A DNA stretch of 64,000 bases from Marchantia polymorpha subsp. ruderalis (lineage: Eukaryota > Streptophyta > Marchantiopsida > Marchantiales > Marchantiaceae): NCBI GenBank assembly GCA_037833965.1, contig AP031353.1, forward strand, positions 10,418,501 through 10,482,500, in the 5' to 3' direction. Under the pieces are notes generated by a model, which had not been told where the DNA came from, did no database searches, and worked only from the letters and a program-made list of their open reading frames with translations. Below, in pieces: positions 1 through 64,000 of this stretch. The position numbers were made by a program, and so were the translations under genes. Each line of letters opens with the position of its first letter. Position 1 is the stretch's first letter.

Positions 1-3000
1 AAGTTAGGGTCCCGTTGGAAAGAGCTCGACGCACTGATTCCAACGAGCCCAAGAACGCTTGGAACGGACGAGGACTTAGGGAGCTATCGCTATTGGAAGA
101 AACGGAGGCGGTCGCCTACGGCGGAAGGAGTTCGCCACCGGCGCGAATTCCGCCTACGCGGAAGGGGGAATCAAGTTTTGTCCTATGCGCGGACGAAGGC
201 GTTCGCCTGTGCACAGGCGAAGTAGGGTTAGGGAAGGCGCGAAGTCCGCCTACGCACAGGCGTTCGCCTGTGCACAGGCGCTTCGGCGTCGGCGGAAAAT
301 CCGCCTTGGGCCCTAGAAATGCGCCTTGTGCGGTAGAAAGTGTACGGCGCCTTCCGCGCCAGCGCGGCGCCGCGTACGTCGGAAGAGCCGCCAGAGTAAT
401 CAAATCGGTACGGACCATGCGGACGGGAAGGGTGGATGCGCTCTTGGACGGACGGAGTTGCGGCGGCGGAAGCGCCGACGGAGAGACAAGGAACGGACAG
501 ACTGGACGGAGACGGCTGACCACGGTCAACGCCTTCCGCGCCAGCGCAGCGCCGCGGACGGAATTCGCCTGCGCACAGGCGAACGCCTGTGCACAGGAGG
601 ATGAAGTTCCGCACCGGCGGAGAATCCGCCGAGGCTCCTGCCTGCGCACAGGCAGGAGTTGAAACTTTTGTCCGACATGCGGACACACGCGTCAAGGTAG
701 AGGGAGATTGGCCGAGGGGCGGTACGAACAAGTGTACCGCGCAAGGCGGAAAACTCGCCTTCGGCGCTACGCCCCCATGTCCGCAGGGTAACACGCTCGC
801 GGAGTTCAAATCCGCCAATTCGAGCGTGAGAGTTTAATCGACGACGGCGGAGCGTGAAGCCGCGCGTGAGAGCGAAGACCGTTCCAGCGTACAGCCGGCG
901 CGGCCTTCAAGTGAGACGTTCTTCACGACCAAGAGCCGACCATGACCTTCGACCGGGCGGCGGAGAACGTCCCATTCTTGAATTCGCGATTCCAATCTCT
1001 TGTGCGCGCTGCGCGCATCCATCTGCTGGCTGCGGGACATTCTCGACGCCGTCGCACAGGAGATTTCTTGTTGGTTGAGGGAGAAGTGAGTGCGCGTGAT
1101 TTGGAATTGAGGGCGATTAGAGTTTGCCGAGAGAGAAAGAAGCGCGGGCAGTGCGGAAGTAGAATGAGCGGGCGAGCGAACCCCAGGAACGCAATGACGA
1201 GACCGAGCAGATTGCGGATGGTGCCACTTCGCCTACCGCAGAACGGGCTGCGCGCTTTTGAGGAGCGCTTAATAGCAAGAAAGCTCGATTTCTTGCTATG
1301 GGGATGGAATTACATCTGTGCGAATATGGTGCGCGAGTGGCTAGAGCCACAGGGACCACCCTCGCGCGGATTGCGTCCGCATGTTGACCGGTGGACAGTC
1401 CAAGATTGGGCGCAGGCGTTGGGAAGATGTGCTGGCATGCCAGGGCATCTCCTTTTCGACAGTGAGAGCATCAAGGTGACCAAGCAAGAAGAGGCGCAAT
1501 TTGTGGAGCTGTTCAAGACCGGGAGGTCTACCAAGAATGGGTACAGGACCCGTGATTACAAGGATCGATTTCGCCGGACTTTGTCCGCGGCGCTGATGCA
1601 ATTACTGCAGCCGCACCGCGCCTGCTACATCACATTGTGGCAGGTCTCTTTTGTGGAGTGCGTCATCGAGGGAACTCCAATTCACTGGGCGAGCATCCTG
1701 CACAGGGTGATGCGACAGCACGCGTTTGAGGAGAAGGGGGGAACTCTAAACCATCTTTCTCCTTTCCTCATCAATTTTTATCGACAGCGGAATTGTTTGA
1801 CAGCGGCGGAGCTTGAACATTTTCCGCCATTGTCCATCGACCATCCCGGGAAGTATGTGCGGGAGAACGAGGTCGACACTGATGCAGAGGAGTCACCGAC
1901 TTCTACCCCATCAAGACGGAGGGACGAAGGGAGACACACTCCTGCAGCACGAGTGCCGCGGAAGCGGCGATGGAGGGAAGAGTCCGAAGAGGAGCAGCAT
2001 CAAGAACCCTTTGCTCCCATTCGACCACGGCCGCTGTGCGAGCCATACAGCCGGCCGAAGCAGAAGGCACGCAGACTGGTGTTACCAGCTGACAGTGCGG
2101 ACACGGCGACAATTGCGACGGAGATAGGAAGTGCGTCGCCAGAGAGGCGAGAGGAAGCGCGGACGACCGCAGGAGCAACGGGCCACGCTGCAACCTCGTC
2201 GGGAGAGAGGCCGCCTACGGGCCAAGGGCCTCCGGAGTTACCACGTGCGATGCGGACAGATGTTCCGTTTGCGCACAGACGAGCCTCCGCGGACGGACGA
2301 GCCTCCGCGGACCGGCGAACACAAGTGGACGTGGATCTACGCTTACGCGTGGGAAGGAGCAGTCCGCCTGTGCACAGGCGCTCACCTGTGCACAGGTCGC
2401 CTGTGCACAGGACGCCTCCACACGTGCCGCCTGTGCACAGGCAAGAATCACCCCCGTTCCAACGTAGGAAGGGGAAGGAGCCGGCGGAAGAACCGCCTAC
2501 GAGACACCGGCCCTCGGGGCCAGACCCTCCGGCGCACCACGCGCCGCAATTTGCGCCTTCGGCGCCAGGGCCTTCGAGCCGAGGAGATACGAGCAGAGAG
2601 CGTGCGGAGGCCGCACTATCGGCGGGAAGTCCGCCGATAGATGCGCCTTCGGCGGTAGGGCCTATAGGCCAAGGAACATCGGGCGTGCGGCCCCCGGTCA
2701 TGTCGCCTTCGGCGATAGATGTCCGCGGCGCTACGCCTGCGGCGGACAAGGCGCCGGCAAATGCGCCTGCGCACGGGCCGGGCACAGTCCCCACGGACCG
2801 ATCAAGGGAGCAGCAGACGGAGGAGCGGAGTGACTGTCCGCGGGATGAAATTTCGATGCGCGATGCGCAATCAAACCCCGCGCAGTCACCCTCCGCTCGA
2901 TCGCATTCTGCGGCGGACGACGGCGACAGAGAGAACGCGGTAGGCAATCAACAAGCGAGCGACGGGGATGCCGCTCGGGTACATTCGCCTTCCGCCTTAG

Positions 3001-3768
3001 ACATTTTGGCGACGAGCAGCGAGGCTGCAGCCGTGCCTTCGCAGGCAGCACACGTCGACGACGTGCAGCCCCACTCGGGGCAGTCGCCGACGCAATCAAT
3101 GGCGACTGAAATTCTCCACTCGGATGATGACGACGGAGGCTCCACGGAAGAAATGTCAGGAGCAGAAGACACCGAGGAGGAGGAGGAGGAAATTGTTGGA
3201 GCGCCGGCGGCGGCGCTCTCTGAGCAGGTGATTCCGTTGCTGCGGTACTTGGATCGCAAGGTCGATAAATACGCCGACCCACTCCAGCCGGGATCTTACA
3301 TCGAGTTAGTGCGCAGGCGGACTCGCACTAAAGTCCACACCAGCAAGCTATTAGCTAGAGTGGACCAGGAGTTGAAGGACTTGAAGGAGAAGCATGCGTG
3401 CTTGTGGGGTCAGTACAAGCTTAATCAGAAATTCTACAAGCACTCCGAGAAGATGAAGGATGAGAAACTGGGCGAGCTCACCAAGGAGCAGGTGAAGGTC
3501 AAGGAAGCACTCAACTCTTAGCAGGCCCAGAATCGGATTTTGTCAGAGGAGCTCGTGCGACAGATGCGGTTGTTGGAACAATGTCAGCTCGCACGGCAGG
3601 CGGATGAAGAGTTAATCCGCAGGTTACAGTCAGAGTGTGGCGACTTGAGAGCGCAACGTGCTGAAGCCGAATCGCAATTAGTGATAATTGAAGAAGATCG
3701 CAGGAAGGAGGCGGATCGCGCGAAGGTGGAGACGGCGAGGCGAGTCGCCCACTGTCTCAAGGGCTACG
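1..3768 (+). mobile_element. Giant LTR copy A, truncated at both ends
   Basis: This is a partial copy of the 5.3 kb LTR family. It enters the window about 300 bases into the LTR, judged against the complete copy at 9277-14617. It ends at 3768 inside the coding part, where the next LTR starts with TGTGGTACC. Bases 1-941 are the non-coding 5' part and carry many palindromes of the type CGCCTGTGCACAGGCG (for example 204-219 and 265-280). The many overlapping open frames there follow from high GC content and palindromes and are not separate genes. Confidence 0.8.
942..3768 (+). pseudogene. LTR-encoded ORF, copy A (one premature stop, 3' truncated)
   Basis: The frame opens at ATG 942 and stays open for 859 codons to a TAG at 3519-3521. 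Other copies have GAG there, so this is a point nonsense change. The same frame continues to 3768, where another LTR interrupts it. Visible architecture: a conserved, Trp- and Arg-rich N-terminal domain of about 300 residues (motifs FLLWGWNYIC, GHLLFDSESIKVTKQEEAQF, HWASILHRVMRQ); a Pro/Arg/Ala-rich low-complexity middle with PVHR repeats; an acidic Asp/Glu run near residues 730-755; then a Lys/Glu-rich coiled-coil segment. I do not recognise the family. There is no reverse transcriptase, protease, integrase or zinc knuckle in it. It lies in LTR U3 sequence, so it would be an element-encoded accessory protein (inference). Confidence 0.75.
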
Positions 3769-6378
3769 TGTGGTACCCCACTTTTGGCAATTTTGAGGAA
3801 ATTAAAACATTTTTGGAAAACTGTACCCTGGCAGCATTGTAAATAGCCTTCGGTACATCAAAACAGAGTGAATCCGGAAGATCGCGGGGATTCTTGAGGG
3901 ATCTTGTAGAATCTGGGATTTGGGGTGCCGCAGTAAGGACAGGCACCACCCTCCCTGCGAGCTCTGCAGTTAGGATTTCTACGGCGCAAGGCGCAAAACC
4001 CGCCTTCGGAGGTTGCGTCCGCGGCTGTAGGGAAACCCTCCCTAATTAGGTCAAACCTCGGGCGCCTTGACCAAGTTAGGATCCCGTTGGAAAGAGCTCG
4101 ACGCACTGATTCCAACGAGCCCAAGAACGCTTGGAACGGATGAGGACTTAGGGAGTTATCGCTATTGGAAGAAACGGAGGCGGTCGCCTACGGCGGAAAG
4201 ATTTCGCCACCGGCGCGAATTCCGCCTACGCGGAAGGGGGAATCAAGTTTTGTCCTATGCGCGGACGAAGGCGTTCGCCTGTGCACAGGCGAAGTAGGGT
4301 TAGGGAAGGCGCGAAGTCCGCCTACGCACAGGCGCTCGCCTGTGCACAGGCACTTCGGCGTCGGCGGAAAATCCGCCTTGGGCCCTAGAAATGCGCCTTG
4401 TGAGGTAGAAAGTGTACGGCGCCTTCCGCGCCAGCGCAGCGCCGCGTACGTCGGAAGAGCCGCCAGAGTAATCCAATCGGTACGGACTATGCGGACGGCA
4501 CGGGTGGATGCGCTCTTGGACGGACGGAGTTGCGGCGGCGGAAGCGCCGACGGAGAGACAAGGAACGGACAGACTGGACGGAGACGGCTGACCACGGTCA
4601 ACGCCTTCCGCGCCAGCGCAGCGCCGCGGACGGAATTCGCCTGCGCACAGGCGAACGCCTGTGCACAGGAGGATGTTCAAGTTCCGCACCGGCGGAGAAT
4701 CCGCCGAGGCTCCTGCCTGCGCATAGGCAGGAGTTGAATTTTTGTCCGACATGCGGACACACGCGTCAAGGCAGAGGGGGATTGGCCGAGGGGCGGTACG
4801 AACAAGTGTACCGCGCAAGGCGGAAAACTCGCCTTCGGCGCTACGCCCCCATGTCCGCAGGGTAATACGCTCGCGGAGTTCAAATCCGCCAATTCGAGCG
4901 TGAGAGTTTAATCGACGACGGCGGAGCGTGAAGCCGCGCGTGAGAGCGAAGACCGTTCCAGCGTACAGCCGGCGCGGCCATCAAGTGAGACGTTCTTCAC
5001 GACCAAGAGCCGACCATGACCTTCGACCGGGCGGCGGAGAACGTCCCATTCTTGAATTCGCGATTCCAATCTCTTGTGCGCGCTGCGCGCATCCATCTGC
5101 TGGCTGCGGAACATTCTCGACGTCGTCGCACAGGGGATTTCTTGTTGATTGAGGGAGAAGTGAGTGCGCGTGATTTGGAATTGAGGGCGATTAGAGTTTG
5201 CCGAGAGAGAAAGAAACCCGGGCGGTGCGGAAGTAGAATGAGCGGGCGAGCGAACCCCAGGAACGCAATGACGAGACCGAGCAGATTGCGGATGGTGCCA
5301 CTTCGCCTACCGCAGAACGGGCTGCGCGCTTTTGAGGAGCGCTTAATAGCAAGAAAGCTCGATTTCTTGCTATGGGGATGGAATTACATCTGTGCGAATA
5401 TGGTGCGCGAGTGGCTAGAGCCACAGGGACCACCCTCGCGCGGATTGCGTCCGCATGTTGACCGGTGGACAGTCCAAGATTGGGCGCAGGCGTTGGGAAG
5501 ATGTGCTGGCATGCCAGGGCATCTCCTTTTCGACAGTGAGAGCATCAAGGTGACCAAGCAAGAAGAGGCGCAATTTGTGGAGCTGTTCAAGACCGGGAGG
5601 TCTACCAAGAATGGGTACAGGACCCGTGATTACAAGGATCGATTTCGCCGGACTTTGTCCGCGGCGCTTATGCAATTACTGCAGCCGCACCGCGCCTGCT
5701 ACATCACATTGTGGCAGGTCTCTTTTGTGGAGTGCGTCATCGAGGGAACTCCAATTCACTGGGCGAGCATCCTGCACAGGGTGATGCGACAACACGCGTT
5801 TGAGAAGAAGGGGGGAACTCTAAACCATCTTTCTCCTTTCCTCATCAATTTTTATCGACAGCGGAATTGTTTGACAGCGGCGGAGCTTGAACATTTTCCG
5901 CCATTGTCCATCGACCATCCCGGGAAGTATGTGCGGGAGAACGAGGTCGATACTGATGCAGAGGAGTCACCGACTTCTACCCCATCAAGACGGAGGGACG
6001 AAGGGAGACACACCCCTGCAGCGCGAGTGCCGCGGAAGCGGCGATGGAGGGAAGAGTCTGAAGAGGAGCAGCATCAAGAACCCTCTGCTCCCATTCGACC
6101 GCGGCCGCTGTGCGAGCCATACAGCCGGCCGAAGCAGAAGGCACGCAGACTGGTGTTACCAGCTGACAGTGCAGACACAGCGACAATTGCGACGGAGATA
6201 GGAAGTGCGTCGCCAGAGAGGCATGAGGAAGCGCGGACGACCGCAGGAGCGACGGGCCACGCTGCAACCTCGACGGGAGAGAGGCCGCCTACGGGCCAAG
6301 GGCCTCCGGAGTTACCACGTGCGATGCGGACAGATGTTCCGTTTGCGCACAGACAAACCTCCGCGGACGGACGAGCCT
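3769..6378 (+). mobile_element. Giant LTR copy B, 5' half
   Basis: It starts with the intact LTR terminus TGTGGTACCCCAC and runs to 6378, where a further LTR terminus begins. Its 5' end lies directly against the late coding part of copy A (flank CTACG). The 5' non-coding part and palindromes match copy A closely. About half of the LTR, including the promoter, is missing. Confidence 0.8.
5016..6378 (+). pseudogene. LTR-encoded ORF, copy B (N-terminal half only)
   Basis: The frame opens at ATG 5016 with the same N-terminal domain as copy A, differing by few residues. It stays open through the basic/Pro-rich middle until 6378. There the next LTR starts, and the frame then reads a short meaningless tail from LTR sequence to a stop at 6450-6452. 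The coiled-coil half is absent. There are no stops within the retained part, so its coding capacity was lost by the junction rather than by point decay. Confidence 0.75.
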
Positions 6379-7292
6379 TGTGGTACCCCACTTTTGGCAA
6401 TTTTGAGGAAATTAAAACATTTTTGGAAAACTGTACCCTGGCAGCATTGTAAATAGCCTTCGGTACATCAAAACAGAGTGAATCCGGAAGATCGCGGGGA
6501 TTCTCGAGGGATCTTGTAGAATCTGAGATTTGGGGTGCAGCAGTAAGGACAGGCACCACCCTCCCTGCGAGCTCTGCAGTTAGGAGTTCTACGGCGCAAG
6601 GCGCAAAACCCGCCTTCGGAGGTTGCGTCCGCGGCTGTAGGGAAACCCCCCGTAATTAGGTCCACCCTCGGGCGCCTTGATCAAGTTAGGGTCCCGTTGG
6701 AAAGAGCTCGACGCGCTGATTCTAACGAGCCCACGAACGCTTGGAACGGATGAGGACTTAGGGAGTTATCGCTACTGGAAGAAACGGAGGCGGTCGCCTA
6801 CGGCGGAAGGAGTTCGCCACCGGCGCGAATTCCGCCTACGCGGAAGGGGGAATCAAGTTTTGTCCTATGCGCGGACGAAGGCGTTCGCCTGTGCACAGGC
6901 GAAGTAGGGTTAGGGAAGGCGCGAAGTCCGCCTACGCACAGGCGTTCGCCTGTGCACAGGCACTTCGGCGTCGGCGGAAAATCCGCCTTGGGCCCTAGAA
7001 ATGCGCCTTGTGAGGTAGAAAGTGTACGGCGCCTTCCGCGCCAGCGCAGCGCCGCGTACGTCGGAGGAGCCGCCAGAGTAATCCAATCGGTACGGACCAT
7101 GCGGACGGCACGGGTGGATGCGCTCTTGGACGGACGGAGTTGCGGCGGCGGAAGCGCCGACGGAGAGACAAGGAACGGACAGACTGGACGGAGACGGCTG
7201 ACCACGGTCAACGCCTTCCGCGCCAGCGCGACGTAGCGCACGGAATTCGCCTGCGCACAGGCGAACGCCTGTGCACAGGAGGATGTTCAAGT

Positions 7293-7700
7293 TCGCAATT
7301 AGTGATACTTGAAGAAGATCGCAGGAAGGAGGCGGATCGCACGAAGGTGGAGACGGCGAGGCGAGTCGCCCACTGTCTCAAGGGCTACGCCCACTGGGAA
7401 GTGAAGGCGCAGGAGAAACTCACACTGCGTGAGTTTGAATTGCGCGCAGCCGGGTTGTTGTCAGGCGACAGTAGGAGTCGACGGAAGGTAGCAAAGAAGC
7501 TCAATGCCTTTCTGTCGAAGGCACAGGATACCATGTCCGCCCTCGAAGTGGAGGTGTCCGCGGCGTTGCAGCGTTTGGGACTGCGCAGTCGAGCGGAAGA
7601 TTGGCAGGGTAGAGAGTTAGTGCGCGGCAGTCGGCCGCGCAGGAGACGTAGTACAGGTTCCGCGGAGTGTAGTGTAGCGTGGTTCCGTGCAGGCGTGTAG
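7293..7700 (+). pseudogene. LTR-encoded ORF, copy C (C-terminal remnant)
   Basis: This is the last 135 or so codons of the LTR ORF, ending at the normal TAG 7698-7700. It includes the conserved segment HCLKGYAHWEVKAQEKLTLR and the Arg/Ser-rich C-terminus (RRRRSTGSAECSVAWF). An upstream frame from 7140 runs into it, but this is a fusion of non-coding LTR sequence created by the internal deletion, not a natural start. Confidence 0.7.
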
Positions 7701-7736
7701 CGTAGTGCAGTGTAGTGTTAGGTAGGACTTAGAAGG

Positions 7737-7745
7737 TATAAAATA
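7737..7745 (+). promoter_or_regulatory. LTR TATA box (copy C)
   Basis: TATAAAATA lies just downstream of the ORF stop and about 975 bases before the LTR 3' end. It is conserved in all four copies that retain this region. Directly after it is a small inverted repeat, CCAGGC-GTTTT-GCCTGG (about 7750-7766), near the expected transcription start. This places the ORF in U3 and leaves the last kilobase as R-U5. Confidence 0.65.
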
Positions 7746-8492
7746 GTTCCAGGCGTTTTGCCTGGGGTTCTTTCCCATCAGAAGTGCAGATCAGGAACCC
7801 ATTTCCTTTGCGTGTTTGTGTCCTTGAGTTCTGTCACCACGCACGAGGAGTTACAACTTAGCGTTCCGCATTTTGTAGCTGAAGGCCTTCGGCCGAATGT
7901 TCAGAGCTAGTCCATTGGTTAGAGACTTGAGTAGTTCGGATCTGCACCTGCGGGTGACTGCCGATGCTCAGAGCCAGCGACTAGTTAGATACTTGAACAG
8001 TTTCGCCCCTACACCTTCGAGTGTTTCTTTCTGATTGTACTCCTTTGGGATTTTTCCCCTGAATGCCAAAGTGAAGTTTTGCTACTTCGTGTAAGCCTTG
8101 GTTGTAAATTCAGGTTACGCTGCAGCAGGTGCCTTGAGGGTAACCCCTGTAGTATTTCTGGGAATGACAAGTGCCTGAGAATTCAAACTCTTCAATAGAC
8201 TGTTGTTGTGTTACTGGAATGTTTCTCAGTGAGTCCTTCAGTGCGGACCTGTGTTCTCTGCGCGTTTTGTGAGTTGAGAGTGTTGTTCACCGCGTAGGAG
8301 TGACTTCGATCCGAAGTAGGCAGTCCAAACCGGGTTTCCTACACTAGCAGCAAGCTAGTGGAAGTGTTGTAAAAGCCGGAGTTGGAAGTCACTACCCGCA
8401 GCTTCACTGAGTGTACTCTTGAGAGACTTTCCCCCTGAAATCTTGAAGTAGAGGTCCTAACGGATCTCTAGGTTGTGTTTCTGTAGTTTCAG

Positions 8493-8514
8493 GTGTGTGT
8501 GTGTGTGTGTGTGT
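8493..8514 (+). repeat. (GT)n microsatellite in LTR U5
   Basis: A run of GT dinucleotides sits at the same place in every LTR copy, with slightly different length (also about 14398-14419, 16848-16867, and as CA at 19200-19220). It divides two imperfect direct repeats of about 90-100 bases, at 8115-8204 and 8514-8615. Confidence 0.85.
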
Positions 8515-8712
8515 TACGCTGCACTGTGCGACCTCCGAGTGCGCTCCGAGTGGACACTTGCAGTATTTCTGGGAGTGACAGTCGCCTGAGAATTCAAACT
8601 CCTCAATAGTCTGTTAAAACGTGACACTTTGTACCCTGTGTGTTCCTCTGTCCCTGTGGGTTCGACCTTTCTACCACTATATTGCAGTTTTAGCCTTTAG
8701 TGGGTTATTACA

Positions 8713-9276
8713 CTCCCATTCGACCGCGGCCGTTGTACGAGTCCTACAGCCGGCCGAAGGAGAAGGCGCGCAGGCTGGTGTTACCAGCCAACAGCGCGGA
8801 CACGGCGACGATTGCGACGGAGAAAGGAAGTGCGTCGCTAGAGAGGAACGAGGGAGCGCGGACGTGCGCAGGAGCAACGGACCACGCTGCAGCCTCGACG
8901 GACGGGAGGCCGCCTACGGGCCAAGGGCCTCCGGAGTTACCAGGTGCGTTGCGGACAGGTGTTCCGCCTGCGCACAGGCGAGCCTCCGCGGACGGACGAG
9001 ACTCCGCGGACGGACGACCACAAGCGGACGTGGACCTGCGTCTACGCGTGGGAAGAAGCAGTTCGCCTGTGCACAGGTCACCTCCACACGTGCCGCCTGT
9101 GCACAGGCAGGAATCACCCCCGTTCCAACGTAGGAAGGGGAAGGAGCCGGCGGAAGATCCGCCTACGAGACACCGGCCTTCGGGGCCAGACCCTCCGGCG
9201 CACAACGCGCCGCGATTTGCGCCTTCGGCGCCAGGGCCTTCGGGCCGAGGAAATGCGAGCAGAGAGCGTGCGGAGG
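8713..9276 (+). mobile_element. LTR fragment E (middle of the LTR ORF)
   Basis: This is a 564-base piece from the middle of the LTR ORF. It is open in frame and encodes the Pro/Arg-rich segment with PVHR repeats. It belongs to a variant different from copy B, since many substitutions separate them. It begins right after the LTR end at 8712 and stops at the LTR start at 9277. The continuation of this piece appears to be 14618-17064, with 33 bases missing relative to intact copies. Confidence 0.7.
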
Positions 9277-10479
9277 TGTGGTACCCCACTTTTGGTAATT
9301 TTGAGGAAATTAAAACATTTTTGGAAAACTGTACCCTGGCAGCAATGTAAATAGCCTTCGGTGCATCAAAACAGAGTGAATTTGGAAGATCGCGGAGATT
9401 CTCGAGGGATCTCGTAGAATCTAGGAGTTGGGTGCAGCAGTAAGGACGGGCACCACCCTCCCTGCGAGCTCTGCAGTTAGGATCCCTACGGCGCAAGGCG
9501 CAAAACCCGCCTTCGGAGCTGCGTCCGCGGCGGTAGGGAAATCCTTCATATTTAGGTCAACCCCCGGACGCCTTGACCTAGCTAGGGTCTCGTTGGAAAG
9601 AGCTCGACGCACTGATTCCAACGAGCCCAAGAACGCCAACAGCGGATAAGGACTCCGGGAGTTATGAAGGTTGTAAGATACTCAGCTCTTCGCCTGCGCA
9701 TAGGCGGAGAAGTTTTGTCCTATGCGCGGACGAAGGAAGTTCGCTTGTGCACATGCGAAATAGGGTTTGAGGTAGGCGTGAAGTTCGCCTATGCACAGGC
9801 ATCCGCCTGTGCACAGGCGCTTCGGCGTCGGTGGGAAATCCGCCTTGGGCCCTAGAAATGCGCCTTGTGAGGTAGAAATTGTACGGCGCCTTCTGCGCCA
9901 GCGCAGCGCCGCGGGCGAGCAAGGAGCCGCCAGAATAGTCAAATCCGTACGGACCGTACGGACGGGACGGATGGATGCGCTCTTGGACGGACGGAGTTGC
10001 GGCGGCAGAAGCGCCGACGAAGAGACAAGGAACGGACAGTCTGGACGGAGACGGCTGACCGCGGTCAACGCCTTCTGCGCCAGCGCGTCGCCGCGGACGG
10101 AATTCGCCTGCGCACAGGCGAGCGCCTGTGCACAGGAGGATGAAGTTCCGCGCCGGCGGAGAATCCGCCGAGGAGTCTGCCTGCGCACAGGCGGGAGTTG
10201 AACTTTTGTCCGACATGCGGACACACACGTCGAGGCAGAAGGGGATTGGCTGAGGAGCGATACGAACGAGTGTACCGCGCAAGGCGGAAAACTTGCCTTC
10301 GGCGCTGCGCACCCATGTCCGCGGTGTAGTACGCTCGCGGAGTTCAAATCCGCCAATTCGAGCGTGAGAGTTTAATCGGCGATGGCGGAGCGTGAAGCCG
10401 CGCGTGAGAGCGGAGACCGTCTCAGCGTAGAGCCGGCGCGGCCATCAATTGAGACGTCCTCCACGAGCAAGAGCCGACC

Positions 10480-13400
10480 ATGACCTTCGACCGGGCGGCG
10501 GAGAGCGTCCCATTCTTGAATTCGCGATTCCATTCTCTTGTGCGAGCTGCGCGCGTCCATCTGCTCGCTGCTAAGCATTCTGGACATCGCCGCATAGAGG
10601 ATTTCTTGGTGATTGAGGGAGAAGTGAGTGCGCGTGATTTGGAATTGAGGGCGATTAGAGTTTGCCGAGGAAGAAAGGAGCTCGAGCGGTGCGGAAGTAG
10701 AATGAGCAGGCGAGCGAACTCCAAGAACGCAATGACGAGACCGGGCCGATTGCGGATGCTGCCGCTTCGTCTACCACAGAACGGACTGCGCGCTTTCGAG
10801 GAGCGCTTGATAGCAAGAAAGCTCGATTTCTTGCTATGGGGATGGAACTACATCTGTGCGGATATGGAGCGCGAGTGGCTAGAGCCACAGGGACCACCCT
10901 CGTGCGGATTGTGTCCGCATGTTGATCGGTGGACAGTCCAAGATTGGGCGCAGGCGTTGGGAAGATGTGCCGGCATGCCAGGGCATCTCCTCTTCGACAG
11001 TGAGAGCATCAAGGTGACCAAGCAGGAAGAGGCGCAATTTGTGGAGCTGTTCAAGACCGGGAGGCCTACCAAGAATAGGTACAGGACCCGCGATTACAAG
11101 GATCGATTCCGCCGGACTTTGTCCGCGGCGCTGATGCAATTACTTCAGCCACACCGCGCCTGCTACGTCACATTGTGGCAGGTCTCTTTTGTGGAGTGTG
11201 TCATCGAGGGAACTCGAATTCACTGGGCGAGCATCCTGCACAGGGTGATGCGACAGCACGCTTTTGAGGAGAAGGGGGGAACTCTAAACCATCTCTCTCC
11301 TTTCCTCATCAATTTTTATCGACAGCGGAATTGTTTGACAGCGGCGGAGCTTGCGCGTTTTCCGCCGTTGTCCGTCGACCATCCCGGGAAGTATGTGCGG
11401 GAGAATGAGGTCGACACTGATGCAGAGGAGTCACCGACTTCTACTCCGTCAAGGCGGAGGGACGAAGGGAGGAACACTCCTGCAGCACGAGCGCCGCGGA
11501 AGCGGCGATGGAGAGAGGAGTCCGAAGAGGAGCAGCATCAAGAACCCTCTGCTCCCATTCGACCGCGGCCGTTGTACGAGTCATACAGCCGGCCGAAGCA
11601 GAAGGCACGCAGACTGGTGTTACCAGCCAACAGTGCGGACACGGCGACGATTGCGACGGAGAAAGGAAGTGCGTCGCCAGAGAAGAATGAGGAAGCGCGG
11701 ACATCCGCAGGAGCAACGGACCACGCTGCAGCCTCGACGGGCGAGAGGCCGCCTACGGGCCAAGGGCCTCCGGAGTTACCACGTGCGTTGCGGACAGGTG
11801 TTCTATTTGCGCACAGGCGAGACTCCGCGGACGGACGAGACTCCGCGGACAGACGATCACAAGCGGACGTAGACCTACGCCTACGCGTGGGAAGAAGCAG
11901 TCCGCCTGTGCACAGGTCGCCTGTGCAGAGGTCACCTCCACACGTGCCGCCTGTGCACAGGCAGGAATCACCCCCGTTCCAACGTAGGAAGGGGAAGGAG
12001 CCGGCGGAAGAGCCGCCTACGAGACACCGGCCTTCGGGGCCAGACCCTCCGGCGCACAACGCGCCGCGATTTGCGCCTTCCGCGCCAGGGCCTTCGAGCC
12101 GAGGAGATACGAGCAGGGAGCGTGCGGAGGCCGCACCATCCGCGGGTAATCCGCCGGTAGATGCGCCTTCGGCGGTAGGGCCTCAGGGCCAAGGGACATC
12201 GGGCGAGCGGCCCCCGGCCATGTCGCCTTTGGCGATGGACGTCCGCGGCGCTACGCCTGCGGCGAACAAGGCGCTGGCATTTGCGCCTGCGCACAGGCCA
12301 AGCACAGCCCCCGCGGACCGATCAAGGGAGCAGCAATAGGCGGAGGAGCGGAGTGACTGTCCGCGGGATGAAATTTCGGTGCGCGATGCGCAATCAAACC
12401 CCGCGCAGCCACCCTCCGCTTGATCGCCTTCGGCGGCGGACGTCGGCGGCAGAGAGGATACGGTAGACGATCAACAAGTGGGCGGCGGGGATGCAGCACG
12501 GGCACATTCGCCTACCGCCTTAGACATTTTGGCGAAGAGCAGCGAGGCTGCAGCCGTGCCTTCGCAGGCAGCACACGTCGACGACGTGCAGCCCCACTCG
12601 GGGCAGTCGCCGACGCAATCAATGGCGACTGAAATTCTCCACTCGGATGATGACGACGGAGGCTCCACCGAAGAAATGTCAGGAGCAGGGGACACTGAGT
12701 AGGAGGAGGAGGAAATTGTTGGAGCGCCGGCGGCGGCGCTCTCTGAGCAGGTGATTCCGTTGCTGAGGTACTTGGATCGCAAAGTCGATAAATACGCCGA
12801 CCCACTTCAGCCGGGATCTTACATCGAGTTAGTGCGCAGGCGGACTCGCACTAAAGTCCACACCAGCAAGCTACTAGCTAGAGTGGACCAGGAGTTGAGG
12901 GAATTGAAGGAGAAGCATGAATGCTTGTGGGGTCAGTATAAACTAAATCAGAAATTCTACAAGTACTCCGAGAAGGTGAGGGATGGGAAACTGGAAGAGC
13001 TCACCAAGGAGCAGGTGAAGGTCACAGAAGCACTAATTTCTGAGCAGGCCCAGAATCGGATTTTGTCGGAGGAGCTCGTGCGACAGACGCGGTTGTTAGA
13101 ACAGTGTCAGCTCGCACGACATGCGGATGAGGATGTAATCCGTAGGCTACAGTCAGAGTGTGGCGAATTGAGAGCGCAACGTGCTGAGGCCGAATCGCAA
13201 TTAGCGGTAATTGAAGAGGATCGTAGGAAGGAGGCAGATCGCACAAAGGTGGAGACGGCGAGGCGTGTCGCCCACTGTCTCAAGGGCTACGCCCATTGGG
13301 AAGTGGCGGCGCAGGAGAAACTCACACTGCGTGAGTTTGAACTTCGCGCGGCCGGGTTGTTGTCAGGCGACAGCAGGAGTCGGCGAAAGGTAGCAAAGAA

Positions 13401-13602
13401 GCTCGACGCTTTTGTGTCGAAGGCGCGGGATACCATGTCCGCCCTCGAAGTGGAGGTGTCCGCGGCGTTGCAGCGATTGGGACTGCGCAGTCGAGCGGAA
13501 GACTGGCAGGGTAGGGAGTTAGTGCGCGGCAGTCTGTCGCGCAGGAGACGTAGCACAGGTTCCGCGGAGTGTAGTGTAGCGTGGTTCCGTGCAGGCGTGT
13601 AG
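10480..13602 (+). pseudogene. LTR-encoded ORF, copy F (full length, three stops)
   Basis: The frame is 1,041 codons long without any frameshift, but has in-frame stops at 12337-12339, 12421-12423 and 12700-12702. The N-terminal domain (first about 300 residues) and the C-terminal coiled coil are otherwise preserved. The last stop falls within the acidic Glu run. Preservation of length and frame over more than 3 kb shows the ancestral ORF was protein-coding. Copies A, F and the minus copy at 20014-23124 share the same start and the same architecture. Function is not recognised. Confidence 0.8.
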
Positions 13603-13638
13603 CGTAGTGCAGTGTAGTGCTAGTTAGGACTTAGAAGG

Positions 13639-13647
13639 TATAAAATA
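13639..13647 (+). promoter_or_regulatory. LTR TATA box (copy F)
   Basis: TATAAAATA is at the same offset as in the other copies, 37 bases after the ORF stop codon. It is followed by the CCAGGC...GCCT inverted repeat, which here carries one mismatch. Confidence 0.65.
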
Positions 13648-14617
13648 GTTCCAGGCGTTTTGCCTAGGGTTCTTTCCCAAACTTAGAAGTGCAGATCAGG
13701 AGTCCATTTCCTCTGCGTGTTTGTGTCCTTAAGTTCTGTCACCACACATGAGGAGTTACAACTTAGCGTTCCGCATTTTGTAGCTGAAGGCCTTCGGCCG
13801 AATATTCAGAGCTAGCACATTGGTTAGAGACTTGAGTAGTTCGGATCTGCACCTGCGGGTGACTGCCGATGCTCAGAGCCAGTGACTAGTTAGATACTTG
13901 AACAGTTTCGCTCCTAAACCTTCGAGTGTTTCTTTCTGATTGTACTCCTTTGGGATTTTTCCCCTGAATGCCAAAGTGAAGTTTTGTTACTTCGTGCAAG
14001 CCTTGGTTGCAAATTCAGGTTACGCTGCAGCAGGTGCCTTCAGGGTAACCCCTGTAGTATTTCTGGGAATGACAAGTGCCTGAGAATTCAAACTCTTCAA
14101 TAGACTGTTGTTGTGTTACTGGAATGTTTCTCAGTGAGTCCTTCAGTGCGGACCTGTGTTCTCTGCGCGTTTTGTGAGTTGAGAGTGTTGTTCACCGCGT
14201 CTGAGTGACTTCGATCCGAAGTAGGTAGTCCAAACCGGGTTTCCTACACTAGCAGCAAGCTAGTGGAAGTGTTGTAAAAGCCGGAGTTGGAAGTCACTAC
14301 CCGCAGCTTCACTGAGTGTACTCTTGAGAGACTTTCCCCCTGAAATCTTGAAGTAGAGGTCCTAACGGATCTCTAGGTTGTGTTTCTGTAGTTTCAGGTG
14401 TGTGTGTGTGTGTGTGTGTTACGCTGCACTGTGCGACCTCCGAGTGCGCTCCGAGTGGACACTTGCAGTATTTCTGGGAGTGACAGTCGCCTGAGAATTC
14501 AAACTCCTCAATAGTCTGTTAAAACGTGACACTTTGTACCCTGTGTGTTCCTCTGTCCCTGTGGGTTCGACCTTTCTACCACTATATTGCAGTTTTAGCC
14601 TTTAGTGGGTTATTACA

Positions 14618-16053
14618 CGCCTTCGGCGGTAGGGCCTCAGGGCCAAGGGACATCGGGCGAGCGGCCCTCGGCCATGTCGCCTTTGGCGATGGACGTCCGC
14701 GGCGTTGCGCCTGCGGCGGACAAGGCGCCGGCATTTGCGCCTGCGCACAGGCCAGGCACAGCCCCCGCGGACCGATCGAGGGAGCAGCAACGGACGGAGG
14801 AGCGGAGTGACTGTCCGCGGGATGAAATTTTGGTGCGCGATGCGCAATCAAACCCCGCGCAGCCACCCTCCGCTCGATCGCCTTATGCGGCGGACGTTGG
14901 CGGCAGAGAGGATACGGTTGAAGACCGACAAGCGGGCGACGAGGATGTAGCACGGGCACATTCGCCCACCGCCTTAAACATTTTGGCAAAGAGCAGCGAG
15001 GGTGCAGCGGTGCCTTCGCAGGCAGCACACGTCGACGACGTGCAGCCCCACTCGGGTCAGTCGCCGACGCAATCAATGGCGACTGAGATTCTCCATTCGG
15101 ATGATGACGACGGAGGCTCCACCGAAGAAATGTCGGGAGCGGGGGATACCGAGGAGGAGGAGGAGGAAATTGTTGGAGCGCCGGCGGCGGCGCTCTCTGA
15201 GCAGGTGATTCCGTTGCTGAGGTACTTGGATCGCAAAATCGATAAATACGCCGATCCACTCCACCCGGGATCTTACATCGAATTAGTGCGCAGGCGGACT
15301 CGCACTAAAGTCCACACCAGCAAGCTACTAGCTAGGGTGGACCAGGAGTTGAGGGAATTGAAGGAGAGGCATGCCTGTTTATGGGGGCAGTACAACCTTG
15401 AGAGGAAAGCGCACGCCCTCGACAGGATGCGGAAGGATAGAGTGGAAGAGCTCAGCAGGGATGTGCTGCGGACCACGCAGGATTTGATGTCTGAGAAAAC
15501 TCAGAATCAGATTCTGTCAGAAGAGCTCGTGCGACAGATGCGGTTGTTGGCGGAGTGTCAGCTCGCACGGCAGGCAGATGAGGATTTAATCCGCAGGCTA
15601 CAGTCAGAGTGTGGCGAATTGAGAGCGCAGCGTGCTGAGGCCGAATCGCAATTAGTGGTAATTGAAGAGGATCGCAGGCGAGAGGCAGATCGCACGAAGG
15701 AGGAGACGGCGAGGCGTGTCGCCCACTGTCTCAAGGGCTACGCCCACTGGGAAGTGGCGGCGCAGGAGAAACTCACACTACGTGAGTTTGAACTTTGCGC
15801 AGCCGGGTTGTTGACAGGCGACAGCATGAGTCGGCGGAAGGTAGCAAAGAAGCTCGACGCTTTTCTGTCGAAGGCGCGGGATACCATGTCCACCCTCGAA
15901 GTGGAGGTGTCCGCGGCGTTGCAGCGGTTGGGACTGCGCAGTCAAGCGGAAGACTGGCAGGGTAGGGAGTTAGTGCGCGGCAGTCCGTCGCGCAGGAGAC
16001 GTAGCACAGGTTCCGCGGAGTGTAGTGTAGCGTGGTTCTGTGCAGGCGTGTAG
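14618..16053 (+). pseudogene. LTR-encoded ORF, copy G (C-terminal half, open)
   Basis: The C-terminal 478 or so codons are free of stops, from the Pro-rich middle through the acidic run (near 15150) and the coiled coil to TAG 16051-16053. An upstream ATG at 14605 lies in LTR-end sequence and is an accident of the junction. The coiled coil is Arg/Glu/Leu-rich (for example SEELVRQMRLLAECQLARQA). It differs from copy A/F in one segment (ERKAHALDRMRKDRVEELSR against NQKFY...KLEELTKEQ), so at least two ORF subtypes exist. Confidence 0.7.
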
Positions 16054-16089
16054 CGTAGTACAGTGTAGTGCTAGTTAGGTCTTAGAAGG

Positions 16090-16098
16090 TATAAAATA
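16090..16098 (+). promoter_or_regulatory. LTR TATA box (copy G)
   Basis: TATAAAATA is followed by a perfect CCAGGC-GTTTT-GCCTGG inverted repeat. Offset from the ORF stop is the same as in the other copies. Confidence 0.65.
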
Positions 16099-17059
16099 GT
16101 TCCAGGCGTTTTGCCTGGGGTTCTTTCCCAAACTTAGAAGTGCAGATCAGGAATCCATTTCCTCTACGTGTTTGTGTCCTTAAGTTCTGTCACCACGCAC
16201 GAGGAGTTACAACTTAGCGTTCCGCATTTTGTAGCTGAAGACCTTCGGCCGAATGTTCAGAGCTAGTACATTGGTTAGAGACTTGAGTAGTTCGGATCTG
16301 CACCTGCGGGTGACTGCCGATGCTCAGAGCCAGTGACTAGTTAGATACTTGAACAGTTTTGCCCCTACACCTTCGAGTGTTTCTTTCTGATTGTACTCCT
16401 TTGGGATTTTTCCCCTGAATGCCAAAGTGAAGTTTTGCTACTTCGTGTAAGCCTTGGTTGTAAATTCAGGTTACGCTGCAGCAGGTGCCTTCAGGGTAAC
16501 CCCTGTAGTATTTCTGGGAATGACAAGTGCCTGAGAATTCAAACTCTTCAATAGACTGTCATTGTGTTACTGGAATGTTTCGCAGGGAGTCCTTCAGTGC
16601 GGACCTGTGTTCTCTGTGCGTTTTGTGAGTTGAGAGTGTTGTTCACCGCGTATGAGTGACTTCGATCCGAAGTAGGTAGTCCAAACCGGATTTCCTACGC
16701 TAGCAGCAAGCTAGTGGAAGCGTTGTAAAAGCCGGAGTTGGAAGTCACTACCCGCAGCTTCGCTGGGTGCACTCTTGAGAGACTTTCCCCCTGAAAACTT
16801 GAGTAGAGGTCCTAACGGATCTCTGGGTGGTATTTCTGTAGTTTCAGGTGTGTGTGTGTGTGTGTGTTACGCTGCACTGTGCGACCTCCGAGTGCGCTCC
16901 GAGTGGACACTTGCAGTATTTCTGGGAGTGACAGTCGCTTGAGAATTCAAACTCCTCAATAGTCTGTTAAACGTGACACTTTGTACCCTGTGTGTTCCTC
17001 TGTCCCTGTGGGTTTGACCTTTCTACCACTATATTGCAGTTTTAGCCTTTAGTGGGTTA

Positions 17060-18916
17060 TTACAAAGACTTTCGTGCAGGTCGCAAGTCGGACTTGCTGA
17101 ATGCCTTCTCTTTCCCTTTTCCCGTCCGGTCGTCGGTTCTCCGTTTGTGCTTGCGAGTGTCGCGCTCTGGTTCCTTCGCTTTCTTGGAACTACGAGTTTC
17201 GACTCGTGCGCACATAACTTCTTCCGCCGGCCATTCTTCGTCTTCATCATTTCTGTCCGAACCTACTTCGACCTGGTTAACTTGGACGTCCTCCTTGGCA
17301 GGGGTGGTCACAAATCGTACCGTTGGCCGAGGAACTGGTGGCTGATCACACTCTGGCGCAGTATGCCCGGACTTCTTGCAGTTACTACATGTCGGGACAT
17401 AATCGTTTCGCCTTTTGGGATGGGGACACTGAGGTGAGAAGTGTCCAACTTCCCCACAATTATAACAAGCCCGCGGTGGCGGTGGGTCAAACGTCCCTGG
17501 AGGTGCCCTTCGCCTCACGGGTACCGTAGTGGCCCGATCTACCGGATGATAATGTTGAAGCTGCATTGCTGAAACTGCAGTAGGGGCGGGGACCGACTGG
17601 AGGGCGTAGGCTGTCTCTTCGCTCGCCTCTCCATAGTACTGGGGGTGTTCTCCATAGTACGGTTGTGCCCACTCCACTGCGTTGACTGGATATGACGGAC
17701 GGGTGGTAAGACACTCGGTGTTCGCATGTCCCACCGCTCCGCACGTAGTGCACCACAAGTTCGCTCGCACTCTCCCGGGTGATTTTCGGCGATCATGGCC
17801 GCCTACCACTTGAACTTTGAGGTCGGCGAAGTCCTTCACAAGGGTCTCCATCTTCGAAGCTATGTCTCCCGGCGCTCTGTCCATAGTCATTCGTCGGAGG
17901 CCCTTCTTCTTCGCTGCCCCATGCTTCTTTCTCTTCTTCTCTTCCTCCGACGAGGAGGTTTCCTCTTCTTCGGATGAGGAACGGTTCTCGTCCGAGGACG
18001 GTTCTTCCGATGACGGAGTTGCACCTCTGCGTCGTCTTCGCCCCCCCTTCGGTTTTCGCTCCTTTGACTCCCGTCTCTCTCTCCCTCTTCGGTTGAGAGT
18101 GGAAGTTTCGAAGGCTTCGGCCGATGCAATCACATCCTCAATAGTATCGCACTTACTGTGTCGGCAAAAAGTCTCCATCTCCCGAGTTAAGCCGGTCACA
18201 TACCAATCCACAGCTTGCTGTACCGAGAAAGGGGACCCTGGTCCTGTTTTCGGTATTCTGTCAAGGAGGTCCAGAAATCTCTCAGTGTAGTCACGCAGAC
18301 TCTCCTTCTTCTCTCGCTGCAGGTTACGCAACTTTGTCAATACCCGACTGTCGTAGCCGAGCTCGCGGAAGCGTCGAAGGAACTTCTCCTTCAGCTGAGC
18401 CCATGTTGTCAACCCAGTCGGATCGATGCTCTCCTGATTGTACCAACTTCTTGCCTTCTTCCGTAGAAGACTTGGAAAGATCCGTAGTCGGTCCTCGTCG
18501 GTGATCTCGCGATTAGCAATGGACACCGATTCGAACAACTTGATGTAGGAATCTGCATCGTCATCATCCCCACTCCCTTTATACTTTGGATAGGAATGCT
18601 TAGTAATCGGCTGAGGTAGCCGTGCATTGGCTTGTCCGTCTGCCATCGGGGTGTCTGTTGACGTTTCTCGGGCGGTCGGTTCTAATTCACAAGGGGGGTC
18701 CGTGCAAGGAATATCTAGTAGAACTGTAAGCACCAGGTTTGGTTCCGAGTCACTGGGGGTAGTTTCCCCAAGGATGTCGGCCGAACTAGGCTTAGGTACT
18801 CTTTTTGGTATTTTCTTGTTTTGACGCCGTGTCTCTTCCACGGCCTTCTCTGAATCTCGTCGGACCCTGCGGGCAGCTCTCGCACTTAGGTTGCTCCCAC
18901 TAGCTCCATTCGACAT
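17060..18916 (-). CDS. gag: Ty3/gypsy-type Gag polyprotein (3' truncated)
   Basis: 618 codons, open, starting at ATG 18916. A retrotransposon gag capsid region lies at about residues 105-275, with the hallmark KARSWYNQ followed by TTWAQLKEKFLRRF. Next is a basic and Ser/Glu-rich linker. Three CCHC zinc knuckles follow: CTTCGAVGHANTEC (about residue 388), CYNCGEVGHFSPQC (about 481) and CSNCKKSGHTAPEC (about 509). In the family Gag forms virus-like particles and packages the element RNA. The frame does not reach protease or pol: its last codons run into the end of an oppositely oriented LTR, and the stop TAA comes from LTR sequence. It is thus a gag cut off at a rearrangement junction. No stop or frameshift occurs inside, which suggests a young insertion. 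Confidence 0.85.
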   Translation of the reverse strand: MSNGASGSNLSARAARRVRRDSEKAVEETRRQNKKIPKRVPKPSSADILGETTPSDSEPNLVLTVLLDIPCTDPPCELEPTARETSTDTPMADGQANARLPQPITKHSYPKYKGSGDDDDADSYIKLFESVSIANREITDEDRLRIFPSLLRKKARSWYNQESIDPTGLTTWAQLKEKFLRRFRELGYDSRVLTKLRNLQREKKESLRDYTERFLDLLDRIPKTGPGSPFSVQQAVDWYVTGLTREMETFCRHSKCDTIEDVIASAEAFETSTLNRRGRERRESKERKPKGGRRRRRGATPSSEEPSSDENRSSSEEEETSSSEEEKKRKKHGAAKKKGLRRMTMDRAPGDIASKMETLVKDFADLKVQVVGGHDRRKSPGRVRANLWCTTCGAVGHANTECLTTRPSYPVNAVEWAQPYYGEHPQYYGEASEETAYALQSVPAPTAVSAMQLQHYHPVDRATTVPVRRRAPPGTFDPPPPRACYNCGEVGHFSPQCPHPKRRNDYVPTCSNCKKSGHTAPECDQPPVPRPTVRFVTTPAKEDVQVNQVEVGSDRNDEDEEWPAEEVMCARVETRSSKKAKEPERDTRKHKRRTDDRTGKGKEKAFSKSDLRPARKSL

Positions 18917-18963
18917 TCACCGAGCATGGCTGCTCGTAAAAACCCCGGTGTTGACGCAACTGT

Positions 18964-18981
18964 TCCCCGGCAGCGGCGCCA
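18964..18981 (-). promoter_or_regulatory. Retrotransposon primer-binding site (tRNA-Asp-like)
   Basis: On the minus strand TGGCGCCGCTGCCGGGGA lies 22 bases after the end of the LTR at 19004 and upstream of the gag ATG. From memory, plant tRNA-Asp ends CCGGCAACGGCGCCA, whose complement matches the first 15 bases with one difference. The same type of site is known from plant Ty3/gypsy elements. It establishes that 19004-24337 is a genuine 5' LTR. Confidence 0.75.
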
Positions 18982-19968
18982 AAAAGAAGTTGTCGGCTTC
19001 TTATGTAATAACCCACTAAAGGCTAGAACTGCAATATAGTGGTAGAAAGGTCGAACCCACAGGGACAGAGTAACACACAGGGTATAAAGTGTCACGTTTA
19101 ACAGACTATTGAGGAGTTTGAATTCTCAGGCGACTGTCACTCCCAGAAATACTGCAAGTGTCCACTCGGAGCGCACTCAGAGGTCGCACAGTGCAGCGTA
19201 ACACACACACACACACACACCTAAAACTACAGAAACACAACCCAGAGATCCGTTAGGACCTCTACTCAAGATTTCAGGGGGAAAGTCTCTCGCGAGCACA
19301 CTCAGCGAAGCTGCGGGTAGTGACTTCCAACTCCGGCTTTTACAACACTTCCACTAGCTTGCTGCTAGTGTAGGAAACCCGGTTTGGACTGCCTACTTCG
19401 GATCGAAGTCACTCATACGCGGTGAACAACACTCTCAACTCACAAAACGCGCAGAGAACACAGGTCCGCACTGAAGGACTCACTGAGAAACATTTCAGTA
19501 ACACAACAACAGTCTATTGAAGAGTTTGAATTCTCAGGCACTTGTCATTCCCAGAAATACTACAGGGGTTACCCTGACGGCACCTGCTGCAGCGTAACCT
19601 GAATTTACAACCAAGGCTTACACGAAGTAGCAAAACTTCACTTTGGCATTCAGGGGAAAAATCCCGAAGGAGTACAATCAGAAACAAACACTCGAAGGTG
19701 TAGGGGCGAAACTATTCAAGTATCTAACCAGTCACTGGCTCTGAGCATCGGCAGTCACCCGCAGGTGCAGATCCGAACTACTCAAGTCTCTAACCAATGT
19801 ACTAGCTCTGAACATTCGGCCGAAGGCCTTCAGCTACAAAATGCGGAACGCCAAGTTGTAGCTCCTCGTGCGTGGTGACAGAACTAAGGGCACGAACACG
19901 TAGAGAAAATGAGTTCCTGATCCGTACTTCTGAAATTGGGAAAGAACCCCAGGCAAAACGCCTGGAAC

Positions 19969-19977
19969 TATTTTATA
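19969..19977 (-). promoter_or_regulatory. LTR TATA box (copy H)
   Basis: TATAAAATA on the minus strand, with the CCAGGC-GTTTT-GCCTGG inverted repeat just downstream. It would drive the gag transcript. Confidence 0.65.
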
Positions 19978-20013
19978 CCTTCTAAGTCCTAACTAACACT
20001 ACACTGCATTACA

Positions 20014-23000
20014 CTATGCGCCTGCACGGAACCACGCTACACTACACTCCGCGGAACCAGTGCTACGTCTCCTGCGCGACGGATTGCCGCGCACTAACTC
20101 CCTACCCTGCCAGTCTTCCGCTCGACTGCGCAGTCCCAACCGCTGCAACGCCGCGGACACCTCCACCTCGAGGGTGGACATGGTATCCCGCGCCTTCGAC
20201 AGAAAAGCGTCGAGCTTCTTCGCTACCTTCCGCCGAATCCTGCTGTCGCCTGCCACCAACCCTGCTGCGCGAAGTTCAAACTCACGCAGCGTGAGTTTCT
20301 CCTGCGCCGCCACTTCCCAGTGGGCGTAGCCCTTGAGACAGTGGGCGACACGCCTCGCCGTCTCCTCCTTTGTGCGATCTGCCTCTCGCCTGCGATCCTC
20401 TTCAATTACCACTAACTGCGATTCGGCCTCCGCACGCTGCGCTCTCAATTCGCCACACTCTGATTGTAGCCTGCGGATTAAATCCTCATCCGCCTGCCGT
20501 GCGAGCTGACACTCCGCCAACAAACGCGTCCGTCGCACGAGCTCTTCTGACAGAATCTGATTCTGAGTTTTCTCAGACATCAAATCCTGCGTAGTCCGCA
20601 CCACATCTCTGGTGAGCTCTTCCACTCTATCCTTCCGCATCCTGTCGAGGGCGTGCGATTTCCTCTCAAAGTTGTATTGCCCCCATAAACAGGCATGCCT
20701 CTTCTTCAATTCCTTCAACTCCTGGTCCACCCTAGCTAGTAGCTTGCTAGTGTGGACTTTAGTGCGAGTCCGCCTGCGCACTAATTCGATGTAAGATCCT
20801 GGCTGAAGTGGATCGGCGTATTTATCGAATTTGCGATCCAAGTACTTCAGCAACGGAATCACCTGCTCAGAGAGCGCCGCCGCCGGCGCTCCAAGAATTT
20901 CCTCCTCCTCCTCCTCGGTATCCCCTGCTCCCGACATTGCTTCGGTGGAGCCTCCGTCGTCATCATCCGAGTGGAGGATTTCAGTCGCCATTGATTGCGT
21001 TGGCGACTGTCCCGAGTGGGGCTGCACGTCGTCGACGTGCGCTGCCTGCGAAGGCACCGCTGCAGCCTCGCTGCTCTTCGCCAAAATGTCTAAGGCGGTA
21101 GGCGAATGTGGCCGTGCTACATCCCCGTTGCCCGCTTGTCGGTCTTGAATCGTGTCCTTTCTGCCGCCGACGTCCGCCGCCGAAGGCGATAGAGCGGAGG
21201 GTGTCTGCGAGGGGTTTGATTGCGCATCGCGCACCAAAATTTCGTCCCGCGGACAGTCAATCCGCTCCTCCGTAAGTTGCTGCTCCCTCGATCGGTCCTG
21301 CGCGGGGGCTGTGCCTGGCCTGTGCGCAGGCGCAAATGCCGGCGCCTTGTCCGCCGCAGGCGCAGCGCCGCGGACGTCTATCGCCAAAGGCGACATAGCC
21401 GGGGGCCGCTCGCCCGATGTCCCTTGGCCCTGAGGCCCTACCGCCGAAGGCGCTTCTACCGGCGGATTACCCGTCGATGGTGCGGCCTCCGCACGCTCCC
21501 TGCTCGCATCTCCTCGGCCCGAAGGCCCTGGCGCCGAAGGCGCGTTGTGCGCCGGAGGGTTTGGCCCCGAAGGCCTGTGTCTCGTAGGCGGATCTTCCGC
21601 CGGCTCCTTCCCCTTCCTACGTTGGAACGGGGGTGATTCCTGCCTGTGCACAGGCGGCACGTGTGGAGGTGACCTGTGCACAGGCGACCTGTGCATAGGC
21701 GGACTGCTTCTTCCCACGCGTAGGCGTAGGTCCACGTCCGCTTGTGGTCGTCTGTCCGTCAAGGCTCGCCCGTCCGTCGAGGCTCGCCTGTGTGCAGGCG
21801 GAACACCTGTCCGCAACGCACGTGGTAACTCCGGAGGCCCTTGGCCCGTAGGCGGCCTTTCGTCCGTCGAGGGTGCAGCGGGGCCCGTTGCTCCTGCGGA
21901 CGTCCGCGCTCCCTCGTTCTTCTCCGGCGACGCACTTCCTTTCTCCGTCGCAATCGTCGCCGTGTCCGCGCTGCTGGCTTGTAACACAAGCCTGCGCGCC
22001 TTCTGCTTCGGCCGGCTGTACGATTCGTACAACGGCCGCGGTCGAATGGGAGCAGTGGGTTCTTGATGCTGCTCCTCTTCGGACTCCTCTCTCCATCGCC
22101 GCTTCCGCGGCACTCTTGCTGCAGGAGTATTTCTCCCCTCGTCCCTCCGCCTTGACGGAGTAGAAGTCGGCGACTCCTTTGCATCAGTGTCGACCTCATT
22201 CTCCCGCACATACCTCCCGGGATGGTCGACGGACAACGGTGGAAAACGAGCAAGCTCCGCCGTGGTCAAACAATTTCGCTGTCGATAAAAATTGATGAGG
22301 AAAGGAGAGAGATGATTTAGAGTTCCCCCCTTCTCCTCAAAAGCGTGCTATCGCATCACCCTGTGCAGGATGCTCGCCCAGTGAATTGGGGTTCCCTCGA
22401 TGATGCACTCCACAAAAGAGACCTGCCACAATGTGATGTAGCAAGCGCGGTGTGGCTGCAGTAATTGCAGCAGCGCCGTAGCCAAAGTTCGGCGGAATCG
22501 ATCCTTGTAATCGCAGGTCTTGTACCCATTCTTGGTAGACTTCCCCTTCTTGAACAGCTCCACAAATTGCGCCTCTTCCTGCTTGGTCACCTTGACGCTC
22601 TCACTATCGAAGAGGAGGTGCCCTGGCATGCCGGCACATCTCCCTAATGCCTGCGCCCAATCTTGGACCGTCCACCGATCGACATGCGGACGCAATCCGC
22701 GAGAAGGTGGTCCCTGTGGCTCTAGCCACTTGCGCACCATATCCACACAGATGTAGTTCCATCCCCATAGCAAGAAATCGAGCTTTCTTGCTATCAAGCG
22801 CTCCTCGAAAGCGCGCAGCCCGTTCTGTGGTAGTCGGAGTGGCAGCATCCGCAATCGGCCCAGTCTCGTCATTGCGTTCTTGGAGTTCGCCCGCTCGCTA
22901 ATTCTCCTTCCGCTCCGCTCGAGCTCCTTTCTTCCTCGGCAAACTCTAATCGCCCTCAATTCCATATCACGCGCACTCACTTCTCCCTCAATCACCAAGA

Positions 23001-23124
23001 AATCCTCTGCGCGGCGATGTCGAGAATGCTTAGCAGCCAGCAGATGGACGCGCGCAGCTCGCACTAGAGAATGGAATCGCGAATTCAAGAATGGGACGCT
23101 CTCCGCCTCCCGGTCAAAGGTCAT
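20014..23124 (-). pseudogene. LTR-encoded ORF, copy H (near intact, one nonsense codon)
   Basis: This is the least damaged copy: 1,036 sense-length codons from ATG 23124 to the normal stop at 20014, interrupted only by TAG at 22348-22350 where other copies have CAG. The N-terminal domain covers about residues 1-290, the Pro/Arg-rich PVHR region about 400-560, the acidic run about 745-760, and the coiled coil about 770-1000. The C-terminus is basic (RRRRSTGSAECSV). There is no signal peptide or membrane segment. Lying in U3 of the 5' LTR, it would be present again in the 3' LTR of a complete element, near the 3' end of the genomic RNA. Function unknown; coiled-coil and basic ends would suit RNA binding or a structural role, but that is a guess. 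Confidence 0.8.
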
Positions 23125-24337
23125 GGTCGGCTCTTGCTCGTGAAGGACGATTCAATTGATGGCCGCGCCGGCTCTACGCTAAAACGGTCTCCGCTCTCAC
23201 GCGCGGCTTCACGCTCCGCCGTCGCCGATTAAACTCTCACGCTCGAATTGGCGAATTTGAACTCCGCGAGCGTACTACGCCGCTGACATGGGTGCGCAGC
23301 GCCGAAGGCGGATTTTCCGCCTTGCGCGGTACACTCGTACGTACCGCTCCTCAGCCAATCCTCCTCTGCCTCGGCGCGTGTGTCCGCATGTCGGACAAAA
23401 GTTCAACTCCCGCCTGCGCGCAGGCGGACTCCTCGGCGGATTCACCGCCGGCGCGGAACTTCACCCGCCTGTGCACAGGCGCTCACCTATGCGTAGGCGA
23501 AGTCCGTCCGCGTCGATGCGCTGGCGCGGAAGGCGTTGACCGCGGTCAACCGACTCCGTCCAGACTGTCCGTTCCTTGCCTCTCCGTCGGTGCTCTCGCC
23601 GCCGCAACTCCGTCCGTCCAAGAGCGCATCCATCCGTCCCGTCCGTACAGTCCGTACGGTCCGTACGGATTTTACTATTCTAGCGGCTCCTTGCTCGTCT
23701 GCGGCGTTGCGCTGGCGCAGAAGGCGCCGTACAATTTCTACCTCACAAGGCGCATTTCTAGGGCCCAAGGCGGATTTTCCGCCGACGTCGAAGCGCCTGT
23801 GCACAGGCGCACGCCTGTGCGTAGGCGAACTTTGCGCCTACATCAAAAACCTATTTCGCCTGTGCGCAGGCGAACTTCCTTCGTCCGCGCATAGGACAAA
23901 ACTTCTCCGCTTGTGCACTGGCGAAGAGCTGAGTATCTTACAACCTTCATAACTCCCGGAGTCCTCATCCGTACTTGGCGTTCTTGGGCTCGTTGGAATC
24001 AGCGCGTCGAGCTCTTTTCAACGAGATCCTAACTAAGTCAAGACGTTTGGAGGTTGACCTAAATATGAAGGATTTCCCTACCGCCGCGGACACAGCGCCG
24101 AAGGCGGATTTTGCGCCTTGCGCCGTAGGGATCATACCTTCAGAGGTCGCAGGGAGGGTGGTGCCCTTCCTCAACGCTGCACCCAACTCCTAGATTCTAC
24201 GAGGTCCCTCAAGAATCTCTGCGATCTTCCGAATTCACTCCGTTTTGATGCACCGAAGGCTATTTACATTGCTGCCTTGGTACAGTTTTCCCAAAATGTT
24301 TTAATTTCCTCAAAATTACCAAAAGTGGGGTACCACA

Positions 24338-25152
24338 ACGCCTTCGGCGCTGCGCCTTCGGCGGATAACGCGCCGGGATTTGCGCCTACGCGTAGGCCGG
24401 ACGCATCCCTCGCGCAGGACTGATCGAGGGAGCAGGACCTAACGGAGGAGCGGATTGTCTGTCCGCAGGATGAAATTCGCGTGCGCGATGCACAATTACA
24501 CCCCGCGCAGACACATTCCGCGCGATCGCCTTCGGCGGTAGACGCCGGCGGCGAAGGAGTTACGATCGACGCACGACAGGCGGACGATGGGGATGTGGCA
24601 CGGCCGCATTCACCCACCGCCTTGGACATTTTAGCAGGGAGCAGCGAGGCTGTAGGAGCGCCATCGGCGGCAGAACACGCAGACCACTCGCAGCCCCACT
24701 CAGGCCAGTCGCCAACGCAATCAATAGCGACCAAAATCCTCCCTTCGGATGATGATGAAGAAGGAGGATCCACGGAATCAGTGTCGGAATCGGGATCCAC
24801 CGAGGAGGAGGAGGAAGAAATAGTTGGTGCGCCGGCGGCGGCGCTCTGTGAGCACGTAGTACCTCTGCTGAGGTACTTGGATCGCAAGATGGATAAGTAC
24901 GCGGATACTCGCCAGCCTGGGTCCTACGTCGAGTTAGTGCGCAGGCAAACTTGCACTAAAGTCCACACCAGCAAGCTGCTAGCTCGGGTGGACCGGAAAC
25001 TTAAGGAACTGCAAGAGAAGCATGAATGCTTGTGGGGTCAGTACGATCTCAATCGGAAAATGTACACCCACTACGACAAGGTGAAGGATGGGAGACTGGC
25101 AGAACTCACCAAGGAGCTGGTGAAGGCCACGGAAGCACTGATTTCTATAATC
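24338..25152 (+). pseudogene. LTR-encoded ORF fragment, subfamily I
   Basis: This is a middle-to-C-terminal piece of the LTR ORF (Pro/Ala-rich end, acidic Glu run, first part of the coiled coil), matching 43642-44456. An in-frame TGA at 24421-24423 is specific to this copy. It breaks off after the codons for EALIS, where AT-rich sequence begins. A 9-bp-stem hairpin, GCACTGATT-TCTAT-AATCAGTGC (25135-25157), lies exactly at the break. Confidence 0.7.
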
Positions 25153-26800
25153 AGTGCACTCATCTATAAAAGTGAGAGTAGAAATATTCTATATGTATTT
25201 GAATTTCAAGTTTTTTTTTATTGTTAAATAAATTTTTCTTTTAATTCCTAGTGATAAATTGGCAAAAAAATTGATTGTTGAATTTGACGGAAAGTTTTAT
25301 ATTAATTATTTGATGCAACTCTAAATTTTGAAAATCAATTCAATATCAAGACATTGAAATATAAAAAAATTAACACTAAATTCAGATAAAAATAAAAATT
25401 TGAAAAATAAATCAATTTCAAGCTTTTGAAATAGTTGATTTATATTACAAGTCATGAAAAAGAATTAAAACTTTTAAGTAAAAAACATAAACATGGAATA
25501 TTTTTAAAGCAAGAGATTTATATGTAACAATCATCCTACTCATATATTTGTTTAAAAATTTCACGACATTTTTTTTAATTGAAAATTAAAAAAAAATCAA
25601 AACTTTACTTAAATGATGCAAAATAAAACAATTTATCTGATAATTTATCTAATGATTCATCATTAGATGAATCATCAAACTAACATATCTTGAACAAATA
25701 CTATTTTGAATGCAATTTTCATTTTCACAATTAAATAAATAAAATACAATAACACATTGTCAAGGTCATTAGATTATCTGAATTTTTAATTAATTTAATT
25801 GGATTATAAAATTGAAAACTACGTAAAAAATAAATCACATAAAAAAATTTAATATATAATTTTTTATACAAAAATATATCATTTTAAACTATTTTAATAA
25901 AAAAAAATTAAATAAATACATAAATAAAATCAACAAAAATATGAACACATTCTTATATTCAATCCAATTAATGAATGGAGTATTTATATTAAACATAAAA
26001 CAAATTTATAACTAAGTATGATTATAATTTTAAAGATTAGTAAATGTAGTAATAAAATCTTATGATAATGAACAGTTTTGGATGCAAGATGTAGATTCAT
26101 AGAATTTTATTTTAAAAGCGTAGATGATATATTAATATAATTTGAAATACGTATTATTCGTAAAACTATTTGAAATTTAAAACAAAAAATGTTGATTTCG
26201 AAAAATAAAAACAGAGTTTGAGTAACGTAAAGATGATTAGAAAAATAAAAATATTTAAAATTAAATATTTTATAAATTGAATACCTATTGAAGTTTCAAA
26301 CAATAGAGTCTACCTACGAGGTTTATAAGAGTAACTGCGGAATTTACTTCACTGAATTTATGTTCACAAGCAAAAAACACTATTAAAAGAAACCTTCTAA
26401 TATCATGAAATTTGTTGCAAATATTGGTTTCTAGATTTGACAAGTTTAAATTATCTTAATCAAACCAAAATTTAATGCTGAACTCAATTGAGTGTTGAGT
26501 TTGCTAAAATTCTAAAAGAAATATATTTTATATTTTGAGTAGTTTTAGAAATAATTAGTTTAGAAGAATGTGAAGCATTTTAAGATCACTTTTTTATGCA
26601 AGTAAAATACTTCTAACATAGCACAAATATATTAGAAAATACTATCACGTAAATATTTTGTTAAATACATCTGAATTTTTTGTTATTAATAACAAACTTA
26701 ATCATTTAATCAAATTCTAGATATTTGACTATATCCATAGTATGCTTGAATATTTTGAAGTTACTTCCACAAAATTTTAATGTATTGTATTTCACAACAA
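25153..26800. other. AT-rich block without recognisable genes
   Basis: Very AT-rich sequence with many A/T runs, duplicated at 44457-46100. There is no coding frame of note. A TATAAAAG motif lies at about 25164. The block separates the broken LTR ORF from a germin-like exon. It could be an old intron of the germin pseudogene, or another degraded element; the sequence does not decide. Confidence 0.5.
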
Positions 26801-26812
26801 GTTGCCACATAA

Positions 26813-27325
26813 GACTTCGCATATTCTGGGCATGCTAAACCTGCAGATCCCAGCCTTTCTTTTCCCGGCGGAGTTGGAACCGTCGCCTTCCTCAAAGAAT
26901 GGCCCGCTCTGAACACTCAGTGATTGTCTCTCCTAAGACTTGACATCAATCCCGGCGGCATCATCAGTCTCCATACACACAACTTGGCCACCGAGATTCT
27001 GTATGTTTTGGAGGGAGAGATGTATACGGGCTTTGTCACCAACAACTTCGGCAACGACCCGAAGCCGACCATATCTAACAAGCTGTATGCAAAGGTTGTC
27101 AAGAAGGGAGAAGCCTTCATTTTTCCCAGAGTTCTGCTACACTTCCAGCTGAACAAGGGCAAGGTGCTTGCATCGAGTCTGAACGTCCTGAACAGTCAGA
27201 ATCCTGGTATTCAGCTCATGCCTTCAGCTTTGTTCGGAAGTGGCCTCGACCGTGAAATGCTGGAAAAGTCATTCTTCATGAATGCGACTCAATTTGCTGC
27301 GTTGGAAAACATTTTCGAAGAGTGA
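26813..27325 (+). pseudogene. Germin-like pseudogene, C-terminal cupin exon, copy 1
   Basis: One frame reads DFAYSGHAKPADPSLSFPGG, then a TGA at 26921-26923 after PALNTQ, then LSLLRLDINPGGIISLHTHN and the rest of a cupin domain to the TGA ending at 27325. Germin box 1 (INPGGIISLHTHNLATEILYV, with both His and the Glu) and box 2 (KGEAFIFPRVLLHFQLN) are recognisable. A splice-acceptor-like ATAAG precedes the exon, but no signal-peptide exon is found upstream. It differs clearly from the four intact germin-like genes nearby and represents another subgroup. The stop codon is shared with the duplicate at 46113, so decay preceded the duplication. Confidence 0.8.
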
Positions 27326-27673
27326 TACGTCGATATATCGAAGTGCGAGGAGAAATTTTAGACTTTACAGGCATTGAGACAATCTGAGAGCCAAGTGTAG
27401 GTATTCCTAGGGCTCAGTTAAGTAGATACTTGACTATGGTCTATTCGATGCAGTTCATCGATCAGATTGGTATCACAATCATTCAACTCATTCATTTCCA
27501 ATGGAAGAGAGTTTAGCATACTCAAGATATTTCCAGACAATATATAACGTTTCCGAACAATTATTTATAATCAATGAACTTTCAGAAGTCACCAAATGCA
27601 ACCTTCAACACCTGTGTCTGATCTGAATGTTTTCTTCTAAGATCGTCTTGCCTCAAAATATCCAAACACTAAC

Positions 27674-28321
27674 TCAGGCGAATTGAGCTCTCAATGCCTT
27701 GACTACATCACCAGATATGCCAAAAGAAATCTGGAGCACCTTATCAGAGATTGGCGTGGATGTATTGAACAGAGTATTCGGCAGACGGACCAGCCCTGCG
27801 TTGGAGCTGCTGAATCCGCCAAGTGCCGTCACGGTCTTGTACTTGTCGTTGTTGATCTGGAAATGAACGAGGCCTTTGGGAAAAGCGAAGATGTCGCCCT
27901 TGTAGAGAGTGTTGGTGAAAAGTTTGTTCGTGGTATCGACCAAACCCACGTCCAGAGTGCCTTCGATAATGAACAAAAGTTCCGTTCCACGAGGGTGAGT
28001 GTGGGGCGGGTTCACGGTGCCAGGTGGAAACTGAAGCAAAGCCATGGAAACACCGAGTCCATCGACTGCGAGAAATGGAGTCTTTGCTGGAGCAACCAGA
28101 TTAGCTGTGGTGACAGTTGCAAAAGGTGAAGCCACGTTGGGCGTGACGTTCCTCAAGGCCTCGCTGGTGAAGAACGTTCCATCGATATCGGCTGCATTGA
28201 TTCCTGCTGGGACCTGGAAATCCTTCGTGAGTTCTGGATCAGAGGCCTGCACGGACTGCAGGGTCAGAGCAACTGCAATGAAAACTAGCAGAGCGAATGA
28301 AGAGTGTAGTAAACGACCCAT
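27674..28321 (-). CDS. Germin-like protein (cupin), gene 1
   Basis: 215 residues, single exon, start ATG 28321. The N-terminal signal peptide is about residues 1-26 (hydrophobic LLVFIAVALTL, cut near QA-SD), so secretion to the cell wall is expected. Germin box 1 is at residues 101-121 with metal ligands His107, His109 and Glu114; box 2 (GDIFAFPKGLVHFQIN) supplies His153. One N-glycosylation sequon is at Asn186. Germins bind manganese and act as oxalate oxidase or superoxide dismutase; which applies here cannot be told. It has no cysteine at all, whereas seed-plant germins carry two near the N-terminus. Unlike the others it has Thr81 where gene 2 has Ala. It is divergent to gene 2 within an inverted repeat. 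Confidence 0.93.
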   Translation of the reverse strand: MGRLLHSSFALLVFIAVALTLQSVQASDPELTKDFQVPAGINAADIDGTFFTSEALRNVTPNVASPFATVTTANLVAPAKTPFLAVDGLGVSMALLQFPPGTVNPPHTHPRGTELLFIIEGTLDVGLVDTTNKLFTNTLYKGDIFAFPKGLVHFQINNDKYKTVTALGGFSSSNAGLVRLPNTLFNTSTPISDKVLQISFGISGDVVKALRAQFA

Positions 28322-28522
28322 TCTATCGGATGGTGATAAAATGCTGAAGATAATCTGTGCCTAAACCTCTGAAGATTTCGAAGAGTGTGAAACTGCTGCA
28401 GCCACTCGCTGAGCTTGAAAGCTTTTTTTCGAAATTTTGTGAAACACAGATTGGTGTTTCAGAGCTAGATTTCACTCTAGATATGAGAAAGTGGCTTGCT
28501 TCCTCAGAAATGATAGCGCGTC

Positions 28523-28528
28523 TTTATA
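28523..28528 (-). promoter_or_regulatory. TATA box of germin-like gene 1
   Basis: On the minus strand TATAAA in the context GTGCTAGTATAAAGACGCGC, about 200 bases upstream of the ATG. The identical context occurs upstream of the other three intact germin-like genes. Confidence 0.65.
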
Positions 28529-30083
28529 CTAGCACAAGACTATTCTTCTGATCCATGGTCTCGCAGTAGAATTGCATCAATCAAGACCCAAGGTGCACTG
28601 TTCATTTCACATTGCATCAAAATTATGTCCATTGGTACCTGCATCAGCATAGTGCAAGAATAGGTTGACAAGTTCGTTGCGCTGACAAGTTCTACTTGGG
28701 ACGCTCTTTCTTAATGTAAAGAATTTAAGTAAAACCAAGTCTTGAGGAGAGACCGAGACCAAGATCTCAGAGATTCCGCAATACCCTAAGGTACAGGAGT
28801 GTTTTCCTGTGGCCAGCTCAGAGTTATGGAAGATTGTTACAGCGTGACAGACATCCCTGTTCAAGTGTTAAGCGTGACAGAAATCCCCGTGCCAAGGTCA
28901 GCTTGTAATTTTAATCTATTTAGATAGACTTTTATCACGCATGTAGTGAATTGATATTACGTTAAGGGAATTATTAGAAAGAAACCAACATTGAATAATA
29001 TTTTTATCACCTTATTTTTGATAGATGACCAGATCAGTTATAGATCCAGATAATGGAATAGTATGTTATTTGTTATCGTAAGACTTCCATACGACTCTTT
29101 CTTTCAACAAAAACATGTTCCGCGCCAAGTAAACATGTATTGAAATGGGTATCGACCTCAATTTATAGTATATCTTATGTAACTTCAGCATACTTTATCT
29201 ACCAGGCCAGAAAATACGGCTTTTCCTATGATTCATTACTAATTGAGCAAGAAGTTTTAGCTCTTGGACTCTAGATGCCATAGGTTATAATGTTGTGACC
29301 TGAAACGATCATGTGACCAGTTTTCTCCAGTGAAATTTAGCTTTCATTCATTGATCTCATCGTGGATACAAGTGTTTATATCAAGGAAAAAATTGTGATT
29401 TCCACGAGACGCCTGTCCAAGAAGATAAAGCGATTTTAAGATGTCGTAGAAGTGGTTGGAGGCTGGAGCAGATGTGAAGGATCCCATTAGCTGATTCTTC
29501 TGGGTCTGATTTCCAGTACGTTGTACTCAGCTCTCAGCATTTGAAAGGTCAATCAGGACTCATGAAATATATTTTGTTTCCACTGAAGTAAAGGGCAACA
29601 ATCAGTAGGTCCATGTCTATATTTTTCCAATCGATCCAAAGCTAACGAAATATTTCCCTTCAAGAAACTATCACTTCATGAGTAATAATAGCCTATCCAA
29701 ATCGCTGTCGTCTTGCAAATATTATACTTCACCACACTAGACCAGAGATATCTATCACGCTGTAACAATCTTCCATGACTCGGAGCTGGCCAAGGGAAAT
29801 GTGTTGAAAAAAACTCCTCTACCTTAGGGTATTGCGGAATCTCTGAAATCTTGTCTCGGTCTCTCTTCAAGACTTCGTTTTATTGAAATTCTTTACAATA
29901 AGAAAGAGCGTCCCAAGTAGAACTTGTCAAGGCAACGAACTTGTCAACCTATTATTGCACTATGCTGATGCAGGTACCAATGGACATGATTTTGATGCAT
30001 TGTGAAATGAACAGTGCACCTTGGGTCTTGTTTGATGCATTTCTACTGCGAGACCATGGATTAGACGAATGGTCTTGTGCTAG

Positions 30084-30089
30084 TATAAA
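30084..30089 (+). promoter_or_regulatory. TATA box of germin-like gene 2
   Basis: TATAAA in the same GTGCTAGTATAAAGACGCGC context as gene 1, about 200 bases before the ATG. Confidence 0.65.
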
Positions 30090-30290
30090 GACGCGCTATC
30101 ATTTCCGAGGAAGCAAGCCACTTTCTCATATCTAGAGTGATGATCTAGTCCTGAAACACAAATCTGTGTTTCACAAAATTCAAAAAAAAGCTTTCAATCT
30201 CAGCAAGAGGCTGCAGCATTTTCATACTCTTCGAAATCTTCAGAGGTTTAGTCACAGATTATCTTCAGCAGTTTATCACCCTCCGATAGA

Positions 30291-30938
30291 ATGGGTCGTT
30301 TACTACACTCTTCATTCGCTCTGCTAGTTTTCATTGCAGTTGCTCTGACCCTGCAGTCCGTGCAGGCCTCTGATCCAGAACTCACGAAGGATTTCCAGGT
30401 CCCAGCAGGAATCAATGCAGCCGATATCGATGGAACGTTCTTCACCAGCGAGGCCTTGAGGAACGTCATGCCCAACGTGGCTTCACCTTTTGCAACTGTC
30501 ACCACAGCTAATCTGGTTGCACCAGCAAAGGCTCCATTTCTCGCAGTCGATGGACTCGGTGTTTCCATGGCTTTGCTTCAGTTTCCTCCTGGCACCGTGA
30601 ACCCGCCCCACACTCACCCTCGTGGAACGGAACTTTTGTTCATTATCGAAGGCACTCTGGACGTGGGTTTGGTCGATACCACGAACAAACTTTTCACCAA
30701 CACTCTCTACAAGGGCGACATCTTCGCTTTTCCCAAAGGCCTCGTTCATTTCCAGATCAACAACGACAAGTACAAGACCGTGACGGCACTTGGCGGATTC
30801 AGCAGCTCCAACGCAGGGCTGGTCCGTCTGCCGAATACTCTGTTCAATACATCCACGCCAATCTCTGATAAGGTGCTCCAGATTTCTTTTGGCATATCTG
30901 GTGATGTAGTCAAGGCATTGAGAGCTCAATTCGCTTGA
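30291..30938 (+). CDS. Germin-like protein (cupin), gene 2
   Basis: 215 residues, intronless, starting at ATG 30291 and nearly identical to gene 1 (for example Met60 for Thr60, Ala81 for Thr81). Signal peptide, both germin boxes with the His/His/Glu/His metal set, and the Asn186 sequon are intact. Cysteine is lacking as in its siblings. It points away from gene 1, with about 1.97 kb between the start codons. The matching promoter suggests similar expression. The inverted-repeat arrangement implies gene conversion can keep the pair alike (inference). Confidence 0.93.
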   Translation: MGRLLHSSFALLVFIAVALTLQSVQASDPELTKDFQVPAGINAADIDGTFFTSEALRNVMPNVASPFATVTTANLVAPAKAPFLAVDGLGVSMALLQFPPGTVNPPHTHPRGTELLFIIEGTLDVGLVDTTNKLFTNTLYKGDIFAFPKGLVHFQINNDKYKTVTALGGFSSSNAGLVRLPNTLFNTSTPISDKVLQISFGISGDVVKALRAQFA

Positions 30939-31575
30939 GTTAGTGTTTGGATATTTTGAGGCAAGACGATCTTAGAAGAAAACATTCAGATTAGAGACAG
31001 GTGTTGAAGGTTGCATTGGTGACTTCTGAAATTTCATGAAATTCAAACAAGTAATTTCAGATTCCTATACGGTCTGGAAATATCTTGGGTATGATCAGAT
31101 CTCTTCCGTTGCTCTACGTACCACGTTTACCAGTTTCTACACAACAAGCGTAGTGAAAAAGCTGAAGAGCCTACATCTTGGATGAATTATAGAGTTAGGC
31201 GTGTCGCTGTCATATTTACCTAAATTTGAACTTTTTATTTCTCAGTGGACACGCGCATTCATATGGAGGATTTCATTTATAAAAGTGTCTGCAATCAAAA
31301 CACCTGGACTGAATACTTGAATGAGGAACTTGTACTATAAGCAATGCTCTGTGAAGAAATAGTGTAGTAACTCATTCTGAATAGTTCCTAATGTCTCTTC
31401 AGATTTGAGATTTCTTGCTGTTTAAGATTAAAGTTTCTTATATTATAATTTATGACTTTGATAGATCATACATATATATATTTTTGGAAGTAGCAACATG
31501 CCTTTTGCGCTTAAGTAAGTCGTATTACATTGTTTTCAAAGCAATCAAGAATTTCTCAGCGAGTTAAACAAGCAA

Positions 31576-34147
31576 ATGAATGAAAACAACCGATAATGAA
31601 AAATTTAATATACTTCTTGATATTTAAATCAAATGACATAATTTACATTTTAGTATAGTTTTTGTGATAGTTTCATGATCATTCCTGTATGATTATCAAA
31701 ATGAGACATAAATTGTACATATTTGATTTACAACATCGCATAATATCATACAAGTATTTTCATTTATGCATGAAATTTTTCTGTGATCTTAATGTTGTCT
31801 TATTCATACATACTTCTAATTTTAACATATAACAAATAATTTGAGCTTAGTAATGTCTTCAAATAGGTCAAAAACTAAGCATCAGAAGCAGAAGTAATAT
31901 TCGAAAAGCCATTTCTCATACTCAAAAGTTTTATAAAGCTTCCAATAGAACATAAGTATGTCTCTATCCAATCCAAGTCAATTGCAACATAAATCAATGC
32001 TTCTCGATCCATCCTTCATAGGTATGTATCCTCCCATACCGTTAAATAGATCACACTCATAAAAACAGGATGTGTATCTAATCTCAATACTGGAAATGAT
32101 TCAATGGCATATGAGTTGTTCTTCATCAAATAGTTACAAAAGCATTCACGCTAGAAAATGCAGAAGGATAGTTGAAATCAGATAAGAAACCCTCTGTTGG
32201 AATAAAAAGTTGTTTATTCAGCTTTATATACTCTAGTGTTGTTAATTGTGAATGAGAAAAAAATTTTAAATATGTATGAAGACTTAAAAATAATTTGAAA
32301 TTCAAATTTAAAAGATATCTGAAATTCAGAATTGAATTTTTATGCATATAGTTTTCAAAAATAACATCCATATAATTTTCTATCTCTGATCTAATTGATA
32401 TTTTTAAATCAATAAAAATAAGTTAATTTACAGAAATTTCTTTCCTAGCAAAATATATTCATTTACATGGAAAATTTTTTATTCATTTTATTAGGTTGTG
32501 CCATCAAAAAATCTTTCGCATTTTCATAACATTAGTTTAATTAGTTTAGCACTAGTGTTTTCCACTTCTCCATAGTTATCTCTATGTGATGAAGATGATC
32601 ATTTGTACCACTTTTGAGATTTATGCTACATATAAGTTTTCTATTATCTATTAAATAGAAATACCTCTCCATTCTATGAATATGAGCAAGATTTAAATAC
32701 TTCAGAAAGGCCTTCAAGCCTCTTCCTTGATTATTGACTCTCCTAGTTGTGACAATTTAGCTTTATTCTTATATATATCAAATTTTTGTATCTTTTATTA
32801 TGTTGTTGACTATATTACTGTAGCGAACCAATGAGAAGCAAACCATTTTGTCTATTGCAGATTTAAATATTTTAATTTGTAAGGCTCCAAGGTCATGCTT
32901 CACCAAGTACATCATCCGCCTCCAATACCTAGGTTTTTTTGCATATCAATGCGCGAGTTAACTATTTTTCAAAATTCTTTTCATCCAAACACTACGTGAG
33001 GGTGATGATAGCATTTAGCCTTGCCATATTTCATGTTAGCTGAAATTAAAATGCCTTCGCTGCCTCTTGACGATTCCTCCTTCTTGTTGTTTGTAAGTTT
33101 CTTCGTTTAGCCATATATTTATCTATATGAGATAAAGAGAAGATGTAGATGACGTGTCTTGTTGTGATGCTTGAAATTTTTTAGGGTTCAAGGTTTAAGA
33201 TTTGTCAGGCACTTTCTTTTTTCTTTCTTTTTTTTGCATTTTAGGTATGTCTACTCTGCAACTCTTGATGATGTCAAAATATTTCCATAAATTAATTTAG
33301 CCGCGCAGATCAGATACTTTGATGTATCACATTTATTAAACACTATACATTAGGCAGAATATTGCTTTGAAGTTGAGGTGGTTGGATCTTATAATTGCTA
33401 CACAAGAATTTATATCCTACTGTTGCCTCAGTGCCTATTGTGGCTACAGATTGGCTCATGAGCCATTTTTCGTTTTGATTTTGATATCACTAGCTTGAAT
33501 AATGTGCTCACAACCCTCTCTATAGCAAGACTTTGGTATTTGTATAAACAATGGCATTTTAGGTGCTCCATCTTCCTTTGAGATGTTTTATGATAGGAGA
33601 TGTAACAGCAGAAAAATTGTGCTTCACTCTGATACAAGAATAGGTTGAATATTATCAGATCTACAATTATTAGTCTCATCCATGAACTTGTGGGTGAGAA
33701 CCATCGGCTAACAAATGTAGTCATAATCTTTGCTACTTTTGTCGCCGTCACACACAAGTTTGTAATTTGTAAGTCCGTATATTATATTCTGTCTGGAGTG
33801 GTCCTGGTACATAAGTTGATTTGACCATGTTTGACCTGCCAATCACTTGACTAAAGTAGGGAACGGCTTCGGTTCGCAACCTGGATCAGTGGTTGGACTT
33901 CAAATGAGCTGGCAGCTGTCAATGCAATGCAATTGTTTGGTGAGGCAGATCGTGGAAGTATATGTATATCATGACGCGTTTACAGAAATAAGATGATCGG
34001 GATGCGCACAAGTTTGCTAGTATGAGTCTCCACCCAAGATGTTCAGGAGTAAGGCCTCAACTCGTTGGATCAAATGTTTTTCTTAAAATACCGATAAAAC
34101 CGATATAGCCAGTGTACTTTTTCTAATCGCTGCTTTCTACCTGCTGT
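31576..34147. other. AT-rich intergenic region
   Basis: No convincing coding frame, RNA gene or repeat was seen. The short open frames (for example 32126-32371 and 33428-33757 on the minus strand) lack recognisable domains and look random. Confidence 0.5.
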
Positions 34148-34183
34148 GTCTGAAGTCCAAGCTTCTTAGCTTGGACTTCAGAC
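34148..34183. repeat. Perfect 16-bp hairpin
   Basis: GTCTGAAGTCCAAGCT, loop TCTT, then the exact reverse complement of the stem. No repeated family member was noticed elsewhere in the window. Confidence 0.8.
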
Positions 34184-34261
34184 CTTGCACCATTAGTTGA
34201 AAACCTACGGCTGAAAGCCATCAAGGTACATTACAAAAATTCCGGACATCATCTGTATAAG

Positions 34262-34540
34262 GTGTGAGCCTAAACTCCTCACCCTTCAGCGTTTGTAGTC
34301 CAGGTGGGGGTTCAAGCTCCCATAATCTAACTTCTCTGATCTCAACCATGTGGTCAAAGTGTATTCAAGACAATTAGATCATAAAGACTTGCTCTTTCAC
34401 AGACAAATTATCCAGAGTTGAAAATAATAACTTGCTGTCTGCTATCTCCACGAGAGCAGCAGACAAGCTCTTTGTTACATAAAGATCTAACCCAACTCTG
34501 GGTGACTTCTCAATACCACAGCCGCTGTGGTCTATCCTAA
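34262..34540 (+). repeat. 280-bp repeat, first copy (SINE-like)
   Basis: A direct repeat of 35156-35436, about 90 percent or more alike by eye. Near its start GGTTCAAGCTCC resembles the internal B box of tRNA-derived RNA polymerase III promoters; the second copy has GGTTCGAGCTCC. No clear A box or tail was found. Near the end is a small inverted repeat, CCACAG-CCG-CTGTGG. Confidence 0.55.
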
Positions 34541-34558
34541 AGTCTATCCTAAAATCCT

Positions 34559-35158
34559 ATCCGAAGATGTCATGTCTTTTTAGAACTCTGCGTATCTGTT
34601 GCGTTGTTGATCTCTACACAAGATCTCGAGTATGTGGAAGATCAACCACCAAATAGTCTGTCCTATTAGAGGGTTTAAAAGTTGCCTTGGTTGCGGATAG
34701 CTGGATTCTGGAGTCTATTCTATCCGGGTTGTGCTTCGAGCGGGCGGGGCGGGGAGGCAATTCTCATACAAAGACCCTTGAATTTGTGACCGCCTACAGC
34801 GTATGCCCAAGCTCCATGTGTATGATGGCAAACGTGGCGACACGCGATTCGCGCATGTCCTTCGAGCGGGCGAATCCGCTTGTCTAAAGTGAGTTAATTG
34901 CAACACCAATTTGTTCCACAACCTTCAGCAGCTGGTGGACGTACCTCGGATTTTTTCTCCCTAGACTCAGTGCCCACAGGTGCCGCTCTTTTGAGTTCTC
35001 TTTTTGGGCAACCGGAGTAAACATGTAGATGAGATACTGAAGAGTTTCTTGGTTGACACTTGGAATCTTCTAACTAACCCTACAGGCAATTATCATGTTC
35101 AAGAGTCCGTTCTCACTCTAAGTTAGCCCTCTTTTTCCAGTCATCGTCCCCACTCACT
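34559..35158 (+). repeat. 600-bp dispersed repeat, copy 1
   Basis: It matches 57784-58398 in the same orientation with scattered substitutions. Both begin TCCGAAGATGTCATG and end at the CACTCACT/CGCTCACT region. It has a GC-rich core with a short frame in both copies (MVADSW.../MPCLRI...). No protein family is recognised. In this locus it is enclosed by the two 280-bp direct repeats. Confidence 0.75.
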
Positions 35159-35436
35159 GTGAGCCTAAACTCCCCACCCTTGAGCGTTTGTAGTCCAGGT
35201 GGAGGTTCGAGCTCCCATAATCTAACTTCTCTGATCTCAACCATGTGGTCAAAGTGTATTCAAGACAATGAGATCATAAACACTTGCTCTTTCACAGACA
35301 AATTATCCAGAACTGAAAATAATAACTTGCTGTCTGCTATCTCCACAAGAGTAGCAGACAAGCTCTTTGTTACATAAAGATCTAACCCAACTCTGGGTGA
35401 CTTTCTCAATACCACAGCCGCTGTGGTCTATCCTAG
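35156..35436 (+). repeat. 280-bp repeat, second copy (SINE-like)
   Basis: Second direct copy of 34262-34540, with B-box-like GGTTCGAGCTCC near 35211. Confidence 0.55.
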
Positions 35437-35640
35437 CTCCGAGTTCCACTTCCAATTCCTACTCAAATTTCAGTGTCGATTTCTCGGCTTCCACCTTCAT
35501 ACTCCACCAGATTCCTTTCTCAGATTCAACTCTCACTTTTCAATTTCAAATTCAGATCCCGACTGTCAGATTTCAATCTCAGATTTTGCTTCACTCACAG
35601 CTCCCATTCTCAGGTCTTCCACTCTGATCTCAGCTCCCAC

Positions 35641-35765
35641 TCACAGATTACACTTGAATCTCAGATCCCACTCACAGATTACACTTCAATCTCAGATCCC
35701 ACTCACAGATTACACTTCAATCTCAGATCCCACTCACAGATTTCTCACTTTAATCTCGGATCCCA
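35641..35765 (+). repeat. 31-bp minisatellite, four units
   Basis: Units starting TCACAGATTACACTTCAATC occur at 35641, 35672, 35703 and 35734, a constant period of 31 bases. The last unit is degenerate. Ser/Thr-rich open frames over 35367-35962 are a product of this TC-rich sequence. Confidence 0.85.
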
Positions 35766-36129
35766 CGTTAATTTCACTCACAAATACGACTCTCTACCCA
35801 CGAAGTTTGCTTCCTCCTACTTCGAACTCTCCACACTCCCCTCCTAATCCTCATCACTTTCCTGCGAAAATCACTCACGTGCACACTCTATTCCTCCTAC
35901 CGATCCCACCAGCGTTTCCACACAATGACACACCACACAATCCTAGCTTGCAGGCCGAATAATCCTCTCCAACGTCCAAGGGCCGAGTCACCCACAGCCC
36001 GCGTGAATGCCGTTCCCGCGATGATGGGCAACGGCCTGATTCCCATGTGCGACTTCATGCCCCGCCGTTCTATTTCCACGCCTGACTTCACGCCGCCACC
36101 ACTGCCACACCTGTACAGTCTTTATTTAT

Positions 36130-37587
36130 GACCACGTCAACATCCGCCGTCCGAAATCTTCTTCCGCGCACCGCCGAAGGCATCCCCCGCCGAAGACACT
36201 CTTCCGCACCTTTGCCTATCTATAACAGTCATCCTCGACGCCCATAACTCACAGATCCCTGCTTCGTTTGAAAGGTTCTTGAGCTCGTTCGAACAAGCGT
36301 GTTGTGCTCTTTCCAACGAGCCCCTAAATAAGTCAAACCGTTAAGAATTGAAAAAGTTATGACGGTTTTACTCTTCCGCCAAAGGCGTTTGCCTATGCAC
36401 AGGCGTCCTACACGCAACCCGCATATGCGCAGGCCGCCTATGCACAGGCCGCCTTCTCTATATGTTAACGCCGAAGTACTCTCGCCTAACCATGGCAGCC
36501 GCTTTCGACGCTCATAACTCAATGATGACTTATCTGTTTCAAGAGATCTTGGTTTCGTTGGAACCAACGCGTCGAGTTCTTTCCAACGAAACCCGAATCA
36601 AATCAAACCGCTAAGAATTGAAAAAGATATGCCGGTTTTACTGTTTCGCCGAAGGCGTTCGTCCGCGCATAGGACAAAAGTCGAACTCCCTTCTGCGTAG
36701 GCGGATTTCCCGCCGGAGTCGAACTCCTTCCGCCGAAGGCGAACGTCTACGTATCTTCCGATAGTCATAACTCCCTAAGTCCCTATCCCTTCCAAGAGTT
36801 CTTGGGCTCGTTAAAACGAGCGTGTCGAGCCCTTTCCAACGCAACCCTAACTAACGCAAACCGTTAAGAATTGACAACGTTATGCCGGTTTTACTGCTTC
36901 GCCAAAGGCCTGCAACCGCCGAAGGCGTTCGTCCGCGCATAGGACAAAAGTAGAACTCCCTTCTGCGTAGGCGGATTTCCTGCCGGAGGCGAACTCCTTC
37001 CGCCGAAGGCGAACGTTTACGTATCTTCCAATAGTCATAACTCCCTAAATCCTCATCCGTTTCAAGCGTTCTTGGGCTCGTTAGAACCAGCGTGTCGAGC
37101 CCTTTTCAACGAGACCCTAACCAACGCAAACTGTTAAGAATTGAAAACGTTATCACGGTTTTACCCTTCCGCCGAAGGCGTTTGCCTATGCGGAGGCTGC
37201 CTAAGGCCCTCCATATCAGAAACTTCTGCCGCTCCTAACTCGGTGATGCCTTATCCGTTTCAAGAGTTCTTGGTCTTGTTGGAACGAACGTCGCGAGCTC
37301 TTTCCAACAAGATCCTAATTGAGTCAAGGAGTCACACACTAAAAACGTTATGAGAGTTTCACTTCTTCGCTGAAGGCCTTTTCCCGAAGGGACTTCACCG
37401 AAGGCACTTCGCCAAAGACCTTGCCCCGAAGGTCTCCTTCCGCACCTCTTGCCCCCTAACCATCACACCAACTCCTAATCTTGCAGAAACTTTCAGAAAA
37501 CCCCAAGCATAATCTTGCAAGAACTTAAATCCAAAATTTTAACTCTCATAAGGGTAAAAAGACATGCAAGCACAGTTTTGTGCTTAC
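36130..37587 (-). mobile_element. LTR start of the pol-bearing element, with five tandem boxes
   Basis: On the minus strand this starts TGTAAGCAC at 37587, just after the end of pol. It contains five tandem modules starting near 36243, 36512, 36764, 37034 and 37233. Each module carries an AACTC...TTCTTGGGCTCGTT...TTTCCAACGA box followed by a GTTAAGAATTGAAAACGTTATG-like segment (interrupted and variable between units). The same box occurs once in the giant LTRs (for example 23946-24045), at a comparable distance from the LTR start. This suggests a related LTR family in which the box has multiplied. The far end is not defined. Confidence 0.55.
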
Positions 37588-37646
37588 ATCATTGGCGACC
37601 ATCAGGGGAAGATTCCAGAATATCTAGCTCTGCAGGCTAGACAGCT

Positions 37647-40644
37647 TCAAATCCGGTACTGCTTGCATCTACTTCCTGCAGTGCGTGTGGGGAAAACTTC
37701 TCCATTCAACGTTTCCAACTGCACTTAGTTGTTTGGAAATACCTCACGAATCAGATAAGGCCCTAACCATACTGCATCAAACTTTCCTGGGAACTCAAGC
37801 TTCCTACCATCCTGGAGCATCACCATCATACCTGGCCTCAGCGTCCTTTTCTTATGCTTCTTGTCAAAGGTGATTTTTCTCCTCCGTTGAATGGCCTCAA
37901 TATGTTGAGCACTCATTCTTCTCCTCTCATCAAGCTCTTCTAATGTCGTTAGCCTATTCCTTAATGACTGATTGTTTGTAAGCAGTGACTGCACTGCAAC
38001 TCGGAGTGATTCCACCTCGAATTCGATGTGAAGAGTGGCCTCCAATCCATACACTAACAAAAACGGCGTTGCCTGGGTCGTCACCTTGAAAGTTGTCCGA
38101 TAAGCCCACAATGCTGCTGTCAGCTTGGTGTCCCAATCCCTTTTTGAGTCAACCACCGTTTTGCGAAGAATGCTCACCAGAGTCCCATTGACTCGCTCTG
38201 TCTGATCATTTGTCTGCGGATGATAAGGAGTCGTTTTTCTGTGATCTATCTCAAACCTATTTGTTAATTCTTGAAACATCTCATTCAAGAAGTGCCTGCC
38301 CCTATCACTAACCAGAATCTTGGGACATCCAAACCTTAAAATGATGTTTTCGTACATGAATGTGGCAGCATGAGCAGCCGTATTCGTCTTCACCGCTTTT
38401 GCTTCTGCCCACTTTGTCAAGTATTCTGTCGCAACTATGATGTGAGCCATGCCTCTTGACGAATGAGGATGAATCTCACCAATATAATCAATTCCCCATT
38501 TTTCAAAAGGTACAAGTGGCAATGAAACGTGTAGAGGCATCTCCATTCGAAGGTCATTCCTAGCATACCTCTGACAGGCATCACAGCGCTTCACATATTC
38601 ATGAGAGTCCCTAAACAACCTAGGCCAGAAGTATCCCGCTTTAAGTATTTTCTAACCTGTTAGTTGGCCAGAGAAATGTCCTCCACAAGCACTGTCGTGG
38701 CAAGCCTCTAAAATTGCGGGAACCTCCACTTCTGACACACACCTTCTCACAACATCATCAGCTCCCCTTCTAAACAATCTGTGGCCAATCACTGCAAAAT
38801 GTCTACTGTTGACTCTCACCTTCCTCCTTTCCTCCTTAGTCCAATCACCTGACAACTGCTGAGTTGTCAAAAACTCTACTATTCCAGCGTACCACTCTGG
38901 CTGAGCTGTTACTACAAAAAGACTATCATCTATCAGTCTATCATCTAATGGACTGGTCCCTACATCCTCCGACAACCTAGATAGATGATTGGCCTGCAAG
39001 TGCATGCGACCTGGTTTATACTCCACAGTGTAGTCAAATTCCTCCAGCAATAAAACCCACCTGGCCAATCTTCCACTAAGCTCCGCCTTGTTCACCAGAT
39101 ATTTGATTGCCATATGATCAACGAAAAAAACGACTGGATTACAGATCAAATAATGTCTAAACTTCTTGACTGAAAAAACCATGGCCAAGCACTTCCTCTC
39201 GGTCGTAGAATAGTTCCTTTCCGCTGGATTCAACTGCCTACTGGCATAAGCAATTGGCAGGTCCTTCCCTTTCTCCCCTGTAGACTGACACAACGCACTA
39301 CCCACTGCTACACTACTTGCATCACAGAAAACGTGAAAAGGCATGCTCCAGTCAGGAGGCCTCAACACCGGATAAGTACTCAACCTGGACTTCAACTCTT
39401 CAAAAGCTTCTTGACAAGCATCTGTCCACTCAAACCTGTTCTCCTTCCTCAACAATTGAGTAATAGGCACTACAATCTTGCCAAATTCAGGAATCAACTC
39501 TCTATACCACCCTACATGTCCCAATAACTTGGCTACACCCTTGGCATTCGTGGGAGTTGCCAATCCTTCAATGATTGCAATCTTATCAGGTTCCGGTTCT
39601 CTTCCCTTCTCACTCACAACAAAACCCAAAAGAACTCCTCTTTGAACACCTAGGAAGGTCTTCTCAGGATTCAGAGCTAGCTGCATTCTTCTACATCTAA
39701 TGAGAGCTTCTCTAACACACTGCAGATGCTCACCAGCACTTGACTGAGTGCTAAAATTGTCCACAAAAACTGTCATAGACTTGTATAACAGATCCATGAA
39801 AATATACATCACCTACCTTTGGAATGTGGCTAGTGCATTGCACAATCCGAAAGGCATAACAACCCATACAAAAGTTCCCCACGGAGTTGTGAAGGCTGTC
39901 TTATGAACATCTTGCACAGCTATGGAAATCTGATTGTAGCCAGCATATCCATCCATGAACGTGTACCTCGCATGACCTCCAACTTCCTCCAAAAGCAGCG
40001 TGATAAAAGGTAAAGGAAAGTGATCCTTCTGAGTACAGGCATTCAGCTTCCTATAATCCACACACACTCTAAGTTTTCCATTCTTCTTCTTGACCAAAAC
40101 CATAGGAGAAACCCAATCCGTGATCTCTACAAGCTTAATTAATCCAGCTTTGAGTAATCTCTCCAATTCTGCTCGAACTAACAACTGTAACTGTGGGTTC
40201 ATCCTTCTCTCCTTTTGTCTAATAGGCTTAGCTCCAAGGACCAGCAAAATCCGATGCTCCACCATTTCACGAGGTACTCCCTTCAACTCATCATACGACC
40301 AAGCAAAGGTATCACTGAATTCGTCCACCAAATCACCATACTTCCGTATCTCATCCTCTCCTAGCTTAGAACCCATCTTCATTTGCTTCAGTTCTCCTCC
40401 TCTGATGGACACCTCCACGTATTTCCAGTCTTCCTCCGCCACATGAGTTTGCTCCTCTGAGCTCCGATACCAATCTGGAGGGACCTGAGGATAGTCCCTG
40501 ACGTCTTGGCCCACTACTATTCCGGTTGATGTAGTCTTGAAATGCAAGGGTTCCTCCAACTTCGCAGGTTGAACAGTATTCTCCTCCTCTTGAGTTCCAT
40601 CAACCTGCACTAAATCCACCTCAGTAATATCCAACTCGTCCAAC
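37647..40644 (-). pseudogene. pol: Ty3/gypsy Pol polyprotein: RT, RNase H, integrase (decayed)
   Basis: One continuous frame of about 1,000 codons with only three in-frame stops (39813-39815, 38652-38654, 37725-37727) and no frameshift. Order: linker; reverse transcriptase (VCVDYRKLNACTQ, YAGYNQI, MPFGLCNALATFQR, then FVDN in place of the usual xxDD); RNase H (HVFCDASSVAVGSAL); integrase with an HHCC zinc site (HDSACGGH...CDACQRY) and a D,D,E core (WGIDYIG, VSDRGRHF, NDQTERVN); and the usual end GPYLIREVFPNN. The domain order RT-RNase H-integrase marks Ty3/gypsy. The changed RT active site (Asp to Asn codon at 39756-39758) and the stops mean it cannot work. Gag and protease are missing: the frame is cut at 40644 by an oppositely oriented LTR start. 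Confidence 0.9.
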
Positions 40645-43600
40645 TGTGGTACCCCACTTTTGGTATTTTTGAGGAATTTAAAACATTTTTGGAAAACTGT
40701 ACCGCGGCAGTAGTGTAAATAGCCAACGATGCATCGAAATAGAGTGAAACTAGATGATCTCGGAGAATCTCGAAAGATCTCGTAGAATCCAAGAGTTGGG
40801 CGCAACGTCTGGGACAGGCGCCGCCCTAAACGACGGGCTCTGAAGGAGTACCCCTTCGGCGCAAGGCGCGTAATCTGCCTTCGGCGCTGCGCCTTTGGCG
40901 CTAGAGAAATCCTTCAGAATCTGATCAATTCCCAAATGCCTTGACTTGGTTAGGGTTTCGTTGGAAAGAGCTTGACGCGCTGATTCTAACGAGCCCAAGA
41001 TCGCCTGGAACGGATGAGGACTCCGGGAGTTGTGAAGGTCACAAGATACGCAGATCTTCGCCTACGCGTAGGCGAGGAAAGTTTGTCCTATGCGCGGACG
41101 AGGGAAGTTCGCCTACGCATAGGCGAAATAGGGTTTGACGTCGGCGGGATGTCCGCCGCGAATGTTGCCTATGCATAGGCGGGGAAGACTTGCACCTACG
41201 CATAGGCGGTCGGGAACCGCCTACGCATAGGCGCTTTGGCATGGCGGGAAGTCCACCTTCGGCCCTAGAAATCCGCCTTCGGGGTTGGAAATTGTACGGC
41301 GCCTTCGGCGCCAGCGCATCATGGACGGGCGAGGACCCAACGGAGTAGTAAAATCCGTACGGACTGTACGGATGAGTGCGCCTCCGGCCGGTCGGGATTA
41401 CGGGGACAAGAGCACCGACGGATAGGCGAGAGAAATGGACAGACTGGACGGAGTCCGTTGACCGCGGTCAACGCCTTCGGCACAGCCGCCTTCAGCGCTG
41501 CGCCTACGGCGAGGGACCTGCGCAGACGAACGTCCGGTGCGCGGACGGAATTCGCCTATGGGTAGGCGAGCGCCTACGCAAAGGCAGATGAAGTTCTGCG
41601 CCGGCGGAGACTCCGCCGGGGATTCCGCCTACGCAGAAGGGAGTTCGATTTTCGTCCTATGCGCGGACGAACGCCTTCGGCGGAGCAAGACTAGCCAAAG
41701 TTAAGTACGGAGGAGTGTAGCGCGCCGGCGAGAAATCCGCCTTCGGCGTTGCGCACCCATGTCCGCGGCGTAGTACGCTGGCGGAGTTCAAATTGCCAAT
41801 TCGAGCGTGTGAGTAAAGTCGGCGTCGGCGGAGCGTGAAGCCGCGCGTGAGAGAGAAGGCCGTTATAGCGCGGAGCCGGCACGGCCATCAAGTGATCCGA
41901 CCTTCACGACCGAGAGCCGACCATGACCTTCAACGAGGAGACGGAGGACGCCCCATTCTTGAATTCGCGATTTCAATTTCTGGTGCGAGCTGCGCGCGTC
42001 CACCTGCTAGCTGATAGACATTCTAGACATCGCCGCGCGGAGAATTACTCGGTGGCTGAGAGAGAATTGAGTGTGCGACAGTTGGAATTGAGAGAAATTA
42101 GAGTTTGTAGAGGAGGCAGAAGCGCGAGCAAGAGGCTCGAGCAGAGCAGAGAGAGAGTTGCGCAAACTAATTTCAAGAACGCGATGTCAAAATCGAACAA
42201 GCTGCGGATGATGCCACTCAAGCTTCCACAGAATGGGTTGCGTGCTTTTGAGGAACGGCTGATTGCAAGGAAACTTGAGTTCTTGCTGTGGGGATGGAAT
42301 TACGTGTGCGTAGACATGGTGTGCGAATGGTTGGACGCGGAGCGACCACCTACGCGCAGGTTGCGTCCGCACATAGATAGATGGACTGTCCACGATTGGG
42401 CACAGGCATTGGGGAGGTGTGCAGGCGACGACGGGTACCTCCTATTTGATAGTGAGAGTGTCAAGGTAACGAAGCAAGACGAAGCGCAATTCGTGGAATT
42501 GTTCAAGCGGGAGAGGTCTTCCAAGAACGGGTACAAGACCCGCGACTACAAAGATCGTTTCCGTAGGACTGTAGCGGCGGCGATGCTGCAATGTTGCAGC
42601 CACACCGCACTTCGTACATCACATTGTGGCAGGTATCTTTCGTAGAGCTCACATTGGCCGGAGCTCCAGTTCACTGGGCGCGTATCCTACATAGGGTGAT
42701 GCGACAACATGCATATGAGGAGAAAGGAGTAACTCTCAATCACCTCTCCCCCTTCTTGATAAACTTTTATCGACAGAGGAATTGTTTAACCGCGGCGGAG
42801 CATGCTCGATTTCCGCCATTGTCAGTCGACCATCCCGGGAAGTATGTGCGGGATAACGAAGTCGACACCGACGCGGAGGATTCGCCAACTTCCACTCCAC
42901 CGACTCAGCACGATGAGGGAAGAGACACACCCGCAGCGAGAGTGCCGCGGAAACGAAGATGGAGAGAGGAACCGGAGAGAGAGCAACATCGAGAACCCAC
43001 TGCTCTCATACGGAAGCGGCCACTGCACAAAGTTTGCAGCCGGCCGAAGCAAAAAGCGCGCAGGCTTGTGTTACCAGCCAGCAGCGCGGAAACGGTGACG
43101 ATCGCCATAGAGAAGGGAAGTTCGTCCCCGTAGAAGGATGGGACTGCGCGGACGTCCGCAGGAGTGGTAAACCACGCTACGCCTTCGGCGGACGAGAGAC
43201 GGCCTTCGGGTCAGGAGTTACCACGTGCGGTGCGGACGAGTGTGCCGCCTACGCACAGGCGACTCCCTGTGGATGGGCGACCCCTTGCGGACGTGGACCT
43301 CCGCCTACGCGTAGGCAAAGAAAGTTCGCATACGCATAGGCGGCCGCCTACACGTTGGCAGGACTCACCCCCGGTACAACGTAGGAAGGGGAAGGAGCCG
43401 GCGGAAGATCTGCCTTCGGCTCAAGGGCCTTCGGGGCAAGGCCCTCCGGCGGAAAGAGCGCCGGGATTTGCGCCTTCGGCGCCAGGGCCTTCGGGCCAAC
43501 GAGTTACAAGCAGGGAGCCGGCAGAGGCCGCACCTTCGGCGGGGAATCCGCCGGAAGATGCGCCTTCGGCGGAAGGGCCTTCGGGCCAAGGGACATCGGG

Positions 43601-44456
43601 CGGGCGGCCTTCGGCTCTATCGCCTTCAGCGGTAGACGCCTTCGGCGCTGCGCCTTCGGCGGATAACGCGCCGGGATTTGCGCCTACGCGTAGGCCGGAC
43701 GCATCCTTCGCGCAGGACCGATCGAGGGAGCAGGACCTAACGGAGGAGCGGATTGTCTGTCCGCAGGATGAAATTCGCGTGCGCGATGCACAATTAGTCC
43801 CCGCGCAGACACATTCCGCGCGATCGCCTTCGGCGGTAGACGCCAGCGGCAAAGGAGTTACGATCGACGCACGAGAGGCGGACGATGGGGATGTGGCACG
43901 GCCGCATTCACCCACCGCCTTGGACATTTTAGCAGGGAGCAGCGAGGCTGCAGGAGCGCCATCGGCGGCAGAACACGCAGACCACTCGCAGCCCCACTCA
44001 GGCCAGTCGCCAACGCAATCAATGGCGACCGAAATTCTCCCTTGGGATGATAATGAAGAAGGAGTATCCATGGAATCAGTGTCGAGATCGGGATCCACCG
44101 AGGAGGAGGAGGAGGAAGAAATAGTTGGTGCGCCGGCGGCGGCGCTCTGTGAGCACGTAGTACCTCTGCTGAGGTACTTGGATCGCAAGATGGATAAGTA
44201 CGCGGATCCTCGCCAGCCTGGGTCCTACGTCGAGTTAGTGCGCAGGCAAACTCTCACTAAAGTCCACACCAGCAAGCTGCTAGCTCGGGTGGACCGGGAA
44301 CTTAAGGAATTGCAAGAGAAGCATGAATGCTTGTGGGGTAAGTACGATCTCAATCGGAAAATGTACACCCACTACGACAAGGTGAAGGATGGGAGACTGG
44401 CAGAACTCACCAAGGAGCTGGTGAAGGCCACGGAAGCACTGATTTCTATAATCAGT
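40645..44456 (+). mobile_element. Giant LTR copy I, sister subfamily, 3' truncated
   Basis: It starts with the intact terminus TGTGGTACCCCACTTTTGG and runs through the non-coding part and most of the ORF. It ends in the coiled-coil region, where AT-rich DNA follows. Its palindromes differ from those of the other copies, mostly CGCCTACGCGTAGGCG or CGCCTATGCATAGGCG types instead of the GTGCAC core. C-TTCG-G motifs are very dense at 43411-43670. Its start abuts minus-strand pol, so LTR and pol are in opposite orientation. Confidence 0.8.
41923..44456 (+). pseudogene. LTR-encoded ORF, copy I (frameshift and stop)
   Basis: It opens at ATG 41923 with the family N-terminus (MTFNEETEDAPFLNSRFQFL). 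It is diverged but collinear with the other copies. A one-base deletion near 42590 shifts the frame, a TAG follows at 43131-43133, and the frame then stays open to the break at about 44456. The middle part is unusually rich in Pro-Ser-Ala-Gly repeats (APSAPGPSG type), encoded by repeated GCCTTCGGCG-like words. The acidic run and the first part of the coiled coil are present; the C-terminus is lost. Confidence 0.75.
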
Positions 44457-46100
44457 GCACTCATCTATAAAAGTGAGAGTAGAAATATTCTATATGTATT
44501 TGAATTTCAAGTTTATGTTTTATTGTTAAATGAATTTTTCTTTTAATTCCTAGTGATAAATTGGCAAAAAAATTGATTGTTGAATTTGACGGAAAGTTTT
44601 ATATTAATTATTTGATGCAACTCTAAATTTTGAAAATCAATTCAATATCAAGACATTGAAATATAAAAAAATTAACACTAAATTCAGATAAAAATAAAAA
44701 TTTGAAAAATAAATCAATTTCAAGCTTTTGAAATAGTTGATTTATATTACAAGTCATGAAAAAGAATTAAAACTTTTAAGTAAAAAAAATAAACATGGAA
44801 TATTTTTAAAGCAAGAGATTTATATGTAACAATCATCCTACTCATATATTTGTTTAAAAATTTCACGACATTTTTTTTAATTGAAAATTAAAAAAAATCA
44901 AAACTTTACTTAAATGATGCAAAATAAAACAATTTATCTGATAATTTATCTAATGATTCATCATTAGATGAATCATCAAACTAACATATCTTGAACAAAT
45001 ACTATTTTGAATGCAATTTTCATTTTCACAATTAAAAAAATAAAATACAATAACACATTGTCAAGGTCATTAGATTATCTGAATTTTTAATTAATTTAAT
45101 TGGATTATAAAATTGAAAACTACGTAAAAAATAATTCACATAAAAAAATTAATATATACTTTTTTATACAAAAATATATCATTTTAAACTATTTTAATAA
45201 AAATAAATTAAATAAATACATAAATAAAATCAACAAAAATATGAACACATTCTTATATTCAATCCAATTCATGAATGGAGTATTTTTATTAAACATAAAA
45301 CAAATTTATAACTAAGTATGATTATAATCTTAAAGATTTGTAAATGTAGTAATAAAATCTTAGGATAATGAACAGTTTTGGATGCAAGATGTAGATTCAT
45401 AGAATTTTATTTTAAAAGCGTAGATGATATATTAATTTAATTTGAAATACGTATTATTTGTAAAATTATTTGAAATTTAAAACAAAAAATGTTGATTTCG
45501 AAAAATAAAAACAGAGTTTGAGTAACGTTAAGATGATTAGAAAAATAAAAATATTTAAAATTAAATATTTTATAAATTGAATACCTATTGAAGTTTCAAA
45601 CAATAGAGTCTACCTACGAGGTTTATAAGAGTAACTGCGGAATTTACTTCACTGAATTTATGTTCACAAGAAAAAAACACTATTAAAAGAAACCTTCTAA
45701 TATCATGAAATTTGTTGCAAATATTGGTTTCTAGATTTGACAAGTTTAAATTATCTTCATCAAACTAAAATTTAATGCTGACCTCAATTGAGTGTTGAGT
45801 TTGCTAAAATTCTAAAAGAAATATATTTTATATTTTGAGTAGTTTTAGAAATAATTAGTTTAGAAGAATGTGAAGCATTTTAAGATCACTTTTTTATGCA
45901 AGTAAAATACTTCTAACATAGCACAAATATATTAGAAAATACTATCACGTAAATATTTTGTTAAATACATCTGAATTTTTTGTTATTAATAACAAACTTA
46001 ATCATTTAATCAAATTCTAGATATTTGACTATATCCATAGTATGCTTGAATATTTTGAAGTTACTTCCACAAAATTTTAATGTATTGTATTTCACAACAA
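44457..46100. other. AT-rich block, copy 2
   Basis: Counterpart of 25153-26800. No genes recognised. Small indels in A/T runs distinguish the copies. Confidence 0.5.
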
Positions 46101-46112
46101 GTTGCCACATAA

Positions 46113-46619
46113 GACTTCGCATATTCTGGGCATGCTAAACCTGCATATCCCAGCCTTTCTTTTCCCGGCGGAGTTGGAACCGTCGCCTTCCTCAAAGAAT
46201 GGCCCGCTCTGAACACTCAGTGATTGTCTCTCCTAAGACTTGACATCAATCCCGGCGGCATCATCAGTCTCCATACACACAACTTGGCCACCGAGATTCT
46301 GTATGTTTTGGAGGGAGAGATGTATACGGGCTTTGTCACCAACAACTTCGGCAACGACCCGACCATATCTAACAAGCTGTATGCAAAGGTTGTCAAGAAG
46401 GGAGAAGCCTTCATTTTTCCCAGAGGTCTGCTACACTTCCAGCTGAACAAGGGCAAGGTGCTTGCATCGAGTCTGAACGTCCTGAACAGTCAGAATCCTG
46501 GTATTCAGCTCATGCCTTCAGCTTTGTTCGGAAGTGGCCTCGACCGTGAAATGCTGGAAAAGTCATTCTTCATGAATGCGACTCAATTTGCTGCGTTGGA
46601 AAACATTTTCGAAGAGTGA
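46113..46619 (+). pseudogene. Germin-like pseudogene, C-terminal cupin exon, copy 2
   Basis: Same structure as the copy at 26813, including the in-frame TGA (46221-46223). It lacks two codons after FGNDP and has FPRGLLHFQ, with the conserved Gly of box 2 that is Val in copy 1. Apart from the stop and the missing 5' exon the cupin fold is preserved. Confidence 0.8.
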
Positions 46620-46967
46620 TACGTCGATATATCGAAGTGCGAGGAGAAATTTTAGACTTTACAGGCATTGAGACAATCTGAGAGCCAAGTGTAGGTATTC
46701 CTAGGGCTCAGTTAAGTAGATACTTGACTATGGTCTATTCGATGCAGTTCATCGATCAGATTGGTATCACAATCATTCAACTCATTCATTTCCAATGGAA
46801 GAGAGTTTAGCATACTCAAGATATTTCCAGACAATATATAAGGTTTCCGAACAATTATTTATATTCAATGAACTTTCAGAAGTCACCAAATGCAGCCTTC
46901 AACACCTGTGTCTGATCTGAATGTTTTCTTCTAAGATCGTCTTGCCTCAAAATATCCAAACACTAAC

Positions 46968-47615
46968 TCAGGCGAATTGAGCTCTCAATGCCTTGACTAC
47001 ATCACCAGATATGCCAAAAGAAATCTGGAGCACCTTATCAGAGATTGGCGTGGATGTATTGAAAAGAGTATTCGGCAGACGGACCAGCCCTGCGTTGGAG
47101 CTGCTGAATCCGCCAAGTGCGGTCACGGTCTTGTACTTGTCTTTGTTGATCTGGAAATGAACGAGGCCTTTGGGGAAAGCGAAGATGTCGCCCTTGTAGA
47201 GAGTGTTGGTGAAAAGTTTGTTCGTGGTATCGACCAAACCCACGTCCAGAGTGCCTTCGATAATGAACAAAAGTTCCGTTCCACGAGGGTGAGTGTGGGG
47301 CGGGTTCACGGTGCCAGGTGGAAACTGAAGCAAAGCCATGGAAACACCGAGTCCATCGACTGCGAGAAATGGAGCCTTTGCTTGAGCAACCAGATTAGCT
47401 GTGGTGACAGTTGCAAAAGGTGAAGCCACGTTGGGCGTGACGTTCCTCAAGGCCTCGCTGGTGAAGAACGTTCCATCGATATCGGCTGCATTGATTCCTG
47501 CTGGGACCTGGAAATCCTTCGTGAGTTCTGGATCAGAGGCCTGCACGGACTGCAGGGTCAGAGCAACTGCAATGAAAACTAGCAGAGCGAATGAAGAGTG
47601 TAGTAAACGACCCAT
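46968..47615 (-). CDS. Germin-like protein (cupin), gene 3
   Basis: 215 residues, intronless, start ATG 47615; the duplicate of gene 1. It differs at few sites: Gln in AQAKAPF, where the others have Pro, and Lys in QINKDK. Signal peptide (about 1-26), box 1 (His107, His109, Glu114) and box 2 (His153) are unchanged, and there is no cysteine. Expected to be a secreted, metal-binding cell-wall cupin. Confidence 0.93.
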   Translation of the reverse strand: MGRLLHSSFALLVFIAVALTLQSVQASDPELTKDFQVPAGINAADIDGTFFTSEALRNVTPNVASPFATVTTANLVAQAKAPFLAVDGLGVSMALLQFPPGTVNPPHTHPRGTELLFIIEGTLDVGLVDTTNKLFTNTLYKGDIFAFPKGLVHFQINKDKYKTVTALGGFSSSNAGLVRLPNTLFNTSTPISDKVLQISFGISGDVVKALRAQFA

Positions 47616-47816
47616 TCTATCGGATGGTGATAAAATGCTGAAGATAATCTGTGCCTAAACCTCTGAAGATTTCGAAGAGTGTGAAACTGCTGCAGCCACT
47701 CGCTGAGCTTGAAAGCTTTTTTTGGGAATTTTGTGAAACACAGATTGGTGTTTCAGAGCTAGATTTCACTCTAGATATGAGAAAGTGGCTTGCTTCCTCA
47801 GAAATGATAGCGCGTC

Positions 47817-47822
47817 TTTATA
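47817..47822 (-). promoter_or_regulatory. TATA box of germin-like gene 3
   Basis: TATAAA on the minus strand in the shared GTGCTAGTATAAAGACGCGC context. Confidence 0.65.
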
Positions 47823-49407
47823 CTAGCACAAGACCATTCTTCTGATCCATGGTCTCGCAGTAGAAATGCATCAATCAAGACCCAAGGTGCACTATTCATT
47901 TCATGTCCATTGCTACCTGCATCAGCATAGTGCAAGAATAGGTTGACAAGTTCGTTGCCTTCACAAGTTCTACTGGGGACGCTCTTTCTTAATGTAAAGA
48001 ATTTAAGTAAAACGAAGTCTTGAGGAGAGACCGAGACCAAGATCTCAGAGATTCCGCAATACCCTAAGGTACAGGAGTGTTTTCCTGTGGCCAGCTCAGA
48101 GTTATGGAAGATTGTTACAGCGTGACAGACATCCCTGTTCAAGTGTTAAGCGTGACAGAAATCCCCGTGCCAAGGTCAGCTTGTAATTTTAATTTATTTA
48201 GATAGACTTTTATCACGCATGTAGTGAATTGATATGACGTTAAGGGAATTATTAGAAAGAAACCAACATTGAATAATATTTTTATCACCTTATTTTTGAT
48301 AGACGACCAGATCAGTTATAGATCCAGATAATGGAATAGTATGTTATTTGTTATCGTTGTGGACCAGGTACACTTCACTCGGAGATCACACCATCGTCTG
48401 GTCAAGACTTCCATACGACTCTTTCTATCAACAAAAACATGTTCCGCGCCAAGTAAACATGTATTGAAATGGGTATTGACCTCAATTTATAGTATATCTT
48501 ATGTAACTTCAGCATACTTTACCTACCAGGCCAGAAAATACGGCTTTTCCTATGATTCATTACTAATTGAGCAAGAAGTTTTAGCTCTTGGACTCTAGAT
48601 GCCATAGGTTATAATGTTGTGACCTGAAACGATCATGTGACCAGTTTTCTCCAGTGAAATTTATCTTTCATTCATTGATCTCATCGTGGATACAAGTTTT
48701 TATATCAAGGAGAAAATTGTGATTTCCACGAGACGCCTGTCCAAGAAGATAAAGCGATTTTAAGATGTCGTAGAAGTGGTTGGAGGCTGGAGCAGATGTG
48801 AAGGATCCCATTAGCTGATTCTTCTGGGTCTGATTTTCAGTACGTTGTACTCAGCTCTCAGCATTTGAAAGGTCAATCAGGACTCATGAAATATATTTTG
48901 TTTCCACTGATGTAAAGGGCAACAATCAGTAGGTCAATGTCTATATTTTTCCAATCGATCCAAAGCTAACGAAATATTTCCCTTCAAGAAACTATCACTT
49001 CATGAGTAATAATAGCCTATCCAAATCGCTGTCGTCTTGCAAATATTATACTTCACCACACTAGACCAGAGATATCTATCACGCTGTAACAATCTTCCAT
49101 GACTGGGAGCTGGCCAAGGGAAATGTGTTGAAAAAAACTCCTGTACCTTAGGGTATTGCGGAATCTCTTAGATCTTGTCTCGGTCTCTCTTCAAGAGTTC
49201 GTTTTATTCAAATTCTTTACAATAAGAAAGAGCGTCTCAAGTAGAACTTGTCAAGGCAACGAACTTGTCAACCTATTCTTGCACTATGCTGATGCAGGTA
49301 CCAATGGACATGATTTTGATGCATTGTGAAATGAACAGTGCACCTTGGGTCTTGTTTGATGCATTTCTACTGCGAGACCATGGATTAAACGAATGGTCTT
49401 GTGCTAG

Positions 49408-49413
49408 TATAAA
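49408..49413 (+). promoter_or_regulatory. TATA box of germin-like gene 4
   Basis: TATAAA, same context and distance to the ATG as in gene 2. Confidence 0.65.
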
Positions 49414-49614
49414 GACGCGCTATCATTTCCGAGGAAGCAAGCCACTTTCTCATATCTAGAGTGATGATCTAGTCCTGAAACACAAATCTGTGTTTCACAA
49501 AATTCCAAAAAAAGCTTTCAATCTCAGCAAGAGGCTGCAGCATTTTCATACTCTTCGAAATCTTCAGAGGTTTAGGCACAGATTATCTTCAGCATTTTAT
49601 CACCATCCGATAGA

Positions 49615-50262
49615 ATGGGTCGTTTACTACACTCTTCATTCGCTCTGCTAGTTTTCACTGCAGTTGCTCTGACCCTGCAGTCCGTGCAGGCCTCTGATCC
49701 AGAACTCACGAAGGATTTCCAGGTCCCAGCAGGAATCAATGCAGCCGATATCGATGGAACGTTCTTCACCAGCGAGGCCTTGAGGAACGTCATGCCCAAC
49801 GTGGCTTCACCTTTTGCAACTGTCACCACAGCTAATCTGGTTGCACCAGCAAAGGCTCCATTTCTCGCAGTCGATGGACTCGGTGTTTCCATGGCTTTGC
49901 TTCAGTTTCCACCTGGCACCGTGAACCCGCCCCACACTCACCCTCGTGGAACGGAACTTTTGTTCATTATCGAAGGCAATCTGGACGTGGGTTTGGTCGA
50001 TACCACGAACAAACTTTTCACCAACACTCTCTACAAGGGCGACATCTTCGCTTTTCCCAAAGGCCTCGTTCATTTCCAGATCAACAACGACAAGTACAAG
50101 ACCGTGACGGCACTTGGCGGATTCAGCAGCTCCAACGCAGGGCTGGTCCGTCTGCCGAATACTCTGTTCAATACATCCACGCCAATCTCTGATAAGGTGC
50201 TCCAGATTTCTTTTGGCATATCTGGTGATGTAGTCAAGGCATTGAGAGCTCAATTCGCCTGA
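49615..50262 (+). CDS. Germin-like protein (cupin), gene 4
   Basis: 215 residues, intronless, start ATG 49615; the duplicate of gene 2. Seen differences are Thr for Ile in the signal peptide (LLVFTAVAL) and Asn122 for Thr122 directly after box 1 (IIEGNLDVG). All four metal-ligand residues, the Asn186 sequon and the C-terminus are conserved. The 3' flank has diverged more than the coding part, with a small inverted insertion at 50430-50455. Confidence 0.93.
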   Translation: MGRLLHSSFALLVFTAVALTLQSVQASDPELTKDFQVPAGINAADIDGTFFTSEALRNVMPNVASPFATVTTANLVAPAKAPFLAVDGLGVSMALLQFPPGTVNPPHTHPRGTELLFIIEGNLDVGLVDTTNKLFTNTLYKGDIFAFPKGLVHFQINNDKYKTVTALGGFSSSNAGLVRLPNTLFNTSTPISDKVLQISFGISGDVVKALRAQFA

Positions 50263-50400
50263 ATTAGTTTTCGGAAATTTTGAGGCAACTCGATCTTAGC
50301 AGGCAACATTCAGATTAGAGACAGGTGTTGAAGCTTGCATTTGGTGACTTATAAAATTGCATGAAATTCAAACAAGGAATTTCAGACTCCTATACGGTCT

Positions 50401-50455
50401 GGAAATATCTTGGGTATGATCAGATATACGGTCTGGAAATACCCAAGATATTTCC
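50401..50455. repeat. 16-bp inverted repeat from a templated insertion
   Basis: GGAAATATCTTGGGTA (50401-50416) is followed, after a 23-base loop, by its exact reverse complement (50440-50455). The paralogous place near 31070-31125 has only the first arm. The loop repeats ATACGGTCTGGAAAT, so the extra bases were copied from the neighbourhood. Confidence 0.8.
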
Positions 50456-51469
50456 GTTGCTCTACGTACCACGTTTACCAGTTTGTACACAACAAGCGTA
50501 GTGAAAAAGCTGAAGAGCCTACATCGAGGATAAATTATAGAGTTAGGCGTGTCGCTGTCATATTTACCTAAATTTGAACTTTTTATTTCTCAGTGGACAC
50601 GCGCATTCATATGGGGGATTTCATTTATGAAAGTGTCTGCAATCAAATCACCTGGACTGAATACTTGAATGAGGAACTTGTGCTATAAGCAATGGTCTGT
50701 TAAGAAATAGTGTAGTAACTCAGTTTGAATAGTTCCTAATGTCTCTTCAGATTTGAGACTTCTTGCTGTTTAAGATTAAATTTTCTTATATTATGATTTA
50801 TGCCTTTGATAGATCATATATATTTATATATATTTGTTTTGGAAGTAGCAACATGCCTTTTGCGCTTAAGTAAGTCGTATTACATTGTTGTCAAAGCAGT
50901 CAAGAATTTCTTAGCGAGTTAAAGAAGCAAACTTAGGACTTAACATTTAGGACAGCGTAAAACCTTATTCAGCGCAGAAATAATTTTCAATGTTTTTCAA
51001 GGTTCATGGTATGAACATACATGGCCAATTGGAGATATCGCCCTACATTTCACCAGAAGATGAACTGACAAACTGACTTAAAAAGCAAGTGAGTTTGTTG
51101 GAATCGGATCTTCTTCTAACGAAATTTTCTCACTTGCTGATCTATATCATCTTCCACTCAAATATTTGCAATGCTACTGGAAATAGGTCGTGATGACAGA
51201 TCAATTAATAGTCACTGCCTGTTAAAGTATAAAGTATGTATAAGGTGAAATTCTGAGGGCAGAATCCATCAGAAATCACAGGATACTCGTGGAAGGACAA
51301 CGTAAGAGAAATGCCACCTTTAGACTCCACCTGGTTGCTCCCATAGAAAACTATAGAAATACTAATTTAGATTAAGTGATTAAGTAATTTCTAAATAAGT
51401 ATTCCTAAATACGTATTTCTAGTAATCTGGATTTTCTAGAAAATCTAGATTGACACCTGAATAGTAGAA

Positions 51470-51620
51470 TTATAGAACGTATTTCAAAGCTGAGACCTGC
51501 ATTTTAGACCGCGGAATCAATGGTTACTTTTGCGTCACAAGATCAGTCCGATACTCGTGATTATTTCAATACCTGCAATTCACTGCCTTAGTTAGACCAA
51601 GCCGTAACTAGGGGCGCTAA
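51470..51620. repeat. Inverted copy of 57285-57440
   Basis: This stretch (CTGAGACCTGCATTTTAGACC ... CTTAGTTAGACCAAGCCGTAA) is the reverse complement of the 3' flank of the pseudogene at 56802, with a few mismatches. It is a dispersed repeat of unknown type. Confidence 0.65.
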
Positions 51621-54600
51621 ACGGTCACCCTGCGGCCCAAATTTCCAGTAGACAGTACTGAATAGTGCCGTCGATTTCTCATCACTCGGCATATTATTTT
51701 CCCAAGTGCTCGGTCACGTGGTTGGTCTGGTCCCCGCAGTAGTCCAATATGCTCGTCTCCAAGGAGTCATTCTCCAGAATGAATTACGGGATTACGAAAA
51801 GCTCTTTCTCATCATATTTTCTTGATTTTAGTACGAAAATCAGTCAAACATATGCAGCCGGAACCTTTTTTTATGAAACATATAAAGCAAATTTTTTCAG
51901 GTTTGCTTGATAGAAGCAAGAAGTAACATTACATTTATATTATGTTCTACCACGGGCGTGTTTGTTCGGGCTTCTCTTTTCAAGAGAAGCAAGACAATGT
52001 CATGGGAGACACGAAGAGCTAAAACTTGCTCAACCGAAAAAGTAAGGACACGTACATGATAATTCAATAGTACATTTACATCATGTATCATGAGTTAACC
52101 TTGGAATCCACTTACTGCGATCAGAAACAGCATTTTGCATGTATAGGCCTCTCTACTTGGAAATGAAGTGTACATATAATTTCAAGTGTTTTTAGTTGGT
52201 AACTTTAGTAGAAAAATCCATTTTCAGAATTTAAGTTTTTATCTTTAGAAATTTCCCAATTTTTGTACATGTTACCATCCTGTCTTATTTAAACGAGATG
52301 AAAACTGAGAACGCAAGTCTGAGGTCCGTCACAGTGGACTTCACAAATGTACCATTCCCCTCTATTTCCATACAGATGATATATTACATATAGTTTAATA
52401 ATATTCATCCAATCTGAGATTCATCTTTCTGTTTAAGACACAGGCCTGGTAAGTTATCTATGATTGCTGACGAAACAAGGTTACGGAACAGAAATAGAAG
52501 AAGAACAAAATTGTGCAAGATTAATGCGAAGATCCTTATACTAATTCCAAAAGTTTGATTCAAAAACTAGATTGCAATAACGTTCGTAAAATCGGCCTGT
52601 CCTATGCCAAAGAGACGCTTGGCATGTTACCTATAGTACAGTTCGATGTTTGACAGATAATCTTCAGACTCGCAGGAGTTTGTAGTACAAATAGTTGTAC
52701 TACATACAGTATTTTCAGTAATTCTGAATCTGAATGGATGAGGCTGTACCAGTTCAAGCAGTTAGTATAGTAGTGTTCATGGTGTGGACAGGGAAACTGT
52801 TTCAGTCTGTCCATGGATCTCTTGTACGATTGATTTTGCGAGAGCTATATGAGATTTTTTTGAAAGGAATTCTGTACATGTAGGCCACCGCTGTTTGATT
52901 GAAAAATTAGGCGGATACAACAGTGCCATAACGAACTCTGAATAATGGATGAGGTGCAGCAAGAAGTCATTTACGGCGGTTGACAAGGGTCAAGCAGTGT
53001 CACATCCGGACAGGCCGATCTTACTTACATTATTGCAAATTTTTTTCTAAACCGAAATTTTGGAATTTGTGTAAGTATCTTCGCAGTAAAATACAAAGAT
53101 AGTTAAAATACAAAGACACAACAAAGATTGGCTAAAGCTGGGAAATTGCAGTCAACTCAATCCCCATTGTAATTCAACATATATTAGCATATCAAAAACT
53201 TGAAGTAAAAATTGACAACATATCACATCAGGTTTCAATATGAAAAGCTCCAATCTGTTTAAAATAATTTACAATAATTCACATCAAAACCAAATGAATT
53301 TGCAGATATGAATTTCAGAAAAATTCATGTATCACAAAGTGTCAATACATGAAACATGTAGCTTATTTCCTTCAGGCTACAAACATAAAAACACACACTA
53401 ACAACTTAATCGATAAAATTCATATTTTCATATAAAAGCTTTCATCAACATTAATAAATTCTATTTTATTAACATTAGTTGTTGAAATTTAATTTCAAAC
53501 AAGTTGAACTTCAAGAAATCATAGATTCTTGAATAAACTTCTATAAATGATTAAACTTCATAATATTGTCATGATATTGCTAGGTTTTATTTTCAAAATT
53601 GAGTTTTTAAAATGAAATTAAATGTCTTATGAACAATTTAAAAGCAAAGTTAAAGGAACTTTTTACACCTGTTTTTTTAAAACAACTGAATTTAAAATTC
53701 ATGGACATCCAGCTTGCATTTGTTATCTTTCACTAAAATTGATGATTCTTTTTGAGCGTATTTCATGACATAACTATAAATAAAAAACCAAGATTTGATG
53801 ATTTCTTAAAAAAATAAGGCTGCATTGCATCATAAAATATTTGATATCACATGTATTGAAAATCATATCCAAACACATGGTGACTAACTTCAAAAAATTT
53901 GATTGTCATTATGTAAAATATGGTTCATGTTACTTGTGAATAACTTTTTACTCAAATACGTCTCTTATGAGTTTTCTCCAGTACATCATGAACGTCATAA
54001 AATAATTTTCATTTCCAATGATCAGAGTATAACTGCATTATATTGCACAAAACCTTTTAAAATAAGTTCATATTCTTATGGCAATAATCAAAAAGATAAA
54101 GATATGCATCAGCATAAAAAAATTTGGTTGATCAACAAATCTTCAAAATTAATCTTCCGTCCAAACCTCCAAATTCATTCTCCAAGTTTGTGTTTTTTGT
54201 AATTATTTTTTTCCAAATTCAATCCTTTAGGCGTTATCAGAAAACTTAGAGGTATTTTAGAATAAAGTCATTTGAGTAGAAGATATGTTACCACTAGATA
54301 CATTTTCTTGACTCAACACATGAAACATGTTAATATGCAAAAAAATAAAATATTTATAGTATTCGTGGATAGAGATCTGATTAATTGTTAAAGTAAATGT
54401 TTTTAAAGAAAGCTTATGCATTGGCCTAGTAATCAGAAGATATCATCTTTCATCATTATTTATATGTATTATGAAATTAATGTTCATATAACAGTAATGT
54501 TTTTATTGTACCTTAGTCTTTTTTGAAATTTTGTGTGAAGCTATTCACAAAAAAGTTTACGAAATTGGACCAGGAGCTAGTATGATGTGTACTAAAAACC

Positions 54601-54837
54601 CTTAAAATTACTACAATGAAATTATGGACATTTGAAAAAAAATCAATGTTAAAAAATAACTCTAGATTTGATTAATCTTGGTTAAATTTTTCATGATTAG
54701 TCATCCGGTTAGCATGTCACTTTAACATATTTAATATGATTAGAATGTATCCAACTGCCACAATATAAAAGAGCTAATCATTTTAGAAAATATTGTTGCA
54801 CCGAGGTAAATTTGAAACATAGTAAACAAAAAACTTA
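51621..54837. other. AT-rich intergenic region
   Basis: No coding sequence, RNA gene or mobile element was recognised. The short frames present have no family features. Confidence 0.45.
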
Positions 54838-56575
54838 AATTATATATCGTTGTCTGCAATAAAGACTATACTTTTTTGGTCTCTATGGAAGATCGTTCAT
54901 ATTCACAAATTTGGAAGCAAGATTTTGGTGACCAACTATCGGACTATCATGGTGGGTAGTATTTTTTCCAAGTTATTTGGCAAATTGGTGGAGTCAAATT
55001 TGAGCACATGGGTTGAATCTTGTCAAAAGAGAGCATGGTTTTAAGCTGGTTTTACATACTTGACTACATTCAACACTATGGATAATATCTTGGTTTTGCG
55101 TGTTTTATGGAAGAAGTCCAAGCAAAATAAAAAAATTTTGTTCTGTGACTTCATGGAATTCAAGAAAGTTTTTGACACAATTCCTCGAGAGTTTTATATG
55201 GAAGATTGCGAACTATTGAAGTATCATCAGATTTTTTAGCAGATGTGGCCACATTATACCATTTCGTTAGGGCCAAAATTAACACCTCTCAAACGGAATA
55301 GATTTTGAGTACCATTGAAGTCCTTCAAGGTTGTACTCTCTCTCCTACTCTATTCGCATTTTTCATAGATGATATAGAAATGTGGTAAAAGTATCGTGAA
55401 AGTGAAGTTGTCAAACTTAGAGGCTTTGTCATCAAAGCTCTTTTGTATGTAGATGATGTCATATTACTAGCACGTAATGTCATTAGTTTACAAAAATATC
55501 TTAACACTTTGGCTAGCTTTTGTGTTTAAAATAAGGTGAAGATCAGTTTGAAGAAGTCAAAAGTAATTCGTGTGAGCACTAGATACAAGTATTTTTATTT
55601 TTTTTACAAAAGATTAGAGTTGGATAAGTGAAGAGTTACAAATATTTAGTCATTGATTTCTAGCATGATTATAATTGGCCACTTTGTGTGCAAAAGAGAG
55701 TAGAAGTTGGTTTCAAAGTTCTATAATCATTAATAAATAAATGTAGAGTAGTTCATCTAGTGTCTTGAAGTCTTAGTAAATTCTTATTCAGAAGCTAAGT
55801 GTTTTCGGGTGTCTTATATGGAACACAAGTGTGAGGTATTGGTTGTAAGAAGACAGGTTGACATAGTTTGGATAGAATGCAAAAGATATTTTTACAAAAA
55901 GAATTGGACGTGAAAATCCAAACTTCATATGCTATTCTTCTCACCGAAACAGGTTGTTTAACTCTTCAGATTGAAGTTTTCTTCTTGACTATCATTTACA
56001 TTTGTAGAATGACATCTGTTGATACTTCTCCACTTCCTCTTGAAGCTTTGCGTGCTACACAAGGGATGGTTTGCAAATGTGATGATTTGATCTTTGAGAT
56101 GAATGTGACAGATTGAAATTTGCATCCTATTATACTTAAGGAGTAATTTTTTAGCATTATTTAGAGCAGAAGAGTCACTAAAATAGATTTTTATTAACTT
56201 CATGTGAATCTTATACTTGTTTATTGTGAACAATGATATCTATTCGCAAACATCTTTACATCTTTATGTCATAGTACTGCTCGGTATAAAAAAAGATATC
56301 ATAGTTTTGGAATTGATGAAATGCATAAGTTAAACATGGATAGGAGTGAATTTATTAGTAGACTATGTGATGTGAAAAAAGTTGAGCATAAGAAGCATGT
56401 GTTTGTTATTTGTACTAGATATTTAGATTTTTCATAAAAATTTTGTTGAGAACTTTCATTTTTACTATTAACTAAGTAATATGATTTGAGTTCTTTTATG
56501 ATTGATGGTATTAATTTTATTTCCAGTACTTTGGGCACTAGTAGGGCATAGTTCTTCGCTATTTGTCAACGTGCA
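54838..56575 (+). pseudogene. LINE (non-LTR retrotransposon) reverse transcriptase relic
   Basis: Heavily decayed, spread over three frames, but in the right order. Recognisable pieces: NYRTIMVGSIFSKLFGKLVE (RT start, about 54920-54990); CDFMEFKKVFDTIPREF (about 55145-55195); LQGCTLSPTLFAFFIDDIE-like words (about 55325-55380); the catalytic LLYVDDVILLA (about 55440-55472); KVKISLKKSKVIRV (about 55535-55575); YKYLVIDF (about 55635); LYGTQV (about 55818); RMQKIFLQKELDVKIQ (about 55876); and a C-terminal HSTARYKKRYHSFGID / KHVFVICTRYLD region (about 56270-56420). Many stops and frameshifts; long dead. Confidence 0.8.
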
Positions 56576-56801
56576 ACCGATTCTTAAACTGTTGAAATAG
56601 GGATTTGTAACTACTTAATCCGTGGTCTTCCAATTTGACTATTGACAACTACCAGAACATTCACTGTACTGTGATTTTTATCCTCTGAACTTGGTACATC
56701 AAACTCCTCGACGAGTTCTACTTCCTTTAAGTTTGATCTCACACCTCTTTCTTCTCATATTTCTCTCTTTCTGATCAAAATCTTCGAAGGTGGATGAAGT
56801 C

Positions 56802-57261
56802 ATGAACTCAAGGTCGCGTGGTGGAGAATATGAGCTGGTCGTTTCCGGACGACGGATTTGGAGAGCTTCTACTAGCATGACTGCCTTATGTGAAATAGAA
56901 GAGTTGCCCATTGCCAACGATCGGATTGAGCCATCGAAAAAAATCAGAGAGGAACTGAGGATTATCGATTTTTGGCTTGCGATGAACGGCCGCTTGCGTT
57001 CTCAGAATCAGAAACTTGAGGACGAGGAGATGCCGCGCTGGTTTTCTGCGTCGAAACGATGGGACGACTGTGACGAGTGAAGACGAGATACAGGAGGATC
57101 ATTCTACTGAGAAAGGGCAGGCGAAGGAAATTTGTAGCGGCGTTGGTGGATTCTGAGGCAAAATGGCTTCAGAGTAGCACCAAAGCATTTGCCGAAATCT
57201 CTAGCGTTCGTCCAGATTTCAGAGCGACTCAGGATTTTTGAATTGTACAATCGGACGGTAA
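56802..57261 (+). pseudogene. Frameshifted paralogue of the 60043 gene
   Basis: Starts ATG 56802 (MNSRSRGGEYELVVSGRRIW) and follows the intact gene at 60043 for about 88 codons. An extra A in the FSASK segment shifts the frame to a premature stop at 57078-57080. A second extra base near 57130 and small changes occur later, while the homologous end is TAA 57259-57261. It has only one copy of the QEDHSTE unit that is doubled in the intact gene. The shared upstream region carries the same three-codon upstream frame overlapping the ATG. Confidence 0.75.
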
Positions 57262-57284
57262 ACTTTCAGTGCTGCTGCCAACAT

Positions 57285-57440
57285 AGGCGCCCCTATTTAC
57301 GGCTTGGTCTTACTAAGGGAGTGAATTGCAGGTATTGAAATAATCACGAGTATCGGACTGATCTTGTGATGCAAAAAGTTACCATTGATTTCGCGGTTTA
57401 AAATGCAGGTCTCATCTTTGAAATACGCTCTATAATTTTA
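57285..57440. repeat. Inverted copy of 51470-51620
   Basis: 3' flank of the pseudogene, found in reverse complement about 5.8 kb away. Confidence 0.65.
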
Positions 57441-57783
57441 CCATCCAGGTGTCAATGTGGATTCACTTTATGCATATATGTTTATTACACAAAGTCAATA
57501 CTTCATTGTACTTATCATCATCCGCGTAGGCTGAGCGATTGTGTTTATGTTTGTTGAGTTAAGTTGTATGTTAGAAGCTTCACGAACTTTGATGTAAACT
57601 GGAATAGAACAAGCATATCAATAAATCCACTGCTTTCATCAGCTGGCTAGTTCTCTGAATCCTTTTATTTGACGTCAAGTTAGCTGCTGTCATCGGGTGT
57701 AGGCGAGATATGTGGTCAGGCAGTGACTATTAATCTATGACCTTGAGTACTTCATGATTAATTTTGTGCTCATCATTAATTGT

Positions 57784-58398
57784 GTCCGAAGATGTCATGT
57801 CTTTTTACAACTCTGCGTATCTGTTGCGTTGTTGATCTCTACACAAGATCTCGAGTATGTGGAAGATCTACCACCAAATACTCTGTCCCATTGGAGGGTT
57901 TAAAAGTTGCCTTGCTTGCGGATAGCTGAATTCTGGAGTCTATTCTATCCGGGTTGTCCTTCGAGCGGGCGGGGCGGCAATTCTCAGACAAAGACCCCTG
58001 AATTTGTGACCGCCTACAGCGTATGCCCAAGCTCCACGTGTATGATGGCAAACGTGGCGACACGCGATTCGCGCATGTCCTTCGAGCGGGCGAATCCGCT
58101 TGTCTAAAGTGAGTTAATTTTCTCACACATTTGGACAGAATGTGTGAGAATTTGTTCACAACCTTCAGCAGCTGGTGGACCTACCTCGGATTTTTTCTCC
58201 CTAGACTCAATGCCCACAGGTGCCGCTCTTTTGCGTTCTCTTTCTGGGCAACCGAAGTAAACATGTAGATGAGATACTGAAGAGTTTCTTGGTTGACACT
58301 TGGAATCGTCTAACTAACCCTACAGGCAATTATCATGTTCAAGAGTCCGTTCTCACTCTCTGTTAGCCCTCTTTTTCCAGTCATCGTCCCCGCTCACT
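57784..58398 (+). repeat. 600-bp dispersed repeat, copy 2
   Basis: Matches 34559-35158. It has a short insertion near 58118-58155 (with a TTCTCACACA...TGTGTGAGAA inverted pair) and lacks several bases of the GC-rich core. No 280-bp repeats flank it here, which helps to define the unit's ends. Confidence 0.75.
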
Positions 58399-59690
58399 TT
58401 TCTTCTCTCGCTGTCACTGCTCAACCAGGACGTTTGTTCGAGATATTCAGCAGCCTATGGCAGGCGAAAACCACTCGTATACGCTGATCTTCAGATTTGA
58501 CATGTATTTGTTTCTTTTTCCCACCTTATACCTTAAGCCCCGCGAAATCCCATGTTCTAACACAATATTAACTGTATCCAGGAGACTCTTCTCAAGAGGC
58601 AGTTTTGTTGTTGATTGATAGCTTGCAGATTCTGGCTATGCGTCTCCCGTCTCATAGGTCCCTAGGTTGACCAGCAAGCTATTTGATAAGTCTCGTCAGT
58701 TGTCATGTCCATCATTGTAAATGACCTCAGCAGCGTTCTAAGCATCTTACAAGAGCATACATAGAACGATTGTTAGTGCAAATGGATAGCATCGCAGTAA
58801 CAGTTGCGGTTTTAGTTCCCGCCTACATTATTTTGTATACCTGTTGTAAACCGAAGAGGCCGTCATTATAATATCGGCCTTGTAATTTCCACACAAAAAC
58901 TCTTAATTGCAAAATCTGCCGCCTAAATAGACTCCTAAGAGATTTTTGTCGCAAGCGTGTATTATTCTCTTATTTATAACGAGGTTGAGTATTTCAGTAT
59001 AATAAATTTTATTTAAATGTATGAACACATTTAACAACAATACTAGCAAAAAAAATACTGTCCTCATACATCGCAAGAATGTCTCTATCGGCCCAGTGAT
59101 ATCGATGTGAGTCTTATTTTCACGTGCTTTCTCGCCTGACTACTCCTGCCTCTGCTATCCCTTCTTTAAAATTTTGTCTCTCTGATGTAATATCACTAAT
59201 TCCACTTCCTTTCACTTGTTGTGTCATTTTTTTACAGAGAATATTCTACTCCCTTCATGCTGTCACATTTGTGCATATGCTATATTCGACTCTCTCGGAT
59301 ATGCCGCCTCTCTGCTAAGTACAATTAACTTCCGCCCAGGAGCACTTTTCATCTGGATTCCTCTCTCTCTTTTGCCCTTCTCACTGTCTGATATCCAGCC
59401 CATATCAACTGGATCTAACCCTGTGCGACCATCTCCAATCAAGACTCAATGCGGATCTTTCATTCCTGGAGCGGGCGACTTACCTATAATGAGTAAAATC
59501 TAGTTTGTAAAAAAGAGTTTCCACCGGGAATTTTTGTATAATACTGCGAACTATATTCTAACTAACCAAATTTAAACGAACGAAATTTACTCTAGACTTG
59601 AGCTATATCCTGACTATTCTACTGTTGATTAAGACTTGACAGATAATAACCTCCAGTCACCCATCCTCACTCGCGACCTCTGCTGAGCTG
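58399..59690. other. Intergenic region
   Basis: Nothing recognised apart from short random frames. Confidence 0.4.
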
Positions 59691-59820
59691 ATTCTCGACA
59701 TGGAACCGATTCTGACAGTGTCCTTCTGATGAGCTAATTCTCGACATGGAACCGATTCTGACAGTGTCCTTCTGCTGATCTAATTCTCGACATGGAACCG
59801 AATCTGTCAGTGTCCTTCAA
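59691..59820 (+). repeat. 46-bp minisatellite, three units
   Basis: Units starting ATTCTCGACATGGAACCGAT (last one with AA in place of AT near the end) occur at 59691, 59737 and 59783, a period of 46 bases. They lie about 220-350 bases upstream of the 60043 gene. Confidence 0.85.
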
Positions 59821-59963
59821 CTGTTGTAATAGCAATCTGCGGCGATGTACCTTATCCGTGGTCCTTCGAATTTGACTACTGACAGGTACTAGAACATTCA
59901 CTGTACTGTGATTTTGACCCTGAGAACTTGGTACACTGAACTCCTCGGACGAGTTCGACTTCC

Positions 59964-59970
59964 TATATAA
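59964..59970 (+). promoter_or_regulatory. TATA box of the 60043 gene
   Basis: TATATAA, 73 bases before the ATG, in a segment conserved upstream of the pseudogene copy. Confidence 0.55.
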
Positions 59971-60042
59971 GTGGGATCTCAGGCCTCTTTTTTCCCATAT
60001 TTCTCTCCTTCCAATCAGAATCTTCGAAGGCGGCATGAAGTC

Positions 60043-60549
60043 ATGAACTCACGTGGTGGAGAAGATGAGCCGGTCGATTCCGGACGACGGATTTGGAGAG
60101 CTTCTACTAGCATGAGTGCCTCATGTGAAATAGAAGACTTGTCCATTGCCTATGATCGGATTGAGCAATCGAAGAAACTCAAAGAGGAACTGAGGATTAT
60201 TGATTTTTGGCTTGAGATGAACGGCCGCTTGCATTCTCAGAATCAGAGACTTGAGGATGAGGAGATGCCGCGCTGGTTTTCCGCGTCGAACGATGAAACG
60301 ACTGTGACGAGTGAAGACGATATACAAGAGGATCATTCTACTGAGAGGATGGAGCTTGAGATACAGGAGGATCATTCTACTGAGAAGATGGAGCCTGAGA
60401 AAGGGCAGGCGAAGGAGATTGTAGCGGCGTTGGTGGATTCTGAGGCCAAATGGCTTCAGATTAGCACCAAAGCTTTTGCCGAAAGCTCTAACATTCGTCC
60501 AGATTTTCAGAGCGAGTACGGATTTTTGAATTGTACAATCGGACGGTAG
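60043..60549 (+). CDS. Unknown acidic 168-residue protein
   Basis: ATG 60043 is chosen because the paralogue at 56802 is similar from MNS onward; the in-frame ATG at 59971 lies too close to the TATA box. Visible: a basic N-terminal part with GRRIWRAS, a Glu-rich probably helical segment (IEQSKKLKEELRIIDFWLEM), the conserved EDEEMPRWFSAS, and an acidic stretch with two 13-residue repeats (IQEDHSTERMELE, IQEDHSTEKMEPE). A C-terminal part with VAALVDSEAKWLQISTKAFA follows. There is no signal peptide, membrane segment or known motif, and I do not recognise the family. A three-codon upstream frame (ATG at 60035) ends in a TGA overlapping the start as ATGA, which may lower translation. It is retained intact while its paralogue decays. 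Confidence 0.65.
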   Translation: MNSRGGEDEPVDSGRRIWRASTSMSASCEIEDLSIAYDRIEQSKKLKEELRIIDFWLEMNGRLHSQNQRLEDEEMPRWFSASNDETTVTSEDDIQEDHSTERMELEIQEDHSTEKMEPEKGQAKEIVAALVDSEAKWLQISTKAFAESSNIRPDFQSEYGFLNCTIGR

Positions 60550-63498
60550 ACTTTCAGTGCTGCTGCCAACATAGGCCCTACATATTCAGCTGACAAAGAT
60601 ATCTGTGATCTTGCGAGTAGGTTGAGTAAAGCAGGATCTGGTTGCATCAGGACATGCATCGAGCTCGAGCTCCAGAGTTCATTCCAGAGGAACTCTTACT
60701 GTCTTTTTATAGTTTTCTTCTTTCTTTCTTTATTGCCTCTGAATGTACAGTGTTTAGTATTCTACGCGGTCTACGTCAAATTATAAAACTTGTGGTCCCT
60801 GCAAGTTCTACTCTGGTATCTTTTGTAATGAAATGTAATCTCTTTAATAATCATTGGAGATTGTCACCGTTGAAGCCCGTGTTGTATGTGCATCCAACCG
60901 ACAACATAAATAACATCTGGATTTCTACTATCTGGATGACATCTACTACCTTTTGTATGCGTGTCAATCTGTAGCCTTCTGTAATCTATACAGTCACCGC
61001 ATGGGCTTACAGTCATCACATCCAGACTCGGGCGACACAGAAGCCCAAAGTACAATAGCTACGATACGAGCTTAAGAGATGTGAAATTCTTTCTACAGAC
61101 TCTTATTTGAAAGGGGAAGGTCTTACAAGTGTAGCACCCGAACTTGAGGCCCATGTTCAACCTGAAGCTGTCCAGCAAAATCTAGACCAAATGTTTGATG
61201 AGTATTTGGCTGGTAGGTCGAGGTGTAGGCAAATTATGCTCACCCGCTTTATGTTGTAACTTGGAGGGAGGTAGTATTATTATACTGACTGATGTGGAAT
61301 AATCGTGAATCTCGACACTGAGATGCACTGAGATGCAGGACGACTAACGCCCACTCGCACGAACAGACTTATATCTAATCAGTTGTTAGATCTAGAGACA
61401 GACTGTGCACTTTGAAGCCTTTAGGTGCCGAGTTCTTAGCAGATATTGCCAACCGAATTGTTGACATCGACGAATCTCGATAACGATATCGAGTAAATAT
61501 ATTTGAGAAGTGGCTAGAACGTCTGGCTGCAACGATATAATGGATCATTCAATTTTTTTCTGAGGACTGATTCTCTAGATACCAAAGCTTGTGTCAAACT
61601 CGATCTCTGTATATCATTTTTAGTATCAAAACAAGTCAACGCGAGTCAAAATAAAGAAAGACTTGCAGGAACTTGTTGACTTGGAAGCAAAGCTAGAAAA
61701 GCCTTTCTTTAGACGCTGTGAGCAGATTTACCTTTTTAGCGCAGTCTTATCAACGGTGACGTGATCTTCGTCAAAACCAAGAAATTCGAAAGAACGACTT
61801 TCTGTGCTTTCCTCTGTTCCCGGCCCCTGATCAGATACCAATACCAACTGGTTGAACCTGTCTCCAGTGGAGAGAACTCCATCAATGCAATCTTCACGCT
61901 GAAGCTAACTTACTCCATCGATGCATCTTCATGCTCAAGCTAACTTCCTTCACGTTCTCCTAAACCTTTTTATGACGAACGCCGGGTCCTACACCCAAGC
62001 CTGATATCATCTCATTTAGAATAATTATGCTCTGCCGCTCAAGAACAAGCTGTGAAGAAACGAGCTCGCAGACCCGATAATGGCACGATGAGAATCTGAA
62101 GGCCGAAATAACTCAGTCAGCTACTGTTTCCGTTCCTTGCAGTGACTAGGTCTTTAATTTGACTGATTCTTAACTTTGAGACTCTTTATAGACATTTACG
62201 GCTCACTCTAAATAGTTGTCTCGCCAATTGCATGCATGTCATTCAATAAATCGGAAGGATTTTGAGAGGCTGAGGACTTGATCAACAGAAAATTGTTGGT
62301 TACTAAGAACAATATTAGAAGTATCTTCCCATATTGATAAATTTAAATTGTGCGAAGAATAAGGCATCGGTGAGCAAACATTTGTATGCTTGTGCCAAAA
62401 TTTATGCATAATTTTATTCCTCAGATGCCTAGCAGGATTCTGTTCTAAATAATTCTCTGAAGATATCATGACACATAGAGGAAGATTCTGCAAACAAACA
62501 CAACTTAATGTCATTCTCAAAAATGAAAGCTAATCATTCTTTGTAAGAGAAAAATAAATATCGCTTTAAAATATATATACATACAGCTTGTCGAAACAGC
62601 TTGGGAACCTGACAAGTTGGATTGCATGTTTCTCATATAGTTAGGAGATCTGTTTACGGCTGAATTCCCAGAAGTCGGCCTTCCGTGATTTCGTTTTTTT
62701 ATGATCCATGTAATCCGTTTACAAGTTACAAAGATATTTCGTACAAGCTGAAAAAAAAAGTTAAAAAAATGTATCAACTTCGAATCGAAACGTATTCTAA
62801 TTTGCGACAAGTCTTAGCATTAGTATGAGCTCGTTGGTCGCGTAAGGACACAAGGTAACCCCGTATAGTCCACAAAATGATATCTTTCATAATTCAAAGC
62901 AAAACTCGGTAGATAAAAAAGGAATGACGGAAGGATAATCGACAGGGACAACGACTCGACTCCAAGCGCGTTGAAAACTGTGTGTCTATTAAGTCTACCC
63001 CTGAGAATGTCTCTGCCTCAAAAAGCGAACCCCTTTCTTCTGTCCGCTAGCTGAGAATCCGTATGTAGTTCAGAACTCTACCATTACAGAGTATAAGACA
63101 ACGCGGATTGCGTCCCCTGTACTGAACTGCAAGAGTGAAACTTTCACTTCAGACAGCGCTTCGAGAACTGCGCCTGATGGTTGCTTAGACATGAAGGTCC
63201 AAAAAGTAGAGTCTGAGAATCATATACTGAAAAGAATCTCCAGAAAACTCTCAAAAGAAAACTGCCGTGAAACGGCAGTCCATGCTTAGTTAGTTATCTA
63301 CAGCTCATACTCAGAATAAATTCAGTGGTGGACCCTGATCGGTAATTTATATCAGGATGGCTCACTGCCTATTGCTCATTATCGTACGTCCTCAAATTTG
63401 GCAGGCTGAGCAAATCGGTAAATTGTAGTAATATCCAAGTGTCCACAAGAGGAAACAGCGTCCTTCATCGTTGTGGGTAGAAGCTGTCCAGAAATCAT
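60550..63498. other. Intergenic region
   Basis: No gene recognised. A small perfect hairpin, ACTGCCGT-GAA-ACGGCAGT, lies at about 63264-63284. The short frames (for example 60642-60974) look random. Confidence 0.4.
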
Positions 63499-64000
63499 AT
63501 GCCAAGCTGGTGTTGTACGTTCTGCAATAAGCTACTCATGGAAGAAGCTCAGAACGGGACAGCTCAAATGTCAACAACGAGCGGAGATCCGACGATTTCT
63601 CACGACCAGCGTATCAGTACCAGCTCGGAGCAATCTCAAGCAGAGAGAGCACAGGGAGAGCACAATGAGTCTGCTTCCTCTAGAGCTTTTCACTCTGCAG
63701 TGGTCATGGCAGGTGCAATCTTGTACATTGCCGACCTCATCAGCGACATTCTTGTTTTGCAAGTTTACTGGCAGGAACTCTACATTGAGGGTACTTTTGA
63801 AGGATCAGGGCCGGGACTCGGCCGTGAAATCACTGCCTTCGCCACGGCTCTTAGTTTTCTCATAGCATCGCAAATCTTTGCCATTGTCCTGTTCAAGATG
63901 AGCTTGCCTCCTGAAGACTACCCAGTCCGATCAGCCTGCATTCTTCCCCTGATTCAGCTGTACAGATTGATGAGGGAAATTTTGGGATGGACAAAGGAGA
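63499..64000 (+). CDS. Putative membrane protein, 5' part (runs off the window)
   Basis: The frame opens after an in-frame stop at 63478-63480 and is still open at the right edge after 167 codons. Possible starts are ATG 63499, 63538 and 63568; the last two give a more ordinary N-terminus. After a polar Ser/Thr/Gln-rich stretch (residues about 24-62) come two likely membrane helices: about 67-88 (AVVMAGAILYIADLISDILVL) and about 111-133 (ITAFATALSFLIASQIFAIVLF). Then LPLIQLYRLMREIL follows. The pattern of Asp residues in the first helix and the IQLYRLMR segment reminds me of XK-related membrane proteins, but this is only an impression. The end of the gene is outside the window. Confidence 0.5.
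   Translation, partial: MPSWCCTFCNKLLMEEAQNGTAQMSTTSGDPTISHDQRISTSSEQSQAERAQGEHNESASSRAFHSAVVMAGAILYIADLISDILVLQVYWQELYIEGTFEGSGPGLGREITAFATALSFLIASQIFAIVLFKMSLPPEDYPVRSACILPLIQLYRLMREILGWTKE

What the first reader, a model, noticed from the sequence alone, without database searches (positions are those of the whole stretch)
19004..24337. A 5.3 kb LTR that encodes a ~1,040-residue protein in its U3 region
Seen: a TG...CA-bounded repeat with TATA box, followed by a primer-binding site and gag, contains a 3.1 kb ORF upstream of its own TATA box. Eight partial or complete LTR-ORF copies in the window keep the same frame and architecture with few lesions, so the ORF was maintained through several rounds of amplification. 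Plant LTRs this long are usually non-coding. The closest known principle is an accessory ORF in U3, as in some animal retroviruses; I know of no described plant Ty3/gypsy case like this. The protein (conserved Trp/Arg-rich domain, Pro-rich linker, acidic patch, coiled coil) is not gag, pol or a known envelope.
Basis: partly seen in the sequence, partly recalled or inferred. Interest (0 to 1): 0.9.

Follow-up and report, generated by a model that had tools for sequence, protein, structure and literature searches.

The report
Retrotransposon gene carried inside its LTR
A liverwort jumping gene carries an extra protein gene of about 1,000 codons inside its own end repeats, where plant elements are normally expected to hold only control signals, and mutation patterns show that the protein has been kept working.

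Summary
Window 19004-24337 (minus strand) is a 5,334-bp LTR followed by a primer-binding site and gag. Its U3 holds an ORF of ~1,035 codons (one in-frame stop in this copy) that ends 36 bp before a conserved TATA box. Whole elements in the same genome settle the layout. In one, both LTRs are 5,086 bp and 99.96% identical, flanked by the same 5-bp repeat, and each carries an unbroken 950-codon ORF; the internal region is 5.8 kb. Other copies show gag-protease and RT-RNaseH-integrase there. A diverged family (about 41-53% protein identity) also keeps the ORF inside solo LTRs with target duplications. dN/dS is 0.22-0.45 in frame, 1.09 and 1.46 in shifted frames. Named homologues listed are M. polymorpha hypothetical proteins. 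Placement resembles MMTV sag; the protein matched no family searched. Expression and function are untested; my guess is a nuclear accessory regulator. My paper searches listed no plant precedent. New variant of a known kind; interest 0.78.

The parts
19004..24337 (-). complete 5,334-bp LTR (TG...CA) of a Ty3/gypsy element
   Evidence: same boundaries in other genomic copies, some with 5-bp target duplications
20014..23124 (-). U3 ORF (~1,035 codons) with one in-frame stop in this copy; open parts 22348-23124 and 20014-22269
22870..22872 (-). Met85, possible alternative start (equals Met1 of the diverged family)
19969..19977 (-). TATA box (TATAAAATA), 36 bp downstream of the ORF stop
   Evidence: TATAAA in 30 of 33 aligned LTR 3' ends
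18962..18981 (-). primer-binding-site-like sequence TGGCGCCGCTGCCGGGGAAC, 22 nt past the LTR end
17060..18916 (-). gag ORF (618 aa here), cut off at ~17064 by another LTR copy
942..3776 (+). LTR-ORF copy (859 aa open as 942-3521)
5016..6377 (+). LTR-ORF copy, cut by an LTR starting at 6379
9277..14617 (+). second full-length LTR; ORF copy 10480-13599 with 3 in-frame stops
8712..9275 (+). LTR-ORF fragment
14620..16050 (+). LTR-ORF fragment (C-terminal half, open)
24346..25146 (+). older LTR-ORF fragment (68% aa identity)
40645..44447 (+). older-family LTR start (40645) with ORF copy at 41923-44447 (68% aa identity)

Best explanation
An autonomous-type, non-chromodomain Ty3/gypsy LTR retrotransposon of a Marchantia liverwort carries a third gene, in the same direction as gag and pol, wholly inside U3. 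Shown: LTRs of ~5.1-5.4 kb with the ORF, the ORF stop 36 bp before TATA, a short internal region (gag-pro, RT-RH-INT), such LTRs flanked by 5-bp duplications, the same layout in diverged families, and purifying selection on the ORF. Follows from the replication cycle: genomic RNA starting after TATA in the 5' LTR carries the ORF once, downstream of pol, in the 3' LTR; reverse transcription copies it into both LTRs, so each insertion yields two gene copies and each solo LTR keeps one. Inferred: the protein is made from a separate (spliced, or TATA-less promoter) mRNA, enters the nucleus (basic patches) and works as a multimeric accessory regulator of the element's transcription, silencing state or integration. 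Also inferred: it arose from a gene between pol and the 3' LTR (the usual plant extra-ORF position) when the polypurine tract used for plus-strand priming moved upstream of it. The confidence given is for the selected U3 gene; for the nuclear-regulator function it is about 0.4.
For: Layout. LTR pairs: 2 mismatches in 5,086 bp with GCTAT on both outer flanks and an unbroken 950-codon ORF in both LTRs; 98.3% over 3,052 bp, 99.2% over 1,025 bp and 96.4% over 1,611 bp for three others. Solo ORF-bearing LTRs with duplications AACAC, CCTTT, GGGAC and, in a diverged family, AGTGC. Selection: 0.22 for 346 pairs with dS >= 0.3 versus 1.09 and 1.46 in the shifted frames; pooled bins 0.23-0.45 for the ORF, 0.18-0.37 for gag-pro (one single-pair bin of 0.67 aside), 0.07-0.21 for pol. 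Unbroken ORFs of 1,045, 1,046 and 1,029 aa, and of 851 aa in the diverged family. TATA conserved. An M. polymorpha protein (P0003) matches a locus here at 98% over residues 81-710; there an LTR-like start, the ORF and TATA follow in the same order.
Against: No RNA or protein data. No conserved TATA upstream of the ORF (TATAWA in the first 1,300 bp of 4 of 34 LTR 5' ends) and nine upstream ATGs in the one LTR checked, so the route of expression is unknown. ORF dN/dS is higher than that of gag-pro and pol in most comparable dS bins; residues 1-82 (0.62) and 401-560 (0.53) are only weakly constrained. The youngest pair lacks 96 codons of the putative coil relative to the 1,046-aa reading. Structure models were too poor to use (mean pLDDT 42 and 45). 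Of the 346 distant pairs 191 have dS of 1.5 or more (saturated), pairs are not independent, and many copies are broken.
Confidence: 0.85

Rival explanations
1. Env-like gene: the ORF is a plant 'envelope' protein in env position that slid into the LTR.
For: Sense direction, downstream of pol in the genomic RNA; some plant elements carry env-like ORFs there (PMC7264820 part 1).
Against: Highest 19-residue hydropathy is 1.14-1.22 in the three proteins checked, no signal-like N-terminus, strongly basic/acidic/Pro-rich make-up; no Pfam env hit.
Confidence: 0.04
2. Captured host gene: the ORF is a transduced liverwort gene hitch-hiking in the LTR, without use to the element.
For: The named homologues listed are all from Marchantia.
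Against: Kept in diverged amplified families (41-53% identity) and under selection. The loci that I read around ORF copies show LTR ends or LTR-like starts, but these are a few dozen of a much larger number and no search for a host gene outside LTRs was made.
Confidence: 0.06
3. Open by composition only: a GC-rich LTR happens to be open, with no coding role.
For: The LTR checked is 58% G+C, and other frames of the region also hold ORFs of 200-315 aa.
Against: dN/dS 0.22-0.45 in frame against 1.09-1.46 out of frame; 50 stops and 20 frame breaks in 37,841 codons of 46 copies; a 288-bp deletion that keeps the frame.
Confidence: 0.03
4. MMTV-Sag-like function in detail (host-interaction factor acting on neighbouring cells) rather than an intracellular regulator.
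For: Same genomic position: MMTV's LTR is long because the 3' LTR encodes Sag, made from spliced mRNA (passages of PMC3026287).
Against: Sequence likeness to Sag not tested; no membrane segment; plants lack the adaptive immune system that Sag exploits (established knowledge).
Confidence: 0.03

Closest known systems
Mouse mammary tumour virus sag gene (also lentiviral nef, recalled)
   Same: Accessory gene lying in the LTR, which it makes unusually long (PMC3026287 passages); so duplicated at integration and present once, at the 3' end, in the RNA.
   Different: Different host kingdom and element class; the ~3-kb ORF here is more than twice the whole 1.3-kb MMTV LTR; no protein comparison was made; expression by splicing not shown here.
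Plant extra ORFs (aORF/eORF) of Athila, Ogre, Retand, Grande, SIRE
   Same: Large family-specific third ORF; sense ORFs lie after pol; some proteins are nuclear or SMC-like (PMC7264820 parts 1-2).
   Different: Those are described in the internal region, with PMD, Transposase_28 or Athila ORF-1 domains in some (PMC6317226 passages); here the ORF is inside the LTR and matches none of them in Pfam.
Retrosat2/RIRE3/RIRE8 of rice
   Same: Long LTRs (~3 kb) and an extra ORF0 without known function.
   Different: ORF0 is upstream of gag-pol and was used as a query separate from the LTR (PMC3485330 passages); Retrosat2 is listed as a Tekay/Del chromovirus (PMC6317226 passage).
VANC proteins of Arabidopsis VANDAL transposons
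   Same: Possible analogy only: an element-encoded anti-silencing protein bound to specific motifs, in non-coding regions of its element (abstract and section headings of PMC5735166).
   Different: DNA transposon (recalled); no sequence relation tested; no methylation data here.

Membership tests
Ty3/gypsy LTR retrotransposon | TG..CA LTRs, PBS, PPT, 5-bp target duplication | tested here: met
Ty3/gypsy LTR retrotransposon | gag with CCHC, protease, then RT-RNaseH-integrase in that order | tested here: met
   two open frames of 950 and 881 aa in L024; the protease match (23.8 bits) is just under its 24.3-bit cut-off
Chromovirus | chromodomain after integrase | tested here: not met
   no Pfam chromodomain listed at E <= 5 in the one 880-aa pol scanned
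Tat clade of OTA | additional archaeal-type RNase H | tested here: not met
   only one RNase H region found in the gag-pro and pol scanned; definition from PMC6317226 passages
Athila / OTA | RT phylogeny | not tested
   no reference RT set available; the likeness of the PBS to tRNA-Asp is recalled, not tested
Plant extra ORF after pol (eORF-3'F) | position in the internal region between pol and 3' LTR | tested here: not met
   PPT precedes the LTR that holds the ORF; ORF present in both LTRs
Env-like protein | transmembrane segment(s) | tested here: not met
   hydropathy of three proteins; no TM predictor was run
PMD / Transposase_28 / Transposase_32 proteins | Pfam match | tested here: not met
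   Searches (E up to 5-10, but HMMER's filters drop most weak matches; PF20167 in the genome) was uninformative because its controls also gave nothing; (PF10536) did not complete
MMTV-type U3 accessory gene | complete ORF in U3, upstream of the LTR's own TATA | tested here: met
MMTV-type U3 accessory gene | expressed from spliced or internal-promoter mRNA | not testable with these tools
   no RNA data

The most novel reading that the evidence does not exclude
The gene's place in U3 makes every intact LTR, solo LTRs included, a portable copy of a trans-acting regulator that recognises the element's own U3 (where short palindromes are about twice the shuffle mean, although single shuffles of the non-coding part reach the same count). 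The retrotransposon family would then maintain itself through a dispersed swarm of self-targeting, possibly anti-silencing, genes: a U3-encoded regulator system that my searches found described for no plant, and which arose by a shift of the polypurine tract.
Probability: 0.25. Interest if true: 0.92.

Novelty: new variant of a known kind. Interest (0 to 1): 0.78.

Why it matters
Plant LTRs are generally treated as non-coding, and LTR-based dating leans on that. A selected gene inside U3 means that LTR divergence need not be neutral in these families, that solo LTRs can hold genes, and that dozens of hypothetical proteins in a model plant (50 of the 59 hits are named so) probably belong to one retrotransposon gene family. 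It also shows that the U3 accessory-gene layout, best known from animal retroviruses, occurs in a plant Ty3/gypsy lineage, and it gives a concrete system in Marchantia to ask what extra retrotransposon genes do.

Tried and rejected
First hypothesis rejected: from L009 and L021 the elements looked gag-only (LTR, 3.1 kb, LTR). The sequence at the junctions showed no polypurine tract and, in L021/L022, an AACAC duplication: LTRs nested in RT, not 3' LTRs. My first guess of an 8.5-kb internal region, from spacings, was likewise wrong; it is ~5.8 kb.

Two structure predictions (11 and 47 sequences; the second used 46 of the 61 proteins found) gave mean pLDDT 42 and 45; no fold search was run on them. 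PDB profile search gave only chance matches, best E 0.35. PHROGs: best E 0.28. PF20167 in the genome: nothing, but the controls also gave nothing. Self-priming at the PBS: no complementary stretch of 9 or more in the two LTRs tested; the leader did not fold better than shuffles (z -0.9). Looking downstream of the other window pol gene for an internal homologue of the ORF gave nothing useful.

Paper searches: ten (74 was about VANC only), in open-licence PMC papers, with listings that were mostly cut short (for example 15 of 69 papers). Judged by titles and abstract starts, no listed paper describes an ORF inside a plant LTR. I read parts 1-2 of 3 of PMC7264820 (part 3, which continues the reference list, was not opened), passages of PMC9985172, PMC3485330, PMC6317226, PMC8775202, PMC3026287 and PMC5408684, and the abstract and outline of PMC5735166; the rest were seen as listings only.
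Full report
What is in the window. On the minus strand, 24337 to 19004 is one 5,334-bp LTR bounded by TGTGGTACCCCA and TGGGTTATTACA. In LTR coordinates the ORF runs from 1214 to 4324; the window copy has one in-frame stop, and its two open parts are 22348-23124 and 20014-22269. TATAAAATA lies 36 bp beyond the stop codon. After the LTR end come a 22-nt spacer, TGGCGCCGCTGCCGGGGAAC and gag. Eight ORF copies of more than 150 codons are found in the window, with 0-3 in-frame stops each; two full-length LTRs are present, at 9277-14617 and 19004-24337.

Whole elements elsewhere. Each DNA search of the same genome (241 Mb, 9 contigs) scored only its best 40 candidates out of 1,946 to 4,261 at first look, so copy number is high but not measured. 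I fetched 10 candidate places as 20 loci. gag-pro and pol are internal: in L024 they are two open frames of 950 and 881 aa with Retrotrans_gag, two CCHC stretches, an aspartyl protease match just under its cut-off, RVT_1, RNase H, integrase zinc-binding and rve. A purine tract (CACAATTGAGGAG) occurs in 7 of 32 loci; in L010, L014, L022, L024, L026 and L031 it directly precedes an LTR start, and in L027 it sits in a rearranged junction. The clearest pair is C6:28734484-28739569 and 28745369-28750454: 5,086 bp each, 2 mismatches, no gaps, GCTAT on both outer flanks, PBS and PPT in place, 5,799 bp between, and an unbroken 950-codon ORF in each LTR. I did not fetch its internal region beyond the two ends. 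Of five other pairs compared, three gave 98.3% over 3,052 bp, 99.2% over 1,025 bp and 96.4% over 1,611 bp; the other two gave only 94 bp and nothing, because the pieces cut out did not overlap.

Solo LTRs. ORF-bearing LTRs without an internal region are flanked by 5-bp duplications: AACAC (L021/L022, unbroken ORF), CCTTT (L014, 2 stops), GGGAC (L011, 2 stops) and, for a diverged family whose LTR starts TGTGGTAACACAC, AGTGC (L025/L026, 1 stop). Copies of that family are 44-53% identical to the main protein in aligned codons, and its unbroken 851-aa reading in L010 is 41-44% identical over residues 85-1046. So the ORF lies between the true LTR ends even where no internal sequence could confuse the boundaries.

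Selection. Reference-anchored codons from 45 copies (at least 400 codons; L001 was dropped as a duplicate of the window copy) gave 930 pairs with at least 300 shared codons; about 50 of these had undefined dS and fell out. For the 346 pairs with dS of 0.3 or more, mean dN/mean dS is 0.22; the same pairs read one or two bases off give 1.09 and 1.46. Of the 346, 191 have dS of 1.5 or more, so 0.22 is rough; in bins of dS below 0.8 the median is 0.29-0.45. By region (136, 269, 207, 63, 195, 157, 61 and 117 pairs): 1-82, 0.62; 83-300, 0.22; 301-400, 0.21; 401-560, 0.53; 561-750, 0.37; 751-860, 0.24; 861-1020, 0.14; 1021-1046, 0.12. The last part lies next to the promoter, so DNA-level constraint may add to it. 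As a yardstick, gag-pro (11 copies) gives 0.18-0.37, apart from one single-pair bin of 0.67; pol (8 copies) gives 0.07-0.21; the U3 ORF (46 copies of at least 350 codons) gives 0.23-0.45. The ORF is thus constrained, but less than gag-pro or pol. In-frame stops and frame breaks: 50 and 20 in 37,841 codons for the ORF, 15 and 6 in 8,916 for gag-pro, 11 and 2 in 5,041 for pol. Pairs are not independent.

The protein. Composition: a basic N-terminus, a Trp-containing domain at about 85-300, a Pro/Ala-rich linker at about 300-700, an acidic stretch within 701-800, a Leu/charged region at about 800-1000, and a basic C-terminus; basic patches at 35, 340 (RKRRW) and 1027 (RRRR); no membrane-like stretch. 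No Pfam family over its cut-off; sub-cut-off hits were to coil or Pro-rich families (Extensin_1, CENP-K, FtsL_2, BicD and the like). The youngest pair lacks 96 codons of the Leu/charged region, in frame (lengths 950 and 1,046; place by eye). The database searches listed 10 and then 59 homologues, each after scoring only the ~8,000 candidates sharing most words and within length limits; 50 of the 59 are named M. polymorpha subsp. ruderalis hypothetical proteins (one, P0058, is also named 'Integrase c...' in UniRef) and 9 are unnamed. P0003 matches C2:26895422-26897311 at 98%, so the host is M. polymorpha or very close (inference); at that locus an LTR-like start, the ORF and TATA follow in the same order, the LTR end being cut by another LTR, and an older copy at C9:6815500-6820500 (L029) shows the same order.

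Promoter. TATAAA is present just after the ORF in 30 of 33 aligned LTR 3' ends (L001 and the window copy are the same, and two L023 rows share one; L009 has a variant; L016+1718 and L025+4038 lack it). Upstream of the ORF no TATA is conserved (4 of 34). The ORF is therefore in U3, and in the genomic RNA it would be the third gene, after pol. How it is translated is open: splicing, as for MMTV Sag (passages of PMC3026287), or a TATA-less promoter.

How it works, and what is inferred. Placement in U3 follows from where plus-strand priming occurs: the PPT lies just before the ORF-bearing repeat, so everything after it becomes LTR. The simplest origin, untested, is an ordinary extra ORF after pol that was taken into the LTR when the priming tract moved upstream. 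The function is inferred from make-up only: I favour a nuclear, multimeric accessory regulator acting on the element's own transcription, silencing or integration (perhaps 0.4), over an envelope or a passenger gene.

Place among known things. Extra ORFs are common in plant elements, but the review and the survey that I looked at describe them in the internal region or upstream and downstream of the polyprotein (PMC7264820 parts 1-2; PMC6317226 passages; the word Marchantia does not occur in the latter's main text). The survey does note non-chromoviruses with LTRs up to about 5 kb. No paper listed in my ten searches describes, by title and abstract start, an ORF inside a plant LTR; the library holds open-licence papers only and the listings were cut. 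Positionally the nearest known case is MMTV sag.

I recounted the numbers against the calls; changes were the identity range of the diverged family, the saturation and dropped pairs, the shuffle maxima, the MMTV size comparison, and the limits of the searches.

Noticed in passing
L027:3084-10000 and L028:1-9647 (C3:19699583-19716146): An element with inverted LTRs (99.7% identical over 5,369 bp), the same outer flank ATCCG on both sides, and a junction of LTR end + leader up to the PBS + CACA + reversed PPT. It looks like an autointegration-type product, and the leader at the junction suggests that the cDNA end extends to the PBS.
   Followed up: partly
window 18962-19003 and 13 other leaders: The PBS-like site lies 22 nt (23 in L024) past the LTR end in 12 of 13 fetched leaders, one being rearranged. 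Closer spacing is usual (recalled; the survey PMC6317226 looked for TGG 0-5 bp past the LTR when no perfect match was found). How the extra bases are removed before integration is unexplained.
   Followed up: partly
window 19004-24337, U3 and ORF: Short palindromes (such as GCCTGTGCACAGGC, three times) are about twice the mean of 40 shuffles: non-coding U3 12 vs 6.2 (largest shuffle 12), ORF 29 vs 13.9 (largest 25), R/U5 5 vs 3.5; in the C6 LTR 11 vs 5.8 (largest 17), 27 vs 13.3 (largest 22), 4 vs 4.0.
   Followed up: partly
window 3769, 6379, 9277, 24338; L021:8896; L009:8987: Several of these LTRs start inside other copies of the same LTR or element; two lie within about 10 bp of each other's site at the start of RT. 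Not counted genome-wide.
   Followed up: no
window 27674-28321, 30291-30938, 46968-47615, 49615-50262: Four 215-aa ORFs in 96-98% inverted repeats; the one tested is a cupin (Cupin_1, 6e-31).
   Followed up: no
window 37725-40805 (-): A second Ty3/gypsy pol (RT, RNase H, integrase), about 37-62% identical in aligned pieces to the pol of this family, interrupted near 40645 by an older ORF-bearing LTR.
   Followed up: partly
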